Source of the DNA: an uncultured Flavobacteriaceae bacterium
Lineage (GTDB): Bacteria; Bacteroidota; Bacteroidia; Flavobacteriales; Flavobacteriaceae
NCBI GenBank assembly: GCA_947494695.1
Contig: CANLWB010000005.1
Span: 1-64,000 of the forward strand
Length of the DNA stretch: 64,000 bases
Direction of reading: 5' to 3'
Numbering within the stretch: position 1 is the first letter of the stretch; each line of letters begins with the position of its first letter. The notes beneath the pieces were generated by a model. That model made no database searches, was not told the DNA's origin, and worked only from the letters and a program-made list of their open reading frames with translations. Below are positions 1 to 64,000 of this stretch, in pieces. A program made the position numbers and the translations under genes.

Positions 1-316
1 CCTGCGCAGGAATGACAGGTGATTGCAAATATTCTTAGACTTTATTTTGTCATTCCTTAATAGGCAAGAATCCACTTGTTAGGGATGCAATTCCAATAAA
101 ATCTTTACTGATTAATTAAGAAAAAAAGCATTATAAATTATGTATTCGTTGCCTTTGCGGTACATCTAATCTGAACAAAATAGGTTTCCATAAAAATTAA
201 AAGATAATTTAATGTATAGTACAGTCTAGTAGATTCCTGCCTGCGCAGGAATGACAGGTGATTGCAAATATTCTTAGACTTTATTTTGTCATTCCTTAAT
301 AGGCAAGAATCCACTT
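1..316. repeat. Pair of 77-bp direct repeats (REP-like)
   Basis: Bases 1-77 and 240-316 are identical, 239 bp apart. Each copy opens with the palindromic piece CCTGCGCAGG followed by AATGACAGG and closes with GTCATTCCT plus GAATCCACTT, so the outer parts are imperfect inverted repeats of each other. A related palindrome lies at 59001-59030. Repeats built on GTCATTCC...GGAATCC are common intergenic elements in Bacteroidota; I see no transposase here. The first copy may extend left of the window. Bases 317-463 hold no gene that I can see. Confidence 0.75.
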
Positions 317-463
317 ATTTGAGGATAAGGACACAATGGAATACGCGCTGGTCAATTTTCCTCTTTTAAACAATAAAGTAGGGTAAAATATGTCTGTTTT
401 GTTGGATCGAGTTGGGTAAACGTTAGTAGAAATAACAGGTTACTAGAAATAGACACATCAATT

Positions 464-1357
464 TCAACGCGATACCCCCAATATAAAATCGAAAACACCT
501 TTTAAAACAGGGTTTCTATTCTGCGTATTCCAAACCATCGAAAGTGTAGTACGCTGTTTTATATGTGACAATTCAATAAACTTTACTTTTGTATTATTAT
601 GATCTACAAGGGATTTGGGCACAATTGAAACTCCAAAATGATGTTCTACAAGTTTGTAAATAGAACTCGCGTGAATGGTATTATGAGAAACGATTGGAGA
701 AAAACCACTATCATCGAAAATTTGCATGACTTTTTCAAAGTAGGAGGTGCTATATTTAGGGTCAAATAGTATAAAAGGAGCTTCTTTTAATTGATTTAAG
801 CTTTTAAAGCTCTCTTTATTTAATGAATGGCTATAAGGGAGAACCAAGCAAAACGGTTCTTTTAAAATAGGTTTTATTTCCAGTTCTTTGGGCACCCGAT
901 CCAGACGAACGAAACCAATGTCTAAATCGTATGAAAGTAAGTCTTCAATTTGTTTGTGGTTGTCCATTTCCTTTAAGTTGAAAATCACGTCAGGGTGTTC
1001 TTTTCTAAAAGTTAGCAATAAATTGGGAATAATGTCTTGCATGGCCGAACCAACGTATCCAAGCCTTAGACCTCCTTTTTTTCCATTGTTTAGTAATTTA
1101 GCATGATAAAAGGTATGTTCCAGATTTTTAAGGTTTAAGGTTAATTCGTCTCTAAGATACGCTCCTGCTTTTGTTAGAATCACCTTTCTGTTATGTCTCT
1201 CAAACAATACGACTCCAAGATCATCTTCCATTTGTTTGATCTGCCTACTTAATCCAGGTTGAGAAATGAACAAGCGTTCTGCGGCCCTTCTAAAATGTAA
1301 ATCCTTTGCAACAGCTAAAAAATACTTAATGTGTCTCAATTCTATTTGATAACTCAT
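464..1357 (-). CDS. LysR-family transcriptional regulator, probable regulator of the hut operon
   Basis: A 297-aa LysR-type regulator. Residues 5-65 form the winged helix-turn-helix (LRHIKYFLAVAKDLHFRRAA, then SQPGLSRQIKQMEDDLG), and about 90-295 the periplasmic-binding-protein-like effector domain. Length is normal for the family. It is transcribed divergently from hutH with a 79-bp shared intergenic region, the usual arrangement for a LysR protein that controls its neighbour and itself. Control of histidine degradation, with histidine or urocanate as effector, is inferred from position only; in many bacteria hut is controlled by HutC instead, and no hutC is visible here. Confidence 0.85.
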   Translation of the reverse strand: MSYQIELRHIKYFLAVAKDLHFRRAAERLFISQPGLSRQIKQMEDDLGVVLFERHNRKVILTKAGAYLRDELTLNLKNLEHTFYHAKLLNNGKKGGLRLGYVGSAMQDIIPNLLLTFRKEHPDVIFNLKEMDNHKQIEDLLSYDLDIGFVRLDRVPKELEIKPILKEPFCLVLPYSHSLNKESFKSLNQLKEAPFILFDPKYSTSYFEKVMQIFDDSGFSPIVSHNTIHASSIYKLVEHHFGVSIVPKSLVDHNNTKVKFIELSHIKQRTTLSMVWNTQNRNPVLKGVFDFILGVSR

Positions 1358-1383
1358 AGTTATTATTTATTACTATAAATAGT

Positions 1384-1415
1384 ATTGTTGGTTATCAAAA
1401 TTAAGGATAATTTTG
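1384..1415 (+). promoter_or_regulatory. Candidate hutH promoter (Bacteroidota type)
   Basis: TAATTTTG at 1408-1415 fits the Bacteroidota -7 consensus TAnnTTTG exactly, and ATTG at 1384-1387 lies 20 bp upstream where the -33 TTTG element is expected. Transcription would start roughly 15 bp before the hutH ATG at 1437. The GGTTATC at 1390-1396 and GGGTATC at 1415-1421 flank the -7 box and might contribute to LysR binding. Assigned by motif and spacing only. Confidence 0.45.
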
Positions 1416-1436
1416 GGTATCACCAATTATTAAAAT

Positions 1437-2930
1437 ATGACATTTAAATACGGGGTAGATCATTTAACAGCAGAGAAGGTATTGGCTATTGCTAAGGGCG
1501 AATTAAGGGCTGTTATTTCAAATGAGGCTAAAGACAATGTAATAAGGTGCAGAAAACACGTGGAGGCTATGGCCAATGGAAATAAAGCAGTATACGGTAT
1601 TAATACTGGGTTTGGACCGTTGTGTGATGTTCAAATTACCGCAGAAGAGACTAATAAACTTCAGGAAAATCTACTTATTACCCATGCTGTTGGTGTTGGA
1701 AGCCCTATAGATAAGCACTTGTCTAAAATTATGATGATTTGTAAGGTTCATGCCTTATGTCTGGGGTATTCTGGCGTAAGACTTGATCTTATAGAGAGAA
1801 TCCTGTATTTTATAGATCATAATCTCCTGCCGGTAGTTCCCGAACAAGGTTCGGTGGGGGCATCTGGAGATTTAGCACCGTTATCACATTTATTTTTACC
1901 GCTAATAGGAGTCGGAGAGTTCTGGGTTGGTGATCGTAGCGAGTTGGCTCGAAACGTTTTGATAAAGCACAATCTTAAACCCTTAGTTTTAAAAGCAAAG
2001 GAAGGTTTGGCGCTTATAAACGGAACACAATTTATTTTAGCTCATACTATTGTTGGTTTAGATAAGATGTACTACCTGTTGAATCTGGCAGACGTGAGTG
2101 GCGCCATGAGCATAGAGGGGTATCAGGGGAGCTCTTCACCATTTAAAGGCGAATTGCATAAAATACGACCTTTTAAAGGTACTGTTGAGGTAGCCGAAAG
2201 GATGACTATGTTATTATATAAATCTCAAAATGTAGTATCTCATGAGGATTGTAAGCGCGTTCAGGATCCGTATTCCATGCGCTGTATTCCTCAGGTACAT
2301 GGTGCATCGAGAAATGCTTATTATCATTTAAAAGAGTTGGCAGAGATCGAAATGAATGCTGTTACAGACAATCCCATTGTTTTAAATGATACCGAAGCAA
2401 TTTCTGGAGGAAATTTTCATGGGCAACCTTTAGCAATGGCTTTAGATTATACATCAATCGCCGCTTCAGAGCTTGGGAATATAGCCGATAGAAGATGTTA
2501 TTTGTTATTGGAGGGAAAGTTTGGGTTACCACGATTATTAACAAGTGGCGGTGGATTAAATTCTGGTTTTATGATTCCTCAGTATACCACAGCTGCTTTG
2601 GTTACAGAGAACAAGTCTCTGTGTTTTCCGCCTTCGGCAGATAGTGTGCCAACGTCTTTAGGACAAGAGGATCACGTATCTATGGGAAGTATTTCTGGAC
2701 GTAAATTCAATCAAATATTAGGAAACCTGGAAAAAATACTAGCCATTGAGCTCATGTATGCAGCCCAGGCTTTAGAATTTAGAAGACCAAATACGTTTTC
2801 TGACATTATAGAGGCAAATTTCAGAATTATTAGAGAAAAAGTAGAAAAGTTAGAAGACGATAGACTCTTAAAAGGAGATATAGACGCTATGATTACGTTA
2901 GTTACAAACAAAGCATTTATTTTAAGATAA
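1437..2930 (+). CDS. hutH: Histidine ammonia-lyase
   Basis: A 497-aa cytoplasmic enzyme that deaminates L-histidine to urocanate, the first step of histidine degradation to glutamate. The MIO prosthetic-group motif is present as VGASGDLAPLSH at about residues 140-151, where Ala-Ser-Gly cyclises to the catalytic electrophile. Other family blocks, such as NGTQFILAH near 195 and the DNP of VTDNPIV near 310, are intact. First gene of hutHUI; the stop codon is followed one base later by the hutU ATG, so the genes are translationally coupled. Length is normal (about 500 aa). A phenylalanine or tyrosine lyase is unlikely given the hutU and hutI neighbours. Confidence 0.96.
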   Translation: MTFKYGVDHLTAEKVLAIAKGELRAVISNEAKDNVIRCRKHVEAMANGNKAVYGINTGFGPLCDVQITAEETNKLQENLLITHAVGVGSPIDKHLSKIMMICKVHALCLGYSGVRLDLIERILYFIDHNLLPVVPEQGSVGASGDLAPLSHLFLPLIGVGEFWVGDRSELARNVLIKHNLKPLVLKAKEGLALINGTQFILAHTIVGLDKMYYLLNLADVSGAMSIEGYQGSSSPFKGELHKIRPFKGTVEVAERMTMLLYKSQNVVSHEDCKRVQDPYSMRCIPQVHGASRNAYYHLKELAEIEMNAVTDNPIVLNDTEAISGGNFHGQPLAMALDYTSIAASELGNIADRRCYLLLEGKFGLPRLLTSGGGLNSGFMIPQYTTAALVTENKSLCFPPSADSVPTSLGQEDHVSMGSISGRKFNQILGNLEKILAIELMYAAQALEFRRPNTFSDIIEANFRIIREKVEKLEDDRLLKGDIDAMITLVTNKAFILR

Positions 2931-2931
2931 G

Positions 2932-4929
2932 ATGACATTTCAAGATAAAATATTACAAGGTATACCACATGTTTTACCTGCAAAGCGGAGGTATCCATCT
3001 GGAGTGAACAGGGCACCAAAGCGAAAGGACATCCTAACTAAAGCGGAAAAACAATTAGCTGTTAGAAATGCATTGCGTTATTTTCCTGAAGACTGGCATA
3101 GAGAACTGTCTGTCGAATTTGCCAAGGAGTTACAGGCTCTTGGTAGAATCTATATGTATCGGTTTAAACCAGATTATAAAATGTATGCCAGATCTATTTC
3201 CCAATATCCGGCCAAGTCTTCACAAGCCGCTGCTATCATGTTAATGATACAAAATAACCTTAATCCAGACGTAGCGCAGCATCCTGAGGAACTCATTACA
3301 TATGGGGGGAATGGTGCCGTGTTTCAAAACTGGGCGCAATACCTTCTGGTGATGCAGTACTTAGCGATAATGACAGAAGAACAAACCTTGCATATCTATT
3401 CTGGGCACCCTATGGGGCTTTTTCCTTCATCTAAAGGAGCGCCAAGAGTTATTGTAACCAATGGTATGATGATTCCCAATTACTCTAAAGCAGACGATTG
3501 GGAAAGGTATAATGCCCTGGGCGTGACACAGTATGGACAAATGACTGCTGGGTCTTATATGTATATTGGCCCCCAGGGCATTGTACATGGAACAACGATA
3601 ACGGTTATGAATGCTTTCAGAAGAATATTATCCAAAGGTGAGAATTCTAGAGGTAAGATATTCTTAACAGCTGGATTAGGTGGGATGAGTGGAGCGCAGC
3701 CAAAAGCAGGAACTATTGCAGGTTGTATTACTATTTGTGCAGAAGTGAATTCTAAAGCGGCTAAAAAGCGTTATGAACAAGGTTGGGTGGATGTTTTGAT
3801 TGAAGATATGGATCGTTTAATAGAACGGGTTAAACAGGCGCAGAGAGATGAAGACGTCGTTTCAATCGCATTTATAGGGAACATCGTGGAGGTATGGGAA
3901 CGATTCTATGATGATGAGATCTTTATTCATTTGGGATCAGACCAGACTTCATTGCATATTCCGTGGACAGGAGGCTATTATCCGGTAGGTGTTACCTACG
4001 AAGAATCTAATCGGTTAATTAAAGAGGACCCTGAGACGTTTAAAGAAAAGGTGAAGCAATCTTTGCGCAGACATGTCGCTGCAATTAATAAACATACAGA
4101 TAAGGGAACCTATTTTTTTGACTATGGTAATGCATTTTTATTAGAGTCGTCTAGAGCAGGAGCAAACGTGATGGCGGAAAACGGAATAGATTTTAAGTAC
4201 CCATCATACGTACAGGATATTTTAGGGCCCATGTGTTTTGATTATGGTTTTGGACCATTTCGATGGGTTTGTACATCGGGAAAATCGGAGGATTTAGATC
4301 TTACCGATGCTTTAGCAGCCGAAGTTCTTCAAGAGATTATGGAGTATGCGCCAGAAGACATTCGGCAGCAAATGCAGGATAATCTAACGTGGATTAAAAA
4401 TGCGAAACAAAATAACCTCGTGGTAGGCTCGCAGGCACGAATCTTATATGCTGATGCAGAAGGGCGTGGTAAAATAGCAAAGGCTTTTAATGATGCCATT
4501 GCAGATGGAAAGATGGGACCAGTGGTTTTAGGTAGAGATCATCATGATGTGAGTGGTACCGATTCTCCTTTTAGAGAAACCTCTAACATTTATGATGGTA
4601 GCAAATTTACTGCCGATATGGCGATACATAACGTTATTGGAGACAGTTTTAGAGGAGCTACCTGGGTGTCTATCCATAATGGAGGTGGTGTAGGTTGGGG
4701 AGAAGTGATAAATGGAGGTTTTGGCCTTCTACTTGACGGATCTCCAGAAGCAGAGTCGCGTTTAAGGACGATGTTGTTTTATGACGTAAACAATGGTATT
4801 GCCCGTAGAAGCTGGGCCAGAAACAAAGGGGCTATTTTCGCTATTAAACGAGAAATGAAGAGAACACCGCATTTAAAGGTTACAATTCCTAATTTAGTAA
4901 ACGACAATATACTCAAAGACTTATTTTAA
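2932..4929 (+). CDS. hutU: Urocanate hydratase
   Basis: A 665-aa cytoplasmic urocanase that uses tightly bound NAD+ to hydrate urocanate to 4-imidazolone-5-propionate. Recognisable blocks include YGGNGAVFQNWAQYLL near 125, SGHPMGLFPS near 158, GLGGMSGAQPKAG near 250 (nucleotide-binding region) and GRDHHDVSGTDSPFRET near 530. It is about 100 aa longer than the proteobacterial enzyme (about 555 aa); as far as I know this longer form is usual in Bacteroidota. It lies between hutH and hutI and ends in TAATG, overlapping the hutI start. Confidence 0.95.
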   Translation: MTFQDKILQGIPHVLPAKRRYPSGVNRAPKRKDILTKAEKQLAVRNALRYFPEDWHRELSVEFAKELQALGRIYMYRFKPDYKMYARSISQYPAKSSQAAAIMLMIQNNLNPDVAQHPEELITYGGNGAVFQNWAQYLLVMQYLAIMTEEQTLHIYSGHPMGLFPSSKGAPRVIVTNGMMIPNYSKADDWERYNALGVTQYGQMTAGSYMYIGPQGIVHGTTITVMNAFRRILSKGENSRGKIFLTAGLGGMSGAQPKAGTIAGCITICAEVNSKAAKKRYEQGWVDVLIEDMDRLIERVKQAQRDEDVVSIAFIGNIVEVWERFYDDEIFIHLGSDQTSLHIPWTGGYYPVGVTYEESNRLIKEDPETFKEKVKQSLRRHVAAINKHTDKGTYFFDYGNAFLLESSRAGANVMAENGIDFKYPSYVQDILGPMCFDYGFGPFRWVCTSGKSEDLDLTDALAAEVLQEIMEYAPEDIRQQMQDNLTWIKNAKQNNLVVGSQARILYADAEGRGKIAKAFNDAIADGKMGPVVLGRDHHDVSGTDSPFRETSNIYDGSKFTADMAIHNVIGDSFRGATWVSIHNGGGVGWGEVINGGFGLLLDGSPEAESRLRTMLFYDVNNGIARRSWARNKGAIFAIKREMKRTPHLKVTIPNLVNDNILKDLF

Positions 4930-6170
4930 TGACAACACTTTTTAAACATATAAAAGAACTCATTCAGGTACGTAAGGAACCGGTATCATTCATTTCTGGA
5001 AAAGAAATGAGTGAACTTCCTACCATAAAGGATGCTTTTCTAATTGTAGAACATGGATTGATAGCCGATTTTGGACCCATGGCAGATTGTCCGAAAGGAA
5101 CGTTCTCAGAAATTGTGGATGCAACAGGGAAAATGATCTTACCGTCCTGGTGTGACTCCCATACGCATTTGGTCTTCGCTGGAAATAGGGAAGGGGAATT
5201 TGTAGATCGAATCAAGGGATTGTCATACGAAGTTATCGCATCCAGAGGTGGAGGTATTTTAAATTCAGCTAAAAAACTACAGCATATATCTGAAGAAGAT
5301 TTATATCAACAAAGTAAAAAACGTATCGAAGATGTTATTCGATTAGGAACAGGAGCTCTTGAAATAAAGTCGGGATATGGATTAACTGTAGCCGCCGAAT
5401 TAAAGATGCTTCGCGTTATTAAACGCTTAAAAGAAAACTACCCCATCCCCGTTAAAGCTACATTTTTAGGAGCTCATGCAGTCCCAGAAGAATACAAAGG
5501 CAATAAGGAAGGCTATCTCAGGTTATTGATTGAAGAGGCGCTTCCTAAAATTGCAGCTGATAATCTGGCGGAGTTCATCGACATCTTTTGTGAAACCAAT
5601 TACTTTTCGGTGGAAGATACCGAGTTAATTTTAGAAGCTGGAAAATCATATGGATTGATTCCCAAAATACATGTCAATCAGTTTACAGCCATAGGAGGTG
5701 TGCAGACAGGAGTGAGGTATGAAGCACTTTCCGTAGATCATCTGGAGGAACTGAGAACGGAAGATCTTGAGGTATTAAAAAACACCAGTACGATGCCAGT
5801 AGCCTTACCCGGCTGCTCGTATTTTTTAGGGATTCCTTATACCCCGGCTCGAAAAATGATTGATGATGGATTACCACTGGCATTAGCAACCGATTATAAC
5901 CCTGGTTCGTCACCTTCGGGAAATATGAATTTTGTTGTTTCTATGGCATGCGTTAAGATGAACATGACTCCGGAAGAAGCTATTAATGCCGCGACCATTA
6001 ATGGAGCTTATGCCATGGGATTGGAACATAAAGTCGGTTCAATAACCCGAGGGAAATACGCCAATTTAATACTTACTAAAGACATTAGTTCCTACGGATT
6101 TATTCCGTATTCCTTTGGAAATCATCAAATAGATCAGGTGTATTTAAAGGGAAAGCCCTTTTTATCATAA
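4929..6170 (+). CDS. hutI: Imidazolonepropionase
   Basis: A 413-aa amidohydrolase-superfamily enzyme that hydrolyses imidazolone propionate to N-formimino-L-glutamate, the third Hut step. The metal-binding signature is DSHTHLVFAG near residue 76. Further metal or substrate residues occur in GAHAVPEEYKG near 178, KIHVNQF near 247 and ATDYNPGSSP near 322. It overlaps hutU by one base, so the operon is compact. No hutG or formimidoyltransferase follows; the last step must be encoded elsewhere. No convincing terminator is visible in the 215 bp after it. Confidence 0.95.
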   Translation: MTTLFKHIKELIQVRKEPVSFISGKEMSELPTIKDAFLIVEHGLIADFGPMADCPKGTFSEIVDATGKMILPSWCDSHTHLVFAGNREGEFVDRIKGLSYEVIASRGGGILNSAKKLQHISEEDLYQQSKKRIEDVIRLGTGALEIKSGYGLTVAAELKMLRVIKRLKENYPIPVKATFLGAHAVPEEYKGNKEGYLRLLIEEALPKIAADNLAEFIDIFCETNYFSVEDTELILEAGKSYGLIPKIHVNQFTAIGGVQTGVRYEALSVDHLEELRTEDLEVLKNTSTMPVALPGCSYFLGIPYTPARKMIDDGLPLALATDYNPGSSPSGNMNFVVSMACVKMNMTPEEAINAATINGAYAMGLEHKVGSITRGKYANLILTKDISSYGFIPYSFGNHQIDQVYLKGKPFLS

Positions 6171-6385
6171 AAATGGGGCATGTCGATTTTGGCAAACAGC
6201 ATATTCGAACGTATCATTATTAGCATATATATTGTTGATAAATCATGTGATTGCACAATGCTTTCGAAATGACTTTATGTATTGATTTGTCTTTTAGATA
6301 ATAAGAATATTTTACAAATTTTTTTTATCCCTTATTGTTGTTTTATACATTCTACTTAAATACTTTTAAGCCAAAATAATTAACT

Positions 6386-6775
6386 ATGAAAAGGGAACTT
6401 ATAAGTTCGGGATCTACCTTTGAACAATCCATTGGTTATTCAAGAGCCGTAGTACAGGATAATTGGGTTTTTGTATCGGGAACCACAGGATATAACTATG
6501 AAACTATGACCATTAGTGATGATGTTGTAGCGCAAACCGAACAGTGTTTCATCAACATTAAGAATACATTAAAACAGGCCGATGCAGACTTGTCCGATAT
6601 TGTAAGAGTCACATATATTTTACCAAAGGCGGAAGAATTTGAATTATGCTGGCCAGTTTTACAGAAGTATCTTGGAGATATTAGGCCGGCTGCGACTATG
6701 TTTTCTGCAGCTCTTTCCGATGATGCTATGAAAATTGAGATTCAGGTAACAGCTTTGAAGTCAAAAAATACGTAG
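6386..6775 (+). CDS. RidA/YjgF/YER057c-family protein (possible enamine/imine deaminase)
   Basis: A 129-aa protein of the small trimeric RidA superfamily. Family features include SRAVVQDNWVFVSGTTG near residues 19-35, ALSDDAMKIEIQVTAL at the C-terminus and Arg-Pro-Ala-Ala-Thr near 107. Members hydrolyse reactive enamines or imines produced by PLP enzymes. The second half of the pattern differs from canonical RidA (usually R-x-x-x near 105), so it may belong to a RidA-like subfamily of unknown substrate. It is separated from hutI by 215 bp and is probably a separate unit; a role in nitrogen catabolism is only inferred from proximity. Confidence 0.8.
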   Translation: MKRELISSGSTFEQSIGYSRAVVQDNWVFVSGTTGYNYETMTISDDVVAQTEQCFINIKNTLKQADADLSDIVRVTYILPKAEEFELCWPVLQKYLGDIRPAATMFSAALSDDAMKIEIQVTALKSKNT

Positions 6776-6904
6776 TATTACTTAATTTTTGTATTTTCGT
6801 AAGATAATCAGGTTTAAATGATGTGGTAGTTCGAGAATATGCGCTAAACAATATTAGCCATATTAAACGGCACTATGCCATGGATAGGCCTTGAAAGCCG
6901 GAAA

Positions 6905-6943
6905 GCCTCTCACTAAATTTGATGTAAGGATTTAGAGGTTTTT
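6905..6943 (+). terminator. Possible weak intrinsic terminator after ridA-like gene
   Basis: CTAAAT at 6912-6917 pairs with ATTTAG at 6930-6935, and CCT at 6905-6907 can extend the stem with AGG at 6936-6938, leaving a bulge. A run of five T follows at 6939-6943. The stem is short and imperfect, so this is a weak call. Confidence 0.3.
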
Positions 6944-7002
6944 GAGATTGGTTTATGTGCTTCGGGCTTCTTGCATCTGATTATTTAAAAACCAGCAGAA
7001 AT

Positions 7003-7659
7003 ATGATCAATATAGTATTAGCAGACGACCACATTCTTGTAAGAGATGGCATAAAAGCACTTTTAGAAGACCAGACTGGAATGCGGGTTATTGATGAGGC
7101 TTCTAATGGTAGAGAAGCCCTTGAAGTTTTGGAGCGTACCGATCCGGATTTGCTAATTGTAGATATAAGAATGCCTGAATTAAATGGTATTGAGGTGGTG
7201 GCAGAGGTTAAAAAGCATTTTAAAAGTGTAAGAACCTTGGTGCTTTCTATGCATGATTCTGAGGAATATGTAATAAAAGCTATTCAAGCTGGAGCTGATG
7301 GTTATCTACTAAAAGGAGCCAGTAAAGAGGAGTTCTTAAAAGCTTTAAACAAAGTGGCTTCAGGAGGTAAATATTTTACAGGGGACGTATCTGCGATCAT
7401 TATGAATAATTTTGTAAATGGTAATGCGACGACGGTGACTTCTAAAAAAGAACCTGTCGACTTACCATTTAAACTCACAAAAAGAGAAAGACAAATCCTG
7501 GGACTGGTTTTGGAATTAAAGAACAATAAAGATATTGCCGACGAGCTAGAAATTAGTAAGCGTACAGCAGAAGTACATCGCTTTAATTTAATGAAAAAAC
7601 TGGAGGCTAAAAACCTTAAAGAATTAACTGAAAAGGCAAAAGAGTATCGTTTGATTTAG
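7003..7659 (+). CDS. NarL/FixJ-family response regulator (REC-LuxR HTH)
   Basis: A 218-aa two-component response regulator. Residues 1-120 are the receiver domain with the acidic pair at 8-9 (ADDH), phosphoacceptor Asp54 in LLIVDIRMPELNG, and Lys in YLLKGAS. Residues about 155-218 are a LuxR-type DNA-binding helix-turn-helix (LTKRERQILGL, NKDIADELEISKRTAEVH). I chose the ATG at 7003 because the domain starts there; an in-frame ATG at 6955 would add 16 unrelated residues. No kinase is adjacent. The NarL resemblance and the nitrate genes 3 kb downstream make nitrate control conceivable, but this family has many roles. Confidence 0.88.
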   Translation: MINIVLADDHILVRDGIKALLEDQTGMRVIDEASNGREALEVLERTDPDLLIVDIRMPELNGIEVVAEVKKHFKSVRTLVLSMHDSEEYVIKAIQAGADGYLLKGASKEEFLKALNKVASGGKYFTGDVSAIIMNNFVNGNATTVTSKKEPVDLPFKLTKRERQILGLVLELKNNKDIADELEISKRTAEVHRFNLMKKLEAKNLKELTEKAKEYRLI

Positions 7660-7886
7660 AGTTAGTTACGTGTATTTTTTTTGTGTTTCAGCGCTTGGTT
7701 TTAATATCGCTTATGAGAGGCGTCTCATTTCATCCATTGGAGATTAGTTTTCATATACTTTTATACCCAGTACCTTCTAAAAAAGTCAATAAAAGTGTTG
7801 TTATTCTACGATATTTTATATCTATTCTGTCTGGTTATTTAAGTGATTAGGCGTATTGCAACTTGTTTCGTTAATCAAAGCAAGGT

Positions 7887-8234
7887 TTAGCCTGCAAGAA
7901 GCAATTTTGTTAGGATAAGCTTACCATTTTTAAATTCGAATTGTGCTCCAGTCATAGATTCGCTTTCCGAGTGGTATGTACTGGGATATTCAAAAGCGTC
8001 GTCATTTTCCATTAAATCGGAATGTCCTATAGGGTCTGAAATGGTAATGTCGATGGTAGTTCCACTAATGGAGATTTTTTTTATGGTTTGAGAAAATCCG
8101 TTATCAACAATAATCTTATATAGGGCTCTTCCCTTATGCCAGTGTATTTGGTTTAATGCTGTGGTGTTTAGAACGTTATCCAGAACACTAATCATATGCG
8201 TATATGTTGTACTATTTAAACGCAACCTTATCAT
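7887..8234 (-). CDS. Hypothetical protein, about 115 aa
   Basis: I do not recognise this protein. It is a soluble polypeptide without signal peptide or membrane segment, starting MIRLRLNSTTYTHMISVLDN and rich in beta-forming stretches (KISISGTTIDITISD), with an acidic Ser/Glu-rich middle (STYHSESESM). I place the start at 8234; the longer frame from 8264 abuts the divergent lipoprotein gene at 8265 and would leave no room for either promoter. It sits in a patch of small accessory genes between the regulator at 7.0 kb and the nitrate transporter. Confidence 0.5.
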   Translation of the reverse strand: MIRLRLNSTTYTHMISVLDNVLNTTALNQIHWHKGRALYKIIVDNGFSQTIKKISISGTTIDITISDPIGHSDLMENDDAFEYPSTYHSESESMTGAQFEFKNGKLILTKLLLAG

Positions 8235-8264
8235 AATAAAGTCATCTATAAAACAAAACGACAA

Positions 8265-8666
8265 ATGAGAAAATACTTTTTACTTTCTGCTTTAGGAATT
8301 TTGTTTTTAAACTGTTCTAACGATGACAATTCACAACAATCTGAACTTATTGGAAAAACTTTTGACCATCTTTTTTTTGAAACCGAACAAGAATGTATAG
8401 ATGCTCAACCAGACTCAAAGTTTTTCATAAATTGTCATCAAGAGTTAAGTATAAATGACGATGAAAATGCGGATATTGTTTTGAGTGACATAATTTACTC
8501 TGTTAAATATAGTATTGAAAATGACAAATTGGTAATATATTCAAACACTACAACAATTGAATTTCAAAATGATATGACCTTTGAAATAATTAATACAAAT
8601 TCTTTGAAACTTTTAAGTAATAATACTATTTGGAATGAAAGAATAGGAAATACTTTGTGGAATTAA
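8265..8666 (+). CDS. Small lipoprotein, unknown function
   Basis: A 133-aa predicted lipoprotein. The signal peptide MRKYFLLSALGILFLNCS has a lipobox ending at Cys17, followed by an acidic linker (SNDDNS), typical of Bacteroidota surface or periplasmic lipoproteins. The mature part (about 115 aa) has no motif I recognise; three or so cysteines (QECIDA, INCHQE) could form a disulfide. It is followed immediately by the inverted-repeat element at 8671-8854, suggesting gene and element may have been acquired together. Divergent from the hypothetical gene upstream. Confidence 0.7.
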   Translation: MRKYFLLSALGILFLNCSNDDNSQQSELIGKTFDHLFFETEQECIDAQPDSKFFINCHQELSINDDENADIVLSDIIYSVKYSIENDKLVIYSNTTTIEFQNDMTFEIINTNSLKLLSNNTIWNERIGNTLWN

Positions 8667-8670
8667 AAAA

Positions 8671-8854
8671 CGTATGCTAACATTGGTGGCTGTTGCACAA
8701 CTTATTTTTCTGTGTAAATCATTTAATTATTTAAATAATTAAAAACTAAAACCCTTGATGTTTTACGTTTTAAAAAATAGTACTCTTGAAAAAAAAAATA
8801 AATTATGAAAATTTGTAGTTGCGCAACAGCCACACTTATTAAACGCAGCTTACG
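8671..8854. repeat. Inverted-repeat element, MITE-like, about 184 bp
   Basis: GTGGCTGTTGCACAACTT at 8686-8703 is matched in inverted orientation, 16 of 18 positions, by the sequence at 8816-8833 ending in GCAACAGCCAC. The similarity extends outward imperfectly: CGTATGCT at 8671-8678 faces AGCTTACG at 8847-8854. The interior is AT-rich and non-coding, with its own TTAATTATTTAAATAATTAA-like dyad. No clear target duplication is visible. Non-autonomous transposon (MITE) and integron attC-like site are the two options; it is longer than usual attC sites and lacks a clean GTTRRRY core. Confidence 0.5.
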
Positions 8855-8897
8855 TTATGTAGGAAGCGTGGTTAGCTAAGAACCATATTCGGAACTA

Positions 8898-9281
8898 TCA
8901 ATTAAAATTGTATGTCCCCAGGACCTCATAGTTTTGTATGGTAAAACTTGTTGAATCGATTAGTTTAGCAAATTTAAGAGCCTCCTCATCCTGCATGAAC
9001 GTTTTTTGAACGCGTTCTACGTCTTCCTTGCTTTTCCATAAAAAGATGTCCATGTATCCATTCTCGGTCTTAATAAAATGTCTTTTTATAAGGCCTTTAC
9101 TTCTTGAGCAATAGTTTTTGTTAAAAGCATCTGAGGCCAACTTAAGTGTTTCTTCGGTAACATTTTCGGCAGTTTTGTAAGTGGTAATTTCAATAATCAT
9201 AGACGTTTTGTTTTTAGAATTAAAAGATGAGTAAATAATAACTAACAGTAATGAAATTGTAAGTAAGAAAGATATTTTCAT
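8898..9281 (-). CDS. Exported or membrane-anchored protein with dimeric alpha/beta-barrel (ABM-like) domain
   Basis: A 127-aa protein whose first about 20 residues (MKISFLLTISLLLVIIYSS) form a signal peptide or anchor. Residues about 28-120 resemble an antibiotic-biosynthesis-monooxygenase/ferredoxin-like fold: a beta strand MIIEITTYKT, a helix AFNKNYCSRSKG, then RHFIKTENGYMDIFLWKS and a helix with VQKTFMQDEEALKF. The domain family covers monooxygenases, dehalogenases and haem-degrading enzymes. An exported member is less common. The assignment is from overall pattern; no catalytic residues can be named. It is convergent with the preceding accessory genes and stands alone. Confidence 0.5.
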   Translation of the reverse strand: MKISFLLTISLLLVIIYSSFNSKNKTSMIIEITTYKTAENVTEETLKLASDAFNKNYCSRSKGLIKRHFIKTENGYMDIFLWKSKEDVERVQKTFMQDEEALKFAKLIDSTSFTIQNYEVLGTYNFN

Positions 9282-9567
9282 ATGATAGGTTTTGAAAAAA
9301 TAAAGATCAAATCTATCCGTAAATACGGATTCTAAACAATAAGATTGTTTAAGAAAAATGACTATTCATTAATTTTTTATTGGGTTATAAAAAAATGAAT
9401 TTTGAATATCCGCATGCATTCATGATACTATGACTACAGGCTCTTCACTTTCTGCCCGCCCGGCAGGCGTTCTGAATGATAAAATCATTGGGTTTTCTGG
9501 TTTCTGATAAATTACGGACATTCATAAATGAATTGTGCCAGATCAAAGTGTCGTTTGAAGATATTAT

Positions 9568-9610
9568 AAAAAAGTAAGACCGCATAAATCATATGATTAT
9601 ACGGCCTTAC
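9568..9610 (-). terminator. Strong intrinsic terminator reading on the minus strand, without an upstream gene
   Basis: GTAAGACCGCATAAATCAT (9574-9592) pairs with ATGATTATACGGCCTTAC (9593-9610) to make an imperfect stem of about 18 bp. On the minus strand it is followed directly by six T (A at 9568-9573 on the plus strand). No minus-strand open reading frame lies within the 500 bp to its right, so the transcript it would end is unknown; a small RNA is one possibility. Confidence 0.5.
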
Positions 9611-10111
9611 GGTTCATAGTTTGGTAGTTAATTAAGCTTATAGACTGTTTTTACATGAAAGTTAACGATGCAGTCATTTCATGTTCTAAAAATTGAGCTT
9701 ATTGAACAAAAAGCTATTGGTTTTTATATCTAAACCATACATGTAAATGTAAAAAGAGAAGGGGTGAGTAATGTTTTTTTATACACGAAAATTTTAAGGT
9801 TAATGTTTTTTTATTCTTTCAAGAATTATGCCATGTATTTATTGTGCTTTATAAAATATACTTTATTAGGATATTACGCTAAAACCTTTATGAAAATTGA
9901 ATTCGAAATGCTCTGGATATATCATGGTTAATTCATGGTTCAGGAGGGTATTAATTATAAAAGAATTTCGATCAAAATCGAGAGTTTTTTACTAAATCCT
10001 CAAAATCAACAATACTTAATTATTAATCTGATATTTATTTTTTATTACGTATTTTTTACATGATAAATTAAGTAAAAATACTTAGTTTTGTATAATTAAA
10101 AATACGTAGTT
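9611..10111 (+). promoter_or_regulatory. Long leader region upstream of the nitrate transporter with nested dyads
   Basis: The 830 bp between the gene ending at 9281 and the transporter hold no gene. Close to the transporter are a -7 box TAGTTTTG at 10083-10090 (fits TAnnTTTG), a dyad TAAGTA-N4-TACTTA at 10069-10084 overlapping it, and an 11-bp perfect inverted repeat TACGTATTTTT (10046-10056) / AAAAATACGTA (10098-10108) enclosing the promoter. These are candidate operators for a nitrate or nitrogen regulator. The -33 element is not clear. Confidence 0.45.
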
Positions 10112-11548
10112 ATGGTGAATATGCAAGCTGAAAAAGCAACAAAATTAGCACTTTTAAACTTTAAAGATGTATCAATACGCACATTTTGGATTACTTCCAT
10201 ATCATTCTTTATGTGCTTTTTCTCTTGGTTTGGTATCGTGCCATTTATGCCCGATGTGGTAAAGGATTTAGGCTTAACCCCGGATCAAAAATGGAACTCG
10301 ATTATTTTAGCAGTTTCAGGAACTGTATTTGCGCGTTTACTTATAGGTAAATTATGTGATAAGTTTGGTCCAAGAATATGTTATACATTTTTATTAACCT
10401 TAGGAGCCATTCCGGTAATTTTACTGGGACTGGTGCAAACGCCGCTTCAGTTTTTAATATGTCGTTTGTTTATCGGTTTTATTGGAGCATCGTTTGTGAT
10501 CACCCAGGTGCATACATCTTTAATGTTTGCATCAAACATCGTTGGTACTGCTAATGCGACTTCTGCAGGTTGGGGAAATCTTGGAGGTGGAGCCAATCGT
10601 TTAGGGATGCCGCTTATTGCAGCAGCGGTAGTGAGTTTTGGTGTCGCCGAGGCCAATGCATGGAGATACTCCATGATTGTAGCTGGAATTATATGCTTCT
10701 TAATGGGAATTGTGTACTACTTTTTCACACAAGATACACCAAAAGGAAATTTAAAAGATTTAAGAGCTTCGGGAGTTGAAATTGAAAAGAAAAAGGATGA
10801 AGTAGGTTTTCTTGCAGTATTAAAGGATTATAGAATTTGGATATTATTTTTAATATATGCAGCCAGTTTTGGTATTGAGCTTACCGTCTATGGAACTATG
10901 GACGATTATTTACAAAATACTTTTCAGTTAGAACGTTTAACGGCTGGTAATATCGTATTGTCGTTTGCGCTTATGAATATATTTGCCAGGACATTGGGAG
11001 GCTTCTTTGGAGATAAATTTGGTAAGTTGAAAGGTTTAAGAGGACGTGTGCTATTTCTATCGTTCATACTAACCGTACAAGGCATTATGTTGGTTACGTT
11101 TTCGTTAACCACAAGTATCGTTATAGGATTTGTATTCTTAATCCTGTTTAGTTTAAGTGTTCAAATGGCAGAAGGAGCTACGTTTTCTGTAGTTCCTTTT
11201 ATTAATAAAAAAGCCATTGGATCGGTATCAGGTATTGTAGGAGCAGGAGGTAACGTCGGTGCATTTTTAGCAGCATTTTTGCTTAAGTCGAAATCGGCTT
11301 TGGCAGAAAAAACAGCCATTGCAGCGAATCAAGGACTAGGAGAGGAAGCGATTAAAGCTGCGCAATCTGCAGCGTCTTCAGCAGCAGTTTCAAATGGATA
11401 TTTGATAATAGGTCTCATTGTTGTAGTAACCGGTTTTGTGGCATTAGCTATTAAGTTTTCCAAAGCAGACGAAGAAGAAAATGCTATAACTGTTACAACC
11501 AAAGATCCGCAAATAAAAGAATTGGAGCCTGTAAAGGTAAAGAGTTAA
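10112..11548 (+). CDS. narK: NarK/NrtP-type nitrate/nitrite MFS transporter
   Basis: A 478-aa inner-membrane transporter of the nitrate/nitrite porter branch of the major facilitator superfamily, with about 12 transmembrane segments. Family hallmarks are an Arg in the second segment region (SGTVFARLLIGKLCDKFGPR, near 72-91), the glycine-rich nitrate signature SAGWGNLGGGANRL near 150, and its C-half counterpart GSVSGIVGAGGNVGAF near 370. It feeds the assimilatory nitrate reductase encoded 250 bp downstream. Nitrate/proton symport versus nitrate/nitrite antiport cannot be decided from sequence. ATG at 10121 is an alternative start. A clear terminator follows at 11555. Confidence 0.92.
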   Translation: MVNMQAEKATKLALLNFKDVSIRTFWITSISFFMCFFSWFGIVPFMPDVVKDLGLTPDQKWNSIILAVSGTVFARLLIGKLCDKFGPRICYTFLLTLGAIPVILLGLVQTPLQFLICRLFIGFIGASFVITQVHTSLMFASNIVGTANATSAGWGNLGGGANRLGMPLIAAAVVSFGVAEANAWRYSMIVAGIICFLMGIVYYFFTQDTPKGNLKDLRASGVEIEKKKDEVGFLAVLKDYRIWILFLIYAASFGIELTVYGTMDDYLQNTFQLERLTAGNIVLSFALMNIFARTLGGFFGDKFGKLKGLRGRVLFLSFILTVQGIMLVTFSLTTSIVIGFVFLILFSLSVQMAEGATFSVVPFINKKAIGSVSGIVGAGGNVGAFLAAFLLKSKSALAEKTAIAANQGLGEEAIKAAQSAASSAAVSNGYLIIGLIVVVTGFVALAIKFSKADEEENAITVTTKDPQIKELEPVKVKS

Positions 11549-11554
11549 AAATTT

Positions 11555-11585
11555 CCTCGAAGAATTGCTTTCGAGGTTTTCTTTG
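11555..11585 (+). terminator. Intrinsic terminator after narK
   Basis: CCTCGAA (11555-11561) pairs with TTCGAGG (11570-11576) around an 8-nt loop and is followed by TTTTCTTT. It separates the transporter from the reductase gene. Confidence 0.6.
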
Positions 11586-11589
11586 TGAC

Positions 11590-11644
11590 TGTTATTCCTG
11601 CCAATATAATACTGGCCTGTTTCTTCAGTAGTGCAGGAATAACA
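11590..11644. repeat. Inverted repeat, REP-like
   Basis: TGTTATTCCTGC (11590-11601) and GCAGGAATAACA (11633-11644) form a perfect 12-bp inverted repeat around a 31-nt loop. The ATTCCTGC...GCAGGAAT core resembles the repeats at 1-316 and 59001-59030. It lies directly behind the narK terminator. Confidence 0.45.
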
Positions 11645-11800
11645 AATCAAAGGTTAAAGAAATTAAATTCTATTTTTAAAACACCAATTTTTATCAATTT
11701 AATGATTTAAAGAAGGTATTTTGAGGTATTGCGAATAATTAGTAGTAAGCCTTGATTTGAATAGAAATATTGTTTTAATTAGTGTAAAACACGGTTATTA

Positions 11801-14800
11801 ATGATTAAAAATGAGGTAAAAACGACATGCTCGTATTGTGGTGTTGGTTGCGGAATTGTAGTTAAGAAAGACACCAATAATAAAGTTTTTGTAGAAGGAG
11901 ACAAAGACCATCCGGTAAATAAAGGAATGTTATGTTCTAAGGGAATGAATTTACACTATGTTGTAAACGATATGTCCGATAGAATTTTATATCCAGAAAT
12001 GAGATGGAGCAGATCGCATCCGCGTGAACGTGTAAGTTGGGATGATGCCTTAGACAGAGCAAGCAGCGTTTTTAAATCAATCATTAAAAAACATGGCCCC
12101 GATAGTGTGGGGTTTTATGTTTCGGGACAGAGTCTTACCGAAGAATATTATATAGCTAATAAGCTTACAAAAGGGTTTCTGGGAACCAATAATATAGACA
12201 CCAATTCACGATTATGTATGAGTTCTGCAGTGGTTGGTTACAAAAAAACTTTTGGAGAAGATAGTGTTCCTATTTCTTATGAAGATATAGAATTGGCAGA
12301 TTGCTTCCTCATTACAGGAGCCAATCCGGCGTGGTGTCACCCGATTCTTTTTAGACGCATTGAAAAACGCAAAGAGGAGAATCCAAATGTTAAGATTATT
12401 GTGATAGACCCGCGTAAGACCGATTCGGCCAATTTTGCCGATCTACACTTACAACTTACTCCTGGGACAGACATTATTCTTTACAATGCGATAGGAAGAC
12501 GTTTGTTTGAACGCGGATTAATTGATAAAGATTTTATTAAGAACCATACGGAAGGTTTTAAAGATTATAAAGAACTTTTATTTAAAACGTCGCTTAAAAA
12601 GGCATCCAATCTGTGTGGGGTGCCAGAAAAAGATATTAAGAAGGCGGCCGATATTATTGGAACCTCAAAAGGGTTTATCAGTATGTGGGCCATGGGGTTA
12701 AACCAAAGTGTGGTTGGGGTTAATAAAAATGTAGCCCTGTTAAATTTATCGTTAATAACTGGTCAGGTAGGAAAACCAGGATCGGGCCCATTCTCACTAA
12801 CGGGTCAACCCAATGCTATGGGGGGACGAGAAGTTGGAGGAATGGCTAATTTATTGGCGGTACATAAAGATTTAATGAATGAGGAACACAGACGTGAAGT
12901 GGCGCAGTTCTGGGGTGTAGAAAAAATAAATCCTAAACCTGGATTTACGGCAACCGAGATGTTTGATGCCCTGGAAAGTGGTGAGATGAAAGCTGTTTGG
13001 ATCGTTTGCACCAATCCGTTGGTGAGCATGCCAAACACATACCAGATTGAACGCGCCATGAAACAGGCTAAATTTGTTGTAGTTCAGGATATCTCCTTTA
13101 AATCAGATACGGTAGATCACGCAGATTTAGTGCTTCCGGCAGCTGGTTGGTTGGAGAAGGAGGGAACGATGACTAATTCAGAGCGCCGTATTTCGTATTT
13201 ACCAAAAGAATTGGACCCACCGGGAGAAGCAAGACCTGATGTTGAGATATTTTGCGATTTTGCTCAAAGAATGGGATTCCGGGGGTTCAACTATAATAGT
13301 GCCGAAGAGATATACAGTGAGTATAGTTCTATGACTAAAGGAACAAACATTGATGTATCGTTTTTAAATTACGACCGTTTAAAAAGCGAAGGAACGTTTC
13401 AATGGCCGGTTCCAGAGTACAGGCACCAAGGTACACCAAGGCTTTTTGAGGATAAACAGTTCTATACACCATCAAAGAAGGCCATTTTTAATATTCCAAC
13501 GGCGATAGAGAATACATCTTTTAAGACTTCAGAGGAGTATCCGTTAATATTAACTACCGGACGTATTCGCGATCAATGGCATACCATGACCAAGACTGGT
13601 AAAGTTTCCAGGTTAAAGACGCATTACCCAACACCGGTTTTAGAAATCAATCCTGTTGATGCCTATCTCAATAAAATAAAGGAAGGTGATATTACAGAGA
13701 TAGCAAGTAAAAATGGAACCGTAAGAGTACGTGCCAAAGTCACCGAAACCATCAAGAAAGGTGTGGTGTTTTTACCTATGCACTGGGGAAAACAGTTGCA
13801 AAACGATTTAAACAGAGCGAATAACTTAACCAATACACATGTTGACCCGGTTTCTAAAGAGCCAGATTTTAAGTTTACCTCTGTTTCTGTTAAAAAATAT
13901 GAGAAACCAAGAGAAAAAATAATCATTGCGGGGGCCGGTGCAGCAGCATTTAGGTTTATCCAAAATTATAGAGAACATAATGAAAAAGACGAGATTCATG
14001 TGTTTTCAAAAGAATCCAACCTATTTTATAATAGAGTTTTATTACCAGAATATGTCACAGAGGAATTAACATGGGAGCAGCTTTTAAAGATTAAAAATGT
14101 TGAGTTAAATAAACTTGATGTCAATCTGCACCCTGGGATTTTAATTTCTAATATCGATAAAGAAAAAAAGGAAGTTACAGATAGTAATGGTGAGTTACAT
14201 AGTTATGATAAATTAATTCTGGCTACAGGTAGTCGCGCATTTATACCAAGAGATGCGCAAATCGATTTACCTGGACGATTTACCATGCGAAATAAAACAG
14301 ATGCCGATGAGTTTAAGGCTTATCTAGATGCTACTAATTTACCTCCGGAAGAGCAACATGTGGTGATTGTTGGAGGTGGGTTACTAGGACTGGAGTTGGC
14401 AGCTGCTATGAAGCATAAAGATGCTAAGATTACTATTGTACAAAGAGCCTCTCGCCTTATGGAGCGCCAATTAGACAAGGTGTCCAGTAAACTATTAGCC
14501 TTAGATGTACAAGAACGTGGTATTCAGATTTATTTCGATAATGAAGTTAGTACCGTATTTGATGATGATGAGACCAACGAATTAAATATCACCCTAAAGA
14601 GTGGTAAGCTCATCACAGCACATGCTATTGTTTACGCTATAGGAACCATACCAAATGTTGAAATAGCAAGAAATAATGGTATTGTATGCGGGCGTGGGGT
14701 GCAGGTGAACCAGCATTTACAATCATCGGATCCCGATATATTCGCAATAGGGGAAATTGCAGAGTATAACAACCAATTGTTCGGAATCACTTCGGCGGCA

Positions 14801-15322
14801 GAAGAACAGGCTACTATTTTGGCCAAGTTTATTGCTGGGGATGTTAGCTGTGCCTACAATGGATCGGTATTAATGAACATTTTAAAGTTTAATGATTTAA
14901 GTCTTTGTAGTATTGGAGATATTATTGCTCCCGATGGTGATGACAGCTATGAAGAAATCATTTTTACAGATATTAAAAAACGCTACTATAAAAAATGTGT
15001 GGTTAAAGACGATTTATTGGTAGGAGCTGTTTTAATGGGAGATAAGAGCGAATTTGCCGAGTTTAAAACCATGATTGGCAGCAAAATTGAAATGGGAGAT
15101 AAACGCGATAAACTACTTCGTGGAACGTCTAACGATGTCCCTGTTTTAGGAAGACTCGTTTGTTCATGCAGTCAGGTAGGTGTTGGAAATATAGAAGAAG
15201 CCATAGCGAAGGGGTGTACAGATTTCACCAAACTATGTAACCAAACTGGTGCTGGTTTAGGTTGTGGAAGTTGTAAAACGGAAGTTCGAGAAATACTTAA
15301 CGAATCTAAAGTGCTAGCATAA
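11801..15322 (+). CDS. nasA: Assimilatory nitrate reductase fused to FAD/NAD(P)H and BFD [2Fe-2S] modules
   Basis: A 1173-aa cytoplasmic enzyme reducing nitrate to nitrite for assimilation. Residues 1-690 form the Mo-bisMGD catalytic unit: [4Fe-4S] ligands in CSYCGVGCGIVV near residue 10 with a fourth Cys in MLCSKGMN, the Mo-ligand Cys in SRLCMSSAVVGY near 147, and a molybdopterin-dinucleotide-binding C-terminal part near 590-690. Residues about 705-1090 are a NirB-like FAD/NAD(P)H reductase (IIIAGAGAAAFRFI, then VVIVGGGLLGLELAAAM). Residues about 1115-1165 are a BFD-type [2Fe-2S] domain (CSCSQVG...GCGSCKTE). The protein thus carries its own electron input. No signal peptide. Stop overlaps the next start (TAATG). 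Other species encode these modules separately as NasA and NasB/C. Confidence 0.92.
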   Translation: MIKNEVKTTCSYCGVGCGIVVKKDTNNKVFVEGDKDHPVNKGMLCSKGMNLHYVVNDMSDRILYPEMRWSRSHPRERVSWDDALDRASSVFKSIIKKHGPDSVGFYVSGQSLTEEYYIANKLTKGFLGTNNIDTNSRLCMSSAVVGYKKTFGEDSVPISYEDIELADCFLITGANPAWCHPILFRRIEKRKEENPNVKIIVIDPRKTDSANFADLHLQLTPGTDIILYNAIGRRLFERGLIDKDFIKNHTEGFKDYKELLFKTSLKKASNLCGVPEKDIKKAADIIGTSKGFISMWAMGLNQSVVGVNKNVALLNLSLITGQVGKPGSGPFSLTGQPNAMGGREVGGMANLLAVHKDLMNEEHRREVAQFWGVEKINPKPGFTATEMFDALESGEMKAVWIVCTNPLVSMPNTYQIERAMKQAKFVVVQDISFKSDTVDHADLVLPAAGWLEKEGTMTNSERRISYLPKELDPPGEARPDVEIFCDFAQRMGFRGFNYNSAEEIYSEYSSMTKGTNIDVSFLNYDRLKSEGTFQWPVPEYRHQGTPRLFEDKQFYTPSKKAIFNIPTAIENTSFKTSEEYPLILTTGRIRDQWHTMTKTGKVSRLKTHYPTPVLEINPVDAYLNKIKEGDITEIASKNGTVRVRAKVTETIKKGVVFLPMHWGKQLQNDLNRANNLTNTHVDPVSKEPDFKFTSVSVKKYEKPREKIIIAGAGAAAFRFIQNYREHNEKDEIHVFSKESNLFYNRVLLPEYVTEELTWEQLLKIKNVELNKLDVNLHPGILISNIDKEKKEVTDSNGELHSYDKLILATGSRAFIPRDAQIDLPGRFTMRNKTDADEFKAYLDATNLPPEEQHVVIVGGGLLGLELAAAMKHKDAKITIVQRASRLMERQLDKVSSKLLALDVQERGIQIYFDNEVSTVFDDDETNELNITLKSGKLITAHAIVYAIGTIPNVEIARNNGIVCGRGVQVNQHLQSSDPDIFAIGEIAEYNNQLFGITSAAEEQATILAKFIAGDVSCAYNGSVLMNILKFNDLSLCSIGDIIAPDGDDSYEEIIFTDIKKRYYKKCVVKDDLLVGAVLMGDKSEFAEFKTMIGSKIEMGDKRDKLLRGTSNDVPVLGRLVCSCSQVGVGNIEEAIAKGCTDFTKLCNQTGAGLGCGSCKTEVREILNESKVLA

Positions 15323-16758
15323 TGAAGCAGGAGGAACGATACAGATTACGAATAAACGGAGGTGTCTTATCACCCGGAGAACTAAAATATATTTGTGAAG
15401 CCGCAGAAGGGCTTGGTTTAGATGCGATTTCTTTTGGTTCCAGACAAGATATTATATTTCCAGAAGAGATAGACGAGAGTAAATTTGATCAGTTTGATAA
15501 AATTCAGTTTTTTAAACCTAAACGTGATGGTGTAGAAAATGTATCGTCATCTTATGTATCTGCCGAAATACTACCTAGTACATCCTGGCTTACCAGTGAT
15601 AGGTATTTGTATGTTTTAGAACAGTTTAAGCATACGTTGAGTTTGCGCGTTAATGTTATCGACCCGAAACAGCGATTAGTGCCTTTATTTACAGGAAATG
15701 TAAACTTTATAGCCTCAGAGCACGATGACTATTGGTACTTATATGTAAGACTTCCGGGTTGGGAGAAAACTCAAATGTATCCTGCGCTCATTTATAGCTG
15801 GGATATGGATAAAGTAGAGCGTGCCATTGAAAATGTGCTAAAGGAAGAACCAGAAACCATTGAAACACTTTTCGAATTGGTTAGCGATTCTGCAGATACC
15901 AATAACAGAACCGTAGATAAACCTTTGGAAGTTCCATTTTATCCGTTTCCATATTATGAAGGTATGAATCGTATAGGGCCAGATAGGTATTGGTTAGGGT
16001 TATATTGGAGAAACAATCGATACGATTTAGCATTTTTAAAGGCGATGTGCGATTTGTGTTTTGAAAATAAAATTGGTAAAATTTCTATTACCCCTTGGAA
16101 ATCGTTTATTGTTAAGGGGATTCCGTTAAAACATAAACTGCAATGGGAGAAGCTTTTAGGGAAGTTTGGTATTAATGTGCGTCACTCTATGTTGGAAATG
16201 AACTGGCATGTACCTGTGAATGACCTTGATGCCCTAAGCTTGAAGAAATACCTGGTTACCAATTTCGATCAGAATGATATTAGTACCTATGGATTAACCT
16301 TTGGAATTACAAGTTACGAAAGCGATACGTATAACTTCACCTCGATAGTGGTAGAAAAAAATAAACAACCCGAAGCCATTGGAGATTTTAAAATTAGAGA
16401 TACGTATAATCTTTTATATGCCAAAAACTTTGATCCCAATACCAGGGAATATCTCATGCACGTTCAGGATGTAGATAAAGTAGAGTTGCCAGGGTTATTA
16501 ATGGAGCTTAGTCAGCTGTATTTTGAACAATTAGGCACCGAAAGAGAAGAAGAGAAAGGCGTAGAATTGGTAACAGAAAAGATAGAGGAAGAGGTTTACC
16601 AATGTAAACATTGTTTAACGATCTATGATGAAACTTATGGGGATTTAACTCAAAATATCCCTGCAAATACATCGTTCGACGACCTTCCAGATACTTACGA
16701 GTGTTCACTATGTGAAGCTCCAAAGAGCCATTTTGAGAAACAGGTGTTGGTTAAATAA
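15322..16758 (+). CDS. Rubredoxin-domain protein built on nitrite/sulfite-reductase half-domains
   Basis: A 478-aa cytoplasmic protein translationally coupled to the nitrate reductase. Residues 1-60 (RLRINGGVLSPGELKYI...) and about 222-290 (YWLGLYWRN...ISITPWKSFIVKGI) both look like the ferredoxin-like half-domain of sirohaem nitrite/sulfite reductases. Residues about 428-475 form a rubredoxin: CKHC, then CSLC, the two knuckles that bind one iron. I find no C-x5-C...C-x3-C set for the sirohaem/[4Fe-4S] centre, so it is unlikely to reduce nitrite itself. An electron-transfer or chaperone role for the reductase, or a partner of a nitrite reductase encoded elsewhere, is inference. Such proteins are usually named simply rubredoxin. 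Confidence 0.75.
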   Translation: MKQEERYRLRINGGVLSPGELKYICEAAEGLGLDAISFGSRQDIIFPEEIDESKFDQFDKIQFFKPKRDGVENVSSSYVSAEILPSTSWLTSDRYLYVLEQFKHTLSLRVNVIDPKQRLVPLFTGNVNFIASEHDDYWYLYVRLPGWEKTQMYPALIYSWDMDKVERAIENVLKEEPETIETLFELVSDSADTNNRTVDKPLEVPFYPFPYYEGMNRIGPDRYWLGLYWRNNRYDLAFLKAMCDLCFENKIGKISITPWKSFIVKGIPLKHKLQWEKLLGKFGINVRHSMLEMNWHVPVNDLDALSLKKYLVTNFDQNDISTYGLTFGITSYESDTYNFTSIVVEKNKQPEAIGDFKIRDTYNLLYAKNFDPNTREYLMHVQDVDKVELPGLLMELSQLYFEQLGTEREEEKGVELVTEKIEEEVYQCKHCLTIYDETYGDLTQNIPANTSFDDLPDTYECSLCEAPKSHFEKQVLVK

Positions 16759-16963
16759 GTTGTTTTCCTTCCCAATATATATGTTGGTCTAGGTAGAGCA
16801 CAGAACTTTAGTTGCTAAAATTAACCAAGGGCTCTACGTATTTTCAACATAACTGCAATCATGATTCACCAAATGGTGATCGTTCAATTATGTGTACTAA
16901 GTAGCGGTCCTGGCAGATGAAAAAAAGGGATAGTTCTTTGTTAAGAAATTAAACGCTATATGT

Positions 16964-17422
16964 TCAAGATCTGGGTTTGTCAATTCCCCGGTCATACATA
17001 ACAATACTTCCGGCTACAGATACATTCAAGCTCAATTGCGATTTAAACTTCACAAGAAAATGACTGTTTTCAATGGCTTGATTTGACAATCCGTGATCTT
17101 CGGCTCCCAATAAATAAACACAACGTCTAGGATGATGAAAAGTCTCTAAATCTTCGGCATTATCGGTTAGTTCAACCCCAACAATTCTGGCTCCTTTAGG
17201 AAGGTTTTTGAAAAAGTCGTCAAAGCTTTCATAGTGGAAATAAGGCATAGATTTTACGGCATTATGGGTGTCGCAGGCTTGTTTTGCATACCGGTTTCCA
17301 ATGGTAAAAATAAAACTAGCGCCTAGATTTTGTGCCGATCGCCAAAGTACACCAAGGTTTTCAGGTGTTTTTCCGTTCTGTATCCCTATTCCGAAGAATT
17401 CATTTTCAAAGTTATCTACCAT
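16964..17422 (-). CDS. TrmH/SpoU-family RNA methyltransferase
   Basis: A short (about 152 aa) SPOUT-class 2'-O-ribose methyltransferase. The three SpoU motifs are present: NLGVLWRSAQNLGA near 17-30 (motif 1, catalytic Arg), YLLGAEDHGLS near 104-114 (motif 2), and LSLNVSVAGSIVMYD near 130-144 (motif 3, the trefoil-knot SAM site). The protein ends soon after motif 3, as in the minimal single-domain members; substrate RNA is unknown. I chose ATG at 17422 since the domain starts there; the frame is open to 17464. Convergent with the nitrate operon. Confidence 0.85.
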   Translation of the reverse strand: MVDNFENEFFGIGIQNGKTPENLGVLWRSAQNLGASFIFTIGNRYAKQACDTHNAVKSMPYFHYESFDDFFKNLPKGARIVGVELTDNAEDLETFHHPRRCVYLLGAEDHGLSNQAIENSHFLVKFKSQLSLNVSVAGSIVMYDRGIDKPRS

Positions 17423-17600
17423 AAGTTCAAAAATAAGTATTCTATAGGATCTATTAGACATCACAACTTTAAAATCCCATGATAAGGAGATTAAAAAATA
17501 ATGGGTGTGAAGTTATATGAAATTCATGGTTACTACCGATTTTATAGAGAGGTTATGATAAGGAGAGGTGCTTCTTTTTACGATCGAAATCGTTTGAAAT

Positions 17601-17691
17601 ACCATTCGTCGACACTTAATTGCCATCCACCGACAGTAAATTTGAGTCAAACGAAATCAAAGCTTTAACCTTTTTCTTTGTTTTACCTTAC
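17601..17691 (+). promoter_or_regulatory. LytTR-like site 1: three 21-bp-spaced half-sites and -7-like box, upstream of the H-NOX operon
   Basis: ACCATTCGTCGACAC (17601-17615), GCCATCCACCGACAG (17622-17636) and TGAGTCAAACGAAAT (17643-17657) are direct repeats starting 21 bp apart. TACCTTAC at 17684-17691, exactly 41 bp after the start of the last half-site, is in the place of a -7 element. The first half-site closely resembles the known AlgR (LytTR) target CCGTTCGTC. Same architecture at five other places in the window. Confidence 0.6.
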
Positions 17692-17716
17692 CCTCGTAAA
17701 CCCCTACAAGATACAG

Positions 17717-18127
17717 ATGAAAAATTTAAATATTCTTTTAATAGAAGACGACATGATCGAAGTTATGAAGTTAAACCGTGTGGTTGCTTCATTAGAATTA
17801 CCTCATAAGATCACCGAGGCCAACAATGGAGAGGAAGCTCTTAAAGTTTTGGAGCAAAAGGACAGATTGCCGGATATTATCTTATTAGATCTTAACATGC
17901 CAAAAATTAATGGGATCGAATTTTTATCCATTTTGAAAAATGATGAACGGATGAAATATATTCCAACCATCGTATTAACAACTTCAAGTAATCAAAAGGA
18001 TCTATTAGAGTGCTACAGAATAGGTATTGCAGGCTACGTCTTAAAGCCATTAAAATACGAAGACTACACATCAAAGTTAGAAAGACTGCTTTGTTATTGG
18101 AGCATTAATGAATTAATAAAAGTATAG
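17717..18127 (+). CDS. CheY-like single-domain response regulator (Rcp1 type)
   Basis: A 136-aa receiver-only protein. The acidic pair is Asp11-Asp12 in LLIEDD, the phosphoacceptor is Asp58 in IILLDLNMPKING, followed by Thr in IVLTTSS and Lys in YVLKPL; all catalytic residues are intact. It resembles the phytochrome-type Rcp1 regulators that partner hybrid or PAS-GAF kinases. It has no output domain, so it probably acts by protein contact or as a phosphate sink in a phosphorelay. The H-NOX gene begins 104 bp downstream and the kinase follows, so it is the likely partner. ATG 17717 chosen because the domain begins there. Preceded by LytTR-like site 1. Confidence 0.85.
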   Translation: MKNLNILLIEDDMIEVMKLNRVVASLELPHKITEANNGEEALKVLEQKDRLPDIILLDLNMPKINGIEFLSILKNDERMKYIPTIVLTTSSNQKDLLECYRIGIAGYVLKPLKYEDYTSKLERLLCYWSINELIKV

Positions 18128-18231
18128 GGAGTTCTCCATTTAAAATTTTTATCGTCCTGTATATCTTAGAGGGTATGGAAATGTCCTTTGAGATGAACCG
18201 GATAGGTTAGTATTACATAAATATAAAACAG

Positions 18232-18771
18232 ATGAAAGGTATCGTTTTTACAGAGTTTTTAGACTTAGTTGAAGATAAGTTTGGTTTAGAAATGGTTGAT
18301 GAAATCATAGAAAAATCAAATTTAGAATCTGGAGGTGTGTATACGGCTGTTGGAACTTACGCATTTTCTGAAATGTTACAACTGTTGCGACATTTAAGTA
18401 AGAATACAAATATTTCTATTGATAATTTACTTCTCGTGTATGCCGAGCATTTTTTTGATGTTTTAAAAAGGAATTATGGCGATCTGTTATCTAGATATAC
18501 CAACCCTATAGAGATGTTGTCGTCTATTGAAAATCATATCCATGTAGAAGTTAAAAAGATTTACCCCGAAGCCGAATTACCAACCTTTGAAGTTTTGGAA
18601 AAAACAGAAGATTCTCTTGTTATGGTTTACAAATCAAGTAGAGCCATGCATCATTTTGGGTTGGGGTTAATGAATAAAACATTCGAGTACTTTAAGGCTA
18701 AAGCTACTATAGAACTCGAAAAAATAAAAGAAGACGGTACAGAAGTTAAGTTTATGATTAATAAAAACTAA
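18232..18771 (+). CDS. H-NOX haem-based nitric-oxide sensor
   Basis: A 179-aa cytoplasmic haem protein of the H-NOX (HNOB) family. The proximal haem ligand is His102 in IENHIHVEV and the porphyrin-propionate motif Y-x-S-x-R is Tyr133-Ser135-Arg137, all at the canonical positions. There is no distal tyrosine near 140 (the sequence is AMHHFG), which in this family predicts NO binding and exclusion of O2. The gene overlaps the following histidine kinase by one base (TAATGA), the standard H-NOX/kinase pairing in which NO-bound H-NOX alters kinase autophosphorylation. Length is normal (about 180 aa). Confidence 0.93.
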   Translation: MKGIVFTEFLDLVEDKFGLEMVDEIIEKSNLESGGVYTAVGTYAFSEMLQLLRHLSKNTNISIDNLLLVYAEHFFDVLKRNYGDLLSRYTNPIEMLSSIENHIHVEVKKIYPEAELPTFEVLEKTEDSLVMVYKSSRAMHHFGLGLMNKTFEYFKAKATIELEKIKEDGTEVKFMINKN

Positions 18772-20855
18772 TGATAAAGAGTCAGGTTGACATAATGGAA
18801 CGTGCACTTGCTCGCGAAAGAGCAGCAAGAAAAGAGGCCGAAAGAATTCTGGAGAATAAATCTTTGCAGCTCTACAATACATCTCATGAATTAAAAGTAT
18901 CAAACCAAAAATTAGAAGAGCTTTTAGAAGAGAGAACATCTCAACTTCAAGGTGTTTTCGAAAATATTTACGATGCATACGTTATTATAGATTTAAATGG
19001 TAATGCATTAAAAATGAATAATGCCGCAACAGAGCTTTTTGGTTACGATATTAACAAGGAAACTCTCAATGTTATGAACCTATTACATAAAGAAGATGTT
19101 AAGTATGCATTTGATTCTTTTCAGCAACTCACAGAACAAGGCTTTTTTACCGATTTTACAACTAGGATTGTAACCAGAAACAAAGGTGTTAGATGGGTTC
19201 ATATTAATGCCAGTATCATTTTTAATAGACGAAAAATGCCTATTGGAGCTCAGGGAGTCGTTAGAGATATTACCGATGCCAAGTATACGGCAGAACTCAT
19301 GGAGCAACAAAAGAAAGAGTTAGATGTTATTGTAGAAAACTCATCTTTAGGTATTATTTTAATTCGAGATAAAAAAATTGTAAGAACCAATGAGGCCATT
19401 AAAAAACTATTGGGGTATTCTGAAAAAGAGCTGATAAAACTAACCATTGAAGATATTTCTTTTAAAGAAGAAATGGAGGAGTCTAAGAAATTCCTTATGA
19501 AGATAGAGGCTGGAAAAATAGATGAATACACTGTTACTAAACGTTATAAAAAGAAGAGTGGCTCGGTGGTCTGGGCAAGAACTAATGTAAGTGCTGTAAG
19601 GAATGGACAAGGAAAAGTAATGTTCTTGGTCGCTCATATTGAGGATATCACTGCCGAAAGAAAGAGTTCATTAATTATTGAAATGATTAATGATGTAGCA
19701 AAATCCATTCTGGGTAAGATGGATATTTATGAAATTGCATGGGAGATTGCCGATAATATTGCAGACTATTTAAATACAGATAATTGCACGATATATCTGG
19801 TAGATCAGGAACAAAAAACCTTGGAACAAATAGCAACATATAGTGAAAAGGTAGATATTAAAAAAGCGACATTTACAATAGGAGTGGGCGTAGCAGGAAC
19901 TGTGGCAAAAACAGGAAAAGCAGAAATTATTAAAAATACAGAATTAGAAGAGCGCTATGTGGCTAGAGGGGCAAATTTGTTATCAAAAATTGCGGTTCCA
20001 ATAATTAGTGATGGAGAAGTTATAGGAGTTATCGATTCTGAACACAGAAAGAGAAATTATTACACCAAAGAACATCAAAGTACACTTGAAAGTGTTGCCG
20101 GTTTAGTGGCTATGCAGTTTAAAAGTGCTATTAATTTAAGAGAGCGCCAATTGGCAGAATCCAAAAATAAGGAGCTTTTAGATGAATTGGGTAAAAGTAA
20201 TGAAGAACTACAGGAATATGCCCATATAGTGTCGCACGATTTAAAATCTCCATTACGCAGTATTAATACATTGGTTACCTGGATTAAAGAGGATACCAAA
20301 GGACAGTTGGATGAAACCAGTGTACAAAATTTTGGATTAATAGAATCTACCTTAGAGAAAATGGAGATGCTTATATCTGATGTTTTGATGTATTCAAGTG
20401 TTGGGACAAAAGATGAAGAAGGGCAAATGACAGATGTTAATGCTTTGTTAGAAGACTTAAAACAAATTTTGTACGTGCCAGAACATATTAGTATAGAGAT
20501 TCTAAAACCAATGCCCACTGTTCCGGGGGATAAGGTGAAACTTCAGCAGTTGTTTCAAAACTTAATAAGTAATGCTGTGAAGTTTAACGATAAGAAAAAT
20601 GGACGTATTGAAATTGGTTTCCATGAAGAACAATCGTTCTATCAATTTATGGTAAAGGATAACGGTATTGGTATTAAAAAAGAATATCATGATAAAATCT
20701 TCAAGATATTTCAATCCCTTAATGTTAGCAAAGATTCTACAGGAGTAGGGCTGTCTATAGTTAAAAAAATTGTTGACTTATATGGTGGAAATGTCTGGGT
20801 AGAAAGCACATTTGGGAAGGGGACCACGTTCTATTTTACATTATCCAAAGGGTGA
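18771..20855 (+). CDS. H-NOX-associated histidine kinase (coiled coil-PAS-PAS-GAF-HisKA-HATPase)
   Basis: A 694-aa soluble sensor kinase without transmembrane segments. It has an N-terminal coiled coil to about 60, then two PAS domains (about 60-175 and 180-300; the first ends PIGAQGVVRDITD, the second VAHIEDITAE), a GAF domain (about 310-455) and a second coiled coil. The dimerisation domain carries the phosphoacceptor His489 in VSHDLKSPLRS, and the ATPase domain shows N (NLISNAVKF), G1 (DNGIGI) and G2 (STGVGLSI) boxes. Coupling to the H-NOX gene makes NO the most likely primary input; PAS and GAF may add redox or ligand sensing. The kinase core is very like that of the kinase at 22454, suggesting shared phosphotransfer partners. 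A strong terminator follows. Confidence 0.92.
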   Translation: MIKSQVDIMERALARERAARKEAERILENKSLQLYNTSHELKVSNQKLEELLEERTSQLQGVFENIYDAYVIIDLNGNALKMNNAATELFGYDINKETLNVMNLLHKEDVKYAFDSFQQLTEQGFFTDFTTRIVTRNKGVRWVHINASIIFNRRKMPIGAQGVVRDITDAKYTAELMEQQKKELDVIVENSSLGIILIRDKKIVRTNEAIKKLLGYSEKELIKLTIEDISFKEEMEESKKFLMKIEAGKIDEYTVTKRYKKKSGSVVWARTNVSAVRNGQGKVMFLVAHIEDITAERKSSLIIEMINDVAKSILGKMDIYEIAWEIADNIADYLNTDNCTIYLVDQEQKTLEQIATYSEKVDIKKATFTIGVGVAGTVAKTGKAEIIKNTELEERYVARGANLLSKIAVPIISDGEVIGVIDSEHRKRNYYTKEHQSTLESVAGLVAMQFKSAINLRERQLAESKNKELLDELGKSNEELQEYAHIVSHDLKSPLRSINTLVTWIKEDTKGQLDETSVQNFGLIESTLEKMEMLISDVLMYSSVGTKDEEGQMTDVNALLEDLKQILYVPEHISIEILKPMPTVPGDKVKLQQLFQNLISNAVKFNDKKNGRIEIGFHEEQSFYQFMVKDNGIGIKKEYHDKIFKIFQSLNVSKDSTGVGLSIVKKIVDLYGGNVWVESTFGKGTTFYFTLSKG

Positions 20856-20929
20856 CTTCCGTGAAACAGCCATGTGAATTGGTATGAGCTTTACCAGAGA
20901 CTCAAATACTATAGTTAAATCTTTTTTTT

Positions 20930-20963
20930 TCTTACAAAAGCATCTTATTTTGTAAGATTTTTT
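20930..20963 (+). terminator. Strong intrinsic terminator after the H-NOX operon
   Basis: TCTTACAAAA (20930-20939) and TTTTGTAAGA (20948-20957) form a perfect 10-bp stem with an 8-nt loop, followed by six T. A T tract also precedes the stem, so it may work on both strands. The following 350 bp up to the FIST gene are AT-rich and hold no gene that I can see. Confidence 0.8.
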
Positions 20964-21219
20964 CATTTGTAAACACCATGTTTCTGTAAGGATTTATCAT
21001 ATAATGCTGCTATTTCTTATCTAAAACGTGAATATTTAGTGTGACGAGCTTAATTATCAATTCCTAATATATTTTGTTTTAAATAATAGGATTCAATGTA
21101 ATGTATTGCTATGTATTGTGTTATGTGCTAATTGTTTTTATTGGTTGATGATATAGAAATTAGTTAATAAAAAATCAGAAATTTTTTCCTACATAATTTG
21201 AAAATATTAAAAAAAATAT

Positions 21220-21269
21220 TACATTCGTTAAAACGTTCAAAAAACGTGATGAAATGCACATGTGTTTTG
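21220..21269 (+). promoter_or_regulatory. Weak LytTR-like half-site and -7-like box upstream of the FIST gene
   Basis: TACATTCGTTAAAAC (21220-21234) matches the window's best half-site ACCATTCGTCGACAC at 10 of 15 positions. TGTGTTTTG begins at 21261, exactly 41 bp later. A second half-site 21 bp away is not evident, so this may be a low-affinity site or chance. Confidence 0.3.
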
Positions 21270-21320
21270 AATAAAGTAAAATTGCATCTAAATAAGTTCA
21301 ATTTTTAAAAAAAAAGACAT

Positions 21321-22454
21321 ATGAAAATTACTCAACTAAAAAAGCACAAAGATCAAGAGTGGACATATCTGGGAGAGAAGCAGGATTTAACCAACCCGCT
21401 GGTTCTTGTATTTGGAAACCGGTTTATGCTGGAGTCACCATCAATTTGTGAGGAAATAAAAGATTTATTTCCCGATGGACATCTGGTGTTTGGCTCTACA
21501 AGTGGTGATATTACGGGGGAGTCTGTAGACGATGATAGTGTAACGATTACCGCAGTCGAGTTTGAAAAGAGTAAATTCCAGATAAAAACCAGTAATGTTT
21601 TAACATCAGATTTAGATAGTTATAAAACCGGTAAAGAACTTATAGAACAATTTCCATTAGAAGGACTAAAGTTTGTCTTTGTAGTATCGGAAGGCAGTTT
21701 AATTAATGGTAGTGAGTTGGCAAAAGGAATGAGTTCTGCTACAACCGAGAACCTTCTAATTACAGGAGGGTTATGTGGTGACGCAGCGCGTTTTGAGAAA
21801 ACGGTGGCGTCGTATAACGAAAACCCGAGGACTGGTGAGATTGTAGCGATTGGCTTTTATGGAGATACCATTGAGGCGACGTTCTCCATTCATGGCGGGT
21901 GGACGCCTTTTGGGCCAGAACGTGTGGTTACCAAATCTGAATCCAATGTGTTATATGAACTTGATAACCAGCCAGCGTTAGATTTGTATAAGAAATATTT
22001 AGGAGAGAAATCTAAAGATCTTCCGGCAGCGGCATTATTATATCCCTTGAACGTACAATCGACAGATGGCGAGGAATCTATTGTCCGAACCATTTTAAAT
22101 ATCAATGAAGAGGAAAATGCTATGATTTTGGCTGGAGATATAGAAGAGAATGACAAAGTACAGCTCATGATGACCAATATAGATAATATTGCAAATGCAT
22201 CAGAACGGGCAGCAAAACAAGCTCTAGAACTAAGAAAGACCAAACCAGAGCTAGCTATATTAGTGAGTTGTATTGGTAGGAAACTGGTTCTAGATCAACG
22301 TGTAGAAGAGGAAGTAGAAGAGGTTATAGAAGTTATTGGTGAAGACACAGCAGTTTGTGGTTTTTATTCTTATGGAGAAATAGCTCCTTTTCATGGATAT
22401 ATCTCATGCCAGCTACATAACCAAACCATGGCCATAACCTTAATTAGTGAATAA
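21321..22454 (+). CDS. FIST-domain sensor protein (NosP-like)
   Basis: A 377-aa cytoplasmic protein with the FIST_N domain (about 25-220; LVFGSTSGDI near 56, ENLLITGGLCGDAARF near 145) and FIST_C domain (about 225-365; LYPLNVQ..., CGFYSYGEIAPF near 345). FIST proteins are small-ligand sensors; the NosP subgroup binds haem and NO and is encoded beside a histidine kinase. Here the kinase gene overlaps by one base (TAATGA), followed by Hpt and response regulator genes, matching the NosP-NahK arrangement. Haem binding cannot be proven from sequence because the ligand motif is not fixed; amino-acid sensing is the alternative suggested for other FIST proteins. Confidence 0.85.
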   Translation: MKITQLKKHKDQEWTYLGEKQDLTNPLVLVFGNRFMLESPSICEEIKDLFPDGHLVFGSTSGDITGESVDDDSVTITAVEFEKSKFQIKTSNVLTSDLDSYKTGKELIEQFPLEGLKFVFVVSEGSLINGSELAKGMSSATTENLLITGGLCGDAARFEKTVASYNENPRTGEIVAIGFYGDTIEATFSIHGGWTPFGPERVVTKSESNVLYELDNQPALDLYKKYLGEKSKDLPAAALLYPLNVQSTDGEESIVRTILNINEEENAMILAGDIEENDKVQLMMTNIDNIANASERAAKQALELRKTKPELAILVSCIGRKLVLDQRVEEEVEEVIEVIGEDTAVCGFYSYGEIAPFHGYISCQLHNQTMAITLISE

Positions 22455-23497
22455 TGAACTCATTGCTTAAACGACAAATTCGAAAATATCTGGACGAAGC
22501 CCCATCGGAAAATGTAGAATTGAATGGCTTTGTCGATGCGATAAACAGATCTTATAACAATTTTGATGAGCAGTTTTCGATGCTTCAACGTTCTATGTCT
22601 ATTAGTTCCGAAGAATTGTATAATGTTAATAGAAGGCTACAAAAAGAATCGGAAGCCCAACAAAATGTTATTAATAAACTCATAGCGGTTATTGACACCC
22701 TTAAGTTTTATGAGTTGGAGAATGGACAGGCCGATATTTTGGAACTTGATGGTTTAAAACTCGTAGAGTTTATTGACAATCAAACTAAAGAAATTGTTGA
22801 GATGAATAAGCAAAGAGAAAAGCTTATGGAAGAGTTGGAATATCAAAATCAGGAACTTAGTGAATATGCTCATATGGTATCTCACGATTTGAAATCTCCA
22901 CTCCGAAGTATTGATACGCTTACGTCTTGGTTAAAAGGGGATTATGAAGATCAACTGGATGAAAATGGAAAAGAAAACTTAAGATTAATACGAACCAATG
23001 TTGGAAAAATGGATGCCCTAATTACGGGTATTTTAGAATACTCAACCATTGGAAAGACACAAATTGAGTTTTATGATGTGAACCTCAACGTTATATTAAA
23101 AGATATTTTAAGCATTATATCCAAACCCGATAATTTTACTATAAAAGTAGATAAACTACCTGTTGTACAAGGGGATAAATATAGGTTACAGCAGCTATTT
23201 CAGAACTTGATTGATAATGCGATCAAGTACAATGATAAAGAATATGGAGAAGTACATATTGGGGTAGAAGACCAGAAAGACTATTGGCAGTTTAGCGTAA
23301 AAGACAATGGCAAAGGCGTAGACAAAACGTACCATAAAAAAATCTTTGAGACGTTCGAAAAACTTGAAAATACTGCCGATTCAACAGGAATAGGATTATC
23401 CATAGTGAAAAAAATAGTTGATTTGTTTAAGGGGAAAGTTTGGATTGAGTCTGAAGTGGGGAAAGGAACCACATTTTATTTTACATTTAAAAAGTAA
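22454..23497 (+). CDS. Histidine kinase partner of the FIST protein (NahK-like)
   Basis: A 347-aa soluble kinase with no membrane segment. Residues 1-125 are mostly helical and coiled coil (SMLQRSMSISSEELYNVNRR), a region typical of kinases that take input from a separate sensor protein. The phosphoacceptor is His144 in VSHDLKSPLRS; the ATPase has N (NLIDNAIKYND), G1 (DNGKGV) and G2 (STGIGLSIVKK) boxes. Its catalytic core is strikingly similar to that of the H-NOX kinase 2 kb upstream. Followed after two bases by an Hpt gene, so phosphate probably passes through a relay, not by direct transfer. Confidence 0.9.
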   Translation: MNSLLKRQIRKYLDEAPSENVELNGFVDAINRSYNNFDEQFSMLQRSMSISSEELYNVNRRLQKESEAQQNVINKLIAVIDTLKFYELENGQADILELDGLKLVEFIDNQTKEIVEMNKQREKLMEELEYQNQELSEYAHMVSHDLKSPLRSIDTLTSWLKGDYEDQLDENGKENLRLIRTNVGKMDALITGILEYSTIGKTQIEFYDVNLNVILKDILSIISKPDNFTIKVDKLPVVQGDKYRLQQLFQNLIDNAIKYNDKEYGEVHIGVEDQKDYWQFSVKDNGKGVDKTYHKKIFETFEKLENTADSTGIGLSIVKKIVDLFKGKVWIESEVGKGTTFYFTFKK

Positions 23498-23499
23498 CT

Positions 23500-23817
23500 A
23501 TGGAACAACCTAACTTGTCATATATCGAAAGCATGTCTGGAGGAAACGAAGCCTTTGAAAAAAAAATAATAGGCATTATTAAGGTTGAATTTCCTGAAGA
23601 AAAACATGTCTATTTCGAGAATATCGGAGCGAATAACTTCAAGGCAGCCGCAGAGAATGTGCACAAGTTAAAACATAAGATTAGTATTTTAGGATTAGAG
23701 AGGAGTTATGCACTTGCAGATGATTTTGAAACCAATTTGAAAAATGAGAGTACTACTGGAAAAGATGAGTTTGATGCCATCTTACATCTGATGACAGATT
23801 TTTTAGAGACAATATAA
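23500..23817 (+). CDS. Hpt-domain phosphotransfer protein
   Basis: A 105-aa helical protein. The phosphotransfer motif is VHKLKHKISILGL with the active His at residue 55 and the conserved Lys three residues later, as in HPt four-helix bundles. No other domain is present. It lies between the kinase (2-bp gap) and the LytTR regulator (6-bp gap), so it probably shuttles phosphate from that kinase, and perhaps from the similar H-NOX kinase, to the receivers nearby. Confidence 0.88.
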   Translation: MEQPNLSYIESMSGGNEAFEKKIIGIIKVEFPEEKHVYFENIGANNFKAAAENVHKLKHKISILGLERSYALADDFETNLKNESTTGKDEFDAILHLMTDFLETI

Positions 23818-23823
23818 CCACCT

Positions 23824-24537
23824 ATGAATTGTATAATTATTGATGACGAAACTACCGCAAGAGCAATTATCATTCAGTTATGCTCAAATATTCCACGGGT
23901 AACTGTTCTTGAAGAGTTTTCCAATGCAATTCAAGCTATTAAATACTTAAATCAGAATGATGTTGACCTCATTCTTCTGGATATACACATGCCAGACTTT
24001 ACCGGGTTTGATTTTATACAAACTCTTAAAAACCCACCAAAGGTTGTTTTAATGACTTCCGATGCGAATTTGGCACTCGAAGCCTTTGAGTACGACTGTA
24101 TTGTAGATTATTTGGTAAAACCCATAACACTTCCACGCTTAGAAAAAGCCTTCCATAAAGCCGATCTTACCAGAATAAAGCGCGTGGAAAATGGAGTTTC
24201 AGTAAAAAAGAACACCTTATCCACAGGAAACGATCTGTACATCAATATAGATAGACGACTTATAAAGATTGATATTCCCAGTATATATTTGGTCGAAGCC
24301 AAAGGAGATTACATTCATGTAAAAACCGAAGACCAAAATTATACAGTACATTCTACACTAAAAAAGATTGAAGGGAAATTACCAGATTCATTATTTCTTA
24401 AAGTACATCGTTCCTACATTATCAATGTAAATAAAATTATAGATATAGAGGATAATAGCGTGCTTATTAAAAAAGATGTTATCCCTGTAAGTCGTTCGAA
24501 CAGGCCCGAACTCATGAAGCGACTAAACTTATTGTAA
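23824..24537 (+). CDS. LytTR-family response regulator
   Basis: A 237-aa DNA-binding response regulator. Receiver at 1-120 with Asp7-Asp8, phosphoacceptor Asp53 in LILLDIHMPDFTGF, Thr/Ser in VLMTSD and Lys in YLVKPI. The LytTR domain is at about 140-237 (IYLVEAKGDYIHVKTED, LKVHRSYIINVNKI, VSRSNRPELM), which reads direct-repeat sites spaced two helical turns apart. It is the terminal gene of the NosP-like operon and so its transcriptional output. The 21-bp-spaced AlgR-like half-sites found at several promoters in this window are natural candidates for its targets; this is inference. No obvious terminator follows. Confidence 0.92.
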   Translation: MNCIIIDDETTARAIIIQLCSNIPRVTVLEEFSNAIQAIKYLNQNDVDLILLDIHMPDFTGFDFIQTLKNPPKVVLMTSDANLALEAFEYDCIVDYLVKPITLPRLEKAFHKADLTRIKRVENGVSVKKNTLSTGNDLYINIDRRLIKIDIPSIYLVEAKGDYIHVKTEDQNYTVHSTLKKIEGKLPDSLFLKVHRSYIINVNKIIDIEDNSVLIKKDVIPVSRSNRPELMKRLNLL

Positions 24538-24764
24538 ATAGTTTCTATACAAGAATAATTCCGACCACTCTAAATTTAGTGATACCATCTTATTTTAAAG
24601 CTTAGATACATATGCTATACAACCTATATTAATTAAGTTAACAGTTAGATTTGGATGATTATGAGGTGACACGAGAACGAGATAAAGTTACTGTTTATCG
24701 ATGGTTTAAGCGATTCTTGGTGTTTTTAGAAATGCATAAATATGTAGTTGAACATCTATATGTT

Positions 24765-24834
24765 TCCATTTAACTATACTTGATTTACATCAAACGAAAA
24801 TAAAAAATCTGTGAGCTCATTAGAAGTAGATTTG
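24765..24834 (+). promoter_or_regulatory. Promoter of the small T9SS gene: LytTR-like site 6, perfect FNR-type box, -7 element
   Basis: TTGATTTACATCAA at 24780-24793 fits the FNR consensus TTGAT-N4-ATCAA at every position. It overlaps a pair of LytTR-like half-sites 21 bp apart, TCCATTTAACTATAC (24765-24779) and TACATCAAACGAAAA (24786-24800). TAGATTTG at 24827-24834 is an exact -7 element, starting 41 bp after the second half-site and 40.5 bp from the FNR-box centre. The rest of the 317-bp gap 24538-24854 has no convincing gene. Confidence 0.5.
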
Positions 24835-24854
24835 TAGTAGAAAACCATTGAATT

Positions 24855-25244
24855 ATGAAGAAACTACCACTACTAATAAGCATGATGATTACAGGTGTAA
24901 TTGGTGACTACTCTAGCTATAAACCTTTTGAAATATCAATTAGCAGTTTAGCCTTTAGCCATACATCACTTTTAGACCTGGAAGATGCGGTAATAGAGAA
25001 GCTCACACTTCAAAATTATCCAAATCCATTTACTACAAGTACCACTATTAAGCTTATAAAGGCTTCCGTATTTGTTAATATTAAAGTTGTTGATATGGTT
25101 GGAAGAATCGTTGGTACTCAACGGCTAGAACCAATAAACAAACAGGTCGTTTATAATGCCATGAATTTATCAAAAGGCATTTATAAGTACGTAATAAAAA
25201 ATGACTTTAATGAAAACTATTCCGGTGCCTTTGTTATCGAATAA
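24855..25244 (+). CDS. Very small T9SS-exported protein (type A sorting domain)
   Basis: A 129-aa protein starting with an export signal (KKLPLLISMMITGVIG) and ending in a typical T9SS type A C-terminal sorting domain: LQNYPNPFTTSTTIKL at 56-71, a beta-rich VNIKVVDMVGRIVG, then LSKGIYKYVIKND. Sorting domains are about 75-80 aa, so only about 35 residues lie between signal and sorting domain. It therefore seems to have almost no cargo; it could be a small surface peptide, an adaptor, or the remnant of a larger secreted protein. Its promoter has the same layout as that of the large T9SS gene downstream. Confidence 0.75.
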   Translation: MKKLPLLISMMITGVIGDYSSYKPFEISISSLAFSHTSLLDLEDAVIEKLTLQNYPNPFTTSTTIKLIKASVFVNIKVVDMVGRIVGTQRLEPINKQVVYNAMNLSKGIYKYVIKNDFNENYSGAFVIE

Positions 25245-25291
25245 CTATACCAAAAGATGCAACCATTTGGTGATATAGAACGAACTTTACA

Positions 25292-25382
25292 GCGTTTCAT
25301 CGATTAAAAATGTATTTTCGTCGACACTTTTTTTGAATTCACCGAAAAATATGAAGGAAAAATCCTTAATAATATAGATTTG
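25292..25382 (+). promoter_or_regulatory. LytTR-like site 3: three 21-bp-spaced half-sites and exact -7 box, upstream of the large T9SS gene
   Basis: Half-sites at 25292-25306, 25313-25327 and 25334-25348 carry TTCATCGA, TTCGTCGA and TTCACCGA in phase, each 21 bp after the last. TAGATTTG at 25375-25382 fits TAnnTTTG and starts exactly 41 bp after the start of the third half-site. The ATG follows 26 bp after the -7 start, a short leader as at 24855 and 31636. Confidence 0.62.
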
Positions 25383-25400
25383 TAATATAAATCAACTATC

Positions 25401-27965
25401 ATGAAAAAAAACCTACTCTTACTATTTCTTTTTGTAATACGTATGGGAGCTCAAGAGCCCTTTAACTGTGATTACAATGCGTATTTATTTCAATACAACG
25501 ATGTGTATGCCATAGATTTGGCATCTGGAAGCTCCTATGTTGTTGCTACAGATATTACTCCGGGGAATATTAACGGAGCGGGCTACAATCCAACAGATGG
25601 ATATATTTGGGGCTCATTAAGCACGCCTTCTAAAACCATTGTTAGAATTGGTAAAGACTTTTCTACAACGACTTTTTATATAGATGAATTTTCATCATCC
25701 GGCCGCTACATAGGAGATGTAAGTGTCAATGGGGTATATTATCTAAAGGGAGGAGGAACAACGTATTATACGGTGGACGTCGACCCGGCTTCTCCAAATT
25801 ATGGAACGCATATAGCCACCGGAACACTATCTCAAAGTTTAAGTATTCACGACTGGGCTTTTAATGCTGTTGATGGGAAACTTTATACTGTAGAAAAAAA
25901 TTCGAACAAATTATATCGTATAGATCCCGACGCCGGAACTATCCTTGATTTGGGTGAAGTTCCTATTTTATCAGGTTTAAATTATACGTATGGTGCTGTT
26001 TATTTTGATGCTTCAGGACGTTTTTATGTGTCTGCTAATCAAACTGGAACTATTTATGTCATTCAGAACGTTCAAGATCTAACAGGGTCGAACGGCATGG
26101 ATTCTAACCTATTTGCTTTTGGACCATCTAGTTCTTCAAATGATGGAGCACGTTGTCCTACAGCTCCAGTACCTCAAGAAGATTGTATTAATGGAGTTGA
26201 TGATGATGGAGATGGCCTTGTAGATTGTGATGACCCATCATGTTCTGGTCAAGGGGTATGTCCTGTTATAGAACCACCAACTTCTGGTGGAGATGGAGGA
26301 GGTTTAGAAAGTAATAACCGACTTTCCGAACTTATAAATAAACGAAACTTTAATAGAGCCAAGCGCAATCATAAGTTTGACAAATCTTCAGCAAAGCGTG
26401 TTTTAAAACTAGCTAAATATGGTAAAAAAACAAGTAAAGGAACGCAGCAGTTATCGGATTTTATCCCATTAACAACTATAAATGAAGATTTGGCGGTAGA
26501 ATCAACACCTTCAGACCTATTAAACATTACCAATGCCACAGATATCTATTCTGTAGATTACATGAGAGATAATAAAAGTGTCGCAACAGTTCTTGTTCTT
26601 AAAACAGAGAATGGTGTTTACGAGCATACTAAATACATATGTGATAGATTATTAGGAGCCGAATTACTTTCTGTATCAACGATTCAAATAAGAGATCACA
26701 GTTTTATAAGAGCGTTAATTAAAAATACACAAGGTGGCTTGGAGTTCGCTTTAAGTTTATCGGCTAAACCCGTAAATAATAATGCCAATTTTGATATAGA
26801 AAGTCATTGGAATTTAGACGGCTATGAAGCTAATGTACCATACTATAATTTCCAAATATGGTCTAACTCTTTAGATGATTTGTTAAGACTCGGAGAGGAA
26901 GTGGTGCGTCTGTTAGAGGTACAAAAATCTATTAATACTTATAATAGCTCATCTCCACCAACGGTATTCGTTAAGAAAGGAACATATAACAAAGGTAAAT
27001 TAGATTTACAAATTATAAATACCAATAGGAGTGAGGCCGTTAATTTTAACGCAGGTGTAAGAACGACTGAAACATACAATACCGAAAATATAACGTCTAC
27101 TTTAGAATTGGACGGAAGTTACATCACAAATGTAGAGCTTGATGCAGGAAACCTATTCGATATAGGATTTAGAATTGGAGATGGAGTACAGGTACCTGAT
27201 GATTTATTTATTTCTGATGGAGCTTGGGGATACGATGACACGGCAGAAAGTACTCAGGTAACCACCTACAACGTGGAGCCCAATAAAGAGAACTTTGAAG
27301 AGGGAGAATATCCCATAGAACGTAATATTGAGCTTTCGGGGAGTACTGGAGAATACGTTTCTGTGTACCGTGCTTTAACACCGAGATATCATCCCATAGA
27401 TTTAACAACATATAAGAGTTTGCAATTTAAGGCGAAAGGAACGGGAACTTTAAGTGTAAGCTTGATTAAGGATAGTATCAATAATTGGGGAGAGCACTAT
27501 AAAAAGACTATTGTATTAACCGATGTTTTAGAAGATTACAGTATTCCTTTTACCGAATTTACATCTACAATCGGTGAAGCATTTAATGCTAATGATATCA
27601 CAACTGTGGTCTTTACCATGCATTCTGAAACCGGAGGTGTAGAAACCAAAGACATGTCTGTACAGCAATTACGTTTCTCTGAAAGTAGCGAAAGTGCACT
27701 GGTGGCTTTGGGAGATAAGACCTATGCCTCACCTAATCCAATGGGATATGAAACATTATTACACTTTAGAAGTAAGATCGCAGAACCTGTTAAGCTATAT
27801 GTTTATAACCAAATAGGAGGACTGGCCAAGAAGATGACGTATGAAGCTGTTGAAGGTAAAAACGAAATAAAACTGGACAGAATAGGGTTGAACCTTGGAC
27901 TGTATTTCTGTCAGATAAAGAGTAACACCAAAACTTACGATACAATAAAATTACTCATTGAGTGA
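25401..27965 (+). CDS. Large T9SS-exported surface protein with propeller-like and carbohydrate-binding-like regions
   Basis: An 854-aa secreted protein. Signal peptide at 1-18 (LLLLFLFVIRMGAQ). Residues about 25-260 look like a beta-propeller of short repeats (DGYIWGSLSTPSKTIVRIG, DGKLYTVEKNSNKLYRID). An acidic Ca-binding-like segment follows at about 264-285 (CINGVDDDGDGLVDCDDPSC). About 635-770 resembles a jelly-roll carbohydrate-binding module (YKSLQFKAKGTGTLSVSLI). The C-terminal 80 residues are a type A sorting domain (YASPNPMGYETLLHFRS, ending KTYDTIKLLIE) for T9SS export and surface anchoring. No catalytic motif is recognised. A matrix-associated or adhesive role fits the nearby polysaccharide genes, by inference. 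Confidence 0.8.
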   Translation: MKKNLLLLFLFVIRMGAQEPFNCDYNAYLFQYNDVYAIDLASGSSYVVATDITPGNINGAGYNPTDGYIWGSLSTPSKTIVRIGKDFSTTTFYIDEFSSSGRYIGDVSVNGVYYLKGGGTTYYTVDVDPASPNYGTHIATGTLSQSLSIHDWAFNAVDGKLYTVEKNSNKLYRIDPDAGTILDLGEVPILSGLNYTYGAVYFDASGRFYVSANQTGTIYVIQNVQDLTGSNGMDSNLFAFGPSSSSNDGARCPTAPVPQEDCINGVDDDGDGLVDCDDPSCSGQGVCPVIEPPTSGGDGGGLESNNRLSELINKRNFNRAKRNHKFDKSSAKRVLKLAKYGKKTSKGTQQLSDFIPLTTINEDLAVESTPSDLLNITNATDIYSVDYMRDNKSVATVLVLKTENGVYEHTKYICDRLLGAELLSVSTIQIRDHSFIRALIKNTQGGLEFALSLSAKPVNNNANFDIESHWNLDGYEANVPYYNFQIWSNSLDDLLRLGEEVVRLLEVQKSINTYNSSSPPTVFVKKGTYNKGKLDLQIINTNRSEAVNFNAGVRTTETYNTENITSTLELDGSYITNVELDAGNLFDIGFRIGDGVQVPDDLFISDGAWGYDDTAESTQVTTYNVEPNKENFEEGEYPIERNIELSGSTGEYVSVYRALTPRYHPIDLTTYKSLQFKAKGTGTLSVSLIKDSINNWGEHYKKTIVLTDVLEDYSIPFTEFTSTIGEAFNANDITTVVFTMHSETGGVETKDMSVQQLRFSESSESALVALGDKTYASPNPMGYETLLHFRSKIAEPVKLYVYNQIGGLAKKMTYEAVEGKNEIKLDRIGLNLGLYFCQIKSNTKTYDTIKLLIE

Positions 27966-27990
27966 TAATTATAACCTTAATCAATTGCAG

Positions 27991-28020
27991 GAGGCAAAGC
28001 GTTATGTTTTGCCTCTTTTT
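27991..28020 (+). terminator. Intrinsic terminator after the large T9SS gene
   Basis: GAGGCAAA (27991-27998) pairs with TTTGCCTC (28008-28015) and is followed by five T. Confidence 0.78.
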
Positions 28021-28095
28021 GTTTTTGGTTGTATATTTAGTATAGCGACCAAGAATAAATGATTTTTTATAATTTAATACCCCATTTTATAACCA

Positions 28096-28671
28096 ATGAA
28101 ACTGGAAAGCGCCTTATTAACAAATTTTATCTTAAGCACGGTTCCCATTTCTTCTATAGAAGCACGTGAAATTACCAATAGTTTTCAGCCCATGAAACTT
28201 AAAAAGGGAGATTTTCTATTACGAGAAACACATATAAGTGATGATTATATCTATTTAGAAAAGGGGCTTATGCGTACCTTTGTTCACGATTTAGACGGGA
28301 ACGAAATAACAACCGATTTTTTTCTGGAAAATAGTATGGTATTCGAAGTCACTTCGTTTTTCAATGGTGTCAGGTCTGAGGCGAATATACAAGCCATAAC
28401 CCATTGTACAGGCTTTAGGCTGTCTTATCAGGAATTAAACAAATTGTTTCATCAAAAGTCTGCTTTTCGGGACTTCGGACGTGCCATTTTGGTTAAAGCG
28501 TTTATGGCATCAAAAAAAAGAAACTACAGAATGATTAATCGAACGGCAGAACAACGTTATCGCGAATTGCTATCTACAAGCCCTCAAATATTTCATTACG
28601 CCCCATTAAAACATATAGCGTCCTATTTGGGGATTACCGATAGTACATTGAGCCGATTAAGAAGAAAGTAA
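28096..28671 (+). CDS. Crp/Fnr-family transcriptional regulator
   Basis: A 191-aa regulator. Residues about 15-120 form the cyclic-nucleotide-binding-like beta roll (KKGDFLLRETHISDDYIYLEKGLMRTF), about 125-191 a long helix and winged HTH (LKHIASYLGITDSTLSRLRR). There is no N-terminal cysteine cluster, so it is not an oxygen-sensing [4Fe-4S] FNR, and the cAMP-pocket residues of true Crp are absent. This is the common Bacteroidota short type, effector usually unknown. FNR-like boxes occur near nap, nrfH and 24780 in this window, making it one possible, unproven regulator. The membrane-protein gene starts 74 bp downstream. Confidence 0.88.
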   Translation: MKLESALLTNFILSTVPISSIEAREITNSFQPMKLKKGDFLLRETHISDDYIYLEKGLMRTFVHDLDGNEITTDFFLENSMVFEVTSFFNGVRSEANIQAITHCTGFRLSYQELNKLFHQKSAFRDFGRAILVKAFMASKKRNYRMINRTAEQRYRELLSTSPQIFHYAPLKHIASYLGITDSTLSRLRRK

Positions 28672-28745
28672 TTCTACAATTTCTTGCTTTATGTCAAGAA
28701 ATGTTCAGTAGTTTCTATAGAAATTCATGTTATAAAATTTAATTT

Positions 28746-29435
28746 ATGACTGAAATATCTAAATTCGTAACTATTGGTTTCATGATTACCACTGCGCTTA
28801 CACTATGGTTTTTTTATAGAGCTTCAAAGCATAGAAAAACACTTTATAGTATCATGATTTGGATGGGGATTCTAAGCCTTCTTAGCTTGTTTGGATTTTA
28901 CAAGAACACGGAAGCCTTTCCTCCAAGGTTCGTTTTTTTAATTGGACCGGGAATTCTTGTTGTTTTACTCGTGTTTTTTAGTCGTAAAGGGCGTGAATTT
29001 TCCGATGGACTAAGTTTAAAATGGTTAACGCTGATACATGGCGTTAGAATTCCTGTTGAAATTATTCTTCTTTATGCCTTTAAAGCTGGTTTGATACCAG
29101 AACTTATGACTTTTAAAGGGTACAATTACGATATCCTTTCTGGCCTTTCCATGCCAATTATCTATTATCTGGTTTTTATTAAAAAACGAATGAGCTCGAA
29201 AAGTCTTTTGATATGGAATATCATCAGTTTAGGACTCCTCATAAATATTTTAACAATAGCAATCTTAAGTGCACAAACTCCTTTTCAAAAACTGGCTTTC
29301 GATCAGCCTAATATTGGGGTTACGTATTTTCCATTTGTTTGGCTCCCAGGAGTTATTGTTCCCATAGTCCTGTTTTCGCATTTAGTGGCAATAAGACAGC
29401 TTTATTCGAAAAGTTTAAAAATCAAGACATACTAA
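28746..29435 (+). CDS. Hypothetical multi-spanning membrane protein
   Basis: A 229-aa integral membrane protein with about seven predicted transmembrane helices (for example ISKFVTIGFMITTALTLWFF, FVFLIGPGILVVLLVFF, NIISLGLLINILTIAIL). I do not recognise a family motif. It lies just downstream of the Crp/Fnr regulator in the same direction; such pairs are common in Bacteroidota, where the regulator often controls its neighbour. Convergent with the TPR gene, with only 10 bp between stop codons. Confidence 0.7.
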   Translation: MTEISKFVTIGFMITTALTLWFFYRASKHRKTLYSIMIWMGILSLLSLFGFYKNTEAFPPRFVFLIGPGILVVLLVFFSRKGREFSDGLSLKWLTLIHGVRIPVEIILLYAFKAGLIPELMTFKGYNYDILSGLSMPIIYYLVFIKKRMSSKSLLIWNIISLGLLINILTIAILSAQTPFQKLAFDQPNIGVTYFPFVWLPGVIVPIVLFSHLVAIRQLYSKSLKIKTY

Positions 29436-29445
29436 GGTAAAATAC

Positions 29446-31506
29446 TTATTTCTTAAAGCCTGGCGCCTTATCAATATACCATTTTAAGCGAAGCCCAATC
29501 TCGGTGAACGTAAAACCAGCAGCAGTAGCAGAAGCAATATTACTTCGGGTACCGTAAATGTTTAATAGGGCACGTTCAGAAAACATATACCCCAGTTTCC
29601 CTTGTGCGCGATAAGTACTTTGTTTAGGATCCTTTTCAATAAACTGAAAACCAGTGGCAACGGTTAATTCATAAAACCATGCTTTTGGTTTTGTAATCTG
29701 CTCACTTTTTATCACGTTTACAAAGACTTCGGCAGCATTAAACATCCCGGGGCTAAAGTAGATTGCGGGAACTTGATTTTCAAAAGTAATGTATTGGTAA
29801 TTAAGGCCGGCTTTCAATGCTGGTTTAGCCATTATATTATAGTAAAGTGAGGTAAATAACAAATGCCTGGAATTATTGTCGTTTTGCATGGTATAAAAGT
29901 ACTGGGTAAACCACCCCAAATTAAAATTCGTACTAATATTATAATTGGCGTATAGATGGCTCATAATAATTTCACGATCAAGGAGGTCGGCATTAAAGCT
30001 TTGGATTTCCCGTTTAAAGCCAATGTCCAGAATTTGTAATTTCGCAGGTTTAATGTGAAATGAAAAATCTGTTAAAACCTGTGTATAATCATCGGTTTCG
30101 GCTTTGGCTGAGGTCATGCCTACAGTACCTTTAAAGGTGATATTAGGCAGTAGGCGATAAGCAAAACCTAACGCAGCGGTGTTAGATGTTGCTTTATTGT
30201 TGGTTACCGAATTACTCGTGGTCCTATACCCATAATTTAATAACCACCTAAATTTCATAGAAATAGGAAACTCGACGTTCGCATGATATGAATAGGCTTC
30301 GTTATTACCATTATCGAAAGAATATGAGCCTTTGGCTTCTAAAAACGGCGTAAAACTCCAATCTAAATCTTTAATAAATTGAGCCGCATCTTTTTGCTTT
30401 TTATAAAAGAGAAGTGTATTGTCTGCAGATTGGTATGCCCCTTTGTAAAGTCCCAAAGCTTTTAGAGTATTCGCTTTTCCCAAGTTACCATCAAAAGAAG
30501 CACTGTCATTAACAAGAATACGATCGTAGTCCTTAAGACTCTTTTTAAAATTACTTTTATAGATATTTAAGGTGGCTCGTAAAGCTAAAATCCAGTTTTG
30601 GTTTGGTGTTTTACGATTGAGTTCGTCTATTAAAATTTCGGCATCCTTAAACTTTTTGTTCCAGATAAGTGCCTGTATGTAACGTTCCTGTGTTCGATTT
30701 ACAAGTGTTGTATCTTTTAGAGCAGGAATGGTTTCATAGGCTTCGGTACTTAGTTTTAAAGCTGTTTTTTCTTTATGTTTTAAATGGCTTACCAGTGCAA
30801 GTCCGTTTAAAGACATGGTTTTATTGGACTTATCCTGGCTTAGCGTGTTATAAACATCTGTAGCTTTATCAAATTCCTGTGTAATAAGATACAAATTAGC
30901 CATATTAGTTAATGTGGCTTTATCATTTTCGAATAAGACCAAGTTCTCTTTTAAAAGAGTTTCAGCCTTTTCATAATGTTGTTGCTGCTGGTTTTTATAA
31001 GCATATCCTAGATAGATGTACTTTTTAGAAGTTAGTGCCCCCAAGTTTCCAGGTGTGATGTCAAGAGCCTTATTTACAAAGGTAAGGGCCTCTTTATATT
31101 GTTTAAGATTCGATAATGTGTTGGCGTACCCCAAAAGTGCTGTGAAGCTTTTATCGTCTTCTTTAAGAATGGTTTCATAATAATGTTTTGCATCATCAAA
31201 CTTTTTACCCCAAAGCAACGATTCTGCGTAATTTAGTTTTACTTCAAAGTCATCAGGATACTTACTTAGTAAATCCTTATATAAGGATGTCGCTTTGTTT
31301 GGGTCTTCGCTTAGACCTACAGCACGTCCATAACAAAGTATGGCCGTTTTGTTATTTGGGTGGTCTTTTAGGATGGTTTCAAAAAAGGGTACTGCAGCTT
31401 TAAAGTTACCAGCTTCAAGTAGTTTAAAGCCTTCTTGCATGTTTTGAGCTGCACAAATAACGCTAATAAACAAGAACGTTAAGGTTAAATAAGATTTGAG
31501 TTTCAT
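29446..31506 (-). CDS. TPR-repeat protein with C-terminal outer-membrane beta-barrel (YaiO/PelB-like)
   Basis: A 686-aa envelope protein. Signal peptide at 1-20 (LTLTFLFISVICAAQ). Residues about 22-390 are roughly ten tetratricopeptide repeats (AGNFKAAVPFFETILKDHP and so on). Residues about 395-686 are alternating amphipathic strands of an outer-membrane beta-barrel of the YaiO type (EAYSYHANVEFPISMKFRW, ending GLRLKWYID). This TPR-plus-barrel design is that of polysaccharide export porins such as PelB and PgaA/BcsC, so it is a plausible exit for the polymer made downstream; this is inference. Divergent from the STAS genes across LytTR-like site 2. Confidence 0.8.
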   Translation of the reverse strand: MKLKSYLTLTFLFISVICAAQNMQEGFKLLEAGNFKAAVPFFETILKDHPNNKTAILCYGRAVGLSEDPNKATSLYKDLLSKYPDDFEVKLNYAESLLWGKKFDDAKHYYETILKEDDKSFTALLGYANTLSNLKQYKEALTFVNKALDITPGNLGALTSKKYIYLGYAYKNQQQQHYEKAETLLKENLVLFENDKATLTNMANLYLITQEFDKATDVYNTLSQDKSNKTMSLNGLALVSHLKHKEKTALKLSTEAYETIPALKDTTLVNRTQERYIQALIWNKKFKDAEILIDELNRKTPNQNWILALRATLNIYKSNFKKSLKDYDRILVNDSASFDGNLGKANTLKALGLYKGAYQSADNTLLFYKKQKDAAQFIKDLDWSFTPFLEAKGSYSFDNGNNEAYSYHANVEFPISMKFRWLLNYGYRTTSNSVTNNKATSNTAALGFAYRLLPNITFKGTVGMTSAKAETDDYTQVLTDFSFHIKPAKLQILDIGFKREIQSFNADLLDREIIMSHLYANYNISTNFNLGWFTQYFYTMQNDNNSRHLLFTSLYYNIMAKPALKAGLNYQYITFENQVPAIYFSPGMFNAAEVFVNVIKSEQITKPKAWFYELTVATGFQFIEKDPKQSTYRAQGKLGYMFSERALLNIYGTRSNIASATAAGFTFTEIGLRLKWYIDKAPGFKK

Positions 31507-31546
31507 GAAAGGTTTTTATGACATGCAATTTAAGAAAATGATTTCT

Positions 31547-31616
31547 ACCATTCGTCGATACAAACTTGTATTTGGTCGAGCTTGGCAATTTTTTTAGATT
31601 TTTTTTGACATCTTTA
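31547..31616 (+). promoter_or_regulatory. LytTR-like site 2 and -7-like box between the TPR and STAS genes
   Basis: ACCATTCGTCGATAC (31547-31561) is followed 21 bp later by GTATTTGGTCGAGCT (31568-31582), with TTCGTCGA and TTGGTCGA in register. CATCTTTA at 31609-31616, exactly 41 bp after the second half-site start, is a near -7 element, and the STAS ATG lies 27 bp after its start. The site also lies 41 bp from the divergent TPR start and could serve both. Confidence 0.6.
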
Positions 31617-31635
31617 TACTACAAACCAAATCAAT

Positions 31636-31935
31636 ATGAATTTTAAAATAGAAATTATGGCTTTAAAAATTACAGAACTAAACGGTACTTTCTTAATAGA
31701 AGGAAGTATTAATTCCACCACTGCAATAAACTTTAAAAATCATTTCGAAACCATCTTAGACATTGATAAGCGATTGACCATAGATATCGATAATGTCACC
31801 GAGATTGATACCACCGGAATGGAAACCCTAAGAGAACTTTACTCTAAGGCGATACAGCATAATAGACCATTTTATATCGTTGGTACAGGATGTAAGGAAA
31901 TCTATGATGATTTCTTACACACATACGCGGCTTAA
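31636..31935 (+). CDS. STAS-domain protein (anti-sigma-factor antagonist type)
   Basis: A 99-aa single STAS domain. The strand-loop-helix around IDNVTEIDTTGMETLREL (about 50-67) corresponds to the phosphorylation loop of SpoIIAA (DSSG), with Thr60 in the place of the phosphorylated Ser. Such proteins release anti-sigma factors or act as regulatory phosphoproteins under a PP2C phosphatase and a kinase. Neither partner is encoded here. It is followed after 18 bp by a second STAS gene. ATG at 31657 is an alternative start aligned with the paralogue; 31636 is preferred because it lies 27 bp from the -7 box as in the sister promoters. Confidence 0.82.
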   Translation: MNFKIEIMALKITELNGTFLIEGSINSTTAINFKNHFETILDIDKRLTIDIDNVTEIDTTGMETLRELYSKAIQHNRPFYIVGTGCKEIYDDFLHTYAA

Positions 31936-31953
31936 ATTTCAAATGTATTCGAT

Positions 31954-32256
31954 ATGAATCTTGAAATTAAAAATAACCAGGGCGTTTATGAAATTCATGG
32001 TGATTTTATAAACGAACAAACTAACCAGGTTGCTATTTACTTTAATAAGCTCTTAGATACCTACTACGAGGTCGTTGTATGCTTAAAACATGTAACTAAA
32101 GTAGATGAAACAGCTTTAAATGTTATGAAGTTTATTTCTGATAAGGCAAAAAGAAGAAGTAAAGTACTCTTTGTTCTTGGAGAAGAAAATCTAAGTATTT
32201 GCGAGCAATTTAAACACGCCAATCTAAATAGTTTATTTAAAAAAGACTATCATTAA
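31954..32256 (+). CDS. Second STAS-like protein, divergent phosphorylation loop
   Basis: A 100-aa paralogue of the preceding protein with the same strand/helix order (VYEIHGDFINEQTNQVAIYF, then YEVVVCLKHVTKVDETALNVMKF). The loop DTTG of the first protein is DETA here: Thr53 sits at the phospho-site but the following Gly is lost. It may form a heterodimer or act as a constitutive partner. Cotranscription with the first gene is likely (18-bp gap). Partners are unknown; control of polysaccharide or gliding functions is inferred only from position. Confidence 0.7.
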   Translation: MNLEIKNNQGVYEIHGDFINEQTNQVAIYFNKLLDTYYEVVVCLKHVTKVDETALNVMKFISDKAKRRSKVLFVLGEENLSICEQFKHANLNSLFKKDYH

Positions 32257-32658
32257 TTGGTTTAATTAAAAATGAGCTTCCTGATTTATAATAAAGATTT
32301 GTCATAATTCCCTGTCTCGGTTCCGTTGAGCTTTTAAAGTGTGTTACTCTTTTTGAGTAAAAGATACCTAAACCCCTTTCGTAAGGTGTCATATTGTCTT
32401 TAAACTTATAAAAGACAATAAAATAAAGTTACCTTAACCTCTAAGTTTTCCAAAAAAAGATGTCATCTGATAAGTATCGACGCGTAATGGCGTGCATTGA
32501 GCCTTTTGGCGTTAGTCGATCTCGAGTGTCTTGATATCGCTTCTGGTCCGACCAAGTCTCAACAGTAACCCAACACGATTCACCCAGAGCATAAAGCTAT
32601 GCACCTTTTAAAATGAGTATCAAAAACTCATGTTATGTCAAAAATTAGACTTCGTCAC
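32257..32658. other. Non-coding gap, no gene recognised
   Basis: These 402 bp contain no supported gene. There is a 9-bp stem-loop ATTGTCTTT (32393-32401) / AAAGACAAT (32411-32419) without a T tract, and a locally GC-richer stretch around 32470-32590 that stands out from the AT-rich surroundings. It may be debris of an inserted element, but I see no terminal repeats or transposase pieces. Confidence 0.4.
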
Positions 32659-32940
32659 CTAAAAGGAAGTCTCGTGGGATAATTTACTTAGCGCAGCTGC
32701 TCTAAGTTTCTGATGAAAGTTAGTTTCAATAATTTTTAATTGAGCGTCATCAATCTCTATTAAAATTAACCAGTCTAATTCTTTAATATCAGACAAGTTG
32801 TTTGTATTTCTTATTTTGTAAACTGTGTATTGGATGCAATCTGAATCAACCAATGCTTGTAATGAGTTGTTGTAGAGTTTAATAGATTCTTCTTTAAGTG
32901 CTAAATAATAGATAAACTCACTTTTCATAGTATCATACAA
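32659..32940 (-). CDS. Hypothetical small protein, 93 aa
   Basis: I do not recognise this protein. It is a soluble 93-aa polypeptide with an alpha/beta look: a helix EFIYYLALKEESIKLYNNSL, a strand QYTVYKIR, a strand LDWLILIEIDD and a helix QLKIIETNFHQKLRAAAL. No signal peptide, no cysteines besides one. It is isolated between two non-coding gaps next to a decayed regulator gene. A short KSEF start (ATG at 32928) is possible. Confidence 0.45.
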   Translation of the reverse strand: MYDTMKSEFIYYLALKEESIKLYNNSLQALVDSDCIQYTVYKIRNTNNLSDIKELDWLILIEIDDAQLKIIETNFHQKLRAAALSKLSHETSF

Positions 32941-33069
32941 TTATTATAAAAGTGGTTAAACTAGTAAGAAAAGGAGTTCACAAATATAGATAATAATATT
33001 TGACGGCTACATTATTTCTGATGTAATTTTTTTGGATTGATTTAGTCATTTCATCGTTGCATAATACAT

Positions 33070-33282
33070 GATCCAAATATTGAACTTAGAAAAGCTATCG
33101 CTAAGCGAATTAAAGCATTACGAGAAAACGTTGGATGTACCTAGTTATGAAACTTTTACTGTTTAAAATATATCTAGAAAAACTATTGGAGGCTGGAAAA
33201 TGGAAGAATCTTCACCATTACTATACTATTAAGAATTTATGACATTCAGAGACTAACACAGGAAGAAGTCTTTAGGGGCCTT
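33070..33282 (+). pseudogene. Decayed XRE-type helix-turn-helix regulator
   Basis: Translating with frame changes recovers a typical small XRE domain: DPNIELRKAIAKRIKALREN from 33070, then a +1 shift into SYETFTV, a stop, NISRKTIGGWKMEESSPLLY, another disruption and DIQRLTQEEVFRGL to about 33282. This order (R-I-K-x-L-R, SYE-F, ISR-x-x-W-x-E, LL, L-x-x-EF) is that of a Bacteroidota XRE regulator of about 75 aa. At least two in-frame stops and two frameshifts make it non-functional. Confidence 0.6.
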
Positions 33283-33451
33283 AAACAAGTAATAGGTTTG
33301 AAATTTATAATTTTAGTGGACAAACCAAAAGTCTACGTCATGAAATGATGCCATAAAACTCACAAGGCTAGAATACCCTCGTATCTCAATGGGTTTAAGG
33401 CTAGATTTAAAAGATGGACGTTGTTTGCAAAACCTTAATCTCACGTTAATT

Positions 33452-33522
33452 ACCATTCGTCTAAGGTAAATGTCCATCTAACTACAATGGGTTATTTTTC
33501 TCTTATATAATACTGATATTTA
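33452..33522 (+). promoter_or_regulatory. LytTR-like site 4 upstream of the first GT4 gene
   Basis: ACCATTCGTCTAAGG (33452-33466) is followed 21 bp later by TCCATCTAACTACAA (33473-33487). GATATTTA at 33515-33522 is a -7-like box 42 bp from the second half-site start. The leader to the ATG at 33617 is about 90 nt, longer than at the sister promoters. Confidence 0.55.
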
Positions 33523-33616
33523 CATAGTAATAAGAAAACTAAGTAGAAAGCATCTATGCTAATGGGGTTCATTGTAGAAGGAAAAGGTGTTTTCAAAACC
33601 AATAAAACATTAGATT

Positions 33617-34834
33617 ATGAAATTAGCAATAGTAACATCGTACCCGCCCAGTAAAGTTACGCTAAATGAATATGCATTTCACTTAGTGAAAAACTTAAGA
33701 CAAACCAAAGACATTACAGAGATCATCTTATTAACAGATAAAACAGATGTTCAAAAAGATTTACAGTTTGAAAAAGACGGTTGCAAAATTACCTTGAAAG
33801 AATGTTGGTCTTATAACAGTTACAAGAATATTATAAATGTGACCAGAGCAATCGGTCAAACAAAACCAGATGCCGTATTGTTTAATTTACACTTTTTAAA
33901 GTTTGGAAATAAAAAGATTCCAGCTGCTTTAGGCTTAATGCTTCCTTTGGTTTGTAAAATAAAGAACATTCCAAGTGTTGTTTTATTGCACAACATAGTA
34001 GAGCTTGTTGACCTGGAAAGTACAGGATTTGCAAAAAGCAAGCTTAAGCAAAAAGTTTACAGATTTATGGGAAGTAGAGTAACACGTTTAATACTTAGGG
34101 CAGATATTGTGGCCGTTACTTTGAAAAAATATGCAGATGTTTTAGAAACAAAATATAATGCTAAGAATGTGAAATTAATTCCTCATGGTACGTTTGAAAT
34201 CATAGAAGAACCTGGATTTAATATGCCATTCAAACCATTTAGAGTTTTAGCTTTTGGAAAGTTTGGAACCTATAAAAGGGTAGAAGCTCTCATTGAAGCC
34301 GTAGAAAAAATTAGAAAGTACTCGAACCTTAAAATCGAGGTTATAATTGCCGGAACAGATAACCCCGATACTCCCGGGTATTTAGATTCTGTAAAACAGG
34401 CATATAGTGATGTAGAGGGGATTACTTTTACAGGTTATGTAAAAGAGAAAAACATCTCTAAGTTATTTAATGAGAGTTCGGTTGTTGTATTGCCTTATAC
34501 ATCTTTAACAGGAAGCTCGGGCGTGTTACATCAGGCAGGGAGCTATGGAAAAGCTGTGGTTATTCCAGAATTGGCAGACTTAAAGCAAGTTGTACATGAA
34601 GAAGGTTATAGAGGTGAGTTTTTCGAACCTAATAGTGTGATTAGTTTAGCTTTAGCCATTCAAAAGATTCTTGAAGATAATGTGTACAGAGTCGAGCTGG
34701 AAAAAGCCAATTACAAAGCAGCTACAAATTACCCGATGTCAAAGATTGCCAACATGTATTTAACGGCATTTCAGTCCGCTATTTTGGAAAGAAAAAAGAG
34801 AGAAATATCTCAAGGAAATCAAGCTGTAGCGTAG
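33617..34834 (+). CDS. Glycosyltransferase family 4 protein (copy 1)
   Basis: A 405-aa GT-B-fold retaining glycosyltransferase of the GT4 type, probably transferring a sugar from a nucleotide donor to a growing exopolysaccharide or its lipid carrier on the cytoplasmic side. N-terminal acceptor domain starts LAIVTSYPPSKVTLNEYAFH. The C-terminal donor domain has VLAFGKFGTYKRVEALIEA near 210, IIAGTDNPDTPGYL near 248, and VVLPYTSLTGSSGVLHQAGSYGK near 290, where the second Glu of the usual E-x7-E motif is not evident. A paralogue with the same N-terminus is encoded at 37736. A strong terminator follows. Confidence 0.88.
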   Translation: MKLAIVTSYPPSKVTLNEYAFHLVKNLRQTKDITEIILLTDKTDVQKDLQFEKDGCKITLKECWSYNSYKNIINVTRAIGQTKPDAVLFNLHFLKFGNKKIPAALGLMLPLVCKIKNIPSVVLLHNIVELVDLESTGFAKSKLKQKVYRFMGSRVTRLILRADIVAVTLKKYADVLETKYNAKNVKLIPHGTFEIIEEPGFNMPFKPFRVLAFGKFGTYKRVEALIEAVEKIRKYSNLKIEVIIAGTDNPDTPGYLDSVKQAYSDVEGITFTGYVKEKNISKLFNESSVVVLPYTSLTGSSGVLHQAGSYGKAVVIPELADLKQVVHEEGYRGEFFEPNSVISLALAIQKILEDNVYRVELEKANYKAATNYPMSKIANMYLTAFQSAILERKKREISQGNQAVA

Positions 34835-34871
34835 AAAAATAGAATACCTTTTTTGTCCCATTATAAATAAG

Positions 34872-34916
34872 AAATACCCCAGGAAATTTGAATGATCATT
34901 TTCCTGGGGTATTTTT
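34872..34916 (+). terminator. Strong intrinsic terminator after GT4 copy 1
   Basis: AAATACCCCAGGAAA (34872-34886) and TTTCCTGGGGTATTT (34900-34914) form a perfect 15-bp stem with a 13-nt loop, running into T at 34912-34916. It lies between convergent genes and could end both transcripts. Confidence 0.85.
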
Positions 34917-34982
34917 GGTATAATGTCTTTAAGATTTTACGTTACCCTATATTGAATTTCTATGAGTAAATAAACATTTAGA

Positions 34983-36128
34983 TTATCTGTAATGCACTGC
35001 AATTTGACCAAGTTGACCAACAATTTTTATTGAATCTCTCATAGATAGTTTGGAACCATCGGCATGAATCCATCTTTTAAGAGGTTGCTCGCAGATATAA
35101 GAAATGGCTTTTTTCTTTCCGTAGTGTTTACGCATTCTCATAAAAATCTCTACATCGAAGATCCAGCTGGTAATAAATCGATCCTTAAACATTAGCTTAG
35201 CAATGTCTTTATCCATAATTTTGGCACCACATTGTGTATCGTTAAATGGCATACCTAAAATGGTTCTAATAATTAAGTTTATGGACATACTAATTATTTT
35301 ACGAGCAGATTCTTTCGTTATATTGGCACCCATTCTACTCATTCTTGAGCCACTAACAATTTTAAAATCTGAACGCTCTATCGTTTTTACCAAATCATCG
35401 AAATCCCTAAAGTCTGTTGATAGGTCGGCGTCCAGATAACCAATATAATCTAGTTGATCCTCTTTTACCAGGTGTAGTATACCTTGTCTTACGGCTTCGG
35501 CCTTTCCTCCATTTTTTTTGCAATTGAATACACTAATATTGGTTTCCCTACTTTTACTTAGTTTATTTAATACTTCAAGTGTATTATCTGTACTACCATC
35601 GTTAACAAAGCATAAATGATACCCCAGATTACTATGAACAAAATCGATAAATTCTGTGCTTAATAACCTTTTTTCTTCGTTGTAACATGGAATCACAACG
35701 CCAATACAGCGTTCCTGAATCATTTGCCCTTTCTTATCTGTTTCTTTTGGTTTAGATGTCGTAGGTTTAATTCCAAACATTCTAGATACCCTAATAGTTA
35801 CCTCATTAAGGGATACAGGTTTTTTCATGTAATCGTCTATACCTAGGTCAAATCCATCTATAATGGTTTCTTCATCTGTATTTCCGGAAAGAACCATAAT
35901 TTTTACATCAGATTCTTTTTCCAGTCGAATGGCTTTTACCACATCCAGTCCAGACATATCATCCATGTTAATATCTACAATAACCATGTCTGGTTGAAAC
36001 ACGTCAAAGCATTCTAAGCCCTCTTTTCCACTTGTGGCACATTTAATGTCGTAACCCAGGTCCCCTAGGTGTTTTTCTAATGATAACAGTATTAACTGTT
36101 GGTCGTCAATGGCTAAAATTTTAATCAT
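34983..36128 (-). CDS. Response-regulator receiver fused to a family 2 glycosyltransferase
   Basis: A 381-aa fusion. Residues 1-120 are a complete receiver domain: Asp8-Asp9, phosphoacceptor Asp52 in MVIVDINMDDMSG, Ser81 in MVLSGNT, Lys in DDYMKKPV. A short charged linker (about 121-138) leads to a GT2 domain at 140-370: VVIPCYNEE, FVNDGSTDNT (nucleotide-binding Asp177), NGGKAEAVRQG, and the metal-binding D-x-D at Asp233/Asp235 in YLDADLSTD, resembling dolichol-phosphate mannosyl/glucosyl transferases. No transmembrane segment is seen. It implies direct control of sugar transfer by phosphorylation, a design I have rarely met. Candidate phosphodonors are the two kinases at 18.8 and 22.5 kb. 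Confidence 0.88.
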   Translation of the reverse strand: MIKILAIDDQQLILLSLEKHLGDLGYDIKCATSGKEGLECFDVFQPDMVIVDINMDDMSGLDVVKAIRLEKESDVKIMVLSGNTDEETIIDGFDLGIDDYMKKPVSLNEVTIRVSRMFGIKPTTSKPKETDKKGQMIQERCIGVVIPCYNEEKRLLSTEFIDFVHSNLGYHLCFVNDGSTDNTLEVLNKLSKSRETNISVFNCKKNGGKAEAVRQGILHLVKEDQLDYIGYLDADLSTDFRDFDDLVKTIERSDFKIVSGSRMSRMGANITKESARKIISMSINLIIRTILGMPFNDTQCGAKIMDKDIAKLMFKDRFITSWIFDVEIFMRMRKHYGKKKAISYICEQPLKRWIHADGSKLSMRDSIKIVGQLGQIAVHYR

Positions 36129-36295
36129 AACATTAAGATTTGGTGATTTAGTTTTTACTTATAAAACATCTTTTTTGTAGGGTACTTACATTTATTTATG
36201 TAGTAAATATATTATTTTTTTTGAAAGAATTGTAACAAAATTTGGAAAAATAGTAGATAAAGAGTTATATTTATCCGACAAAGTGTATTTTAGTG

Positions 36296-36303
36296 TAGCT
36301 TTG
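36296..36303 (+). promoter_or_regulatory. Candidate -7 element for the flippase-GT4 operon
   Basis: TAGCTTTG fits TAnnTTTG exactly; a -33 element is not obvious. The leader to the ATG at 36445 would be about 135 nt. No LytTR-like half-sites are found at the expected distance. The remainder of the 316-bp gap 36129-36444 has nothing I can assign. Confidence 0.35.
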
Positions 36304-36444
36304 AGACTACAAAAAAATACCTTTTTTGCTAAAACGTCACGCTTATTTTAAAGTGGATAAAATGGTATGGAAAGGGCAACTTTTAGTGAGCCCGTTGAGT
36401 AGAAAATAAGAAGGCTATAAGTCAAACCTTATAAATTATTAACT

Positions 36445-37689
36445 ATGCAAATCAAATCCTTTAGTCTTCCAAAAAAGGTGAGTCCCGAACAGCTATTTAT
36501 GTTAAGTGTATTAATAGTAAACGGAGGAAATTACCTTTATAATTTAATTCTCGGACGCCTTTTAGGGCCAACACAGTTCGCAGATGCAGCCGTTTTGGTA
36601 ACCTTCCTACTCGTGTTATCTTTTGTAGCCATGACATTTCAATTGGTTACGGCCAAATTTTCGGTGCTCTTTGAATCAGATCTTTTTAAAAGTTTTGTAG
36701 TTAGAGTATACAAAAATGCCATTTTAATTGGTGCCATTTTAGGTTTAGCCATTGTTGTATTTGCTGAACCGTTACAACAGGTATTTAACACCTCTACATC
36801 ATCTATGTTCGTCATTTTTGGTATCGGGGTCCCTTTTTATTTCCTAATGAGTGTGAATAGAGGGGTGTTTCAGGGTAAGAAGGAGTTTAAATCACTTTCT
36901 GTGACGTATCAGGCCGAAATGTTAAGCAGGCTCGTTATCACTTTGGTCTTGATATTTACTTTATCAAGTGTCGTGTATTCAACTCTAATAGCATTGGGTA
37001 TTGCCATCTCCTTTCTTTTTGGTTTGATACCTTTTAGATACAAAGATATTTCCCTAAACGCGATAACAATAATAGATAGAAAAGAAGTTAAAGCTATTAG
37101 AAGCTTTTTTGTATTGACAGCTTTTTATGAGCTTACCCAAATTGTCATTAATAATAGTGATATTTTATTGGTAAAGCATTACTTCGAACCCTATGAAGCC
37201 GGATTGTATGCATCTTTAGCGCTTATTGGACGTATTGTTTACTTTATAGCATGGATGTTCGTCATGTTGCTGTTGCCCAAGGTTGTACAACTAAAAAAGG
37301 AAAATAAAAGTACGTCAAAAGTCTTGTTCAGATATGTATTATATATCGGTATTATTTCTGCAACAATAGTTATTGGGTGTTCTTTATTTCCCGAGACTAT
37401 AATCATCCTTCTTTTTGGTGATAGTTACGTGTCCATGGCCGGTTTACTTTGGAAATATGCTCTGGCAACATCAATGTTTGCATTGTCAAACATCTTCGCA
37501 TATTACTATTTGTCTTTAGACAAGTACATACCAGTCATTATATCTGGTGTATTTGGCATGCTTCAAATGGTACTAGTTGTATTTTTTCACGAGAGCTTAG
37601 AGCAGGTCGTGTATATGCAGATTATAGCCATGGTTTTATTACTTGTTATCCAACTGACTTTCTTCAAATTGGATTACAAAAACAGGTAA
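36445..37689 (+). CDS. Oligosaccharide flippase / polysaccharide transport protein (Wzx/PelG-like)
   Basis: A 414-aa inner-membrane protein of the MOP superfamily with about 12 transmembrane helices. The N-terminal block NYLYNLILGRLLGPTQFADAAV (about residues 30-50) is the typical start of polysaccharide flippases, and LLVKHYFEPYEAGLYASLALIGRI near 245 the usual mid-protein motif. It would move lipid-linked or nascent glycan across the membrane. Its size and lone-flippase context resemble PelG and Wzx. It is followed after 46 bp by GT4 copy 2, so they form an operon. Confidence 0.88.
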   Translation: MQIKSFSLPKKVSPEQLFMLSVLIVNGGNYLYNLILGRLLGPTQFADAAVLVTFLLVLSFVAMTFQLVTAKFSVLFESDLFKSFVVRVYKNAILIGAILGLAIVVFAEPLQQVFNTSTSSMFVIFGIGVPFYFLMSVNRGVFQGKKEFKSLSVTYQAEMLSRLVITLVLIFTLSSVVYSTLIALGIAISFLFGLIPFRYKDISLNAITIIDRKEVKAIRSFFVLTAFYELTQIVINNSDILLVKHYFEPYEAGLYASLALIGRIVYFIAWMFVMLLLPKVVQLKKENKSTSKVLFRYVLYIGIISATIVIGCSLFPETIIILLFGDSYVSMAGLLWKYALATSMFALSNIFAYYYLSLDKYIPVIISGVFGMLQMVLVVFFHESLEQVVYMQIIAMVLLLVIQLTFFKLDYKNR

Positions 37690-37735
37690 ACCATATAGAT
37701 TATTCAAAAGATATAATAACCCAATACCAAATATT

Positions 37736-38917
37736 ATGAAACTAGCAATTGTCACGGCATACCCTCCAAGTAAGGTTACCCTGAACGAATATGCCTATCA
37801 TTTAGTAAAACATTTTAGACAAAAGGCGCATATCACAGAATTGATTTTATTATGCGATTTTACCGAAGGCAGTAAAGACATTGAATTCGAAGAACCGGGG
37901 TGTAAAATAACCGTCAAAGAATGTTGGAAGTTTAACAGCTATTCCAATATTATAAAGGTGACCAAAGCAATTAACCAAACCAAACCAGATGTTGTATTGT
38001 TTAATTTACAATTCATGAAGTTTGGCGATAAAAAGGTAGCAGCTGCTTTGGGCCTTATGTTGCCCATGGTATGCAGAATTAAACGAATTCCAACCATAGT
38101 TCTACTGCATAATATTCTAGAAGAAGTAGATCTTGCAAAGGCCGGGTTCACCAGCAGTAAAATTATGCAGAACATTTATGGTTTTATAGGGAACACACTA
38201 ACGCGGTTAATTTTACAAGCCGATGTTGTAGCTGTTACCATGCAAAAATATGTAGATATTTTGGAAGCAAAATATAAGACTAAACGTGTAAAACTTATAC
38301 CTCATGGTACATTTGAGGTTCCCGAAGAACGACATGTCAGGATACCACTGGAACCTATGCAAATTATGACGTTTGGAAAGTTTGGAACCTATAAAAAAGT
38401 AGAAAGCATGATTGAGGCAGTCGAAAAGGTGAGACAATCTACGAACCTGGATCTTGAAGTCGTTATTGCCGGAACAGATAACCCCAATGTTCCAGGGTAT
38501 TTAGAAGAGGTTCGGAATGCTTATAAGCATATTGATCAGGTACGTTTTACCGGCTATGTCGAAGAATGTGAAGTGCCTACTTTATTTAGGGAAAGTGCTG
38601 TGGTTGTATTTCCATACACCTCTACAACAGGAAGCTCTGGGGTATTGCATCAAGCCGGGAGTTATGGCAAGGCTGTTGTGATGCCAGACTTAGGAGATTT
38701 AGCGCTTCTTGTTAAAGATGAAGGTTACCAAGGTGAGTTTTTCGACCCCACATGTGTTGATAGTTTAGCCAGTGCGATTGAAAACATTGTAACTAACCAC
38801 AATTATAGAAAGAAACTAGAACGTATAAATTACAAAGCAGCTACCGCATATCCCATGTCTAAAATTGCGGATATGTATCTGGAGACTTTCTATGAGATCA
38901 TGATTAAAACATCATAG
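37736..38917 (+). CDS. Glycosyltransferase family 4 protein (copy 2)
   Basis: A 393-aa GT4 enzyme closely related to the protein at 33617 along its whole length: LAIVTAYPPSKVTLNEYAYH at the start, MTFGKFGTYKKVESMIEA near 209, VIAGTDNPNVPGYL near 246 and VVFPYTSTTGSSGVLHQAGS near 288. The two copies probably arose by local duplication and may add successive or alternative sugars. It is cotranscribed with the flippase. Convergent with the GH5-like gene, 6 bp apart. Confidence 0.88.
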   Translation: MKLAIVTAYPPSKVTLNEYAYHLVKHFRQKAHITELILLCDFTEGSKDIEFEEPGCKITVKECWKFNSYSNIIKVTKAINQTKPDVVLFNLQFMKFGDKKVAAALGLMLPMVCRIKRIPTIVLLHNILEEVDLAKAGFTSSKIMQNIYGFIGNTLTRLILQADVVAVTMQKYVDILEAKYKTKRVKLIPHGTFEVPEERHVRIPLEPMQIMTFGKFGTYKKVESMIEAVEKVRQSTNLDLEVVIAGTDNPNVPGYLEEVRNAYKHIDQVRFTGYVEECEVPTLFRESAVVVFPYTSTTGSSGVLHQAGSYGKAVVMPDLGDLALLVKDEGYQGEFFDPTCVDSLASAIENIVTNHNYRKKLERINYKAATAYPMSKIADMYLETFYEIMIKTS

Positions 38918-38923
38918 CCAACG

Positions 38924-40444
38924 TTATTCTTTGGTATAAATGTATTCAAACGAAGGCTTTTTTTCGCCCTGTTCATTTATAAAACCGTAATACTTTTGCG
39001 GTTTTTTTCGCCAGGGTAAAAAACCCGTTACGTCATTAGGTATTTCAGTGAAATCATAAAGGGTCCAGGACATCCAATTCATATTATTCTTGGTTAAAAT
39101 GTCTTGGGCTTGTTTATGATAGGCAGCCTGGTCTTCTTCGTTCCTACCAAAAGGATTCCATAACCCCTTGTATGATGAGGTACCAAACTCGGTAATAGCT
39201 ATCGGTTTATCAGGAATCTCTTTTTTTAAATCTAAATAGGCAGGTTCCAAATTATTCAAATCCTCGTAGTAATGAAACGTAATGAGGTCGAGTTTATCCT
39301 TTAAAATGGTTGCACTTTCTATATTAGACCATCCTACGGTTACGGGATGGTTGGGGTCGATAGATTTTACTAGGTCTACCATATTGTTTAACCAAGCAAT
39401 AACGAGATCTTTGCCCCGAGATTCAAAATCTAAATTAGGTTCGTTTTTTATGTCCCAGGCAAGCAGAGCCTTATGGTCTTTTAACTTGGTTACTATGGTT
39501 TCGGCATGACGATGATCTAAAGTCCAATTCAAAACCGTATAGTTACCGTAAAAATCGAAAAGCGTTAAAACGACCTTTAACCCTTCAGCTTCGGCAGTAT
39601 CCATAACCTGTACCAATTTGCTCAGCTTCTTCTGGTCTACATTGGCTTTACCAAAACTTTCGTAAGGCACAAAGATTCTAATACTGTTAAGGCCTATATC
39701 TTTAATGAGTTTGAAGTCTTTTGCAATCGTATCAATATCGAATTTATCTCCAAACACCTCCCAAGGAGAGGCTTTGGGGTAGTAATTAATACCTTTAATC
39801 TCAATATCTTTATTAGATATTATGTTATAATCGGGTTTAAAATCTTTATGTGATTTTTTTACCATGTGCCGAATTCGCCAAAACCCATCTTCCAATAACA
39901 TGACAACTTTATAAGTAGATTTGTCTTTTGTTTCCAGAAGCATGGTTTTATCCTTATAAACACGTTTGTATTCTACAACGTCCTCATCTGTAATCACAAT
40001 AACATGGCCATCCTCACTAAAAAATTCTAATCTGGGATTGTGCTCTAATGTGGTGCTTATAATATTGGTGCCACTTTCAATATTTTCATTAATGATACCA
40101 AAAAGGTTTTTACGGGCACTTTTCGTATAATAGTCTTTAATCCCTGTTCTGGTATTGGTTTGATAGGCACAATGTTTCACGTACCAGGCATCGAGGTAAT
40201 CATTTTCAATGCTACCCAATGTTTGTTTATCCATGGGTCTGCCTATATTTTTATAGGCATCCCATATAATCTTAGGAAGAAATTGTTCCACCTTTTTTAT
40301 TTCGGTATGAAGCATGGTGCTACGATCTGCTCCGGTATTTAGGTAGGCGAATAAGGAGCTAAGCCCATACATAACAAAACCTGTTACTATAATATAAGAG
40401 AGTAATAAAATACCACGAATCATTTTTCTATTGATGTCCTTCAT
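38924..40444 (-). CDS. Membrane-anchored glycoside hydrolase (GH5/GH2-like TIM barrel) with NTF2-like domain
   Basis: A 506-aa protein anchored by one N-terminal transmembrane helix (about 10-32). Residues about 45-200 resemble an NTF2/SnoaL-like domain (ending EDGFWRIRHMV). Residues about 215-505 form a clan GH-A TIM barrel: GINYYPKASPW, SIRIFVPYESFG, acid/base Glu335 in LAWDIKNEPN, and nucleophile Glu419 in PIAITEFGTS. The catalytic domain should face the periplasm. Hydrolases of this kind accompany polysaccharide secretion systems and trim or release polymer. Third gene of a coupled operon (4-bp overlap with the previous gene). Confidence 0.82.
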   Translation of the reverse strand: MKDINRKMIRGILLLSYIIVTGFVMYGLSSLFAYLNTGADRSTMLHTEIKKVEQFLPKIIWDAYKNIGRPMDKQTLGSIENDYLDAWYVKHCAYQTNTRTGIKDYYTKSARKNLFGIINENIESGTNIISTTLEHNPRLEFFSEDGHVIVITDEDVVEYKRVYKDKTMLLETKDKSTYKVVMLLEDGFWRIRHMVKKSHKDFKPDYNIISNKDIEIKGINYYPKASPWEVFGDKFDIDTIAKDFKLIKDIGLNSIRIFVPYESFGKANVDQKKLSKLVQVMDTAEAEGLKVVLTLFDFYGNYTVLNWTLDHRHAETIVTKLKDHKALLAWDIKNEPNLDFESRGKDLVIAWLNNMVDLVKSIDPNHPVTVGWSNIESATILKDKLDLITFHYYEDLNNLEPAYLDLKKEIPDKPIAITEFGTSSYKGLWNPFGRNEEDQAAYHKQAQDILTKNNMNWMSWTLYDFTEIPNDVTGFLPWRKKPQKYYGFINEQGEKKPSFEYIYTKE

Positions 40445-41652
40445 AGCTTAATGTTTTCAAAGATTTTTTCAATTCTGGCCGTTTCTATTATCATTTTATA
40501 TGTGCCACCCGGTATTTCATTAGAATTTAATCTGTAGGAAACAAAACCTTCAAAAGACTCTTTTAAAATCATATCAAGTTTGGTATTGCCCCTGTATATG
40601 TGCAATTTTACCTGTAGGCCATCTGGCATCATTTGATCCATGAAACTTTGTAAGGGGCCTATGGTGATTGTTCTGTTATTATTAGAAAAGACTACCTTGT
40701 AATCTGTGATAATTTGTTTAAAATCCAATAAGATGGTATCACTTTCTGCCATACCTTCTATAAAAGCCTGTACCGTCCAGGTATCTCCATGATCTGGATG
40801 TACCATTTTTGCGATGGCAATTCCGTTGATTGTAGGCGCAGAAGTTTTAAGAATATGTCCCGTTTTGCTGGTAATATAGAAGGTTACTAAGGTACCATCG
40901 CTAACAACATTATCGTTTCTATCTCGAATTATGGATGTAAAAAAAGAAGTGACCTGGTTCCCATCTGCATAATTATGGTTTTGTTCATAGCCTATTTTAA
41001 AATCGGTTGGAATAGCAGGCAACACATCTATAATATATTCTTTGGAGTTGGTTTCAAAAGTTCTAGATCCTATAGCCATTCTTCCCGTTTTCTTATAAGA
41101 ATATAAGTTTTTGTAGGCTATTAGGTCATGTGTAAGTACGCGGTTTGTATATTCAGATGCCAAAAATTGATGATTAACAATAACCTCGGTACTATCTTTT
41201 AATGCATTTCCATAGATATCCGTAGGAATCACGACAAACATGGTATAATCTCTTCCTCCAGCTTCAATAGTTGGTGGGCCAAGGTAAGTTTCCATAGTTT
41301 CCGGGTGTTCCTTCGGATTAATGTAAAACCCACCTGATAGCGTCTTATCTGCGTTCAATAGTTTCCAGTTAACCAGTCCCGATCTGTTTGCCATTACATC
41401 GGGAATTTTATATTCCAGTATGTTGTTTTTTAAAGCCGGGTCTATTAAGAGCATTCCATAACTATTTGAACAATACAATACAGGTAAGCTATCATTTGCT
41501 ACTGAAAACTTCAAAACAATATCCTGACCAGCTTCAAATTGCGTTTTAACCGTTAACAATACAGCACGAGTTTTATCATGCTCCTGACCAACCAATCGCA
41601 CAGATGATATTAATAGAAAAGCAGTACTAAGTATATAAGAGATTTTGCGCAT
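40441..41652 (-). CDS. Periplasmic protein with Ig-like beta-sandwich domains, polysaccharide operon
   Basis: A 403-aa exported protein with signal peptide at 1-22 (ISYILSTAFLLISSVRLVGQ). The rest is beta-rich, with segments that look like bacterial Ig/invasin-type sandwiches: VLLTVKTQFEAGQDIVLKFS near 30, and DRNDNVVSDGTLVTFYIT near 240, followed by WTVQAFIEGMAESDTILLDF. I recognise no enzyme motif. It is translationally coupled on both sides, overlapping the 1030-aa gene by one base and the hydrolase by four, so it probably belongs to the same envelope complex. Confidence 0.65.
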   Translation of the reverse strand: MRKISYILSTAFLLISSVRLVGQEHDKTRAVLLTVKTQFEAGQDIVLKFSVANDSLPVLYCSNSYGMLLIDPALKNNILEYKIPDVMANRSGLVNWKLLNADKTLSGGFYINPKEHPETMETYLGPPTIEAGGRDYTMFVVIPTDIYGNALKDSTEVIVNHQFLASEYTNRVLTHDLIAYKNLYSYKKTGRMAIGSRTFETNSKEYIIDVLPAIPTDFKIGYEQNHNYADGNQVTSFFTSIIRDRNDNVVSDGTLVTFYITSKTGHILKTSAPTINGIAIAKMVHPDHGDTWTVQAFIEGMAESDTILLDFKQIITDYKVVFSNNNRTITIGPLQSFMDQMMPDGLQVKLHIYRGNTKLDMILKESFEGFVSYRLNSNEIPGGTYKMIIETARIEKIFENIKL

Positions 41653-44600
41653 TATTTAGGATTTCCTACATAGGTATTAAGTTCAATTTTTATATAACTA
41701 TAGTTTTGGTGAGACACAGGTTGTAAGACGGTCCCAGTGTGGTTTCTAATTCTGTTAGGAACAATCTTATCTGAAATTGGGCCATTAGGCAAACCATTAA
41801 CAAAACAGTTGGTCATGTCATCACTAACACAGGAAATCTGGTCATTTTCAAGAAGCTTATACTCAAAGTATAGTTTTCTTTGTTGTCTAATACCTTCAGG
41901 AATATATTTATGATCCACCCAAATTTTTTCCTGATCTGCGTTGTAATAAGATATAATAAGCTGTGGTATGGTTACCTCCTGTAGTCCTGAATTAAATAGG
42001 ATCCCACTTAATAGGCCTGTTGAGTCTATTTTTATTTCGTTTACTGTAGTGCTCTTATACAGGTCTGTCTTCGCTGTATTACCCGCAATTTGCAGATTGA
42101 ACTTTGTGGGCTGCTCTTCAAATTCAATAGGTGTAAACTCATCTGGATTAAATGTTTTAGGAATGGAATCTTCTGTTTTAGACCAGGCAATACCCTCAAA
42201 ATTAATTCTAAAGGCCGTCACTTCCTTTGGCATTATTTTATGCTTTACCTGATGCTTAGCATTGTAGGTTGCTAACTGTTTGTTATCATCGTTGTATAGG
42301 GTGCCTTTAAGGACCACATCGGCCGGAACATTGTCTATATTTTGTACGTCTCCAATAATGGAATAGCTTTTACCATTTTTTACCAGTTTGGCCGAAAGTA
42401 TTTCCAATACCGGTTGCTTTAAAATATCTTCATGATGGGTCTGTTCTGTGGTGATACGTCGTCGCCCCTGATTAAAATACTCTGTAAGATTACCAGAATA
42501 TAATTGATCTGGTGGTAGGTCTTGAGTAACATCGTCAGGCAATAAATACCATTTCCCTTGTTTTTTAACGAGCGATTTATAGGTAAATGTCTCCATGCGT
42601 TCTAGTGGAGTAATCCATTCCATTTCCACTTTCATATTGGCCAAACTATCTGTTTCGGTTATCATCGTGGTTTTTATACCGTCCATTTTTGCATACGAAC
42701 TTAGCAGGCCGTCCGTTACCGAAACCTGAAGCATGTACTGCGCAATACTAATCCCACAATCTGGATCGAGTAAATTATGAGCATCTTCAAAGCGCTTGAA
42801 ATCGAGCGCATCATAGTAGGCTAAAACGGCATTTTCTGGTGAATGGTGTGATTCATTTTTTATATAAAACAGGTAGATCCCATAAAAAATACAGATGGCC
42901 AGGAAAACGCCCCAAATATGAGTGAACTTTAAAAGCCATTTGGGAAATTTAGTATAGTTATTTGTGAATTTCATATAAGCAGGCACCTCTTTCTTCCGTG
43001 TTTTTAGTAGCCTTAGCCATAGCATTTGTACGTTGAGTATGAAAGCAAATAGGACAGTAGCAAGTGGCATCATACCCCAAAGTACTTTCAACCAAAGGGA
43101 GACATCTTCTTTGGGTAAAATAGAAGGAGCAGGAGGGACATTTAGTTTTTCCCAAACCATAATACCATTTTCCAACTGCTGTAGGCGTTGCCATCCGCAG
43201 AAATATAAAATAGGATCGTAAAATTTATCATTGGAAAATATATATTTTAGATGATACTTTTCTGGGGTGGTTAAAAACTGTTGTAAAGAACCAATCCCCT
43301 CCAGGCCTCTAAACTTTGAGTTTTCCAAACGTTCAATGGGGCGTGTGGTTAATTCGGGTAATCGTCGGGCAGAGTGATAGTTCCCATCTACAGACATGGC
43401 CTTGGTTTGTGCCGATAGCCAGGCCATTTGATCACCAAAACCCAAGGTCATATACCTCCAGTGATCATGCTGATCTTGATACAGAAAGTTAACAATAGGA
43501 AGCATTTTTATCTTTTGGGGTTGGGAGGGCCTAAAATATCCCAGGCTCATGGTAAAAATGGTCATAAATAAATATAAAGCAGCCAGAACACCACCAATAA
43601 TTCTATGATAAACAGACCCAAGCCAGTTTTGAATTAAATCTTTTAGATCACCCTCTACAAACCGATATGCAAATTCTCCAAAGAGGGGCAAGGACATGAT
43701 AGAAGCCCAAAGCGTAAATCTGTCCAGTGTTAAGATATTAAAAGCCGTTTCCCCTAGAACTTTTAATGGAATAGGAGTAGTGCCTCCTGTACCTAGAACA
43801 GTGGAGACCGTTAAGGATAGTCCAAAGAACCAGTACCGTTTACTATAAAACCTGTAAAAAATATAAGGTAAAAGAATGAGCATAATGCCCCACGGAATTA
43901 AGAAGAATACTAATCCAGAAGACGTCACTTCCAGAAAATTATCTCTGGAACCATGTGGGATTGGAACCTGTGTAATAGGGTTTTTCTTCGAGTTAATCCA
44001 ATAGGGGAGAATACAGCCTACAATAATGACTAAAGAAGAAAATCCGAAAACAACAATACGTCTAAAAAGCTTGAAGAAGGTTCTTATAAAGATTTTAATA
44101 GTCACGTCCTTAACCGATGCCACTTCATCGGTTGCGGCGTCCATGATGGCCATACCAATTAAAGGAAATATAAAAAAAATCATCCCAAAGATAGGGGTAA
44201 CATGGTGCGAGGTAACGGTTACAGAAATTAGAGATATGCATGTAAAGTAATACCTAATCTTACCCGTTTTTAACCATAAATAAATTTCTGGGAGCGCGTG
44301 CATAAGCACAGAAACCCCAACAATACTGGGTAATTGACCAAATAAATGTAAGGTTTCCACAAAAGAAGACGATAAAACTGCTAAAATAGAAGCATATCCC
44401 GCAACTTTTCTATTTGAGGTCATTAACAGTGAAAACCTGTAGACCCCGGTAACAAATAACAGAATCGCAATGAAAGCCACAGTAAAGAGTCCAAATTTTA
44501 CACCAGCAATAAGAGATAGTGCTCCAATGGCTTGATGAACCAAAGGTGGGTAACTCATAACTGTAAACCCGGTATACCATTTATAATTCCAGGGCTCGAG

Positions 44601-44744
44601 CCAGCTTGAAGCATAGTGATCTGCAAAGAATAAATGTATTAAGGCATCGTATGTGGTTTCTATTGTAAAAAAAACTGAGGTTCCATGAAATGCCAGCCCT
44701 AAAAGAATGGCAGTAATTAAATATTTGTTTGACTTTTCATGCAT
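41652..44744 (-). CDS. Large multi-spanning membrane protein, GT-C/PTPS-related type, with periplasmic C-terminal domains
   Basis: A 1030-aa inner-membrane protein. The first about 560 residues carry a dozen or more transmembrane helices with loops, starting LITAILLGLAFHGTSVFFTI; the pattern (FFADHYASSWLEPWNYKWYTG, YPPLVHQAIGALS) resembles membrane proteins of the 6-pyruvoyl-tetrahydropterin-synthase-related/GT-C group, which use polyprenyl-linked sugars. Two more helices lie near 560-580 and 615-635. An NTF2-like domain follows at about 645-755 (AVLAYYDALDFKRFEDAHNLL ... GKWYLLPDDV), then beta-rich Ig-like segments to the end. Sugar transfer or polymerisation is inference; no assured catalytic residues. 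First gene of the coupled three-gene operon. Confidence 0.7.
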   Translation of the reverse strand: MHEKSNKYLITAILLGLAFHGTSVFFTIETTYDALIHLFFADHYASSWLEPWNYKWYTGFTVMSYPPLVHQAIGALSLIAGVKFGLFTVAFIAILLFVTGVYRFSLLMTSNRKVAGYASILAVLSSSFVETLHLFGQLPSIVGVSVLMHALPEIYLWLKTGKIRYYFTCISLISVTVTSHHVTPIFGMIFFIFPLIGMAIMDAATDEVASVKDVTIKIFIRTFFKLFRRIVVFGFSSLVIIVGCILPYWINSKKNPITQVPIPHGSRDNFLEVTSSGLVFFLIPWGIMLILLPYIFYRFYSKRYWFFGLSLTVSTVLGTGGTTPIPLKVLGETAFNILTLDRFTLWASIMSLPLFGEFAYRFVEGDLKDLIQNWLGSVYHRIIGGVLAALYLFMTIFTMSLGYFRPSQPQKIKMLPIVNFLYQDQHDHWRYMTLGFGDQMAWLSAQTKAMSVDGNYHSARRLPELTTRPIERLENSKFRGLEGIGSLQQFLTTPEKYHLKYIFSNDKFYDPILYFCGWQRLQQLENGIMVWEKLNVPPAPSILPKEDVSLWLKVLWGMMPLATVLFAFILNVQMLWLRLLKTRKKEVPAYMKFTNNYTKFPKWLLKFTHIWGVFLAICIFYGIYLFYIKNESHHSPENAVLAYYDALDFKRFEDAHNLLDPDCGISIAQYMLQVSVTDGLLSSYAKMDGIKTTMITETDSLANMKVEMEWITPLERMETFTYKSLVKKQGKWYLLPDDVTQDLPPDQLYSGNLTEYFNQGRRRITTEQTHHEDILKQPVLEILSAKLVKNGKSYSIIGDVQNIDNVPADVVLKGTLYNDDNKQLATYNAKHQVKHKIMPKEVTAFRINFEGIAWSKTEDSIPKTFNPDEFTPIEFEEQPTKFNLQIAGNTAKTDLYKSTTVNEIKIDSTGLLSGILFNSGLQEVTIPQLIISYYNADQEKIWVDHKYIPEGIRQQRKLYFEYKLLENDQISCVSDDMTNCFVNGLPNGPISDKIVPNRIRNHTGTVLQPVSHQNYSYIKIELNTYVGNPK

Positions 44745-44821
44745 TTAACGTAAGCTAATTTCTATGTTTTAAAGATAGAATAAAGTTTGAAATAGCCTAA
44801 TGGATTTATCTAAAGAAATAC

Positions 44822-44891
44822 TCCATTCGTCTAAGCTTATGCGCTATTCAACGAATTTTACTACAAATAATAATGTTTAAAACTATATTTA
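44822..44891 (+). promoter_or_regulatory. LytTR-like site 5 and -7-like box between the 1030-aa gene and the GT2 gene
   Basis: TCCATTCGTCTAAGC (44822-44836) is followed 21 bp later by GCTATTCAACGAATT (44843-44857), with TTCGTCTA and TTCAACGA in register. TATATTTA at 44884-44891 starts exactly 41 bp after the second half-site start. A separate -7-like box TATCTTTA on the minus strand (44777-44770) could serve the divergent 1030-aa operon. Confidence 0.58.
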
Positions 44892-44918
44892 AGTAGTAAC
44901 ATACCTAAGCATTTATAC

Positions 44919-45587
44919 ATGAAAACAGGAATTATTATACCATGCTATAATGAAGCCACGAACATAGATATTAGAGTATTTGTCAAGTTTATTCAAACCA
45001 ACAAAGCGTACCATTTATGTTTTGTGAATAATGGAAGTAGGGACTATACGGAATCTGTTTTGAAAGCTATAAAAGTACAAGCTCCAACAAGAGTTAGTAT
45101 TGTTGATGTTGAAAACCATGCAGGTAAAGCATCGGCCGTTAGGTCGGGAGCACGGTATCTCTTTAATAGGCAGAATGTTGACTTTATAGGGGTTATAGAT
45201 GCTAATTTATCTACCAATTTTGAAGCATTTAAAGCTTTAACTCAAACCATTTATAAAAATGAAAACCTATCACTGGTATGCGGATCTGTGGAGAAAGACA
45301 AGAGAAACATTAGACCAAAATCTGTTGGAGTAATTTTTTCTAAAATTATAAAAAAAACCGTTTGTATATTTCATCGTTTACCTGTAAAGGATACACAAAG
45401 CGGGGCAAAGATTTTTAGAAGGAATATTATACCAGTAGTTTACAATAAGATGTTTTTAACAGAGCGGTTATTTGATGTCGAAATTTTATTGAGATTGAAA
45501 AAACATTTTGGATCTAAAGATGTCATAAATAGAATTCACGAAGAACAATTTAAAAAAGAAGGAGTTATGTCAATACCTCTAAATTAA
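44919..45587 (+). CDS. Family 2 glycosyltransferase-like protein with degenerate catalytic motifs
   Basis: A 222-aa GT2 domain closely related to the catalytic half of the receiver-GT2 fusion at 34983 (IIIPCYNEAT, YHLCFVNNGSRD, HAGKASAVRSGARY, KDTQSGAKIF). Two key acidic positions are changed: the nucleotide-binding Asp of VNDGS is Asn38 (VNNGS), and the metal-binding D-x-D is D-A-N (Asp94, Asn96 in VIDANLSTN). It may therefore be inactive or an accessory subunit, perhaps pairing with the fusion protein. No membrane segment. Expressed from LytTR-like site 5. Confidence 0.8.
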   Translation: MKTGIIIPCYNEATNIDIRVFVKFIQTNKAYHLCFVNNGSRDYTESVLKAIKVQAPTRVSIVDVENHAGKASAVRSGARYLFNRQNVDFIGVIDANLSTNFEAFKALTQTIYKNENLSLVCGSVEKDKRNIRPKSVGVIFSKIIKKTVCIFHRLPVKDTQSGAKIFRRNIIPVVYNKMFLTERLFDVEILLRLKKHFGSKDVINRIHEEQFKKEGVMSIPLN

Positions 45588-45793
45588 ACTTAAGAGTAGC
45601 GGTACGAATGCCATTAAAGCTATGAATTGCATGGTTTTCATATACCGTTGAAGCGTATATATTAGGAACCAGTAATAATAGCGGCCTAATCATGTTTGTT
45701 GATTGTTTTTTATTAGTTATGAAGAGGAGCTGTGTTAGTGTATTATTTCTATTTTCAATTTAAAAGACTATTACGTCTGGACACAGCTTCTTT

Positions 45794-46807
45794 TTACCCT
45801 CCAATAGTAATCATACTTCTGTTTTTTGTGTGCAATTTGGGTTCCTGCAGTTTTTCTATGGTATTCATACCACCGCGTACCTTAAGTTTAGCTTGTACCG
45901 CTTTTTGAATTATAGGTTCAATAGGTTGTCCAGAACGGAGTGTTTTCAAAAGATCAGATTCTGTAGAAGAAAACAAGCAATTTTTTAACTGGCCATTGGC
46001 AGTTAGTCTAAGTCGGTTGCAAGTATCGCAAAACGGATTCGTAACCGAGCTAATAATCGCGAACGATCCTTTATAGCCTTTAATTTTGTAATTTTTTGAA
46101 GTATCGTTAGGAGCATCTTGCAAACGTTCTATTTGAGATTCCGGGAATGCCTGGTTTACCTGCTCCATGACATCCTGATAGGACACCATTTTACTCATAT
46201 CCCATTTGTTACCGTCAAAAGGCATAAATTCTATAAAACGCATGGCAATGGGTAAATCTTTGGTGGCCTTGATAAAGTCAATAATCTCATTGTCGTTAAA
46301 GCCCTTCATTAATACAGCATTTATTTTTACCTGGAAACCTTCCTTAACCAGGAGCAGAATATTATTGTAGACTTTGTCGAATTGATCCCGTCGTGTGATA
46401 TGCTTAAATTTTTCACGATCCAGAGAGTCTAAACTCACATTAATACTTTTTATCCTGTTGATTTTTAAGACATCAATAAATTTATCGATGATAATGGCGT
46501 TTGATGTCATGGATAATTCAACGGGTAATGTTGCAAGTTTTTCCAGAATAACCGGAATATCCTTTCTAACCAAAGGTTCACCCCCGGTTAGTCTTATTTT
46601 GGTCACCCCATGATCTACAAAAGTTTTAGCGATATCATAAATTTCCTCGTAACTCATCAGGTGACTTTTAGGAGACAGCGGGACACCATCTGCCGGCATG
46701 CAATAAGAGCAGCGTAAATTACAACGTTCGGTTAAGGAGATACGTAAATACGTATGGTCTCTACCATGTGAATCCTGTAAAATATTATTATTTTTCATTC
46801 TATCCAT
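45794..46807 (-). CDS. moaA: GTP 3',8-cyclase (molybdenum cofactor biosynthesis protein A)
   Basis: A 337-aa radical-SAM enzyme that with MoaC converts GTP to cyclic pyranopterin monophosphate. N-terminal [4Fe-4S]/SAM motif CNLRCSYC near 29-36; C-terminal second cluster in NPFCDTCNRLRL near 260 with the third Cys in LKNC. The C-terminal end is Gly-Gly, needed for activity in MoaA. TGGEPLVRKDIP near 77 completes the radical-SAM core. ATG at 46798 is an alternative start. Last gene of the minus-strand Moco run. Confidence 0.95.
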   Translation of the reverse strand: MDRMKNNNILQDSHGRDHTYLRISLTERCNLRCSYCMPADGVPLSPKSHLMSYEEIYDIAKTFVDHGVTKIRLTGGEPLVRKDIPVILEKLATLPVELSMTSNAIIIDKFIDVLKINRIKSINVSLDSLDREKFKHITRRDQFDKVYNNILLLVKEGFQVKINAVLMKGFNDNEIIDFIKATKDLPIAMRFIEFMPFDGNKWDMSKMVSYQDVMEQVNQAFPESQIERLQDAPNDTSKNYKIKGYKGSFAIISSVTNPFCDTCNRLRLTANGQLKNCLFSSTESDLLKTLRSGQPIEPIIQKAVQAKLKVRGGMNTIEKLQEPKLHTKNRSMITIGG

Positions 46808-46845
46808 TGTTAATCCTAATTTTACTTACTCTTTTTTGGAGAGGT

Positions 46846-47757
46846 TTAATCATGTCTTGCTCCTATAAGAATCCTAAAAATATGCAGTACCGATGGAAAT
46901 ATAGCATCCATAGATTCTTTCGCACCATTGGTTGACCCCGGCAAGGCTAGAACCAAAGTATTGCCTATAGTTCCTGCTAGACTTCTTGATAACATAGAGT
47001 AAGGCGTTCTGTCCTGTCCATAGTTACGAATAGCTTCCTCAATACCTGGAATTCTCCTGTCTAAAAGCGGTAAAAGGGCCTCTGGAGTTACATCTCTTAC
47101 AGATAACCCGGTACCTCCGGTATAAATTATAAGATCGACACCTTGTTTCTGATAGCTTTTGGCTTTTTCCTGAATAATGGCTTTTTCATCCGGAATAATA
47201 ATGTAATCCTCAATGTTTACATCACTTTCCTCCAATTTTGTTATAATAGCTTTTCCAGCCTTGTCTTCTTTGTGACCTGCCGAAATCGTATCTGAACATA
47301 CAATCACAGCCGCTTTTAAGTCTTTTCTAAAACGATCTCTAAAATCAGATTTTCCACCTTTTTTATTCAAGAGTTTTATAGCATGAATTTCAATACCCTT
47401 ATCAATAGGTTTTAGCATGTCGTACATATTTAGTGCGACAACGCTAGCACCATGCATGGCTTCAACTTCTACACCTGTTTTATAGATGGTTTTTACTGTA
47501 AACAAAACTGTAATTTCCAGTCCGTTTATGTCGTACTCAACCCCCGTAAACTCAATAGGTAAGGGGTGACAGTCTGGAAGGATGTCTGGGGTGCGCTTTA
47601 CACCCAATAATCCTGCTGCTTTACTCATGGCAAAGACATGACCTTTTGGAACAGTATCATTTTGAATGGCTACGATTGTTTCAGGTTTACTAACTTTTAC
47701 AACTGCCTGTGCTATCGCGGTTCTTAAGGTGGTGTTTTTATGTGTGATATCAACCAT
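46846..47757 (-). CDS. moaCB: Bifunctional MoaC-MogA/MoaB molybdenum cofactor protein
   Basis: A 303-aa fusion. Residues 1-150 are MoaC, cyclic pyranopterin monophosphate synthase (LPDCHPLPI near 60, [20 protein letters not shown] near 95). Residues about 150-303 are a MogA/MoaB-type molybdopterin adenylyltransferase ([26 protein letters not shown] near 215, [11 protein letters not shown] near 273). Both steps belong to Moco synthesis: the ring rearrangement with MoaA, and adenylation before molybdate insertion by MoeA. The fusion is a known form. 38 bp separate it from moaA. Confidence 0.93.
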
Positions 47758-47773
47758 AATGGTTTACGTGTTT

Positions 47774-48505
47774 TTATGAGATGTTTTGTTCTATAACTTC
47801 TTTTGTTTGCGTATCAAAAATGAGCAGTCCTTCATTTTTATCATCAAGCTGCCCTATTAATATGCCCTTTTCATTCCAAATTGATGTTTGACCCGCACTC
47901 ATGAAATTATCACAATGACCAATGCTATTGGACATTAAAACAGGCATTGAATATGTCATTGCAGTTTCGGGAAAATAACTCATGGCCTTGTTTATACCAT
48001 TTTGAGATTTAGCTACACTGGCTATATATATATCAGCTCCTAATTTGTTGGCTTTTTCAGCGTGTTCTGGCTGTAGAGATTCATAACAAATGGCAGGAGC
48101 AATTACGGTGTCTTTAACTGTAATCAGTGTTTGTTTATGGCCCGGAATGAAGTACGGTATTTCGTCTGAATGTAACATTTGCTTGGCATATACCTGTTTT
48201 GTGGTATTCGGGTGAAAAAAAACGGAACCAATATAAATACCAGAATCAGATTTTATAGGTAACCCAACACCTATTATAATGTTATGGTGGTCACTTGTTT
48301 TTTGAAACACTTCCAATCTAGGGTCATTTTCGGTTGAAGCCAGTTGTTCTGCATATTCAGGCTCATAACTGGTTATGGACAGTTCGGGGAAAACAATGAG
48401 ATCCACTCCTAGAGAAATAGCAATATCAATGGATTTAATGTGAGCCTCAATATTGTATTCAATATTAGCTTTATCAGGTTTTATTTGTGCTACAGAAATT
48501 CTCAT
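47774..48505 (-). CDS. Carbon-nitrogen hydrolase (nitrilase superfamily)
   Basis: A 243-aa cytoplasmic hydrolase with the Glu-Lys-Cys catalytic triad of the nitrilase superfamily: Glu in VFPELSITSYEP near 40, Lys in VYAKQMLHSDE near 107, Cys in APAICYESLQPEHA near 138. Members cleave amides, nitriles or N-carbamyl compounds. The substrate cannot be told. It is embedded between moaCB (16-bp gap) and moaE, so it is cotranscribed with Moco genes; a housekeeping or repair task on a side product is conceivable but unproven. Confidence 0.85.
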   Translation of the reverse strand: MRISVAQIKPDKANIEYNIEAHIKSIDIAISLGVDLIVFPELSITSYEPEYAEQLASTENDPRLEVFQKTSDHHNIIIGVGLPIKSDSGIYIGSVFFHPNTTKQVYAKQMLHSDEIPYFIPGHKQTLITVKDTVIAPAICYESLQPEHAEKANKLGADIYIASVAKSQNGINKAMSYFPETAMTYSMPVLMSNSIGHCDNFMSAGQTSIWNEKGILIGQLDDKNEGLLIFDTQTKEVIEQNIS

Positions 48506-48536
48506 TCAATTCCTTGATTAGATGTTTTTATATACA

Positions 48537-48980
48537 TTAACTATTCACTTTCCATTGATGTGATTCGTCTTCAAAAATCTCTTTTCCAAATACGGGAACG
48601 TCGGCTTTTATGGCTTCAACTATAAATTCCAAAGCTTTGAAAACGACCTTACGCCTTGGCGAGGACACAAAAACAAACAAACAAATCTCACCTGCTTTTA
48701 CTGGTCCCAAACTATGATAAATGTGCATGCATGTAAGTTCGAACTTTTCGAATGCAGCCTCTCTAATCTCATGAAACTTGGCATTGGCCATATCTTCATA
48801 AGCTGTATATTCAATGGCTGCCACGGTTTTATTATCGATAATATCGGCACGAACTTGCCCTAAAAAAATATTGTGCGCCCCAATACTGGTTTTTGTTTGG
48901 TGTTTGTATATAGATTCCCCTATAAAATGTGAAGGAATTGCACCTTGCCTAAAAACGTTTTTTACTTTTTTATCTGCCAT
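48537..48980 (-). CDS. moaE: Molybdopterin synthase catalytic subunit
   Basis: A 147-aa large subunit of molybdopterin synthase, which with thiocarboxylated MoaD inserts the dithiolene sulfurs. Family blocks: GAHNIFLGQVRAD near 34, VAAIEYTAYEDMANAKF near 54, HSLGPVKAGEICLFVFVSSPRR near 89, and VPVFGKEIFED near 130, carrying the catalytic Lys. It overlaps moeB by 11 bp. Confidence 0.94.
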   Translation of the reverse strand: MADKKVKNVFRQGAIPSHFIGESIYKHQTKTSIGAHNIFLGQVRADIIDNKTVAAIEYTAYEDMANAKFHEIREAAFEKFELTCMHIYHSLGPVKAGEICLFVFVSSPRRKVVFKALEFIVEAIKADVPVFGKEIFEDESHQWKVNS

Positions 48981-50070
48981 TTGGTAATGCTTTATGTTGT
49001 TCTTCTAAATAAGCTTGTATTTGTGGCGCACCTTCAATCATGTTATAACAGTGTTTTACGCCAAGTTCTGTAAGTATTGAAACCGCACGTTTACTTCGAA
49101 TTCCAGACTGACAAAAGATAGCCTTCTTTTGGTTCTGATCAATTTTGTTCAATTGAGTCTCTAACTGACTTAATGGGATAGAAAGCACATGTAACCCTTC
49201 AATTTTAGGCGTTTCGTGAGCCTCGCGAACATCAATGATTTGAACTTCGGAGTCATGAATGAGGTCTACAATCGAAACGTTCTTATTCTCCAGTTCACAA
49301 ACCTCCTCAACCTCGTAGGTATGAAAATGTTCTTTCTTATGTCTGGTAGCTTCAATTTCTTTTTCTGATTTACTAATCTTTAGTGAAATCATCTGGCTGT
49401 TTAAGGCATTATAGCATAATAACGTCCCAGAGAGTACTTTACCAATCTCCAATATAATTTTTAAAACTTCATTGGCTTGCAGGTTTCCAATAATACCGGG
49501 TAATACACCTAAAACGCCTACTTCAGAGCAATTGGGAACAGCTCCTTTTTCTGGTGGGGTGGGGAACAGACAACGATAACTAGGGCCGTTGTTGTAATTG
49601 AATACGGAAACCTGACCTTCAAACTTGTAAATAGCTCCAAAAACCAACGGTTTATTTGTGATAACAGAAGCATCATTAACGAGGTATCGTGTGGCAAAAT
49701 TATCACTTCCATCTACGATGATGTCGTATTGATTAAAAAGTTCAAGGGCATTTTTATGAGTCAGTTTTTCAGGATAGACATTAATGGAAATAGAGTCGTT
49801 TAAATCTTCCAGGCGTTTTTTGGCTGCAATTGCTTTGTTCTCGCCAAGTGAAGACGTTCCAAATAATACCTGTCGTTGTAGGTTAGACATGTCAACCACA
49901 TCAAAATCTACAATCCCTAAAGTACCAACACCTGCTGCTGTTAGATATTGCAAAACTGGGCACCCCAAACCTCCGGCACCAATAACAAGTACCCTTGCTT
50001 GAGAAATTTTATCCTGACCTTCTTGTCCAATTTCAGATAATATAATATGTCTGTTATATCTGTTTGTCAT
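48970..50070 (-). CDS. moeB: MoaD/ThiS-activating adenylyltransferase with C-terminal rhodanese domain
   Basis: A protein of about 366 aa. Residues 1-250 are a ThiF/MoeB adenylating domain (RYNRHIILSEIGQEGQ, then the nucleotide loop VIGAGGLGCPVLQYL, IVDFDVVDMSNLQRQ, and DGSDNFATRYLVND); it activates the MoaD C-terminal glycine with ATP. Residues about 265-366 are a rhodanese-like domain with active-site Cys in AIFCQSGIRSKRA, which would deliver sulfur. The fusion resembles MOCS3. Unlike many MoeB proteins, the Zn-binding CxxC pairs are not evident. Start set at 50070, where homology begins; longer frames reach into the repeat at 50091. Confidence 0.9.
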   Translation of the reverse strand: MTNRYNRHIILSEIGQEGQDKISQARVLVIGAGGLGCPVLQYLTAAGVGTLGIVDFDVVDMSNLQRQVLFGTSSLGENKAIAAKKRLEDLNDSISINVYPEKLTHKNALELFNQYDIIVDGSDNFATRYLVNDASVITNKPLVFGAIYKFEGQVSVFNYNNGPSYRCLFPTPPEKGAVPNCSEVGVLGVLPGIIGNLQANEVLKIILEIGKVLSGTLLCYNALNSQMISLKISKSEKEIEATRHKKEHFHTYEVEEVCELENKNVSIVDLIHDSEVQIIDVREAHETPKIEGLHVLSIPLSQLETQLNKIDQNQKKAIFCQSGIRSKRAVSILTELGVKHCYNMIEGAPQIQAYLEEQHKALPNGR

Positions 50071-50090
50071 TATGTTTTTAATTTTGTTTG

Positions 50091-50190
50091 TCATGCCGAC
50101 GATAGGAGACATCACGTAAGGGTAAATACTTCGTATGTCTACAGGTCTTCTCCTTTACTCCGATAATATCGGTATAAATCGGTCAAAATG
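50091..50190. repeat. REP-like intergenic element between moeB and moaD
   Basis: About 100 bp opening with TGTCATGCCGACGATAGGAG and closing with GGTCAAAATGAC, whose ends are imperfect inverted repeats (GTCAT...GAC). An inner TACTCCGATAATATCGGTAT dyad (about 50155-50175) is also present. Elements starting GTCATGCCGAC are widespread in flavobacterial intergenic regions. It interrupts an otherwise tightly packed gene run. Confidence 0.5.
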
Positions 50191-50191
50191 A

Positions 50192-50425
50192 CTAGCCCCC
50201 TGCAAAAGGAGGAAGTAAGGCAATTTCTTTGCCAGAAACCTGTGTTTCTAGCGACACCAATTCTTGATTTTGAGCCACTTTAAAATCTTTACGTTCTAAT
50301 GATGCATACTTTTTATAAAGCTGCTCCATAAGCTCTGAAACTAAAGTGCCCGAGAACTCCAAAGATTCCTCTTCTTTTTGTGTGGCCTCGACTATTTGAC
50401 CAAAATATTTAATTGTTATGAGCAT
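50192..50425 (-). CDS. moaD: Molybdopterin synthase sulfur carrier subunit
   Basis: A 77-aa ubiquitin-fold protein ending in PPFAGG; the terminal Gly-Gly is adenylated by MoeB and thiocarboxylated to donate sulfur to MoaE. The length and beta-grasp pattern (MLITIKYFGQIVEA, VSLETQVSGKEIALLPPF) match MoaD. Overlaps mobA by 17 bp. Confidence 0.93.
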   Translation of the reverse strand: MLITIKYFGQIVEATQKEEESLEFSGTLVSELMEQLYKKYASLERKDFKVAQNQELVSLETQVSGKEIALLPPFAGG

Positions 50426-50993
50426 TTTCCAATTGGTTTAATTCTTCCCGTGTATTTACATTCATTGTCGTGTTATAATCATTAAAAGACAGCGCAATGC
50501 TTTCGACACGACACTGACTAACGGCTACTCGCAAACGTCTTTCTCCTTCTTTCAATAAATTGTGAAATAGTGGGTAACATTGTTTTTTATAAAGCGCTAT
50601 TAAAGGCATTGTTTTACCATGGCTTTCTATTTGAATAATATCAAGGTCATCATTAGGATTCACAATTAGTTTTTCTAAGATCTCGGTTTTAATTAAAGGG
50701 ATATCACAACTTAAAACTAAATTGTAATTCGTTTTTGAAGCCTTGAGTCCAGAACAAATTCCAGCAATGGGACCGGCGTCTTTAATAATATCTGTAACTC
50801 TATTATACCCCAGGACATCGTAAGCTGAGTGATCGGATATTATGATAATTTCAGATACCAATGGCTTTATCGCGTCTATACTATATTGAACAAAAGACTT
50901 GTCGTTTAATGTTAAAAAACCTTTATCCGTTCCCATGCGGGAGCTTTTACCTCCTGCCAAAATAATACCTGTTATGTCTTTTTTGTCTATCAT
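50409..50993 (-). CDS. mobA: Molybdenum cofactor guanylyltransferase
   Basis: A 194-aa nucleotidyltransferase that links GMP to molybdopterin to give the MGD cofactor used by both nitrate reductases in this window. The signature LAGGKSSRMGTDKGFL near 12-27 (GTP phosphate binding) and LSCDIPLIKTE near 93 are present. It begins one base before the TauE-like gene ends and overlaps moaD. Confidence 0.93.
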   Translation of the reverse strand: MIDKKDITGIILAGGKSSRMGTDKGFLTLNDKSFVQYSIDAIKPLVSEIIIISDHSAYDVLGYNRVTDIIKDAGPIAGICSGLKASKTNYNLVLSCDIPLIKTEILEKLIVNPNDDLDIIQIESHGKTMPLIALYKKQCYPLFHNLLKEGERRLRVAVSQCRVESIALSFNDYNTTMNVNTREELNQLENAHNN

Positions 50994-51734
50994 TTAAGTG
51001 AACATTAATTTTGCACAGGCAATCATTAAAACACAGGCCAAAATATGTTGTAAATTCTTGTTGTTGATTTTCTTACTACCATAATAACCACCTAAAACAC
51101 CACCAATTAATGCAATAGCAACCAATAAAAAAGATGCTTTTTCAAGTCGTACGCCGCTGCTGAATTGTCCGATAAGCCCAGATGCCGAATTCACCCAAAT
51201 AAATAGTGCAGAAACTGCTGCAGCCTCTTTCATGTTACCCCAGTGCAATAACAAAATAACGGGCGTTAGTATAATCCCTCCACCAATACCAATAAGTCCG
51301 GAAAAGAAACCAATAATACCACCAATAACTAATCCTTGCCAAAGTTTTACCTGTCGTATAGACTGACTTTCTTTTCCGAAAACGTTTAGCATTTTCAATA
51401 TGGCAAAAATCAATAGAATCGCTAATATCTTTTTATATACAGAAGCGTCTATTTCAATCATGCCACCTACAAAAGCCAAGGGGATAGAAGACAAAGCAAA
51501 CGAAAAGAATAACTGCTTGTTAAAGAACCCTTCTTTATAATAATAGTAAAACGAGATACCAGCAACAAACAAGTTTAACAATAGGGCAGTAGGTTTCATG
51601 CTTTCGGGAGCAAAAGAAAACAATGCCATAAGTGCTAAATATCCGCTGGCACCGCCATGACCCACGCTAGAATACAGAAACGATACAATCGGAAGTATAA
51701 TTAAGAAGAGGTATATGTTTTCTGTTTGTAGCAT
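50994..51734 (-). CDS. TauE/SafE-family membrane transporter
   Basis: A 246-aa inner-membrane protein with about eight transmembrane helices and the family's two Gly-rich repeats: SSVGHGGASGYLALMALF near 23 and GFFSGLIGIGGGIILTPVIL near 140. The family exports or imports sulfite, sulfoacetate and other sulfur anions, and some members are of unknown substrate. Here it is directly coupled to mobA. No modABC molybdate transporter is visible in the window, so an oxyanion role linked to Moco supply is possible but speculative. Its upstream region contains the tandem array at 51897. Confidence 0.87.
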   Translation of the reverse strand: MLQTENIYLFLIILPIVSFLYSSVGHGGASGYLALMALFSFAPESMKPTALLLNLFVAGISFYYYYKEGFFNKQLFFSFALSSIPLAFVGGMIEIDASVYKKILAILLIFAILKMLNVFGKESQSIRQVKLWQGLVIGGIIGFFSGLIGIGGGIILTPVILLLHWGNMKEAAAVSALFIWVNSASGLIGQFSSGVRLEKASFLLVAIALIGGVLGGYYGSKKINNKNLQHILACVLMIACAKLMFT

Positions 51735-51896
51735 TGGTGGTCTATTGTTGTTAAGCTATTAGGTTATCGAGTTATTGGTATTTCTCATTCGGTTATTTTT
51801 TATTGTTTTTCTGTTATTGGATATTCGTTGCATATAATTCAAAAATTTCGGGTGTTCGTTTACACCTGTCAGGTTTGATTTTAGTTTTTTAAATTT

Positions 51897-52042
51897 CTCT
51901 ATACTCTATACTCTATACTCTATACTCTATACTCTATACTCTATACTCTATACTCTATACTCTATACTTTATACTTTATACTCTATACTTTATACTTTAT
52001 ACTCTATACTTTATACTTTATACTCTATACTTTATACTCTAT
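51897..52042. repeat. Tandem array of a 7-bp unit, about 21 copies
   Basis: The unit is CTCTATA (A) or CTTTATA (B). The order is ten A, then B-B-A three times, then B and a final partial A, so a 21-bp higher-order unit has arisen inside the array. It fills most of the space between the TauE-like gene start (51734) and the modE-like stop (52060), where the promoter of the mobA-tauE unit would lie on the minus strand. Copy-number change by slippage could alter promoter spacing. Confidence 0.92.
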
Positions 52043-52059
52043 TAATCACTTGAAATGTC

Positions 52060-52398
52060 CTATAAAGATTCAATCTTCATTAGTTGCTCATCTAAAAAGG
52101 CCCAACAGTTTTTGTTAATCTCATCAAAAGCATTAATTAATGATTGTCCATATTTGGTGAGTTGTGCGCCACCACCACCTTTACCACCAATACTATTAAT
52201 GGTAACCGGTTTTTTTGCGGACTTGTTTACAGAATCTAATAGTTGCCATGCCTTTTTATAAGATATATTAAGCGATTTTGCTGCCTTAGAAAGCGAGCCG
52301 GTTTTATGAATGGCTTTTAATAAATGCACACGCCCCTCTCCCAGAAGTACATTGTTTTCAGATTCAATCCAAATTCTACTTTTTATCTTGTATCCCAT
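52060..52398 (-). CDS. ModE-like winged-helix regulator lacking a molybdate-binding domain
   Basis: A 112-aa protein matching the N-terminal DNA-binding domain of ModE: GEGRVHLLKAIHKTGSLSKAA near 20-40, then AKSLNISYKKAWQLLDSVNK, and the Gly-rich wing IGGKGGGGAQLTKYG near 70-85. It lacks the C-terminal MOP domains that bind molybdate, so it either senses something else or depends on another protein. It lies 9 bp downstream of moeA. Control of Mo-cofactor or molybdoenzyme genes is the usual role of the family. Confidence 0.88.
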   Translation of the reverse strand: MGYKIKSRIWIESENNVLLGEGRVHLLKAIHKTGSLSKAAKSLNISYKKAWQLLDSVNKSAKKPVTINSIGGKGGGGAQLTKYGQSLINAFDEINKNCWAFLDEQLMKIESL

Positions 52399-52407
52399 AA
52401 TTGTTGT

Positions 52408-53586
52408 TTAATTAGGTAATAAAATAACTTCCAGTGTATCATTCTGTTTAATTTCAGAGACATCTTCTGGTGCAAAAACCAGGGCATTCGAAACAGCAAA
52501 CGTTTGTAACATGGAAGAGTTTTGTCCTTCTAATAGGTCTACCTCACCATCGTTATATATGGCCTTTAAAAATTGCGGACGATCTCCTTTTTTTACGAAT
52601 TTTGAATTTGATTTGGCCTCAATTCGAGGTAATTCAATGCTATTTTTATTAAGCATTTTTTGTAGTGCTACAAATACGTAAACATAAAAACAAGTTAGAG
52701 CGGCCGCAGGGTTTCCTGGTAATGCAAATATGGACGTGTTTTCCTTTTTTCCGAAGAATAAAGGCTTCCCAGGTTTCTGTTTTACCTTGTAAAAGACTTC
52801 TTCGACCTTTAATTCGTTAAGAGCTTTCCCCACAAAATCGTAATCACCAACCGAAATACCACCAGTTACAATAACCATATCATTAGTGTTGATAACGGTT
52901 TCAAGTTTTGTTTTTGTTTTTTCATAGTCATCTTCTACTTTATGAATACTAACATCATAAAACTTCAGATTATATAAGGCATTTAAGAGCATTTTTGAAT
53001 TGCTCTCATATATTTTTCCATAAGTCAGAGGAGTTCCGGGTTCAATGAGTTCATTACCTGTAGTCATTAAAGCTATGGACGGTTTTTTATACACTGGGGC
53101 TTCGGTGATTCCTAAGGAGGTTAGATAACCAATGGCTGCCGGTGTTAATTTGGTGCCTTTCTTTAGGGCTAGTTCACCTGTTTTAACTTGTTCTCCCATA
53201 GGACGAATGTTAAGGCCAGTGGTTAGTCCGCTTTCAATAACAATATGAGTATCACTAACAATGACCTTCTCCTGCATCATAACAGCGTTGGCCGTTTCGG
53301 GAACCGGGGCTCCTGTAAATATTCTTGCGGCATCTCCTGGTTTTAAGGTAAGCTCATGATCATCACCCGCTTTCACTTCACCGACTAAGGCATACGATGA
53401 TTCATTATGCAAACAAACAGCATAGCCATCCATAGCCGACTGCCTAAAAGGAGGCATGTGTATAGGGGAGGCGATGTCTTGAGATAAATAATATCCACCA
53501 CAGCGTTCCAGAGGTTTTATCTCTTCTTTTAAAAGGGGGGAAACATTGTTTTTAACTGCATGTATAGCATGCTTAATAGATATCAT
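52408..53586 (-). CDS. moeA: Molybdopterin molybdenumtransferase
   Basis: A 392-aa enzyme that inserts molybdate into adenylated molybdopterin. The family blocks are clear: PPFRQSAMDGYAV near 45, GDAARIFTGAPVPETANAV near 83, TGNELIEPG near 175, VTGGISVGDYDFV near 240 and GKPLFFGKK...FALPGNPAA near 275. It is the first gene of the modE-containing unit and is divergent from napD; the shared 201-bp region carries FNR-like boxes and a good moeA promoter. Confidence 0.95.
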   Translation of the reverse strand: MISIKHAIHAVKNNVSPLLKEEIKPLERCGGYYLSQDIASPIHMPPFRQSAMDGYAVCLHNESSYALVGEVKAGDDHELTLKPGDAARIFTGAPVPETANAVMMQEKVIVSDTHIVIESGLTTGLNIRPMGEQVKTGELALKKGTKLTPAAIGYLTSLGITEAPVYKKPSIALMTTGNELIEPGTPLTYGKIYESNSKMLLNALYNLKFYDVSIHKVEDDYEKTKTKLETVINTNDMVIVTGGISVGDYDFVGKALNELKVEEVFYKVKQKPGKPLFFGKKENTSIFALPGNPAAALTCFYVYVFVALQKMLNKNSIELPRIEAKSNSKFVKKGDRPQFLKAIYNDGEVDLLEGQNSSMLQTFAVSNALVFAPEDVSEIKQNDTLEVILLPN

Positions 53587-53609
53587 ATAAAATGGTCGTT
53601 ATGTCTGTG

Positions 53610-53639
53610 CAAATATAACGATTCTGTTTTTTATTCAAA
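53610..53639 (-). promoter_or_regulatory. moeA promoter
   Basis: On the minus strand TATATTTG (53617-53610) fits the -7 consensus and TTTG (53639-53636) the -33 element, with 18 bp between. The moeA ATG begins 24 bp after the -7 box. Confidence 0.6.
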
Positions 53640-53641
53640 TA

Positions 53642-53731
53642 TGATTTATATCAGTTTTTTTCCTGCCAAAACGCAGCTTATTTAGATTAAGTTTAAATTA
53701 CTGAGCCACAGTATTCATATGATAATTGTCA
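53642..53731 (+). promoter_or_regulatory. Two FNR-like boxes and a -7-like element upstream of napD
   Basis: TGATTTATATCA (53642-53653) has both FNR half-sites TGAT and ATCA with the correct 4-bp spacer. TAAGTTTA (53688-53695) is a near -7 element 40.5 bp from its centre, the same distance as at 24780. A second box TGATAATTGTCA is at 53720-53731. Both boxes continue with GTTT, like the one before nrfH, suggesting one extended recognition sequence. The first box also abuts the moeA -33 element. Confidence 0.55.
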
Positions 53732-53787
53732 GTTTTTATCTTTTTCAATTAAGATATTTTTATCCTATTAAAAAATAAACGCATGTT

Positions 53788-54027
53788 ATGCCAGTCAAAA
53801 GTTACTTAGCACATCCCGAAGAAGGTCAAAAAGAGGACCTTATAAAAGCCTTGTCTAAAATTGACCACTGTGATATTATTCCCGCAAAGAATAAAGACCT
53901 ACTTATTGTAGTAACTGATACAGATAATAAAACTGACGACGAAAAAGTAAAAGCATCCATCGAAGCCATAGAGAGTTTAAAATTACTGGCCATGGTTTCC
54001 GGCTTTAATACACCCAAAAACAAATGA
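53788..54027 (+). CDS. napD: NapD-like chaperone for the periplasmic nitrate reductase
   Basis: A 79-aa ferredoxin-fold protein. NapD binds the Tat signal peptide of NapA and delays export until the cofactor is inserted. The sequence fits in size and strand pattern (YLAHPEEGQKEDLIKALSKI, KNKDLLIVVTDTD, LKLLAMVSGF), and its stop overlaps the napA start by four bases (ATGA). Identity is divergent, so position weighs strongly in this call. Confidence 0.8.
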   Translation: MPVKSYLAHPEEGQKEDLIKALSKIDHCDIIPAKNKDLLIVVTDTDNKTDDEKVKASIEAIESLKLLAMVSGFNTPKNK

Positions 54028-56357
54028 GTATGCAAAATTCTTTAACAAGCAGAAGAAAATTTTTAAAAAAAATGGCAGCAGCGGCAGCAATGACAGCTGC
54101 AGCCTCTATGTTTCCCGGAATTATATTTGCATCAGAACAAGATGCCAACGTCCCTAAGGGAGGCAATTTGGATTGGAAAAAAGGCCCTTGTCGTTTTTGC
54201 GGAGTAGGATGTGGAATACTTGTAGGTATTGATAAAGGGAAAGCAGTAGCCGTAAAAGGAGATCCTAATAGTTCGGTGAACAAAGGGCTGCTTTGTGTGA
54301 AAGGATACCATCAAATTATGTGTACCCAGGCAAAAGATAGATTAACACATGCTTTAGTTAAGAAAAACGGAAGGTATGTACAGACACCCATTGATGAGGC
54401 TTTAGATCTTGTTGCCAATAAAATGAAGGAAACCATGGAAAAGCATGGTAAAGATTCCGTGGCCATGTATACTTCGGGGCAATCTACAATTCCAGAAGGT
54501 TATGTGGCTTCCAAACTCATGAAAGGTGCCATTGGAACCAATAACCTGGATTGTAATGCACGTCTTTGTATGGCAAGTGCTGTTGCAGGGTTTTTAACCA
54601 CATTTGGAGCAGACGAACCCATGGGGTGCTATGAAGATATAGATCATGCCGACTATTTTATCACCTGGGGAAATAATATGGCAGAAATGCATCCAGTATT
54701 ATTCTCTAGAATGTTAGAACAAAAAAATAGAAGAGGTGCTAAAATTATAGATTTCGCTACCAGAACTACACGCTCCAGCACAGCATCGAATACATCCATT
54801 TTATTCGAACCACAAACAGACTTGGCCGTTGCCAATGCCATTTGTTATGAGATTATTAAAAATGGTTGGGTAAACAAATCGTTTATAGAAAACCATGTAA
54901 ACTTTAGTAAAGGGATCACTAATATGGGATATGGCTTAGAGGACAACTATAAGTTTAAAGATAAGCCAACCAAAATAAATTTTGAAGCCTATAAAAAATT
55001 TCTAGAGGATTATACACCAGAGCAGGTGGCTAAATATTCGAAAGTTTCCGTTAAAGATATTAAGTATTTGGCAGCCATTTATGGAGACCCTAATAAAAAA
55101 GTGGTCTCTTACTGGTGTATGGGAATGAATCAACATACCAGAGGAACCTGGATGAATAACCTTGTTTATAACATCCATTTGCTTACCGGGAAAATTTCGC
55201 AACCAGGTAATGGGCCATTTTCATTAACTGGTCAGCCGTCCGCGTGCGGCACAGCCAGAGAAGTTGGAACGTTTACTCATAAGCTTCCTAAAGGGGTCGT
55301 AATGAATGAGAAGCATCGACGTCTAGCGGCGAAAATCTGGAACGTACCTTACGAAAGAATTCCGTCGAAACCAACCTACCATGCCACAGAAATGTTTAGA
55401 GCAGTAGACCGGGGAGATATTAAATTCATTTGGACACAGGTAACCAATCCGTTAGTGTCCTTACCTAAAACAAGCAGATATCGTCCGGGAATGGAGAAGG
55501 ATTCTTGTTTCGTGGTTGTTTCGGATGTATTTCCAACACCAACGTCTGACGTGGCCGATGTGATTCTACCGGCGTCCTGGCATATAGAAAAAAGTGGGTT
55601 GTACGGAAATTCAGAACGCCGAACACAACACTGGGATCAAATGGTTGAGGGACCAGGAGAGACCACTCCAGATGCCTGGATGACTATTGAAGTTGCGAAA
55701 CGCATGGGGTATGGTGATTTATTCCCTTATAGTAAGGAAAATCACGTCGAAGAGATTTATAAAGAATACACACAATTCCATGAAGGTGCGAAACACGGAA
55801 TGGCGCCTTTAGAAGTTCTTAAAAAAGAATCGGGAGCTATTTGGCCCTATGTTAATGGAAAATCAACACAATGGCGATTTAATGCCAAATACGATCCAGC
55901 CTGTAAAAACGGTAAAGATTTTCATTTCTATGGAAAACCCGATGGGAAAGCTGTGATCTGGCAACGTCCTTACGAGCCTGCTCCGGAGATTCCAGATGCA
56001 GAATATCCATTCTGGCTCAATACAGGGCGCGTTATAGAACACTGGCATACGGGGTCAATGACCCGTAGAATTCCGGTGCTTCACAAAGCAGTACCAGAGG
56101 CCTATATAGAGTTTCATCCAGATGATGCCAAAAAGTTAGGAATTAGGAATGGAGAACATATAAAAGTAAGTTCCAGAAGAGGTTCTTGTGTTCTACCAGC
56201 CTCTATTAACGAACGGGGTTTACCAACACGCGGACAGGTTTTTGTGCCTTTCTTTGATGAAAATATGCTCATTAATGATGTCACATTAGATGCTTTCTGT
56301 CCCATTTCTAAAGAGCCAGACTATAAAAAATGTGCTGTTAAAGTAGAAAAAGCTTAG
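54024..56357 (+). CDS. napA: Periplasmic nitrate reductase catalytic subunit
   Basis: A 777-aa Mo-bisMGD enzyme reducing nitrate to nitrite in the periplasm. A twin-arginine signal occupies the first about 35 residues (SRRKFLKKMAAAAAMTAAAS). The [4Fe-4S] cluster is bound by CRFCGVGCGILV near 57 and the Cys of LLCVKGYH. The Mo-ligand Cys is in NARLCMASAVAGF near 180. Length is slightly shorter than the proteobacterial enzyme (about 830 aa). It is followed by napB after 2 bp. It needs Moco from the genes immediately upstream and, with NrfA, drives nitrate ammonification. Confidence 0.95.
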   Translation: MSMQNSLTSRRKFLKKMAAAAAMTAAASMFPGIIFASEQDANVPKGGNLDWKKGPCRFCGVGCGILVGIDKGKAVAVKGDPNSSVNKGLLCVKGYHQIMCTQAKDRLTHALVKKNGRYVQTPIDEALDLVANKMKETMEKHGKDSVAMYTSGQSTIPEGYVASKLMKGAIGTNNLDCNARLCMASAVAGFLTTFGADEPMGCYEDIDHADYFITWGNNMAEMHPVLFSRMLEQKNRRGAKIIDFATRTTRSSTASNTSILFEPQTDLAVANAICYEIIKNGWVNKSFIENHVNFSKGITNMGYGLEDNYKFKDKPTKINFEAYKKFLEDYTPEQVAKYSKVSVKDIKYLAAIYGDPNKKVVSYWCMGMNQHTRGTWMNNLVYNIHLLTGKISQPGNGPFSLTGQPSACGTAREVGTFTHKLPKGVVMNEKHRRLAAKIWNVPYERIPSKPTYHATEMFRAVDRGDIKFIWTQVTNPLVSLPKTSRYRPGMEKDSCFVVVSDVFPTPTSDVADVILPASWHIEKSGLYGNSERRTQHWDQMVEGPGETTPDAWMTIEVAKRMGYGDLFPYSKENHVEEIYKEYTQFHEGAKHGMAPLEVLKKESGAIWPYVNGKSTQWRFNAKYDPACKNGKDFHFYGKPDGKAVIWQRPYEPAPEIPDAEYPFWLNTGRVIEHWHTGSMTRRIPVLHKAVPEAYIEFHPDDAKKLGIRNGEHIKVSSRRGSCVLPASINERGLPTRGQVFVPFFDENMLINDVTLDAFCPISKEPDYKKCAVKVEKA

Positions 56358-56359
56358 CC

Positions 56360-57052
56360 ATGAAAAAAAGACTGGGTATCATATCGTTATTTGTAATGCT
56401 GTTTCTGGCTTTTATAGCTATTTGGAATTATAGTTATCAGCTGGGGCTTGAGGAGGCTTATATCCCAATTGAAGATCAAAACCATCTGTACGCCATTCCA
56501 TCGGAGTCGGGCGTCTTTAGACGCTCTGAACATGCACTGGATTATAGCAACATGCCGGTTGACGAGAATCATCAACGTTCGCTTACAACGTATTACGAGA
56601 ATAGAGCCTACCACGGTGCGCCACCCAGTATTCCCCATCCGGTAAACGAACATCAGAATATGGGAGGCCAAAGCTGCCTGAAGTGTCATGAAAACGGAGG
56701 GTTTGCAGAAAAATTTAATGCGTATGCGCCAGTAACGCCACATCCGGAATTGGTGAATTGTAAACAATGTCATGTAGAGCAAAACACCCAAAGCCTTTTT
56801 AAATCGGGACATTATGCAAGTATTGTAGCTCCTAAGGCAGGTGTGAATCATGCACTTTTAGGAAGTCCACCAATGATTCCTCATCAAATTCAATTGCGTG
56901 AAAACTGCTTGTCGTGTCATGCAGGCCCCAGCGCTCCCATAGAAATTAGAGTATCGCACCCAGAACGGGTTAATTGTAGACAATGTCATGTACCAAACAC
57001 ACAGGAAATGACAGCGGTAGGAACCTTTAAAAGAGCTGGTAATGAAGAATAA
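56360..57052 (+). CDS. napB: NapB-type cytochrome c subunit with four haem motifs from an internal duplication
   Basis: A 230-aa protein anchored or exported by an N-terminal hydrophobic segment (about 5-23). Usual NapB is about 150 aa with two haems. Here there are four CxxCH motifs at 106-110, 134-138, 183-187 and 206-210. They form two tandem NapB-like units, each with PPxIPH (88-93 and 170-175), a first haem, then NCKQCHV or NCRQCHV. The second unit resembles classical NapB most (ends CHVPNTQ). It transfers electrons to NapA; the extra unit could extend the haem wire to the lipoprotein or ferredoxin module. Confidence 0.85.
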   Translation: MKKRLGIISLFVMLFLAFIAIWNYSYQLGLEEAYIPIEDQNHLYAIPSESGVFRRSEHALDYSNMPVDENHQRSLTTYYENRAYHGAPPSIPHPVNEHQNMGGQSCLKCHENGGFAEKFNAYAPVTPHPELVNCKQCHVEQNTQSLFKSGHYASIVAPKAGVNHALLGSPPMIPHQIQLRENCLSCHAGPSAPIEIRVSHPERVNCRQCHVPNTQEMTAVGTFKRAGNEE

Positions 57053-57062
57053 TGTAAATATC

Positions 57063-57671
57063 ATGAGCAAAATAGTTTGTTTTTCTTTTTGCTTGCTCGC
57101 GTGTTTTTCCTGTAAACATCACGAAAATGAATATCACAGTATTACAGATAAAATAGAAGCGGAAAGTAAGAATTATCAAGGGACTTCGATATCCTCTGAA
57201 GCTCATATAGGAGATATAAAAACGATCGAAATTACTGAAGGGGAGCATACCTTTTTAATTCCCGAAAGAAAAAGCCAGATAACATCTTATGCTTGTACCG
57301 AGTGTCATACAAAGTCACTAGAACAGATGCAGACTAAAGATTTTCAACAAGCACATTGGGATGTTAAGCTAGATCATGCGAATTCAAATACAATGAATTG
57401 TCTCACTTGTCATAATGGTTCAAACATGGATCACTTAACGAGTCTAACTGATCAGTCTATCGATTTTAATAGTAGCTATAATTTATGTAGTCAATGCCAT
57501 ACCACGCAATTTGAAGATTGGAAGGGCGGTGCTCATGGTAAGCGTATTGGGGGGTGGGCTCCACCTAGAGCTTCAATGACCTGTGTAAACTGTCATAATC
57601 CGCATAAGCCACATTTTGAATCGAGATGGCCGGCGCGCTTTAATACTCAAAAGGTAAAAGAGAGAGAATAA
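57063..57671 (+). CDS. Multihaem c-type cytochrome, predicted lipoprotein, Nap-associated
   Basis: A 202-aa protein. The N-terminus SKIVCFSFCLLACFSCKHH is a signal peptide with candidate lipobox cysteines. Four haem motifs follow: CTECH, CLTCH, CSQCH and CVNCH, spread over about residues 80-185, with extra His residues that may serve as distal ligands. It is most like NrfB/cytochrome c3-type electron carriers. Position between napB and the ferredoxin suggests it hands electrons from the quinol-oxidising module to NapB. The start is taken at ATG 57063; an ATG at 57042 overlaps napB by 11 bp. Confidence 0.8.
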   Translation: MSKIVCFSFCLLACFSCKHHENEYHSITDKIEAESKNYQGTSISSEAHIGDIKTIEITEGEHTFLIPERKSQITSYACTECHTKSLEQMQTKDFQQAHWDVKLDHANSNTMNCLTCHNGSNMDHLTSLTDQSIDFNSSYNLCSQCHTTQFEDWKGGAHGKRIGGWAPPRASMTCVNCHNPHKPHFESRWPARFNTQKVKERE

Positions 57672-57702
57672 TAAACACCATTTATGGATAATAATATTAG
57701 GT

Positions 57703-58830
57703 ATGAGTGATAGTAACAACAAATGGTTTTCATTAAATATAGGACGAAAAGACCGCGAAGCCTCAAAATCTTGCAGTTGTGGCAAAACTTCAGGGGGGTG
57801 TGGAGGTTCGTCGAATGCTCATCATATAACCGAAGACGAATTTACAGAAGCTGCGATTCATGCTTCTATTGGAGAAGAAAGAACCAAAGATGGGTTCGAA
57901 CAGGTGTTCGATGTTAAAATGGACAGACGATCTGCGTTTAAGAAGTTAACAGCCAGTTTATTAATTGGAGCAGGGGCGGTGAGTACATCTTGTAGTGTGA
58001 TAAGTGGTGATGAAAGTAAAGAAAAAGCACAAATAGATTGGGAAGAACAATTCAAAGGCAATTACAAATTAATGACCGATGATGAAAAGAAGGCTACTGT
58101 AGACCGATTGGTGCGGTCGTATCAATTAAGGACGGGCAAAACGATTAGTATGTCTTCTAAAAATGCAGAAGACAATGTATTGTTTGGTTATGCCTTTAAT
58201 ATTTCGAAGTGCCAGGGGTATATGGATTGTGTGAATGCTTGTGTGGAAGAAAACAATCAGGATAGAGATTCGCAAATGCAATACATCCGAATTCATGAAA
58301 TGAAGGATGGTAAAGGCTTTAATTTTAATGAAGCAGACGATAATTATTATCACGAAGTGCCAGCAGAAGGACATTTTTACATGGGAACGCAGTGCTTTCA
58401 TTGTGACAACCCACCTTGTACAGAAGTATGCCCGGTACAGGCAACCTGGAGGGAGGATGACGGATTGGTTGTTGTAGATTACGATTGGTGTGTAGGGTGT
58501 AGGTACTGTATGGCAGCTTGTCCTTATGATGGTAGGCGCTTTAACTGGAGTAAACCGGAGGTTCCCGAGGCAGAGATTAACAAGAATCAGCATTATCTGG
58601 GGAATCGTATGCGTAAAAAGGGTGTGATGGAAAAATGTACGTTTTGTGTACAGCGATCCAGAGCTGGCAAAAACCCGGCCTGTGTTGAAGCCTGTCCAAC
58701 AGGAGCGCGTATTTTCGGAAACCTGTTAGACCCCGATAGTACCATTAGATGGGTTCTGGAAAACAAGAAAGTATTTAGGCTAAAAGAAGATTTAGGGACG
58801 GAACCCAAGTTCTGGTACTTTATGGATTAA
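57703..58830 (+). CDS. Four-cluster ferredoxin subunit (PsrB/NrfC/ActB-like) with internal Tat motif
   Basis: A 375-aa iron-sulfur electron-transfer subunit. After a Cys-rich N-terminal stretch (CSCGKTSGGCGG at 24-35), a twin-arginine motif DRRSAFKK at 74-81 precedes a hydrophobic segment ending in Cys97. Cluster motifs follow: CQGYMDCVNAC at 170-180, CFHCDNPPCTEVCP, CVGCRYCMAACP and CTFCVQR...CVEACP. In the first, the usual second Cys is Tyr173, so one cluster may be [3Fe-4S] or differently ligated; the other three are complete. With the NrfD protein encoded next it would form a quinol:cytochrome oxidoreductase module feeding Nap and perhaps Nrf. Confidence 0.85.
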   Translation: MSDSNNKWFSLNIGRKDREASKSCSCGKTSGGCGGSSNAHHITEDEFTEAAIHASIGEERTKDGFEQVFDVKMDRRSAFKKLTASLLIGAGAVSTSCSVISGDESKEKAQIDWEEQFKGNYKLMTDDEKKATVDRLVRSYQLRTGKTISMSSKNAEDNVLFGYAFNISKCQGYMDCVNACVEENNQDRDSQMQYIRIHEMKDGKGFNFNEADDNYYHEVPAEGHFYMGTQCFHCDNPPCTEVCPVQATWREDDGLVVVDYDWCVGCRYCMAACPYDGRRFNWSKPEVPEAEINKNQHYLGNRMRKKGVMEKCTFCVQRSRAGKNPACVEACPTGARIFGNLLDPDSTIRWVLENKKVFRLKEDLGTEPKFWYFMD

Positions 58831-59000
58831 GCTAAGAAATAAGATATGGTTCTGTTCGAGATCTGAGATCAAAAAAATAATCAAGTGGGCAAAACGACAT
58901 CATGATTGGTCATGGTCGTAGGCAGGTAATCTTTTTATAAAGAAATGATCAATAGCATAACATGACATTAAGGGCATAAGTGATCATATAAACAAGGCTT

Positions 59001-59030
59001 GTCATTCCTGTAGAGACAGGAATCCACTCC
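59001..59030. repeat. REP-like palindrome between the ferredoxin and nrfD genes
   Basis: GTCATTCCTGTAGAGACAGG continues as AATCCACTCC. ATTCCTGT (59004-59011) and ACAGGAAT (59016-59023) form a perfect stem with a 4-nt loop. It is related to the repeats at 1-316 and sits in a 281-bp gap that otherwise shows no gene or clear promoter. Confidence 0.6.
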
Positions 59031-59111
59031 ATGTTCTAAAAGAAACCAATAAAAAAGTAGCAAGAAACCAATAAGTCTTGACGAATTTTATTAAAAAATA
59101 AGTAAAAACAG

Positions 59112-60338
59112 ATGAAACGATTAAAAGTTTTTGGAAGTTTAGTTAAAGATAGTTTAGACACCATAACACACGGTTCGAAGAAGTATCATCTATGGATGGG
59201 GTTTCTAACCTTTGTGATGTTGGCAGGCATGTATTGTTATTCGATTCAGCTGGAGCATGGGTTAAGTGTTACGGGTATGACAGATAGAGTAAGTTGGGGA
59301 TTGTACATTTCTAACTTTACATTTCTTGTAGGGGTTGCGGCAGCAGCAGTTATGCTGGTTATGCCTACTTATGTGTTAAAAGATATTGATTTTAAACAGG
59401 CTGTACTTATAGGGGAAGGTTTAGCTGTGGCGGCACTAATTATGTGTTTGGCTTTCGTGATTGCAGATATGGGAGGCCCATCTGTTTTGTGGCATATGAT
59501 TCCCGGAATTGGCGTGTTTAACTTTCCTAATTCTATGTTAACCTGGGATGTTCTGGTACTTAACGGTTATCTGTTTTTAAATTTAACCATTCCATTATAT
59601 ATTCTGTTTAGACATTATCAAGGAAAAGATGCTAAGCCAAAAGTTTATATTCCTGGGGCTTTCCTGTCAGTTTTTTGGGCTGTGGCCATTCATCTGGTAA
59701 CCGCATTTTTATATCAAGGGTTACAGGCACGTCCGTTTTGGAATAATGCCTTGTTAGGGCCACGATTCTTAGCTTCAGCATTTGCGGCTGGACCAGCCTT
59801 AATTATTTTGGTTTTGGGCATTATCAGAAACTATACAGAATTCAAAATTCAAGATAAAACGATTAAGAAAATTGCTATGGTGGTTACCGTGGCGGCACAG
59901 ATTAACTTAATCATGTTAATCTCTGAGCTGTTTAAAGAGTTCTATGCTCCGACGCACCATAGTGAAAGTGCTTATTATTTGTTCTTCGGATTGCATGGTA
60001 AAGATGCTTTATTACCCTGGATATGGACGGCTATTCCCTTAAATGTATTGGCTACGGTATTACTAACATTTCATAAATTAAGAAATAATTTTAAAGTATT
60101 ATTCTTTTGCTGTTTTATACTATTCATAGCGATTTGGATTGAAAAAGGTTTCGGACTTATTGTTCCAGGTTTTATTCCAGGACCCTACGGAAAAATAGCC
60201 GAATACGCACCAACAGGAGTAGAGATAGGCGTTACATTGGGAATTTGGGCGCTTGGAGCTTTCATATTTACCATTTTAGCCAGAACGGCTATAGGCATAG
60301 AGTTAGGCAAATTGAGATATAAGAAAGCGCTTAAATAG
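59112..60338 (+). CDS. nrfD: NrfD/PsrC-family membrane quinol-oxidising subunit
   Basis: A 408-aa integral membrane protein with about ten transmembrane helices (for example YHLWMGFLTFVMLAGMYCYS, SNFTFLVGVAAAAVMLVMP). It belongs to the polysulfide-reductase NrfD family, which exchanges electrons between menaquinol and an iron-sulfur partner. Larger members (about 400 aa) such as DsrP/HmcC have this layout. The partner is the ferredoxin upstream (281-bp gap). No NapC or NapGH is encoded nearby, so this module is the probable electron source for Nap; NrfHA has its own NrfH. Confidence 0.88.
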   Translation: MKRLKVFGSLVKDSLDTITHGSKKYHLWMGFLTFVMLAGMYCYSIQLEHGLSVTGMTDRVSWGLYISNFTFLVGVAAAAVMLVMPTYVLKDIDFKQAVLIGEGLAVAALIMCLAFVIADMGGPSVLWHMIPGIGVFNFPNSMLTWDVLVLNGYLFLNLTIPLYILFRHYQGKDAKPKVYIPGAFLSVFWAVAIHLVTAFLYQGLQARPFWNNALLGPRFLASAFAAGPALIILVLGIIRNYTEFKIQDKTIKKIAMVVTVAAQINLIMLISELFKEFYAPTHHSESAYYLFFGLHGKDALLPWIWTAIPLNVLATVLLTFHKLRNNFKVLFFCCFILFIAIWIEKGFGLIVPGFIPGPYGKIAEYAPTGVEIGVTLGIWALGAFIFTILARTAIGIELGKLRYKKALK

Positions 60339-60387
60339 GGAGTCATCCATGGTTTATAAAAGTTTAAACTAAAAGTGTCATTAAATA

Positions 60388-60399
60388 TGATTTATGTCA
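60388..60399 (+). promoter_or_regulatory. FNR/DNR-like box upstream of nrfH
   Basis: TGATTTATGTCA has half-sites TGAT and GTCA with a 4-bp spacer. The surrounding AAATATGATTTAT and CAGTTT are also shared with the first box before napD, giving 20 of 21 identical bases. It lies 141 bp before the nrfH start; a matching -7 element is not clear. Confidence 0.5.
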
Positions 60400-60539
60400 G
60401 TTTATTTATTCGTAAATTATAAGAGATTTACACCAGAAATAGGACACATTTTACAAGACAGCATAGAGACTATTATAAAGACCTTATAACCTTTTGAAAT
60501 AGATTCGATTAGTCTTAACCAATATAGAAAATCAACATA

Positions 60540-61139
60540 GTGAATCTTAAAAAGAACATACTACCAGATAAAAAAACCCGATGGAGATCTGTCGCGGTTT
60601 TTTTAATTGCGGTGATTACCGGGTTGGGTTTTTTTATGGCTAAAGAGGCAGAAGTTGTTTCTTATATGTCCGATAATCCACAGGCCTGCGTAAACTGTCA
60701 TGTTATGACGCCCATGTATAATAGCTGGATGCATAGCTCGCATCGAGAGTGGGCGAATTGTAACGATTGCCATGTGCCTCATGATAACGTTTTTAATAAA
60801 TATTATTTCAAGGCTAAAGATGGTCTGTTTCATGCTTCAGTATTTACATTAAGAGCAGAACCTGAAGTGATGTTTATGAGAGAAGCGTCTCAGGAAGTGG
60901 TGCAGGCTAATTGTATTCGCTGCCACGTACAACAAGTTACGCAAACTAAATATGATGGTTGGATAGATGATCATGCAAAAAATAGAACCGAACGGCAATG
61001 TTGGAGTTGCCATCAAGAAGTTCCCCATGGTACTGTCCATGGTATATCGACCATAAAAAATAATATCGCACCCATCCCAACAGATTCAGAAGAAACTGTG
61101 ATTCCGGATTGGTTAGAAAAACAAATAGCAGACAAATAA
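60540..61139 (+). CDS. nrfH: Cytochrome c nitrite reductase small subunit (menaquinol dehydrogenase)
   Basis: A 199-aa NapC/NirT-family tetrahaem cytochrome, anchored by one N-terminal transmembrane helix (SVAVFLIAVITGLGFFM). The four haem motifs are CVNCHVM (with the Met typical of NrfH haem 1), CNDCH, CIRCH and CWSCH. It oxidises menaquinol and docks on NrfA. The start is GTG at 60540; no in-frame ATG lies upstream and the next would cut into the anchor. The nrfA ATG follows 11 bp after its stop. Confidence 0.93.
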   Translation: MNLKKNILPDKKTRWRSVAVFLIAVITGLGFFMAKEAEVVSYMSDNPQACVNCHVMTPMYNSWMHSSHREWANCNDCHVPHDNVFNKYYFKAKDGLFHASVFTLRAEPEVMFMREASQEVVQANCIRCHVQQVTQTKYDGWIDDHAKNRTERQCWSCHQEVPHGTVHGISTIKNNIAPIPTDSEETVIPDWLEKQIADK

Positions 61140-61150
61140 TTATAACGAAA

Positions 61151-62647
61151 ATGAAAAACAAAGTCTTATTTATTGTTACCGCAGTAGTCGTATTTCTACT
61201 AGGGTTGTTAGCTTCGAGTATTGTGAACAGAAAAAACGAAGCAAAATATAAATACGTTCCTCAGGTTGAGATCAATGAAAACGAACCAAGAAATGAAGAG
61301 TGGGGGAAAAATTTCCCAGCCGAATACCAGTCGTTTTTACAAACGGCAGAAACTGATTTCGCGTCGTACCAAGGAGGTTCTGCTATGAGAGATGTATTGC
61401 ATGAAGATTCACGTTTGGTAGTGCTTTGGGCCGGATACGGATTTTCAAAAGATTATAACCAGGGTAGAGGGCATCAATATGCTATTGAAGATATAAAAAA
61501 TACTTTAAGAACGGGAGGTCCAAAAGGAAAAGGAGATGGACCAATGCCGGCGACATGCTGGACTTGTAAAAGTCCAGATGTACCTCGTTTAATGAACGAA
61601 AAAGGTATTGCCGAATTTTACTCTGGAAAATGGGCGGATAAAGGTGCTGAGGTTGTAAACCCTATTGGTTGTGCCGATTGCCACGATTCTAAAACTATGA
61701 AATTGACCATTTCAAGGCCAGCCCTTGTAGAGGCCTTTGAAGGTATGGGGAAAGATATTAATCAGGCCACGCATCAGGAAATGCGTTCTTTGGTTTGTGC
61801 ACAGTGTCATGTTGAATATTATTTCGATAAAAAACTACCTGGGAAAGAAGGTGTACCCTATTTGAAATTCCCATGGAAAAACGGAATGTCTGTAGAAGCC
61901 ATGGAAGCATATTATGATGAGATCGAGTTTAAAGACTGGACCCATAAACTAAGCCGCGCGCCAATGCTTAAAGCACAACATCCAGGGTATGAGACGTATT
62001 TAACAGGAGTGCATGCCGATAGAGGTGTATCTTGTGCAGACTGCCATATGCCGTATAAGAGTGAAGGTGGTCAAAAGTTTACAGATCACCACATACAATC
62101 CCCATTAAATAATGTTGCTAATGCTTGCCAGGTATGTCATAGAGAGGAAGCAGATAAACTCAAGGAGAATGTTTACGAGCGTCAGCGTAAAGCAGCAGAG
62201 AACCGCTTAAAATTAGAAGACTTTTTGGTAAAAGCGCACGTCGAAGCCAAGAAAGCATGGGATTTGGGGGCTACCGAGGAACAAATGAAGGATATTTTGA
62301 TGGATATTCGTCATGCGCAATGGCGTTGGGATTATGCTGCAGCAGCGCACGGCGCATCGTTCCATTCACCAGTAGAAACAGCCAGGGTGTTGGGTAGTGG
62401 GTTCACGATAATTCAGGAAGGACGCTTAAAATTAGCACGTTTATTAGCCGACCTGGGACATAACAAACCTGTTGAAATGCCCGATATCTCTACTAAAGAA
62501 AAAGCGCAATCCTATATAGGGTTAGATACTGAAAAATTGAAACAAGATAAAGACGCATTTAAAGAAAATCTGGTTCCAAAATGGCTTGAAGAGGCAAAAG
62601 CTCGCGAAGCGAACTATGGTAATGTACAGGCGTCGTCAACTAAATAG
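61151..62647 (+). CDS. nrfA: Cytochrome c nitrite reductase (ammonia-forming)
   Basis: A 498-aa periplasmic pentahaem enzyme that reduces nitrite to ammonium with six electrons; it also reduces NO. Signal/anchor at 1-23 (VLFIVTAVVVFLLGLLASS). The active-site haem has the diagnostic CWTCK motif (Lys as proximal ligand); four CxxCH motifs follow (CADCH, CAQCH, CADCH, CQVCH). Catalytic surroundings such as AGVHADRGVSCADCHMPY-like sequence and TDHHIQSPL are intact. Start at 61151 gives a clean signal peptide; the frame is open to 61109 within nrfH. A hairpin terminator follows. Confidence 0.96.
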   Translation: MKNKVLFIVTAVVVFLLGLLASSIVNRKNEAKYKYVPQVEINENEPRNEEWGKNFPAEYQSFLQTAETDFASYQGGSAMRDVLHEDSRLVVLWAGYGFSKDYNQGRGHQYAIEDIKNTLRTGGPKGKGDGPMPATCWTCKSPDVPRLMNEKGIAEFYSGKWADKGAEVVNPIGCADCHDSKTMKLTISRPALVEAFEGMGKDINQATHQEMRSLVCAQCHVEYYFDKKLPGKEGVPYLKFPWKNGMSVEAMEAYYDEIEFKDWTHKLSRAPMLKAQHPGYETYLTGVHADRGVSCADCHMPYKSEGGQKFTDHHIQSPLNNVANACQVCHREEADKLKENVYERQRKAAENRLKLEDFLVKAHVEAKKAWDLGATEEQMKDILMDIRHAQWRWDYAAAAHGASFHSPVETARVLGSGFTIIQEGRLKLARLLADLGHNKPVEMPDISTKEKAQSYIGLDTEKLKQDKDAFKENLVPKWLEEAKAREANYGNVQASSTK

Positions 62648-62672
62648 ACTTTATACTAGCTTATTACTTGTG

Positions 62673-62721
62673 AAAGATGACATTTAACGGCGTAGCCTTA
62701 AATGTTGTCTTTCTTATTTTT
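62673..62721 (+). terminator. Terminator or attenuator between nrfA and the ccs gene
   Basis: AAAGATGACATTTAA (62673-62687) pairs with TTAAATGTTGTCTTT (62698-62712) over 15 positions with two G-U pairs; CTTATTTTT follows. It ends 12 bp before the next ATG, so it may limit, not block, expression of the cytochrome biogenesis gene. Confidence 0.68.
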
Positions 62722-62732
62722 AAAAGAACATC

Positions 62733-64000
62733 ATGCAAAACATATATAAATTCTTGTCATCGTCAAGTCTGGCTTTACTTCTTTTATTAGTGTTTGCGAT
62801 AGCTATGGCAACCGCAACATTTATAGAAAATGACTTTGGAACGGCAACCGCATGGGTAGCAATTTATGATGCCTGGTGGTTCGAGGCTGTTTTATTAGGA
62901 CTAACATTAACGTTTGTGGCCAATATTTTTAAATACAAGCTTCTACGAAAAGAAAAGTGGGCTATACTCTTGTTCCATGTTGCTTTTATAGTCATTGTTT
63001 TAGGAGCGGCCATAACCAGATACGCATCCTATGGTGGAATTATGAGAATTCGGGAAGGTGCATCCTCAAATATTGTGATTTCCGATACTAATTTCCTGTC
63101 CGCAACCATAAGTGATGGAAACCGGACCAAAACTATAAAACAAAAACTATCATTCTCTCCAATTGGGAGTAATGACTTTTCATTGGAAACAAATTTTAAT
63201 AATAAGAATGTTATTATATCGTATAATGAATTTATAACCGATGCTGTTCCTGAGGTTCTTCATGATGAGGAAAACGGAGAGCCACTTTTGGAAATGGTTG
63301 TCACTGTTGGGAATGGTAGACATACAGTATACCTTAAAAAAGGAGAAATTGAGAAAATTGGTGAACATCAGCACGAAATTGGATTTAATTCCAATAAAAA
63401 AGGGATCATTAATATTATGGAAAAGGAAGGCGCGTTTAGCATTAGGGCGCCACATGAGCTAGACTTCTTTATAATGTCTTCCCAACAGGCCGGAAAAGTC
63501 GTAAAAGACAGTTTACAAGCCATTACATTAAGAACATTGTACAGGCATGGTGATATGTCTTTTGTACCCCTTGTCTATCACGAAAAAGGGCGGTTTCATT
63601 TAAAAAGTGATCCAGAAAAAACAAAAGACAACGATAAAACGAAAGACGATGCTTTAATTGTAAATATATCGGTGGATGGTGAAGAGCAGCCTGTAAATAT
63701 ATTATATAGACAAGGATTTTTACCAACACATCATGATATAGATATTAAAGGAACAAAGCTTGTACTATCGTATGGAGCAGCTGCAATTACAACACCGTTT
63801 TCACTTCAATTAGATGATTTTCAATTGGAGCGATACCCGGGATCTTCTAGCCCGTCCGCTTATGCCAGCGAAGTAATGATTTTAGATGGTGAAGAAAAAA
63901 CACCTTTCAGAATTTTTATGAATAATGTACTTGATTATAAAGGCTATCGTTTTTTTCAAGCGAGTTACGATACGGATGAAAAGGGAACCGTACTTTCGGT
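62733..64000 (+). CDS. Cytochrome c biogenesis protein ResB/CcsBA, partial (runs off the window)
   Basis: An open frame from ATG 62733 to the end of the window (422 codons, no stop). It begins MQNIYKFLSSSSLALLLLLV, followed by FAIAMATATFIENDFGTATA and two further hydrophobic helices, then a periplasmic part (GGIMRIREGASSN, later FRIFMNNVLDYKGYRFFQAS), the ResB signature. In Bacteroidota such proteins are often fused to a C-terminal CcsA with the haem-handling WWD motif, which would lie outside the window. System II attachment of haem is needed by NrfA, NrfH, NapB and the multihaem lipoprotein, explaining its place behind nrfA. Confidence 0.88.
   Translation, partial: MQNIYKFLSSSSLALLLLLVFAIAMATATFIENDFGTATAWVAIYDAWWFEAVLLGLTLTFVANIFKYKLLRKEKWAILLFHVAFIVIVLGAAITRYASYGGIMRIREGASSNIVISDTNFLSATISDGNRTKTIKQKLSFSPIGSNDFSLETNFNNKNVIISYNEFITDAVPEVLHDEENGEPLLEMVVTVGNGRHTVYLKKGEIEKIGEHQHEIGFNSNKKGIINIMEKEGAFSIRAPHELDFFIMSSQQAGKVVKDSLQAITLRTLYRHGDMSFVPLVYHEKGRFHLKSDPEKTKDNDKTKDDALIVNISVDGEEQPVNILYRQGFLPTHHDIDIKGTKLVLSYGAAAITTPFSLQLDDFQLERYPGSSSPSAYASEVMILDGEEKTPFRIFMNNVLDYKGYRFFQASYDTDEKGTVLS

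Follow-up and report, generated by a model that had tools for sequence, protein, structure and literature searches.

Does a locus that carries two putative gas sensors, each with its own histidine kinase, encode two signalling systems or one? The question is raised by a 64,000-nucleotide stretch of DNA from an uncultured Flavobacteriaceae bacterium (contig CANLWB010000005.1), hereafter called the window. A sequence-only reading had described two complete nitric oxide (NO) sensing cassettes in it. The seven genes were found by open reading frames and Pfam where that reading had placed them; they form a single unit (17717-24537) in the order receiver, H-NOX, kinase 1 (HK1), FIST, kinase 2 (HK2), Hpt and LytTR regulator. 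We hypothesize that this unit encodes a single multistep phosphorelay with two inputs, coupled to a surface-polysaccharide regulon, and give this reading a probability of roughly 0.68.

In the proposed mechanism, NO bound by H-NOX would modulate HK1, and FIST would modulate HK2. Both kinases would phosphorylate the single-domain receiver (RR1), from which the phosphoryl groups would travel via Hpt to the LytTR regulator. In its phosphorylated form this regulator would bind direct repeats with a 21-bp spacing that lie upstream of the operon itself and of several promoters in the adjacent exopolysaccharide/secreted-protein cluster. The relay core would consist of RR1, H-NOX, HK1, Hpt and LytTR, with FIST-HK2 as an optional plug-in. 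We infer the order of phosphotransfer, the recognition of the motif by the window's LytTR protein and NO sensing by FIST; the transfer from RR1 to Hpt would follow from the gene composition.

The two sensors

The H-NOX gene (18232..18771, forward strand) encodes a predicted haem NO sensor, as judged by its HNOB score (137.3 bits, cut-off 25.5), and the closest solved chain, 6bdd, matches it with 289.9 bits over 179/179 residues. An H-NOX with His102, a YxSxR motif and no distal Tyr, coupled to a kinase, had been described here, and this description was borne out. The window protein has H102 and Y133-x-S135-x-R137, and among 98 homologues H102 is kept in 95, R137 in 96, and Y133 and S135 in all. 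The distal position, five residues past the YxSxR Arg, is F142, which we take to be the equivalent of the distal Tyr140 of Tt H-NOX; it is F, L or M in 98/98 homologues. Going by these residues, the window H-NOX lacks the distal Tyr in the manner of the NO-selective class. HK1 (18771..20855, forward), a PAS-PAS-GAF-HisKA-HATPase kinase by Pfam, overlaps the H-NOX stop with its start, and the gap between the two genes is at most 15 bp in 56/56 loci.

The putative second (NosP-like) sensor is the FIST protein (21321..22454, forward; FIST 145.7 and FIST_C 129.8 bits). Against the NCBIfam NosP equivalog it scored 65.6 bits, not reaching the cut-off of 450, and NosP was rejected as its name; the FIST proteins of Azospirillum and Sulfurovum likewise stay under this cut-off (55.3 and 79.3 bits). 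HK2 (22454..23497, forward), a HisKA-HATPase kinase without a sensor domain recognised by Pfam, follows FIST with a gap of at most 50 bp in 55/56 loci. FIST is thus encoded with a sensorless kinase, as is asked of a NosP, and its pairing with a kinase of its own agrees with the earlier reading. In the aligned groups the candidate haem ligand H366 is near-invariant and C317 invariant, and H366 is just as conserved in those FIST groups for which the neighbours scanned were not NO genes. The predicted structure (pLDDT 92.6) resembles the FIST fold of FBXO22 (Z 23.3, rmsd 3.3, 262 aligned); this relative came from the fold search, whereas phmmer against solved structures returned no FIST relative. 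FIST is probably a haem or gas sensor too.

Its ligand might also be a small organic molecule or haem itself, so that the relay would integrate NO with a nutrient or haem cue. The score far under the NosP cut-off speaks for this, as do the resemblance, at lower Z, to chorismatase and cyclic amide hydrolases, and the host genome's other FIST, whose four scanned neighbours include no NO gene. Burkholderia points the same way, as hemin-bound NosP inhibits its kinase there and NO potentiates the inhibition (PMC12570481). Such a ligand is set against the strong co-occurrence of FIST with H-NOX, which is held by 68 of 87 FIST genomes, and against genome G253, in which a kinase outside the relay clade of the kinase tree also adjoins FIST and H-NOX. 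We regard a ligand other than NO as a serious but minority possibility and retain a putatively gas-sensing FIST as the second input.

Gene order and the phosphorelay

All parts of a phosphorelay are encoded in the unit, namely kinase His, receiver Asp, Hpt His and output Asp (Pfam; conserved residues). RR1 (17717..18127, forward; Response_reg 78.8 bits), the proposed first acceptor, lies upstream of H-NOX in 95/98 tabulated loci, and its phospho-Asp is present in 95/95 homologues. The one Hpt protein (23500..23817, forward), noticed already in the sequence-only reading, scores 20.5 bits with Pfam Hpt, below the cut-off of 24.6, and its H55 is kept in 88/88 profile-found homologues. The receiver-LytTR response regulator (23824..24537, forward; 65.9 and 77.2 bits), the proposed output, has its phospho-Asp D53 in 88/88 homologues. 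HK2 might phosphorylate it directly.

The kinase cores had been said to look alike, and their identity is 54%. Among the genome's 31 kinase matches, the runner-up by score has 36% identity, and a partial match over 113 residues has 38%. Their DHp domains share 57% identity, against 32%. In the kinase tree the HK2 clade has 58 tips (support 0.906), and no other kinase of the host genome falls inside the HK1/HK2 clade. By these comparisons, HK1 and HK2 are close paralogues.

An adjacent H-NOX/FIST pair had been implied to be rare, and a synteny search showed otherwise: H-NOX occurs in 105 of 299 family genomes, and in 58 of the 299 a FIST gene lies within 3 kb of it. In 57 of these 58 pairs FIST follows H-NOX on the same strand, and in one it precedes it. 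The complete seven-gene order is found in 49/58 by profile and in 52/58 once Hpt is read in three gaps; altogether, an Hpt-like frame was seen in the gap of four loci where the profile search had overlooked Hpt. H-NOX loci without FIST (40 fetched) keep the order RR1-H-NOX-HK-Hpt-LytTR in 34/40 by profile and in 35/40 with locus L118. Since Hpt and LytTR accompany H-NOX where FIST is absent, the division into two complete cassettes was the wrong cut. As those 35 FIST-less loci lack only FIST-HK2, we assign Hpt and LytTR to the H-NOX relay and regard FIST-HK2 as an optional second input. FIST presence takes at least 16 changes on an 87-locus tree, where 200 shuffles gave at least 21. In two genomes (G050 and G002) the five-gene relay is intact and FIST-HK2 is located elsewhere; among its listed neighbours there, the profiles detect neither an Hpt nor a receiver. 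The idea of a shared relay is therefore strengthened by the five-gene loci, the kinase paralogy and the displaced modules. FIST is not usually lost, it seems, by the two kinases recombining with each other: this route was rejected because 31/40 single kinases group with HK1, at a node whose support is only 0.299, while a further six sit next to HK2 on weakly placed branches.

The alternative is that two separate two-component systems are merely co-transcribed, with H-NOX-HK1 acting via protein contacts of RR1 and FIST-HK2-Hpt-LytTR forming a relay of its own. HK2 does directly precede Hpt and LytTR, and in the host genus HK1 and FIST are set apart by a spacer of 465-496 bp. We consider this alternative unlikely, because 35/40 FIST-less loci keep Hpt and LytTR, the displaced FIST-HK2 modules have no Hpt or receiver by profile among the neighbours listed, and the DHp domains of the two kinases are so similar. 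The spacer (20856..21320, 465 bp) accounts for the 0.5-kb gap of the sequence-only reading, which is real and peculiar to the genus: HK1 and FIST are at most 50 bp apart in 54/56 loci, the exceptions being the window and its congener G248, with which the 3' part of the spacer aligns as a conserved block. It is possibly a second promoter. No LytTR-matrix match above 6 is listed in it, and a scan with the Bacteroidota -33/-7 promoter consensus gave none in the window and one incomplete match in G248.

Predicted LytTR sites and the neighbouring cluster

The output of the relay had been overlooked. We predict from the sequence that the relay acts, through a LytTR regulon, on the exopolysaccharide cluster next to it, whose genes suggest a polysaccharide product. 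Closest to the operon are two secreted proteins with T9SS C-terminal sorting domains, both on the forward strand, at 24855..25244 (Por_Secre_tail 33.9 bits) and 25401..27965 (854 aa, with DUF6923; tail below the Pfam and just above the NCBIfam cut-off). A TPR-domain protein (29446..31506, reverse) resembles outer-membrane polysaccharide export porins (PgaA 58.4 bits, far below the cut-off of 366.65). There follow two STAS-domain proteins (31636..32256, forward; Pfam 39.5 bits, and 21.7 bits, below the cut-off of 22.6), a GT4 glycosyltransferase (33617..34834, forward; Pfam), a receiver fused to a GT2 glycosyltransferase (34983..36128, reverse; Response_reg 83.5, Glycos_transf_2 80.0 bits) and a polysaccharide flippase (36445..37689, forward; Polysacc_synt_3 48.4 bits). 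A second GT4-like glycosyltransferase (37736..38917, forward) is an ORF likened by eye to the 33617 protein and matched in 15 of 20 35-kb loci. A GH5-like glycosidase, an Ig-like protein and TM1030 lie at 38924..44744 (reverse; Pfam, the Ig-like matches below cut-off), and a GT2-like glycosyltransferase at 44919..45587 (forward) is an ORF named by eye, whose matches in 17/20 loci may include cross-matches to the receiver-GT2 gene. The receiver at 34983, the third in the window, is a plausible relay partner, being fused to a glycosyltransferase within the cluster.

Homologues of the 854-aa protein occur in 24/57, 13/40 and 0/38 (control) loci, and those of the TPR protein in 29/57, 19/40 and 0/38. 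TM1030, a 1030-aa protein matched by no Pfam or NCBIfam family and used as cluster marker, is found in 78/299 genomes, 8 of them without H-NOX. In 59 of the 70 that also have H-NOX it lies at most 32 kb downstream of it, and in 11 far away or on another contig. The locus had been placed between nitrate modules; the genes for nitrate respiration, NapA (from 54.0 kb) and NrfHA (to 62.6 kb), are indeed present, but about 30 kb off, with the exopolysaccharide cluster in between.

LytTR proteins of the AlgR/AgrA type typically bind two direct repeats separated by some two turns of the helix. Such a repeat (CCATTCGTC..., 21-bp period) was found upstream of the operon as well as of four cluster promoters, so that a LytTR domain and paired repeats, as predicted sites, occur together. 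The core box CCATTCGTC agrees with the AlgR core box CCGTTCGTC in 8/9 positions. With a site matrix built without window sequences, five places in the window exceed 12.0, the best score of ten shuffled windows, and four of them precede cluster genes. The predicted sites, all given on the forward strand, are at 17601..17640 (two repeats of about 19 bp, score 52.9, 116 bp before the RR1 ATG), 25313..25352 (15.7, 88 bp before the 854-aa protein and recurring in related loci), 31547..31586 (21.4, between the divergent TPR and STAS genes), 33452..33491 (26.3, before the first GT4 gene) and 44822..44861 (28.2, between the divergent TM1030 and GT2 genes). A weak candidate before the first T9SS-sorted protein (24765..24804, score 9.6) is within the shuffled range.

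At least 14/19 motif matches were present in 76/95 upstream regions, and 285 shuffled regions reached at most 13, the seed word coming from the same regions. The matrix gave 70 matches in 20 loci, each lying between genes as judged from the ORFs, compared with none in 537 kb of control loci; 22 of the 70 lie before RR1, the place of matrix training, and some are in overlapping registers. A site scoring above 12 precedes TM1030 in 52/78 loci, with 3 matches in 509 kb elsewhere. In ten chosen genomes, 31/48 motif copies are inside the 35-kb locus; in the host genome, four of nine core-box copies, written CCATTCGTCKA, are inside the window (reversed control, 3). The TM1030 site is missing in 26/78 loci, including the closest relatives F. 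aquimarina, F. amylovorans and F. aquatica (Flavivirga), the RR1 upstream motif is missing in 14/87 LytTR-bearing loci, and no motif is listed at the G248 locus. Among nine genomes outside the matrix set, the motif is present around H-NOX in two (G379 and G448) and not in seven; genome-wide matches were 9 vs 3 in the reversed control for G379, and 11 vs 13 for G448.

Another LytTR regulator could bind the repeat, the relay and polysaccharide genes then being co-regulated independently of NO. Each of the eight genomes searched has between 6 and 18 LytTR-type matches, any paralogue among which could be the one that binds the motif, and in G179 a motif remains at the H-NOX locus with the full LytTR copy elsewhere. 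Three further genomes (G227, G011 and G172) have relay and cluster genes at the locus, no motif above 8 there, and the LytTR orthologue elsewhere; they were rejected as LytTR-less natural controls, and the motif's absence from the H-NOX locus is thus read as re-wiring. In G172 four motif copies lie within 6 kb of the displaced LytTR, two of them 21 bp apart and about 0.75 kb away, and in G227 one copy lies about 0.8 kb from it, which argues against a different regulator; G011 lacks this pattern. We hold binding by another LytTR protein to be improbable and keep the regulator of the relay as the likely reader of the repeat.

Chance, or the general crowding of genes in flavobacteria, is a scarcely credible cause of the gene order, and only shared ancestry within the family can be named in its favour. 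The core order persists through many gains and losses of FIST-HK2; the motif is absent from all 38 control FIST loci, as are the 854-aa, TPR, GT4, flippase and GH5 genes (one STAS match); and G448, which belongs to another family, also has an adjacent pair, with motifs at corresponding positions. Chance adjacency was also rejected on the surveys of H-NOX/FIST pairing, gaps and TM1030 linkage.

Implications for NO signalling

GGDEF domains were found in 5/299 family genomes (3 above cut-off) and none in the host genome. Cyclic di-GMP is therefore an unlikely output, and it was rejected as such, the output gene of the operon being LytTR. We are inclined, by a modest degree, to believe that a c-di-GMP-free switch from NO to surface living is used in Flavobacteriaceae and also outside them, in one or more further families of the class. 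In it the core relay would be hard-wired in cis to a dedicated exopolysaccharide regulon, and FIST-HK2 would be an exchangeable second gas-sensor input to that relay, open to loss, gain or relocation in trans. By analogy with Vibrio and Burkholderia kinases, it is somewhat probable that NO would lower kinase flux and thereby polysaccharide output; in Legionella, NO-bound NosP stimulates its kinase (PMC8738867).

In the sources at hand, known NO control of bacterial biofilms mostly involves c-di-GMP or quorum sensing, in Proteobacteria. The locus predicts a complete local route from NO to surface polysaccharide, with its binding site named, in marine Bacteroidota almost without GGDEF enzymes, and suggests how marine flavobacteria could link NO to surface living without the usual messenger. 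Because matched genomes with and without the FIST-kinase module exist on the same relay, the question why cells hold two NO-sensor families becomes testable. The literature retrieved on H-NOX in Bacteroidetes or flavobacteria, or with LytTR, held nothing on this system.

Comparison with known systems

That FIST occurs near hnox was already known at the network level from H-NOX genome-neighbourhood group 1 (PMC8738867); the neighbourhood section of that paper does not describe the order of the operon, nor does it mention an Hpt/LytTR output, a polysaccharide cluster or a regulator site. The HnoX-HahK-SypF-SypG system of Vibrio fischeri, where NO inhibits biofilm, resembles the window in having an H-NOX and kinase operon and an Hpt domain that leads to a DNA-binding regulator and a polysaccharide cluster (PMC12369376). 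As described there, its Hpt domain is on SypF, with no separate small Hpt and receiver, SypG takes the place of LytTR, and neither a FIST nor a regulator site common to hnoX and syp appears.

In V. cholerae NosP-VpsS-LuxU and V. harveyi H-NOX-HqsK-LuxU, a FIST or H-NOX sensor on a kinase likewise feeds a shared phosphotransfer protein (PMC6769237, PMC8738867), but in these accounts the sensors belong to different organisms or circuits, the kinases are hybrids and the output is quorum sensing. Burkholderia NosP-NosK-NosR has a FIST sensor, a sensorless kinase and a receiver protein in one operon, as the window does (PMC12570481); its HD-GYP output is tied to c-di-GMP and its operon is without H-NOX, and the window FIST is not a NosP equivalog. 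Finally, AlgR of Pseudomonas aeruginosa is, like the window regulator, a LytTR protein for an exopolysaccharide (alginate) with a similar core box; as described there, AlgR has no NO-sensor relay, its sites are often far upstream, and it controls a different polysaccharide (PMC4064291).

Organization of the sensing operon

The window carries, on one strand from 17717 to 24537, the genes for a single-domain receiver (RR1), H-NOX, kinase 1 (HK1), the putative NosP-like FIST protein, kinase 2 (HK2), the small phosphotransfer protein Hpt and a receiver-LytTR regulator. The genes and residues named in the sequence-only reading were right, and the synteny search that it proposed for adjacent H-NOX and FIST genes found such pairs, at most 3 kb apart on the same strand, in 58 of the 299 family genomes, including that of the window. 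Its description of two complete cassettes side by side was wrong: the locus is a single unit, and FIST-HK2 is an optional module inserted after kinase 1 and ahead of Hpt, because the five-gene relay (RR1, H-NOX, kinase, Hpt, LytTR) occurs in 34 of the 40 fetched H-NOX loci without FIST by profile, and in 35 counting L118 (51 H-NOX matches had no near FIST). The remaining loci were L101, L121 and L124, together with L109 and L111, both of which are cut by contig ends. Overall, H-NOX was found in 105 family genomes, FIST in 87 and both in 68 (Fisher odds ratio of 17, run with n = 300 for a tally of 299). According to the profiles made for this analysis, all seven genes were present in order in 49 of the 58 pairs, with an additional gene between Hpt and LytTR in one of them (L044); Hpt was located within the gap in three further loci, which gives 52 with all seven genes. 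Among the six exceptions, the local LytTR is absent from L061, L064 and L073, both Hpt and LytTR are missing from L049, L062 is broken and L041 is rearranged.

A tree of 87 loci built from three genes requires at least 16 changes in the presence of FIST. In genomes G050 and G002, the five-gene relay is intact and FIST-HK2 lies at a separate place, preceded in G050 by another kinase of the same clade. Across loci, the distance from H-NOX to FIST falls into clusters spaced by about 390 bp. The N-terminal region of HK1 has one to four PAS domains and may or may not include GAF; its type varies even inside the genus (G019 vs. the window). Among 198 genomes sampled evenly across the phylum, H-NOX was found in 15 and FIST in 47; their positions place them adjacently in five, four from this family and G448 from another.

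Relationship of the two kinases

The kinase cores had been described as alike, and those of HK1 and HK2 are indeed 54% identical, while the next best by score among the 31 kinase matches of the genome reaches 36% and a separate partial match of 113 residues 38%. Their DHp domains share 57% identity in the window (median of 52% at 56 loci), compared with 32% for the next best kinase of the genome. In a tree of 225 kinases, the relay clade of 155 tips (node support of 0.641; 0.93 for an inner node of 153 tips) takes in 57/57 HK1, 56/56 HK2, 39/40 single kinases and, from L154/L155, three kinases linked to FIST; the 27 other kinases of the window genome all fall outside it. Within the clade, 58 tips make up an HK2 sub-clade (0.906), and support for the HK1 node is low (0.299). 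The natural reading of these sequences is that HK1 and HK2 would have a common partner specificity.

In G253 (L041), FIST, H-NOX and a sigma-54-type regulator adjoin one HNOBA-PAS-kinase-receiver-Hpt hybrid, so that the kinase-receiver-Hpt order is fused in a single protein; its Hpt is likewise under the Pfam cut-off. Since this kinase falls outside the relay clade, H-NOX and FIST seem, from the tree, to have been joined to one relay more than once.

Sensor proteins

The closest solved chain to the window H-NOX was 6bdd, which we take to be the Kordia algicida protein; PDB entries 6bdd and 6bde are H-NOX structures with the molecule name aldolase. Hinge position 71 of H-NOX is occupied by Ala in 48 of 98 homologues, by Gly in 45 and by Ser in 5, and Ala at this position has been linked to hinge flexibility.

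The window FIST scores below the NosP equivalog cut-off. His366 was rejected as a mark of NO sensing, because it is equally conserved in three FIST groups (55/57, 23/23 and 32/33). The AlphaFold model (pLDDT of 92.6) matches the FIST domain of human FBXO22 (Z of 23.3, rmsd of 3.3, 262 aligned residues), with chorismatase and cyclic amide hydrolases as lower matches in the fold search; on these matches, FIST may be a small-ligand sensor. The same genome has a second FIST gene, 41% identical, on contig C8 near 42.4 kb (L036/L150), paired with a PAS-kinase-receiver hybrid of about 580 aa, and this pair recurs in other genomes. Its four scanned neighbours encode a CBS-domain PLP enzyme, DUF2851, a TrkA-type channel and a Na:Ala symporter, with no NO genes among them. 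In loci L161–L163 and L165–L173, two to four FIST genes stand in an array with a kinase gene behind them, often with a protein of 1000–1800 aa; these arrays represent a distinct FIST group (median identity of 22% to the window FIST).

LytTR-type motif and predicted output

Upstream of RR1 lies ACCATTCGTCGACACTTAA, followed 21 bp on by a weaker copy. Matches of at least 14/19 occurred in 76 of 95 regions before RR1, from which the seed word was itself derived, and 285 shuffled regions reached 13 at most. The site is independent of FIST (45/57 loci with it, 31/38 without). With a matrix trained on pre-RR1 regions excluding the window, predicted sites above the shuffled maximum (12.0, the best in ten shuffled 64-kb windows) were found at 17601 before RR1, 25313 before an 854-aa secreted protein, 31547 before a TPR/STAS pair, 33452 before a GT4 gene and 44822 before the pair of a GT2 gene and TM1030 (a 1030-aa protein, 41652–44744); a candidate at 24765 scored 9.6, within noise. 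None was seen in the window before the receiver-GT2 gene, the flippase gene or the genes at 28.1–29.4 kb. Across 20 related 35-kb loci, 70/70 matches above 15 were intergenic by an ORF test that leaves 19.6% of window positions outside ORFs; 22 of them lie before RR1, the training place, and some are overlapping registers. There were no matrix matches above this score in 38 control FIST loci (537 kb).

The pattern CCATTCGTCKA has nine copies in the whole genome, four of them inside the window, and the reversed pattern three. The other five (G000, the own genome: C5:297670, C8:139628, C8:256584, C10:93777, C13:134445) could be additional members of the regulon or could have arisen by chance. 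Of the 48 motif copies in ten chosen genomes that carry LytTR at the locus, 31 lay inside the H-NOX locus. Of 80 TM1030 loci fetched, 78 were tested; a site above 12 precedes the gene in 52 of these, with three matches in 509 kb elsewhere. The 26 without such a site include those of F. aquimarina, F. amylovorans and F. aquatica, which are the closest relatives. Nine genomes outside the matrix set were searched with one mismatch permitted: in G379, a pair of copies spaced by 21 bp precedes H-NOX and another two lie downstream; in G448, copies stand upstream of H-NOX and at 13 and 20 kb past it; no motif was found around H-NOX in the other seven.

Some loci speak against a universal coupling of the relay to the cluster: G227, G011 and G172 keep the relay and cluster genes, lack a local LytTR and have no motif above 8 at the H-NOX locus. 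A LytTR orthologue lies elsewhere (59–61% identity), with motif copies near it in G172 and G227 but not G011. In G179, the locus retains a LytTR remnant of 40 residues and a motif before RR1 scoring 22.9, and a full LytTR copy (68%) is located elsewhere.

The adjacent, putative polysaccharide cluster (24.8–45.6 kb) encodes T9SS-sorted proteins, STAS proteins, a TPR protein with weak similarity to PgaA, a flippase, GT4 and GT2 glycosyltransferases (the second GT4 and last GT2 named by similarity and by eye), TM1030 and a GH5-like enzyme. One of these GT2 glycosyltransferases is fused to a receiver domain (34983–36128), which suggests direct phospho-control of the transferase. Among 20 loci followable for 35 kb, TPR, GT4 and flippase matches occurred in 15, and GH5, Ig protein and TM1030 in 14. 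TM1030, which belongs to no Pfam or NCBIfam family, is present in 78 of 299 family genomes (three partial or broken), 70 with H-NOX and 8 without. It lies at most 32 kb downstream of H-NOX in 59 of the 70, in 58 of these on the opposite strand, and far from H-NOX or on another contig in the other 11. TM1030 was also confirmed in 186 public stretches. Because the window copy is 90% identical to its F. aquimarina counterpart, we infer that the genome probably lies near Flavivirga within the Flavobacteriaceae. A search for the GGDEF domain gave matches in 5 of the 299 family genomes, of which 3 exceeded the cut-off, and in 8 of 14 control genomes; the genome of the window had none. By this GGDEF search, c-di-GMP is an unlikely output.

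Comparison with known systems

In the accessible part of the literature searched, no account of the operon, the LytTR site or the cluster was found. H-NOX and FIST as gene neighbours are known from a network survey, and in Legionella a kinase is stimulated by NO-bound NosP (both from the available part of PMC8738867), so the sign of the NO effect is not readable from analogy alone. In V. fischeri, H-NOX acts through a phosphorelay on polysaccharide, as the accessible text of PMC12369376 describes. The AlgR consensus is CCGTTCGTC in the portion consulted of PMC4064291, and the core box found here equals it at eight of nine positions.
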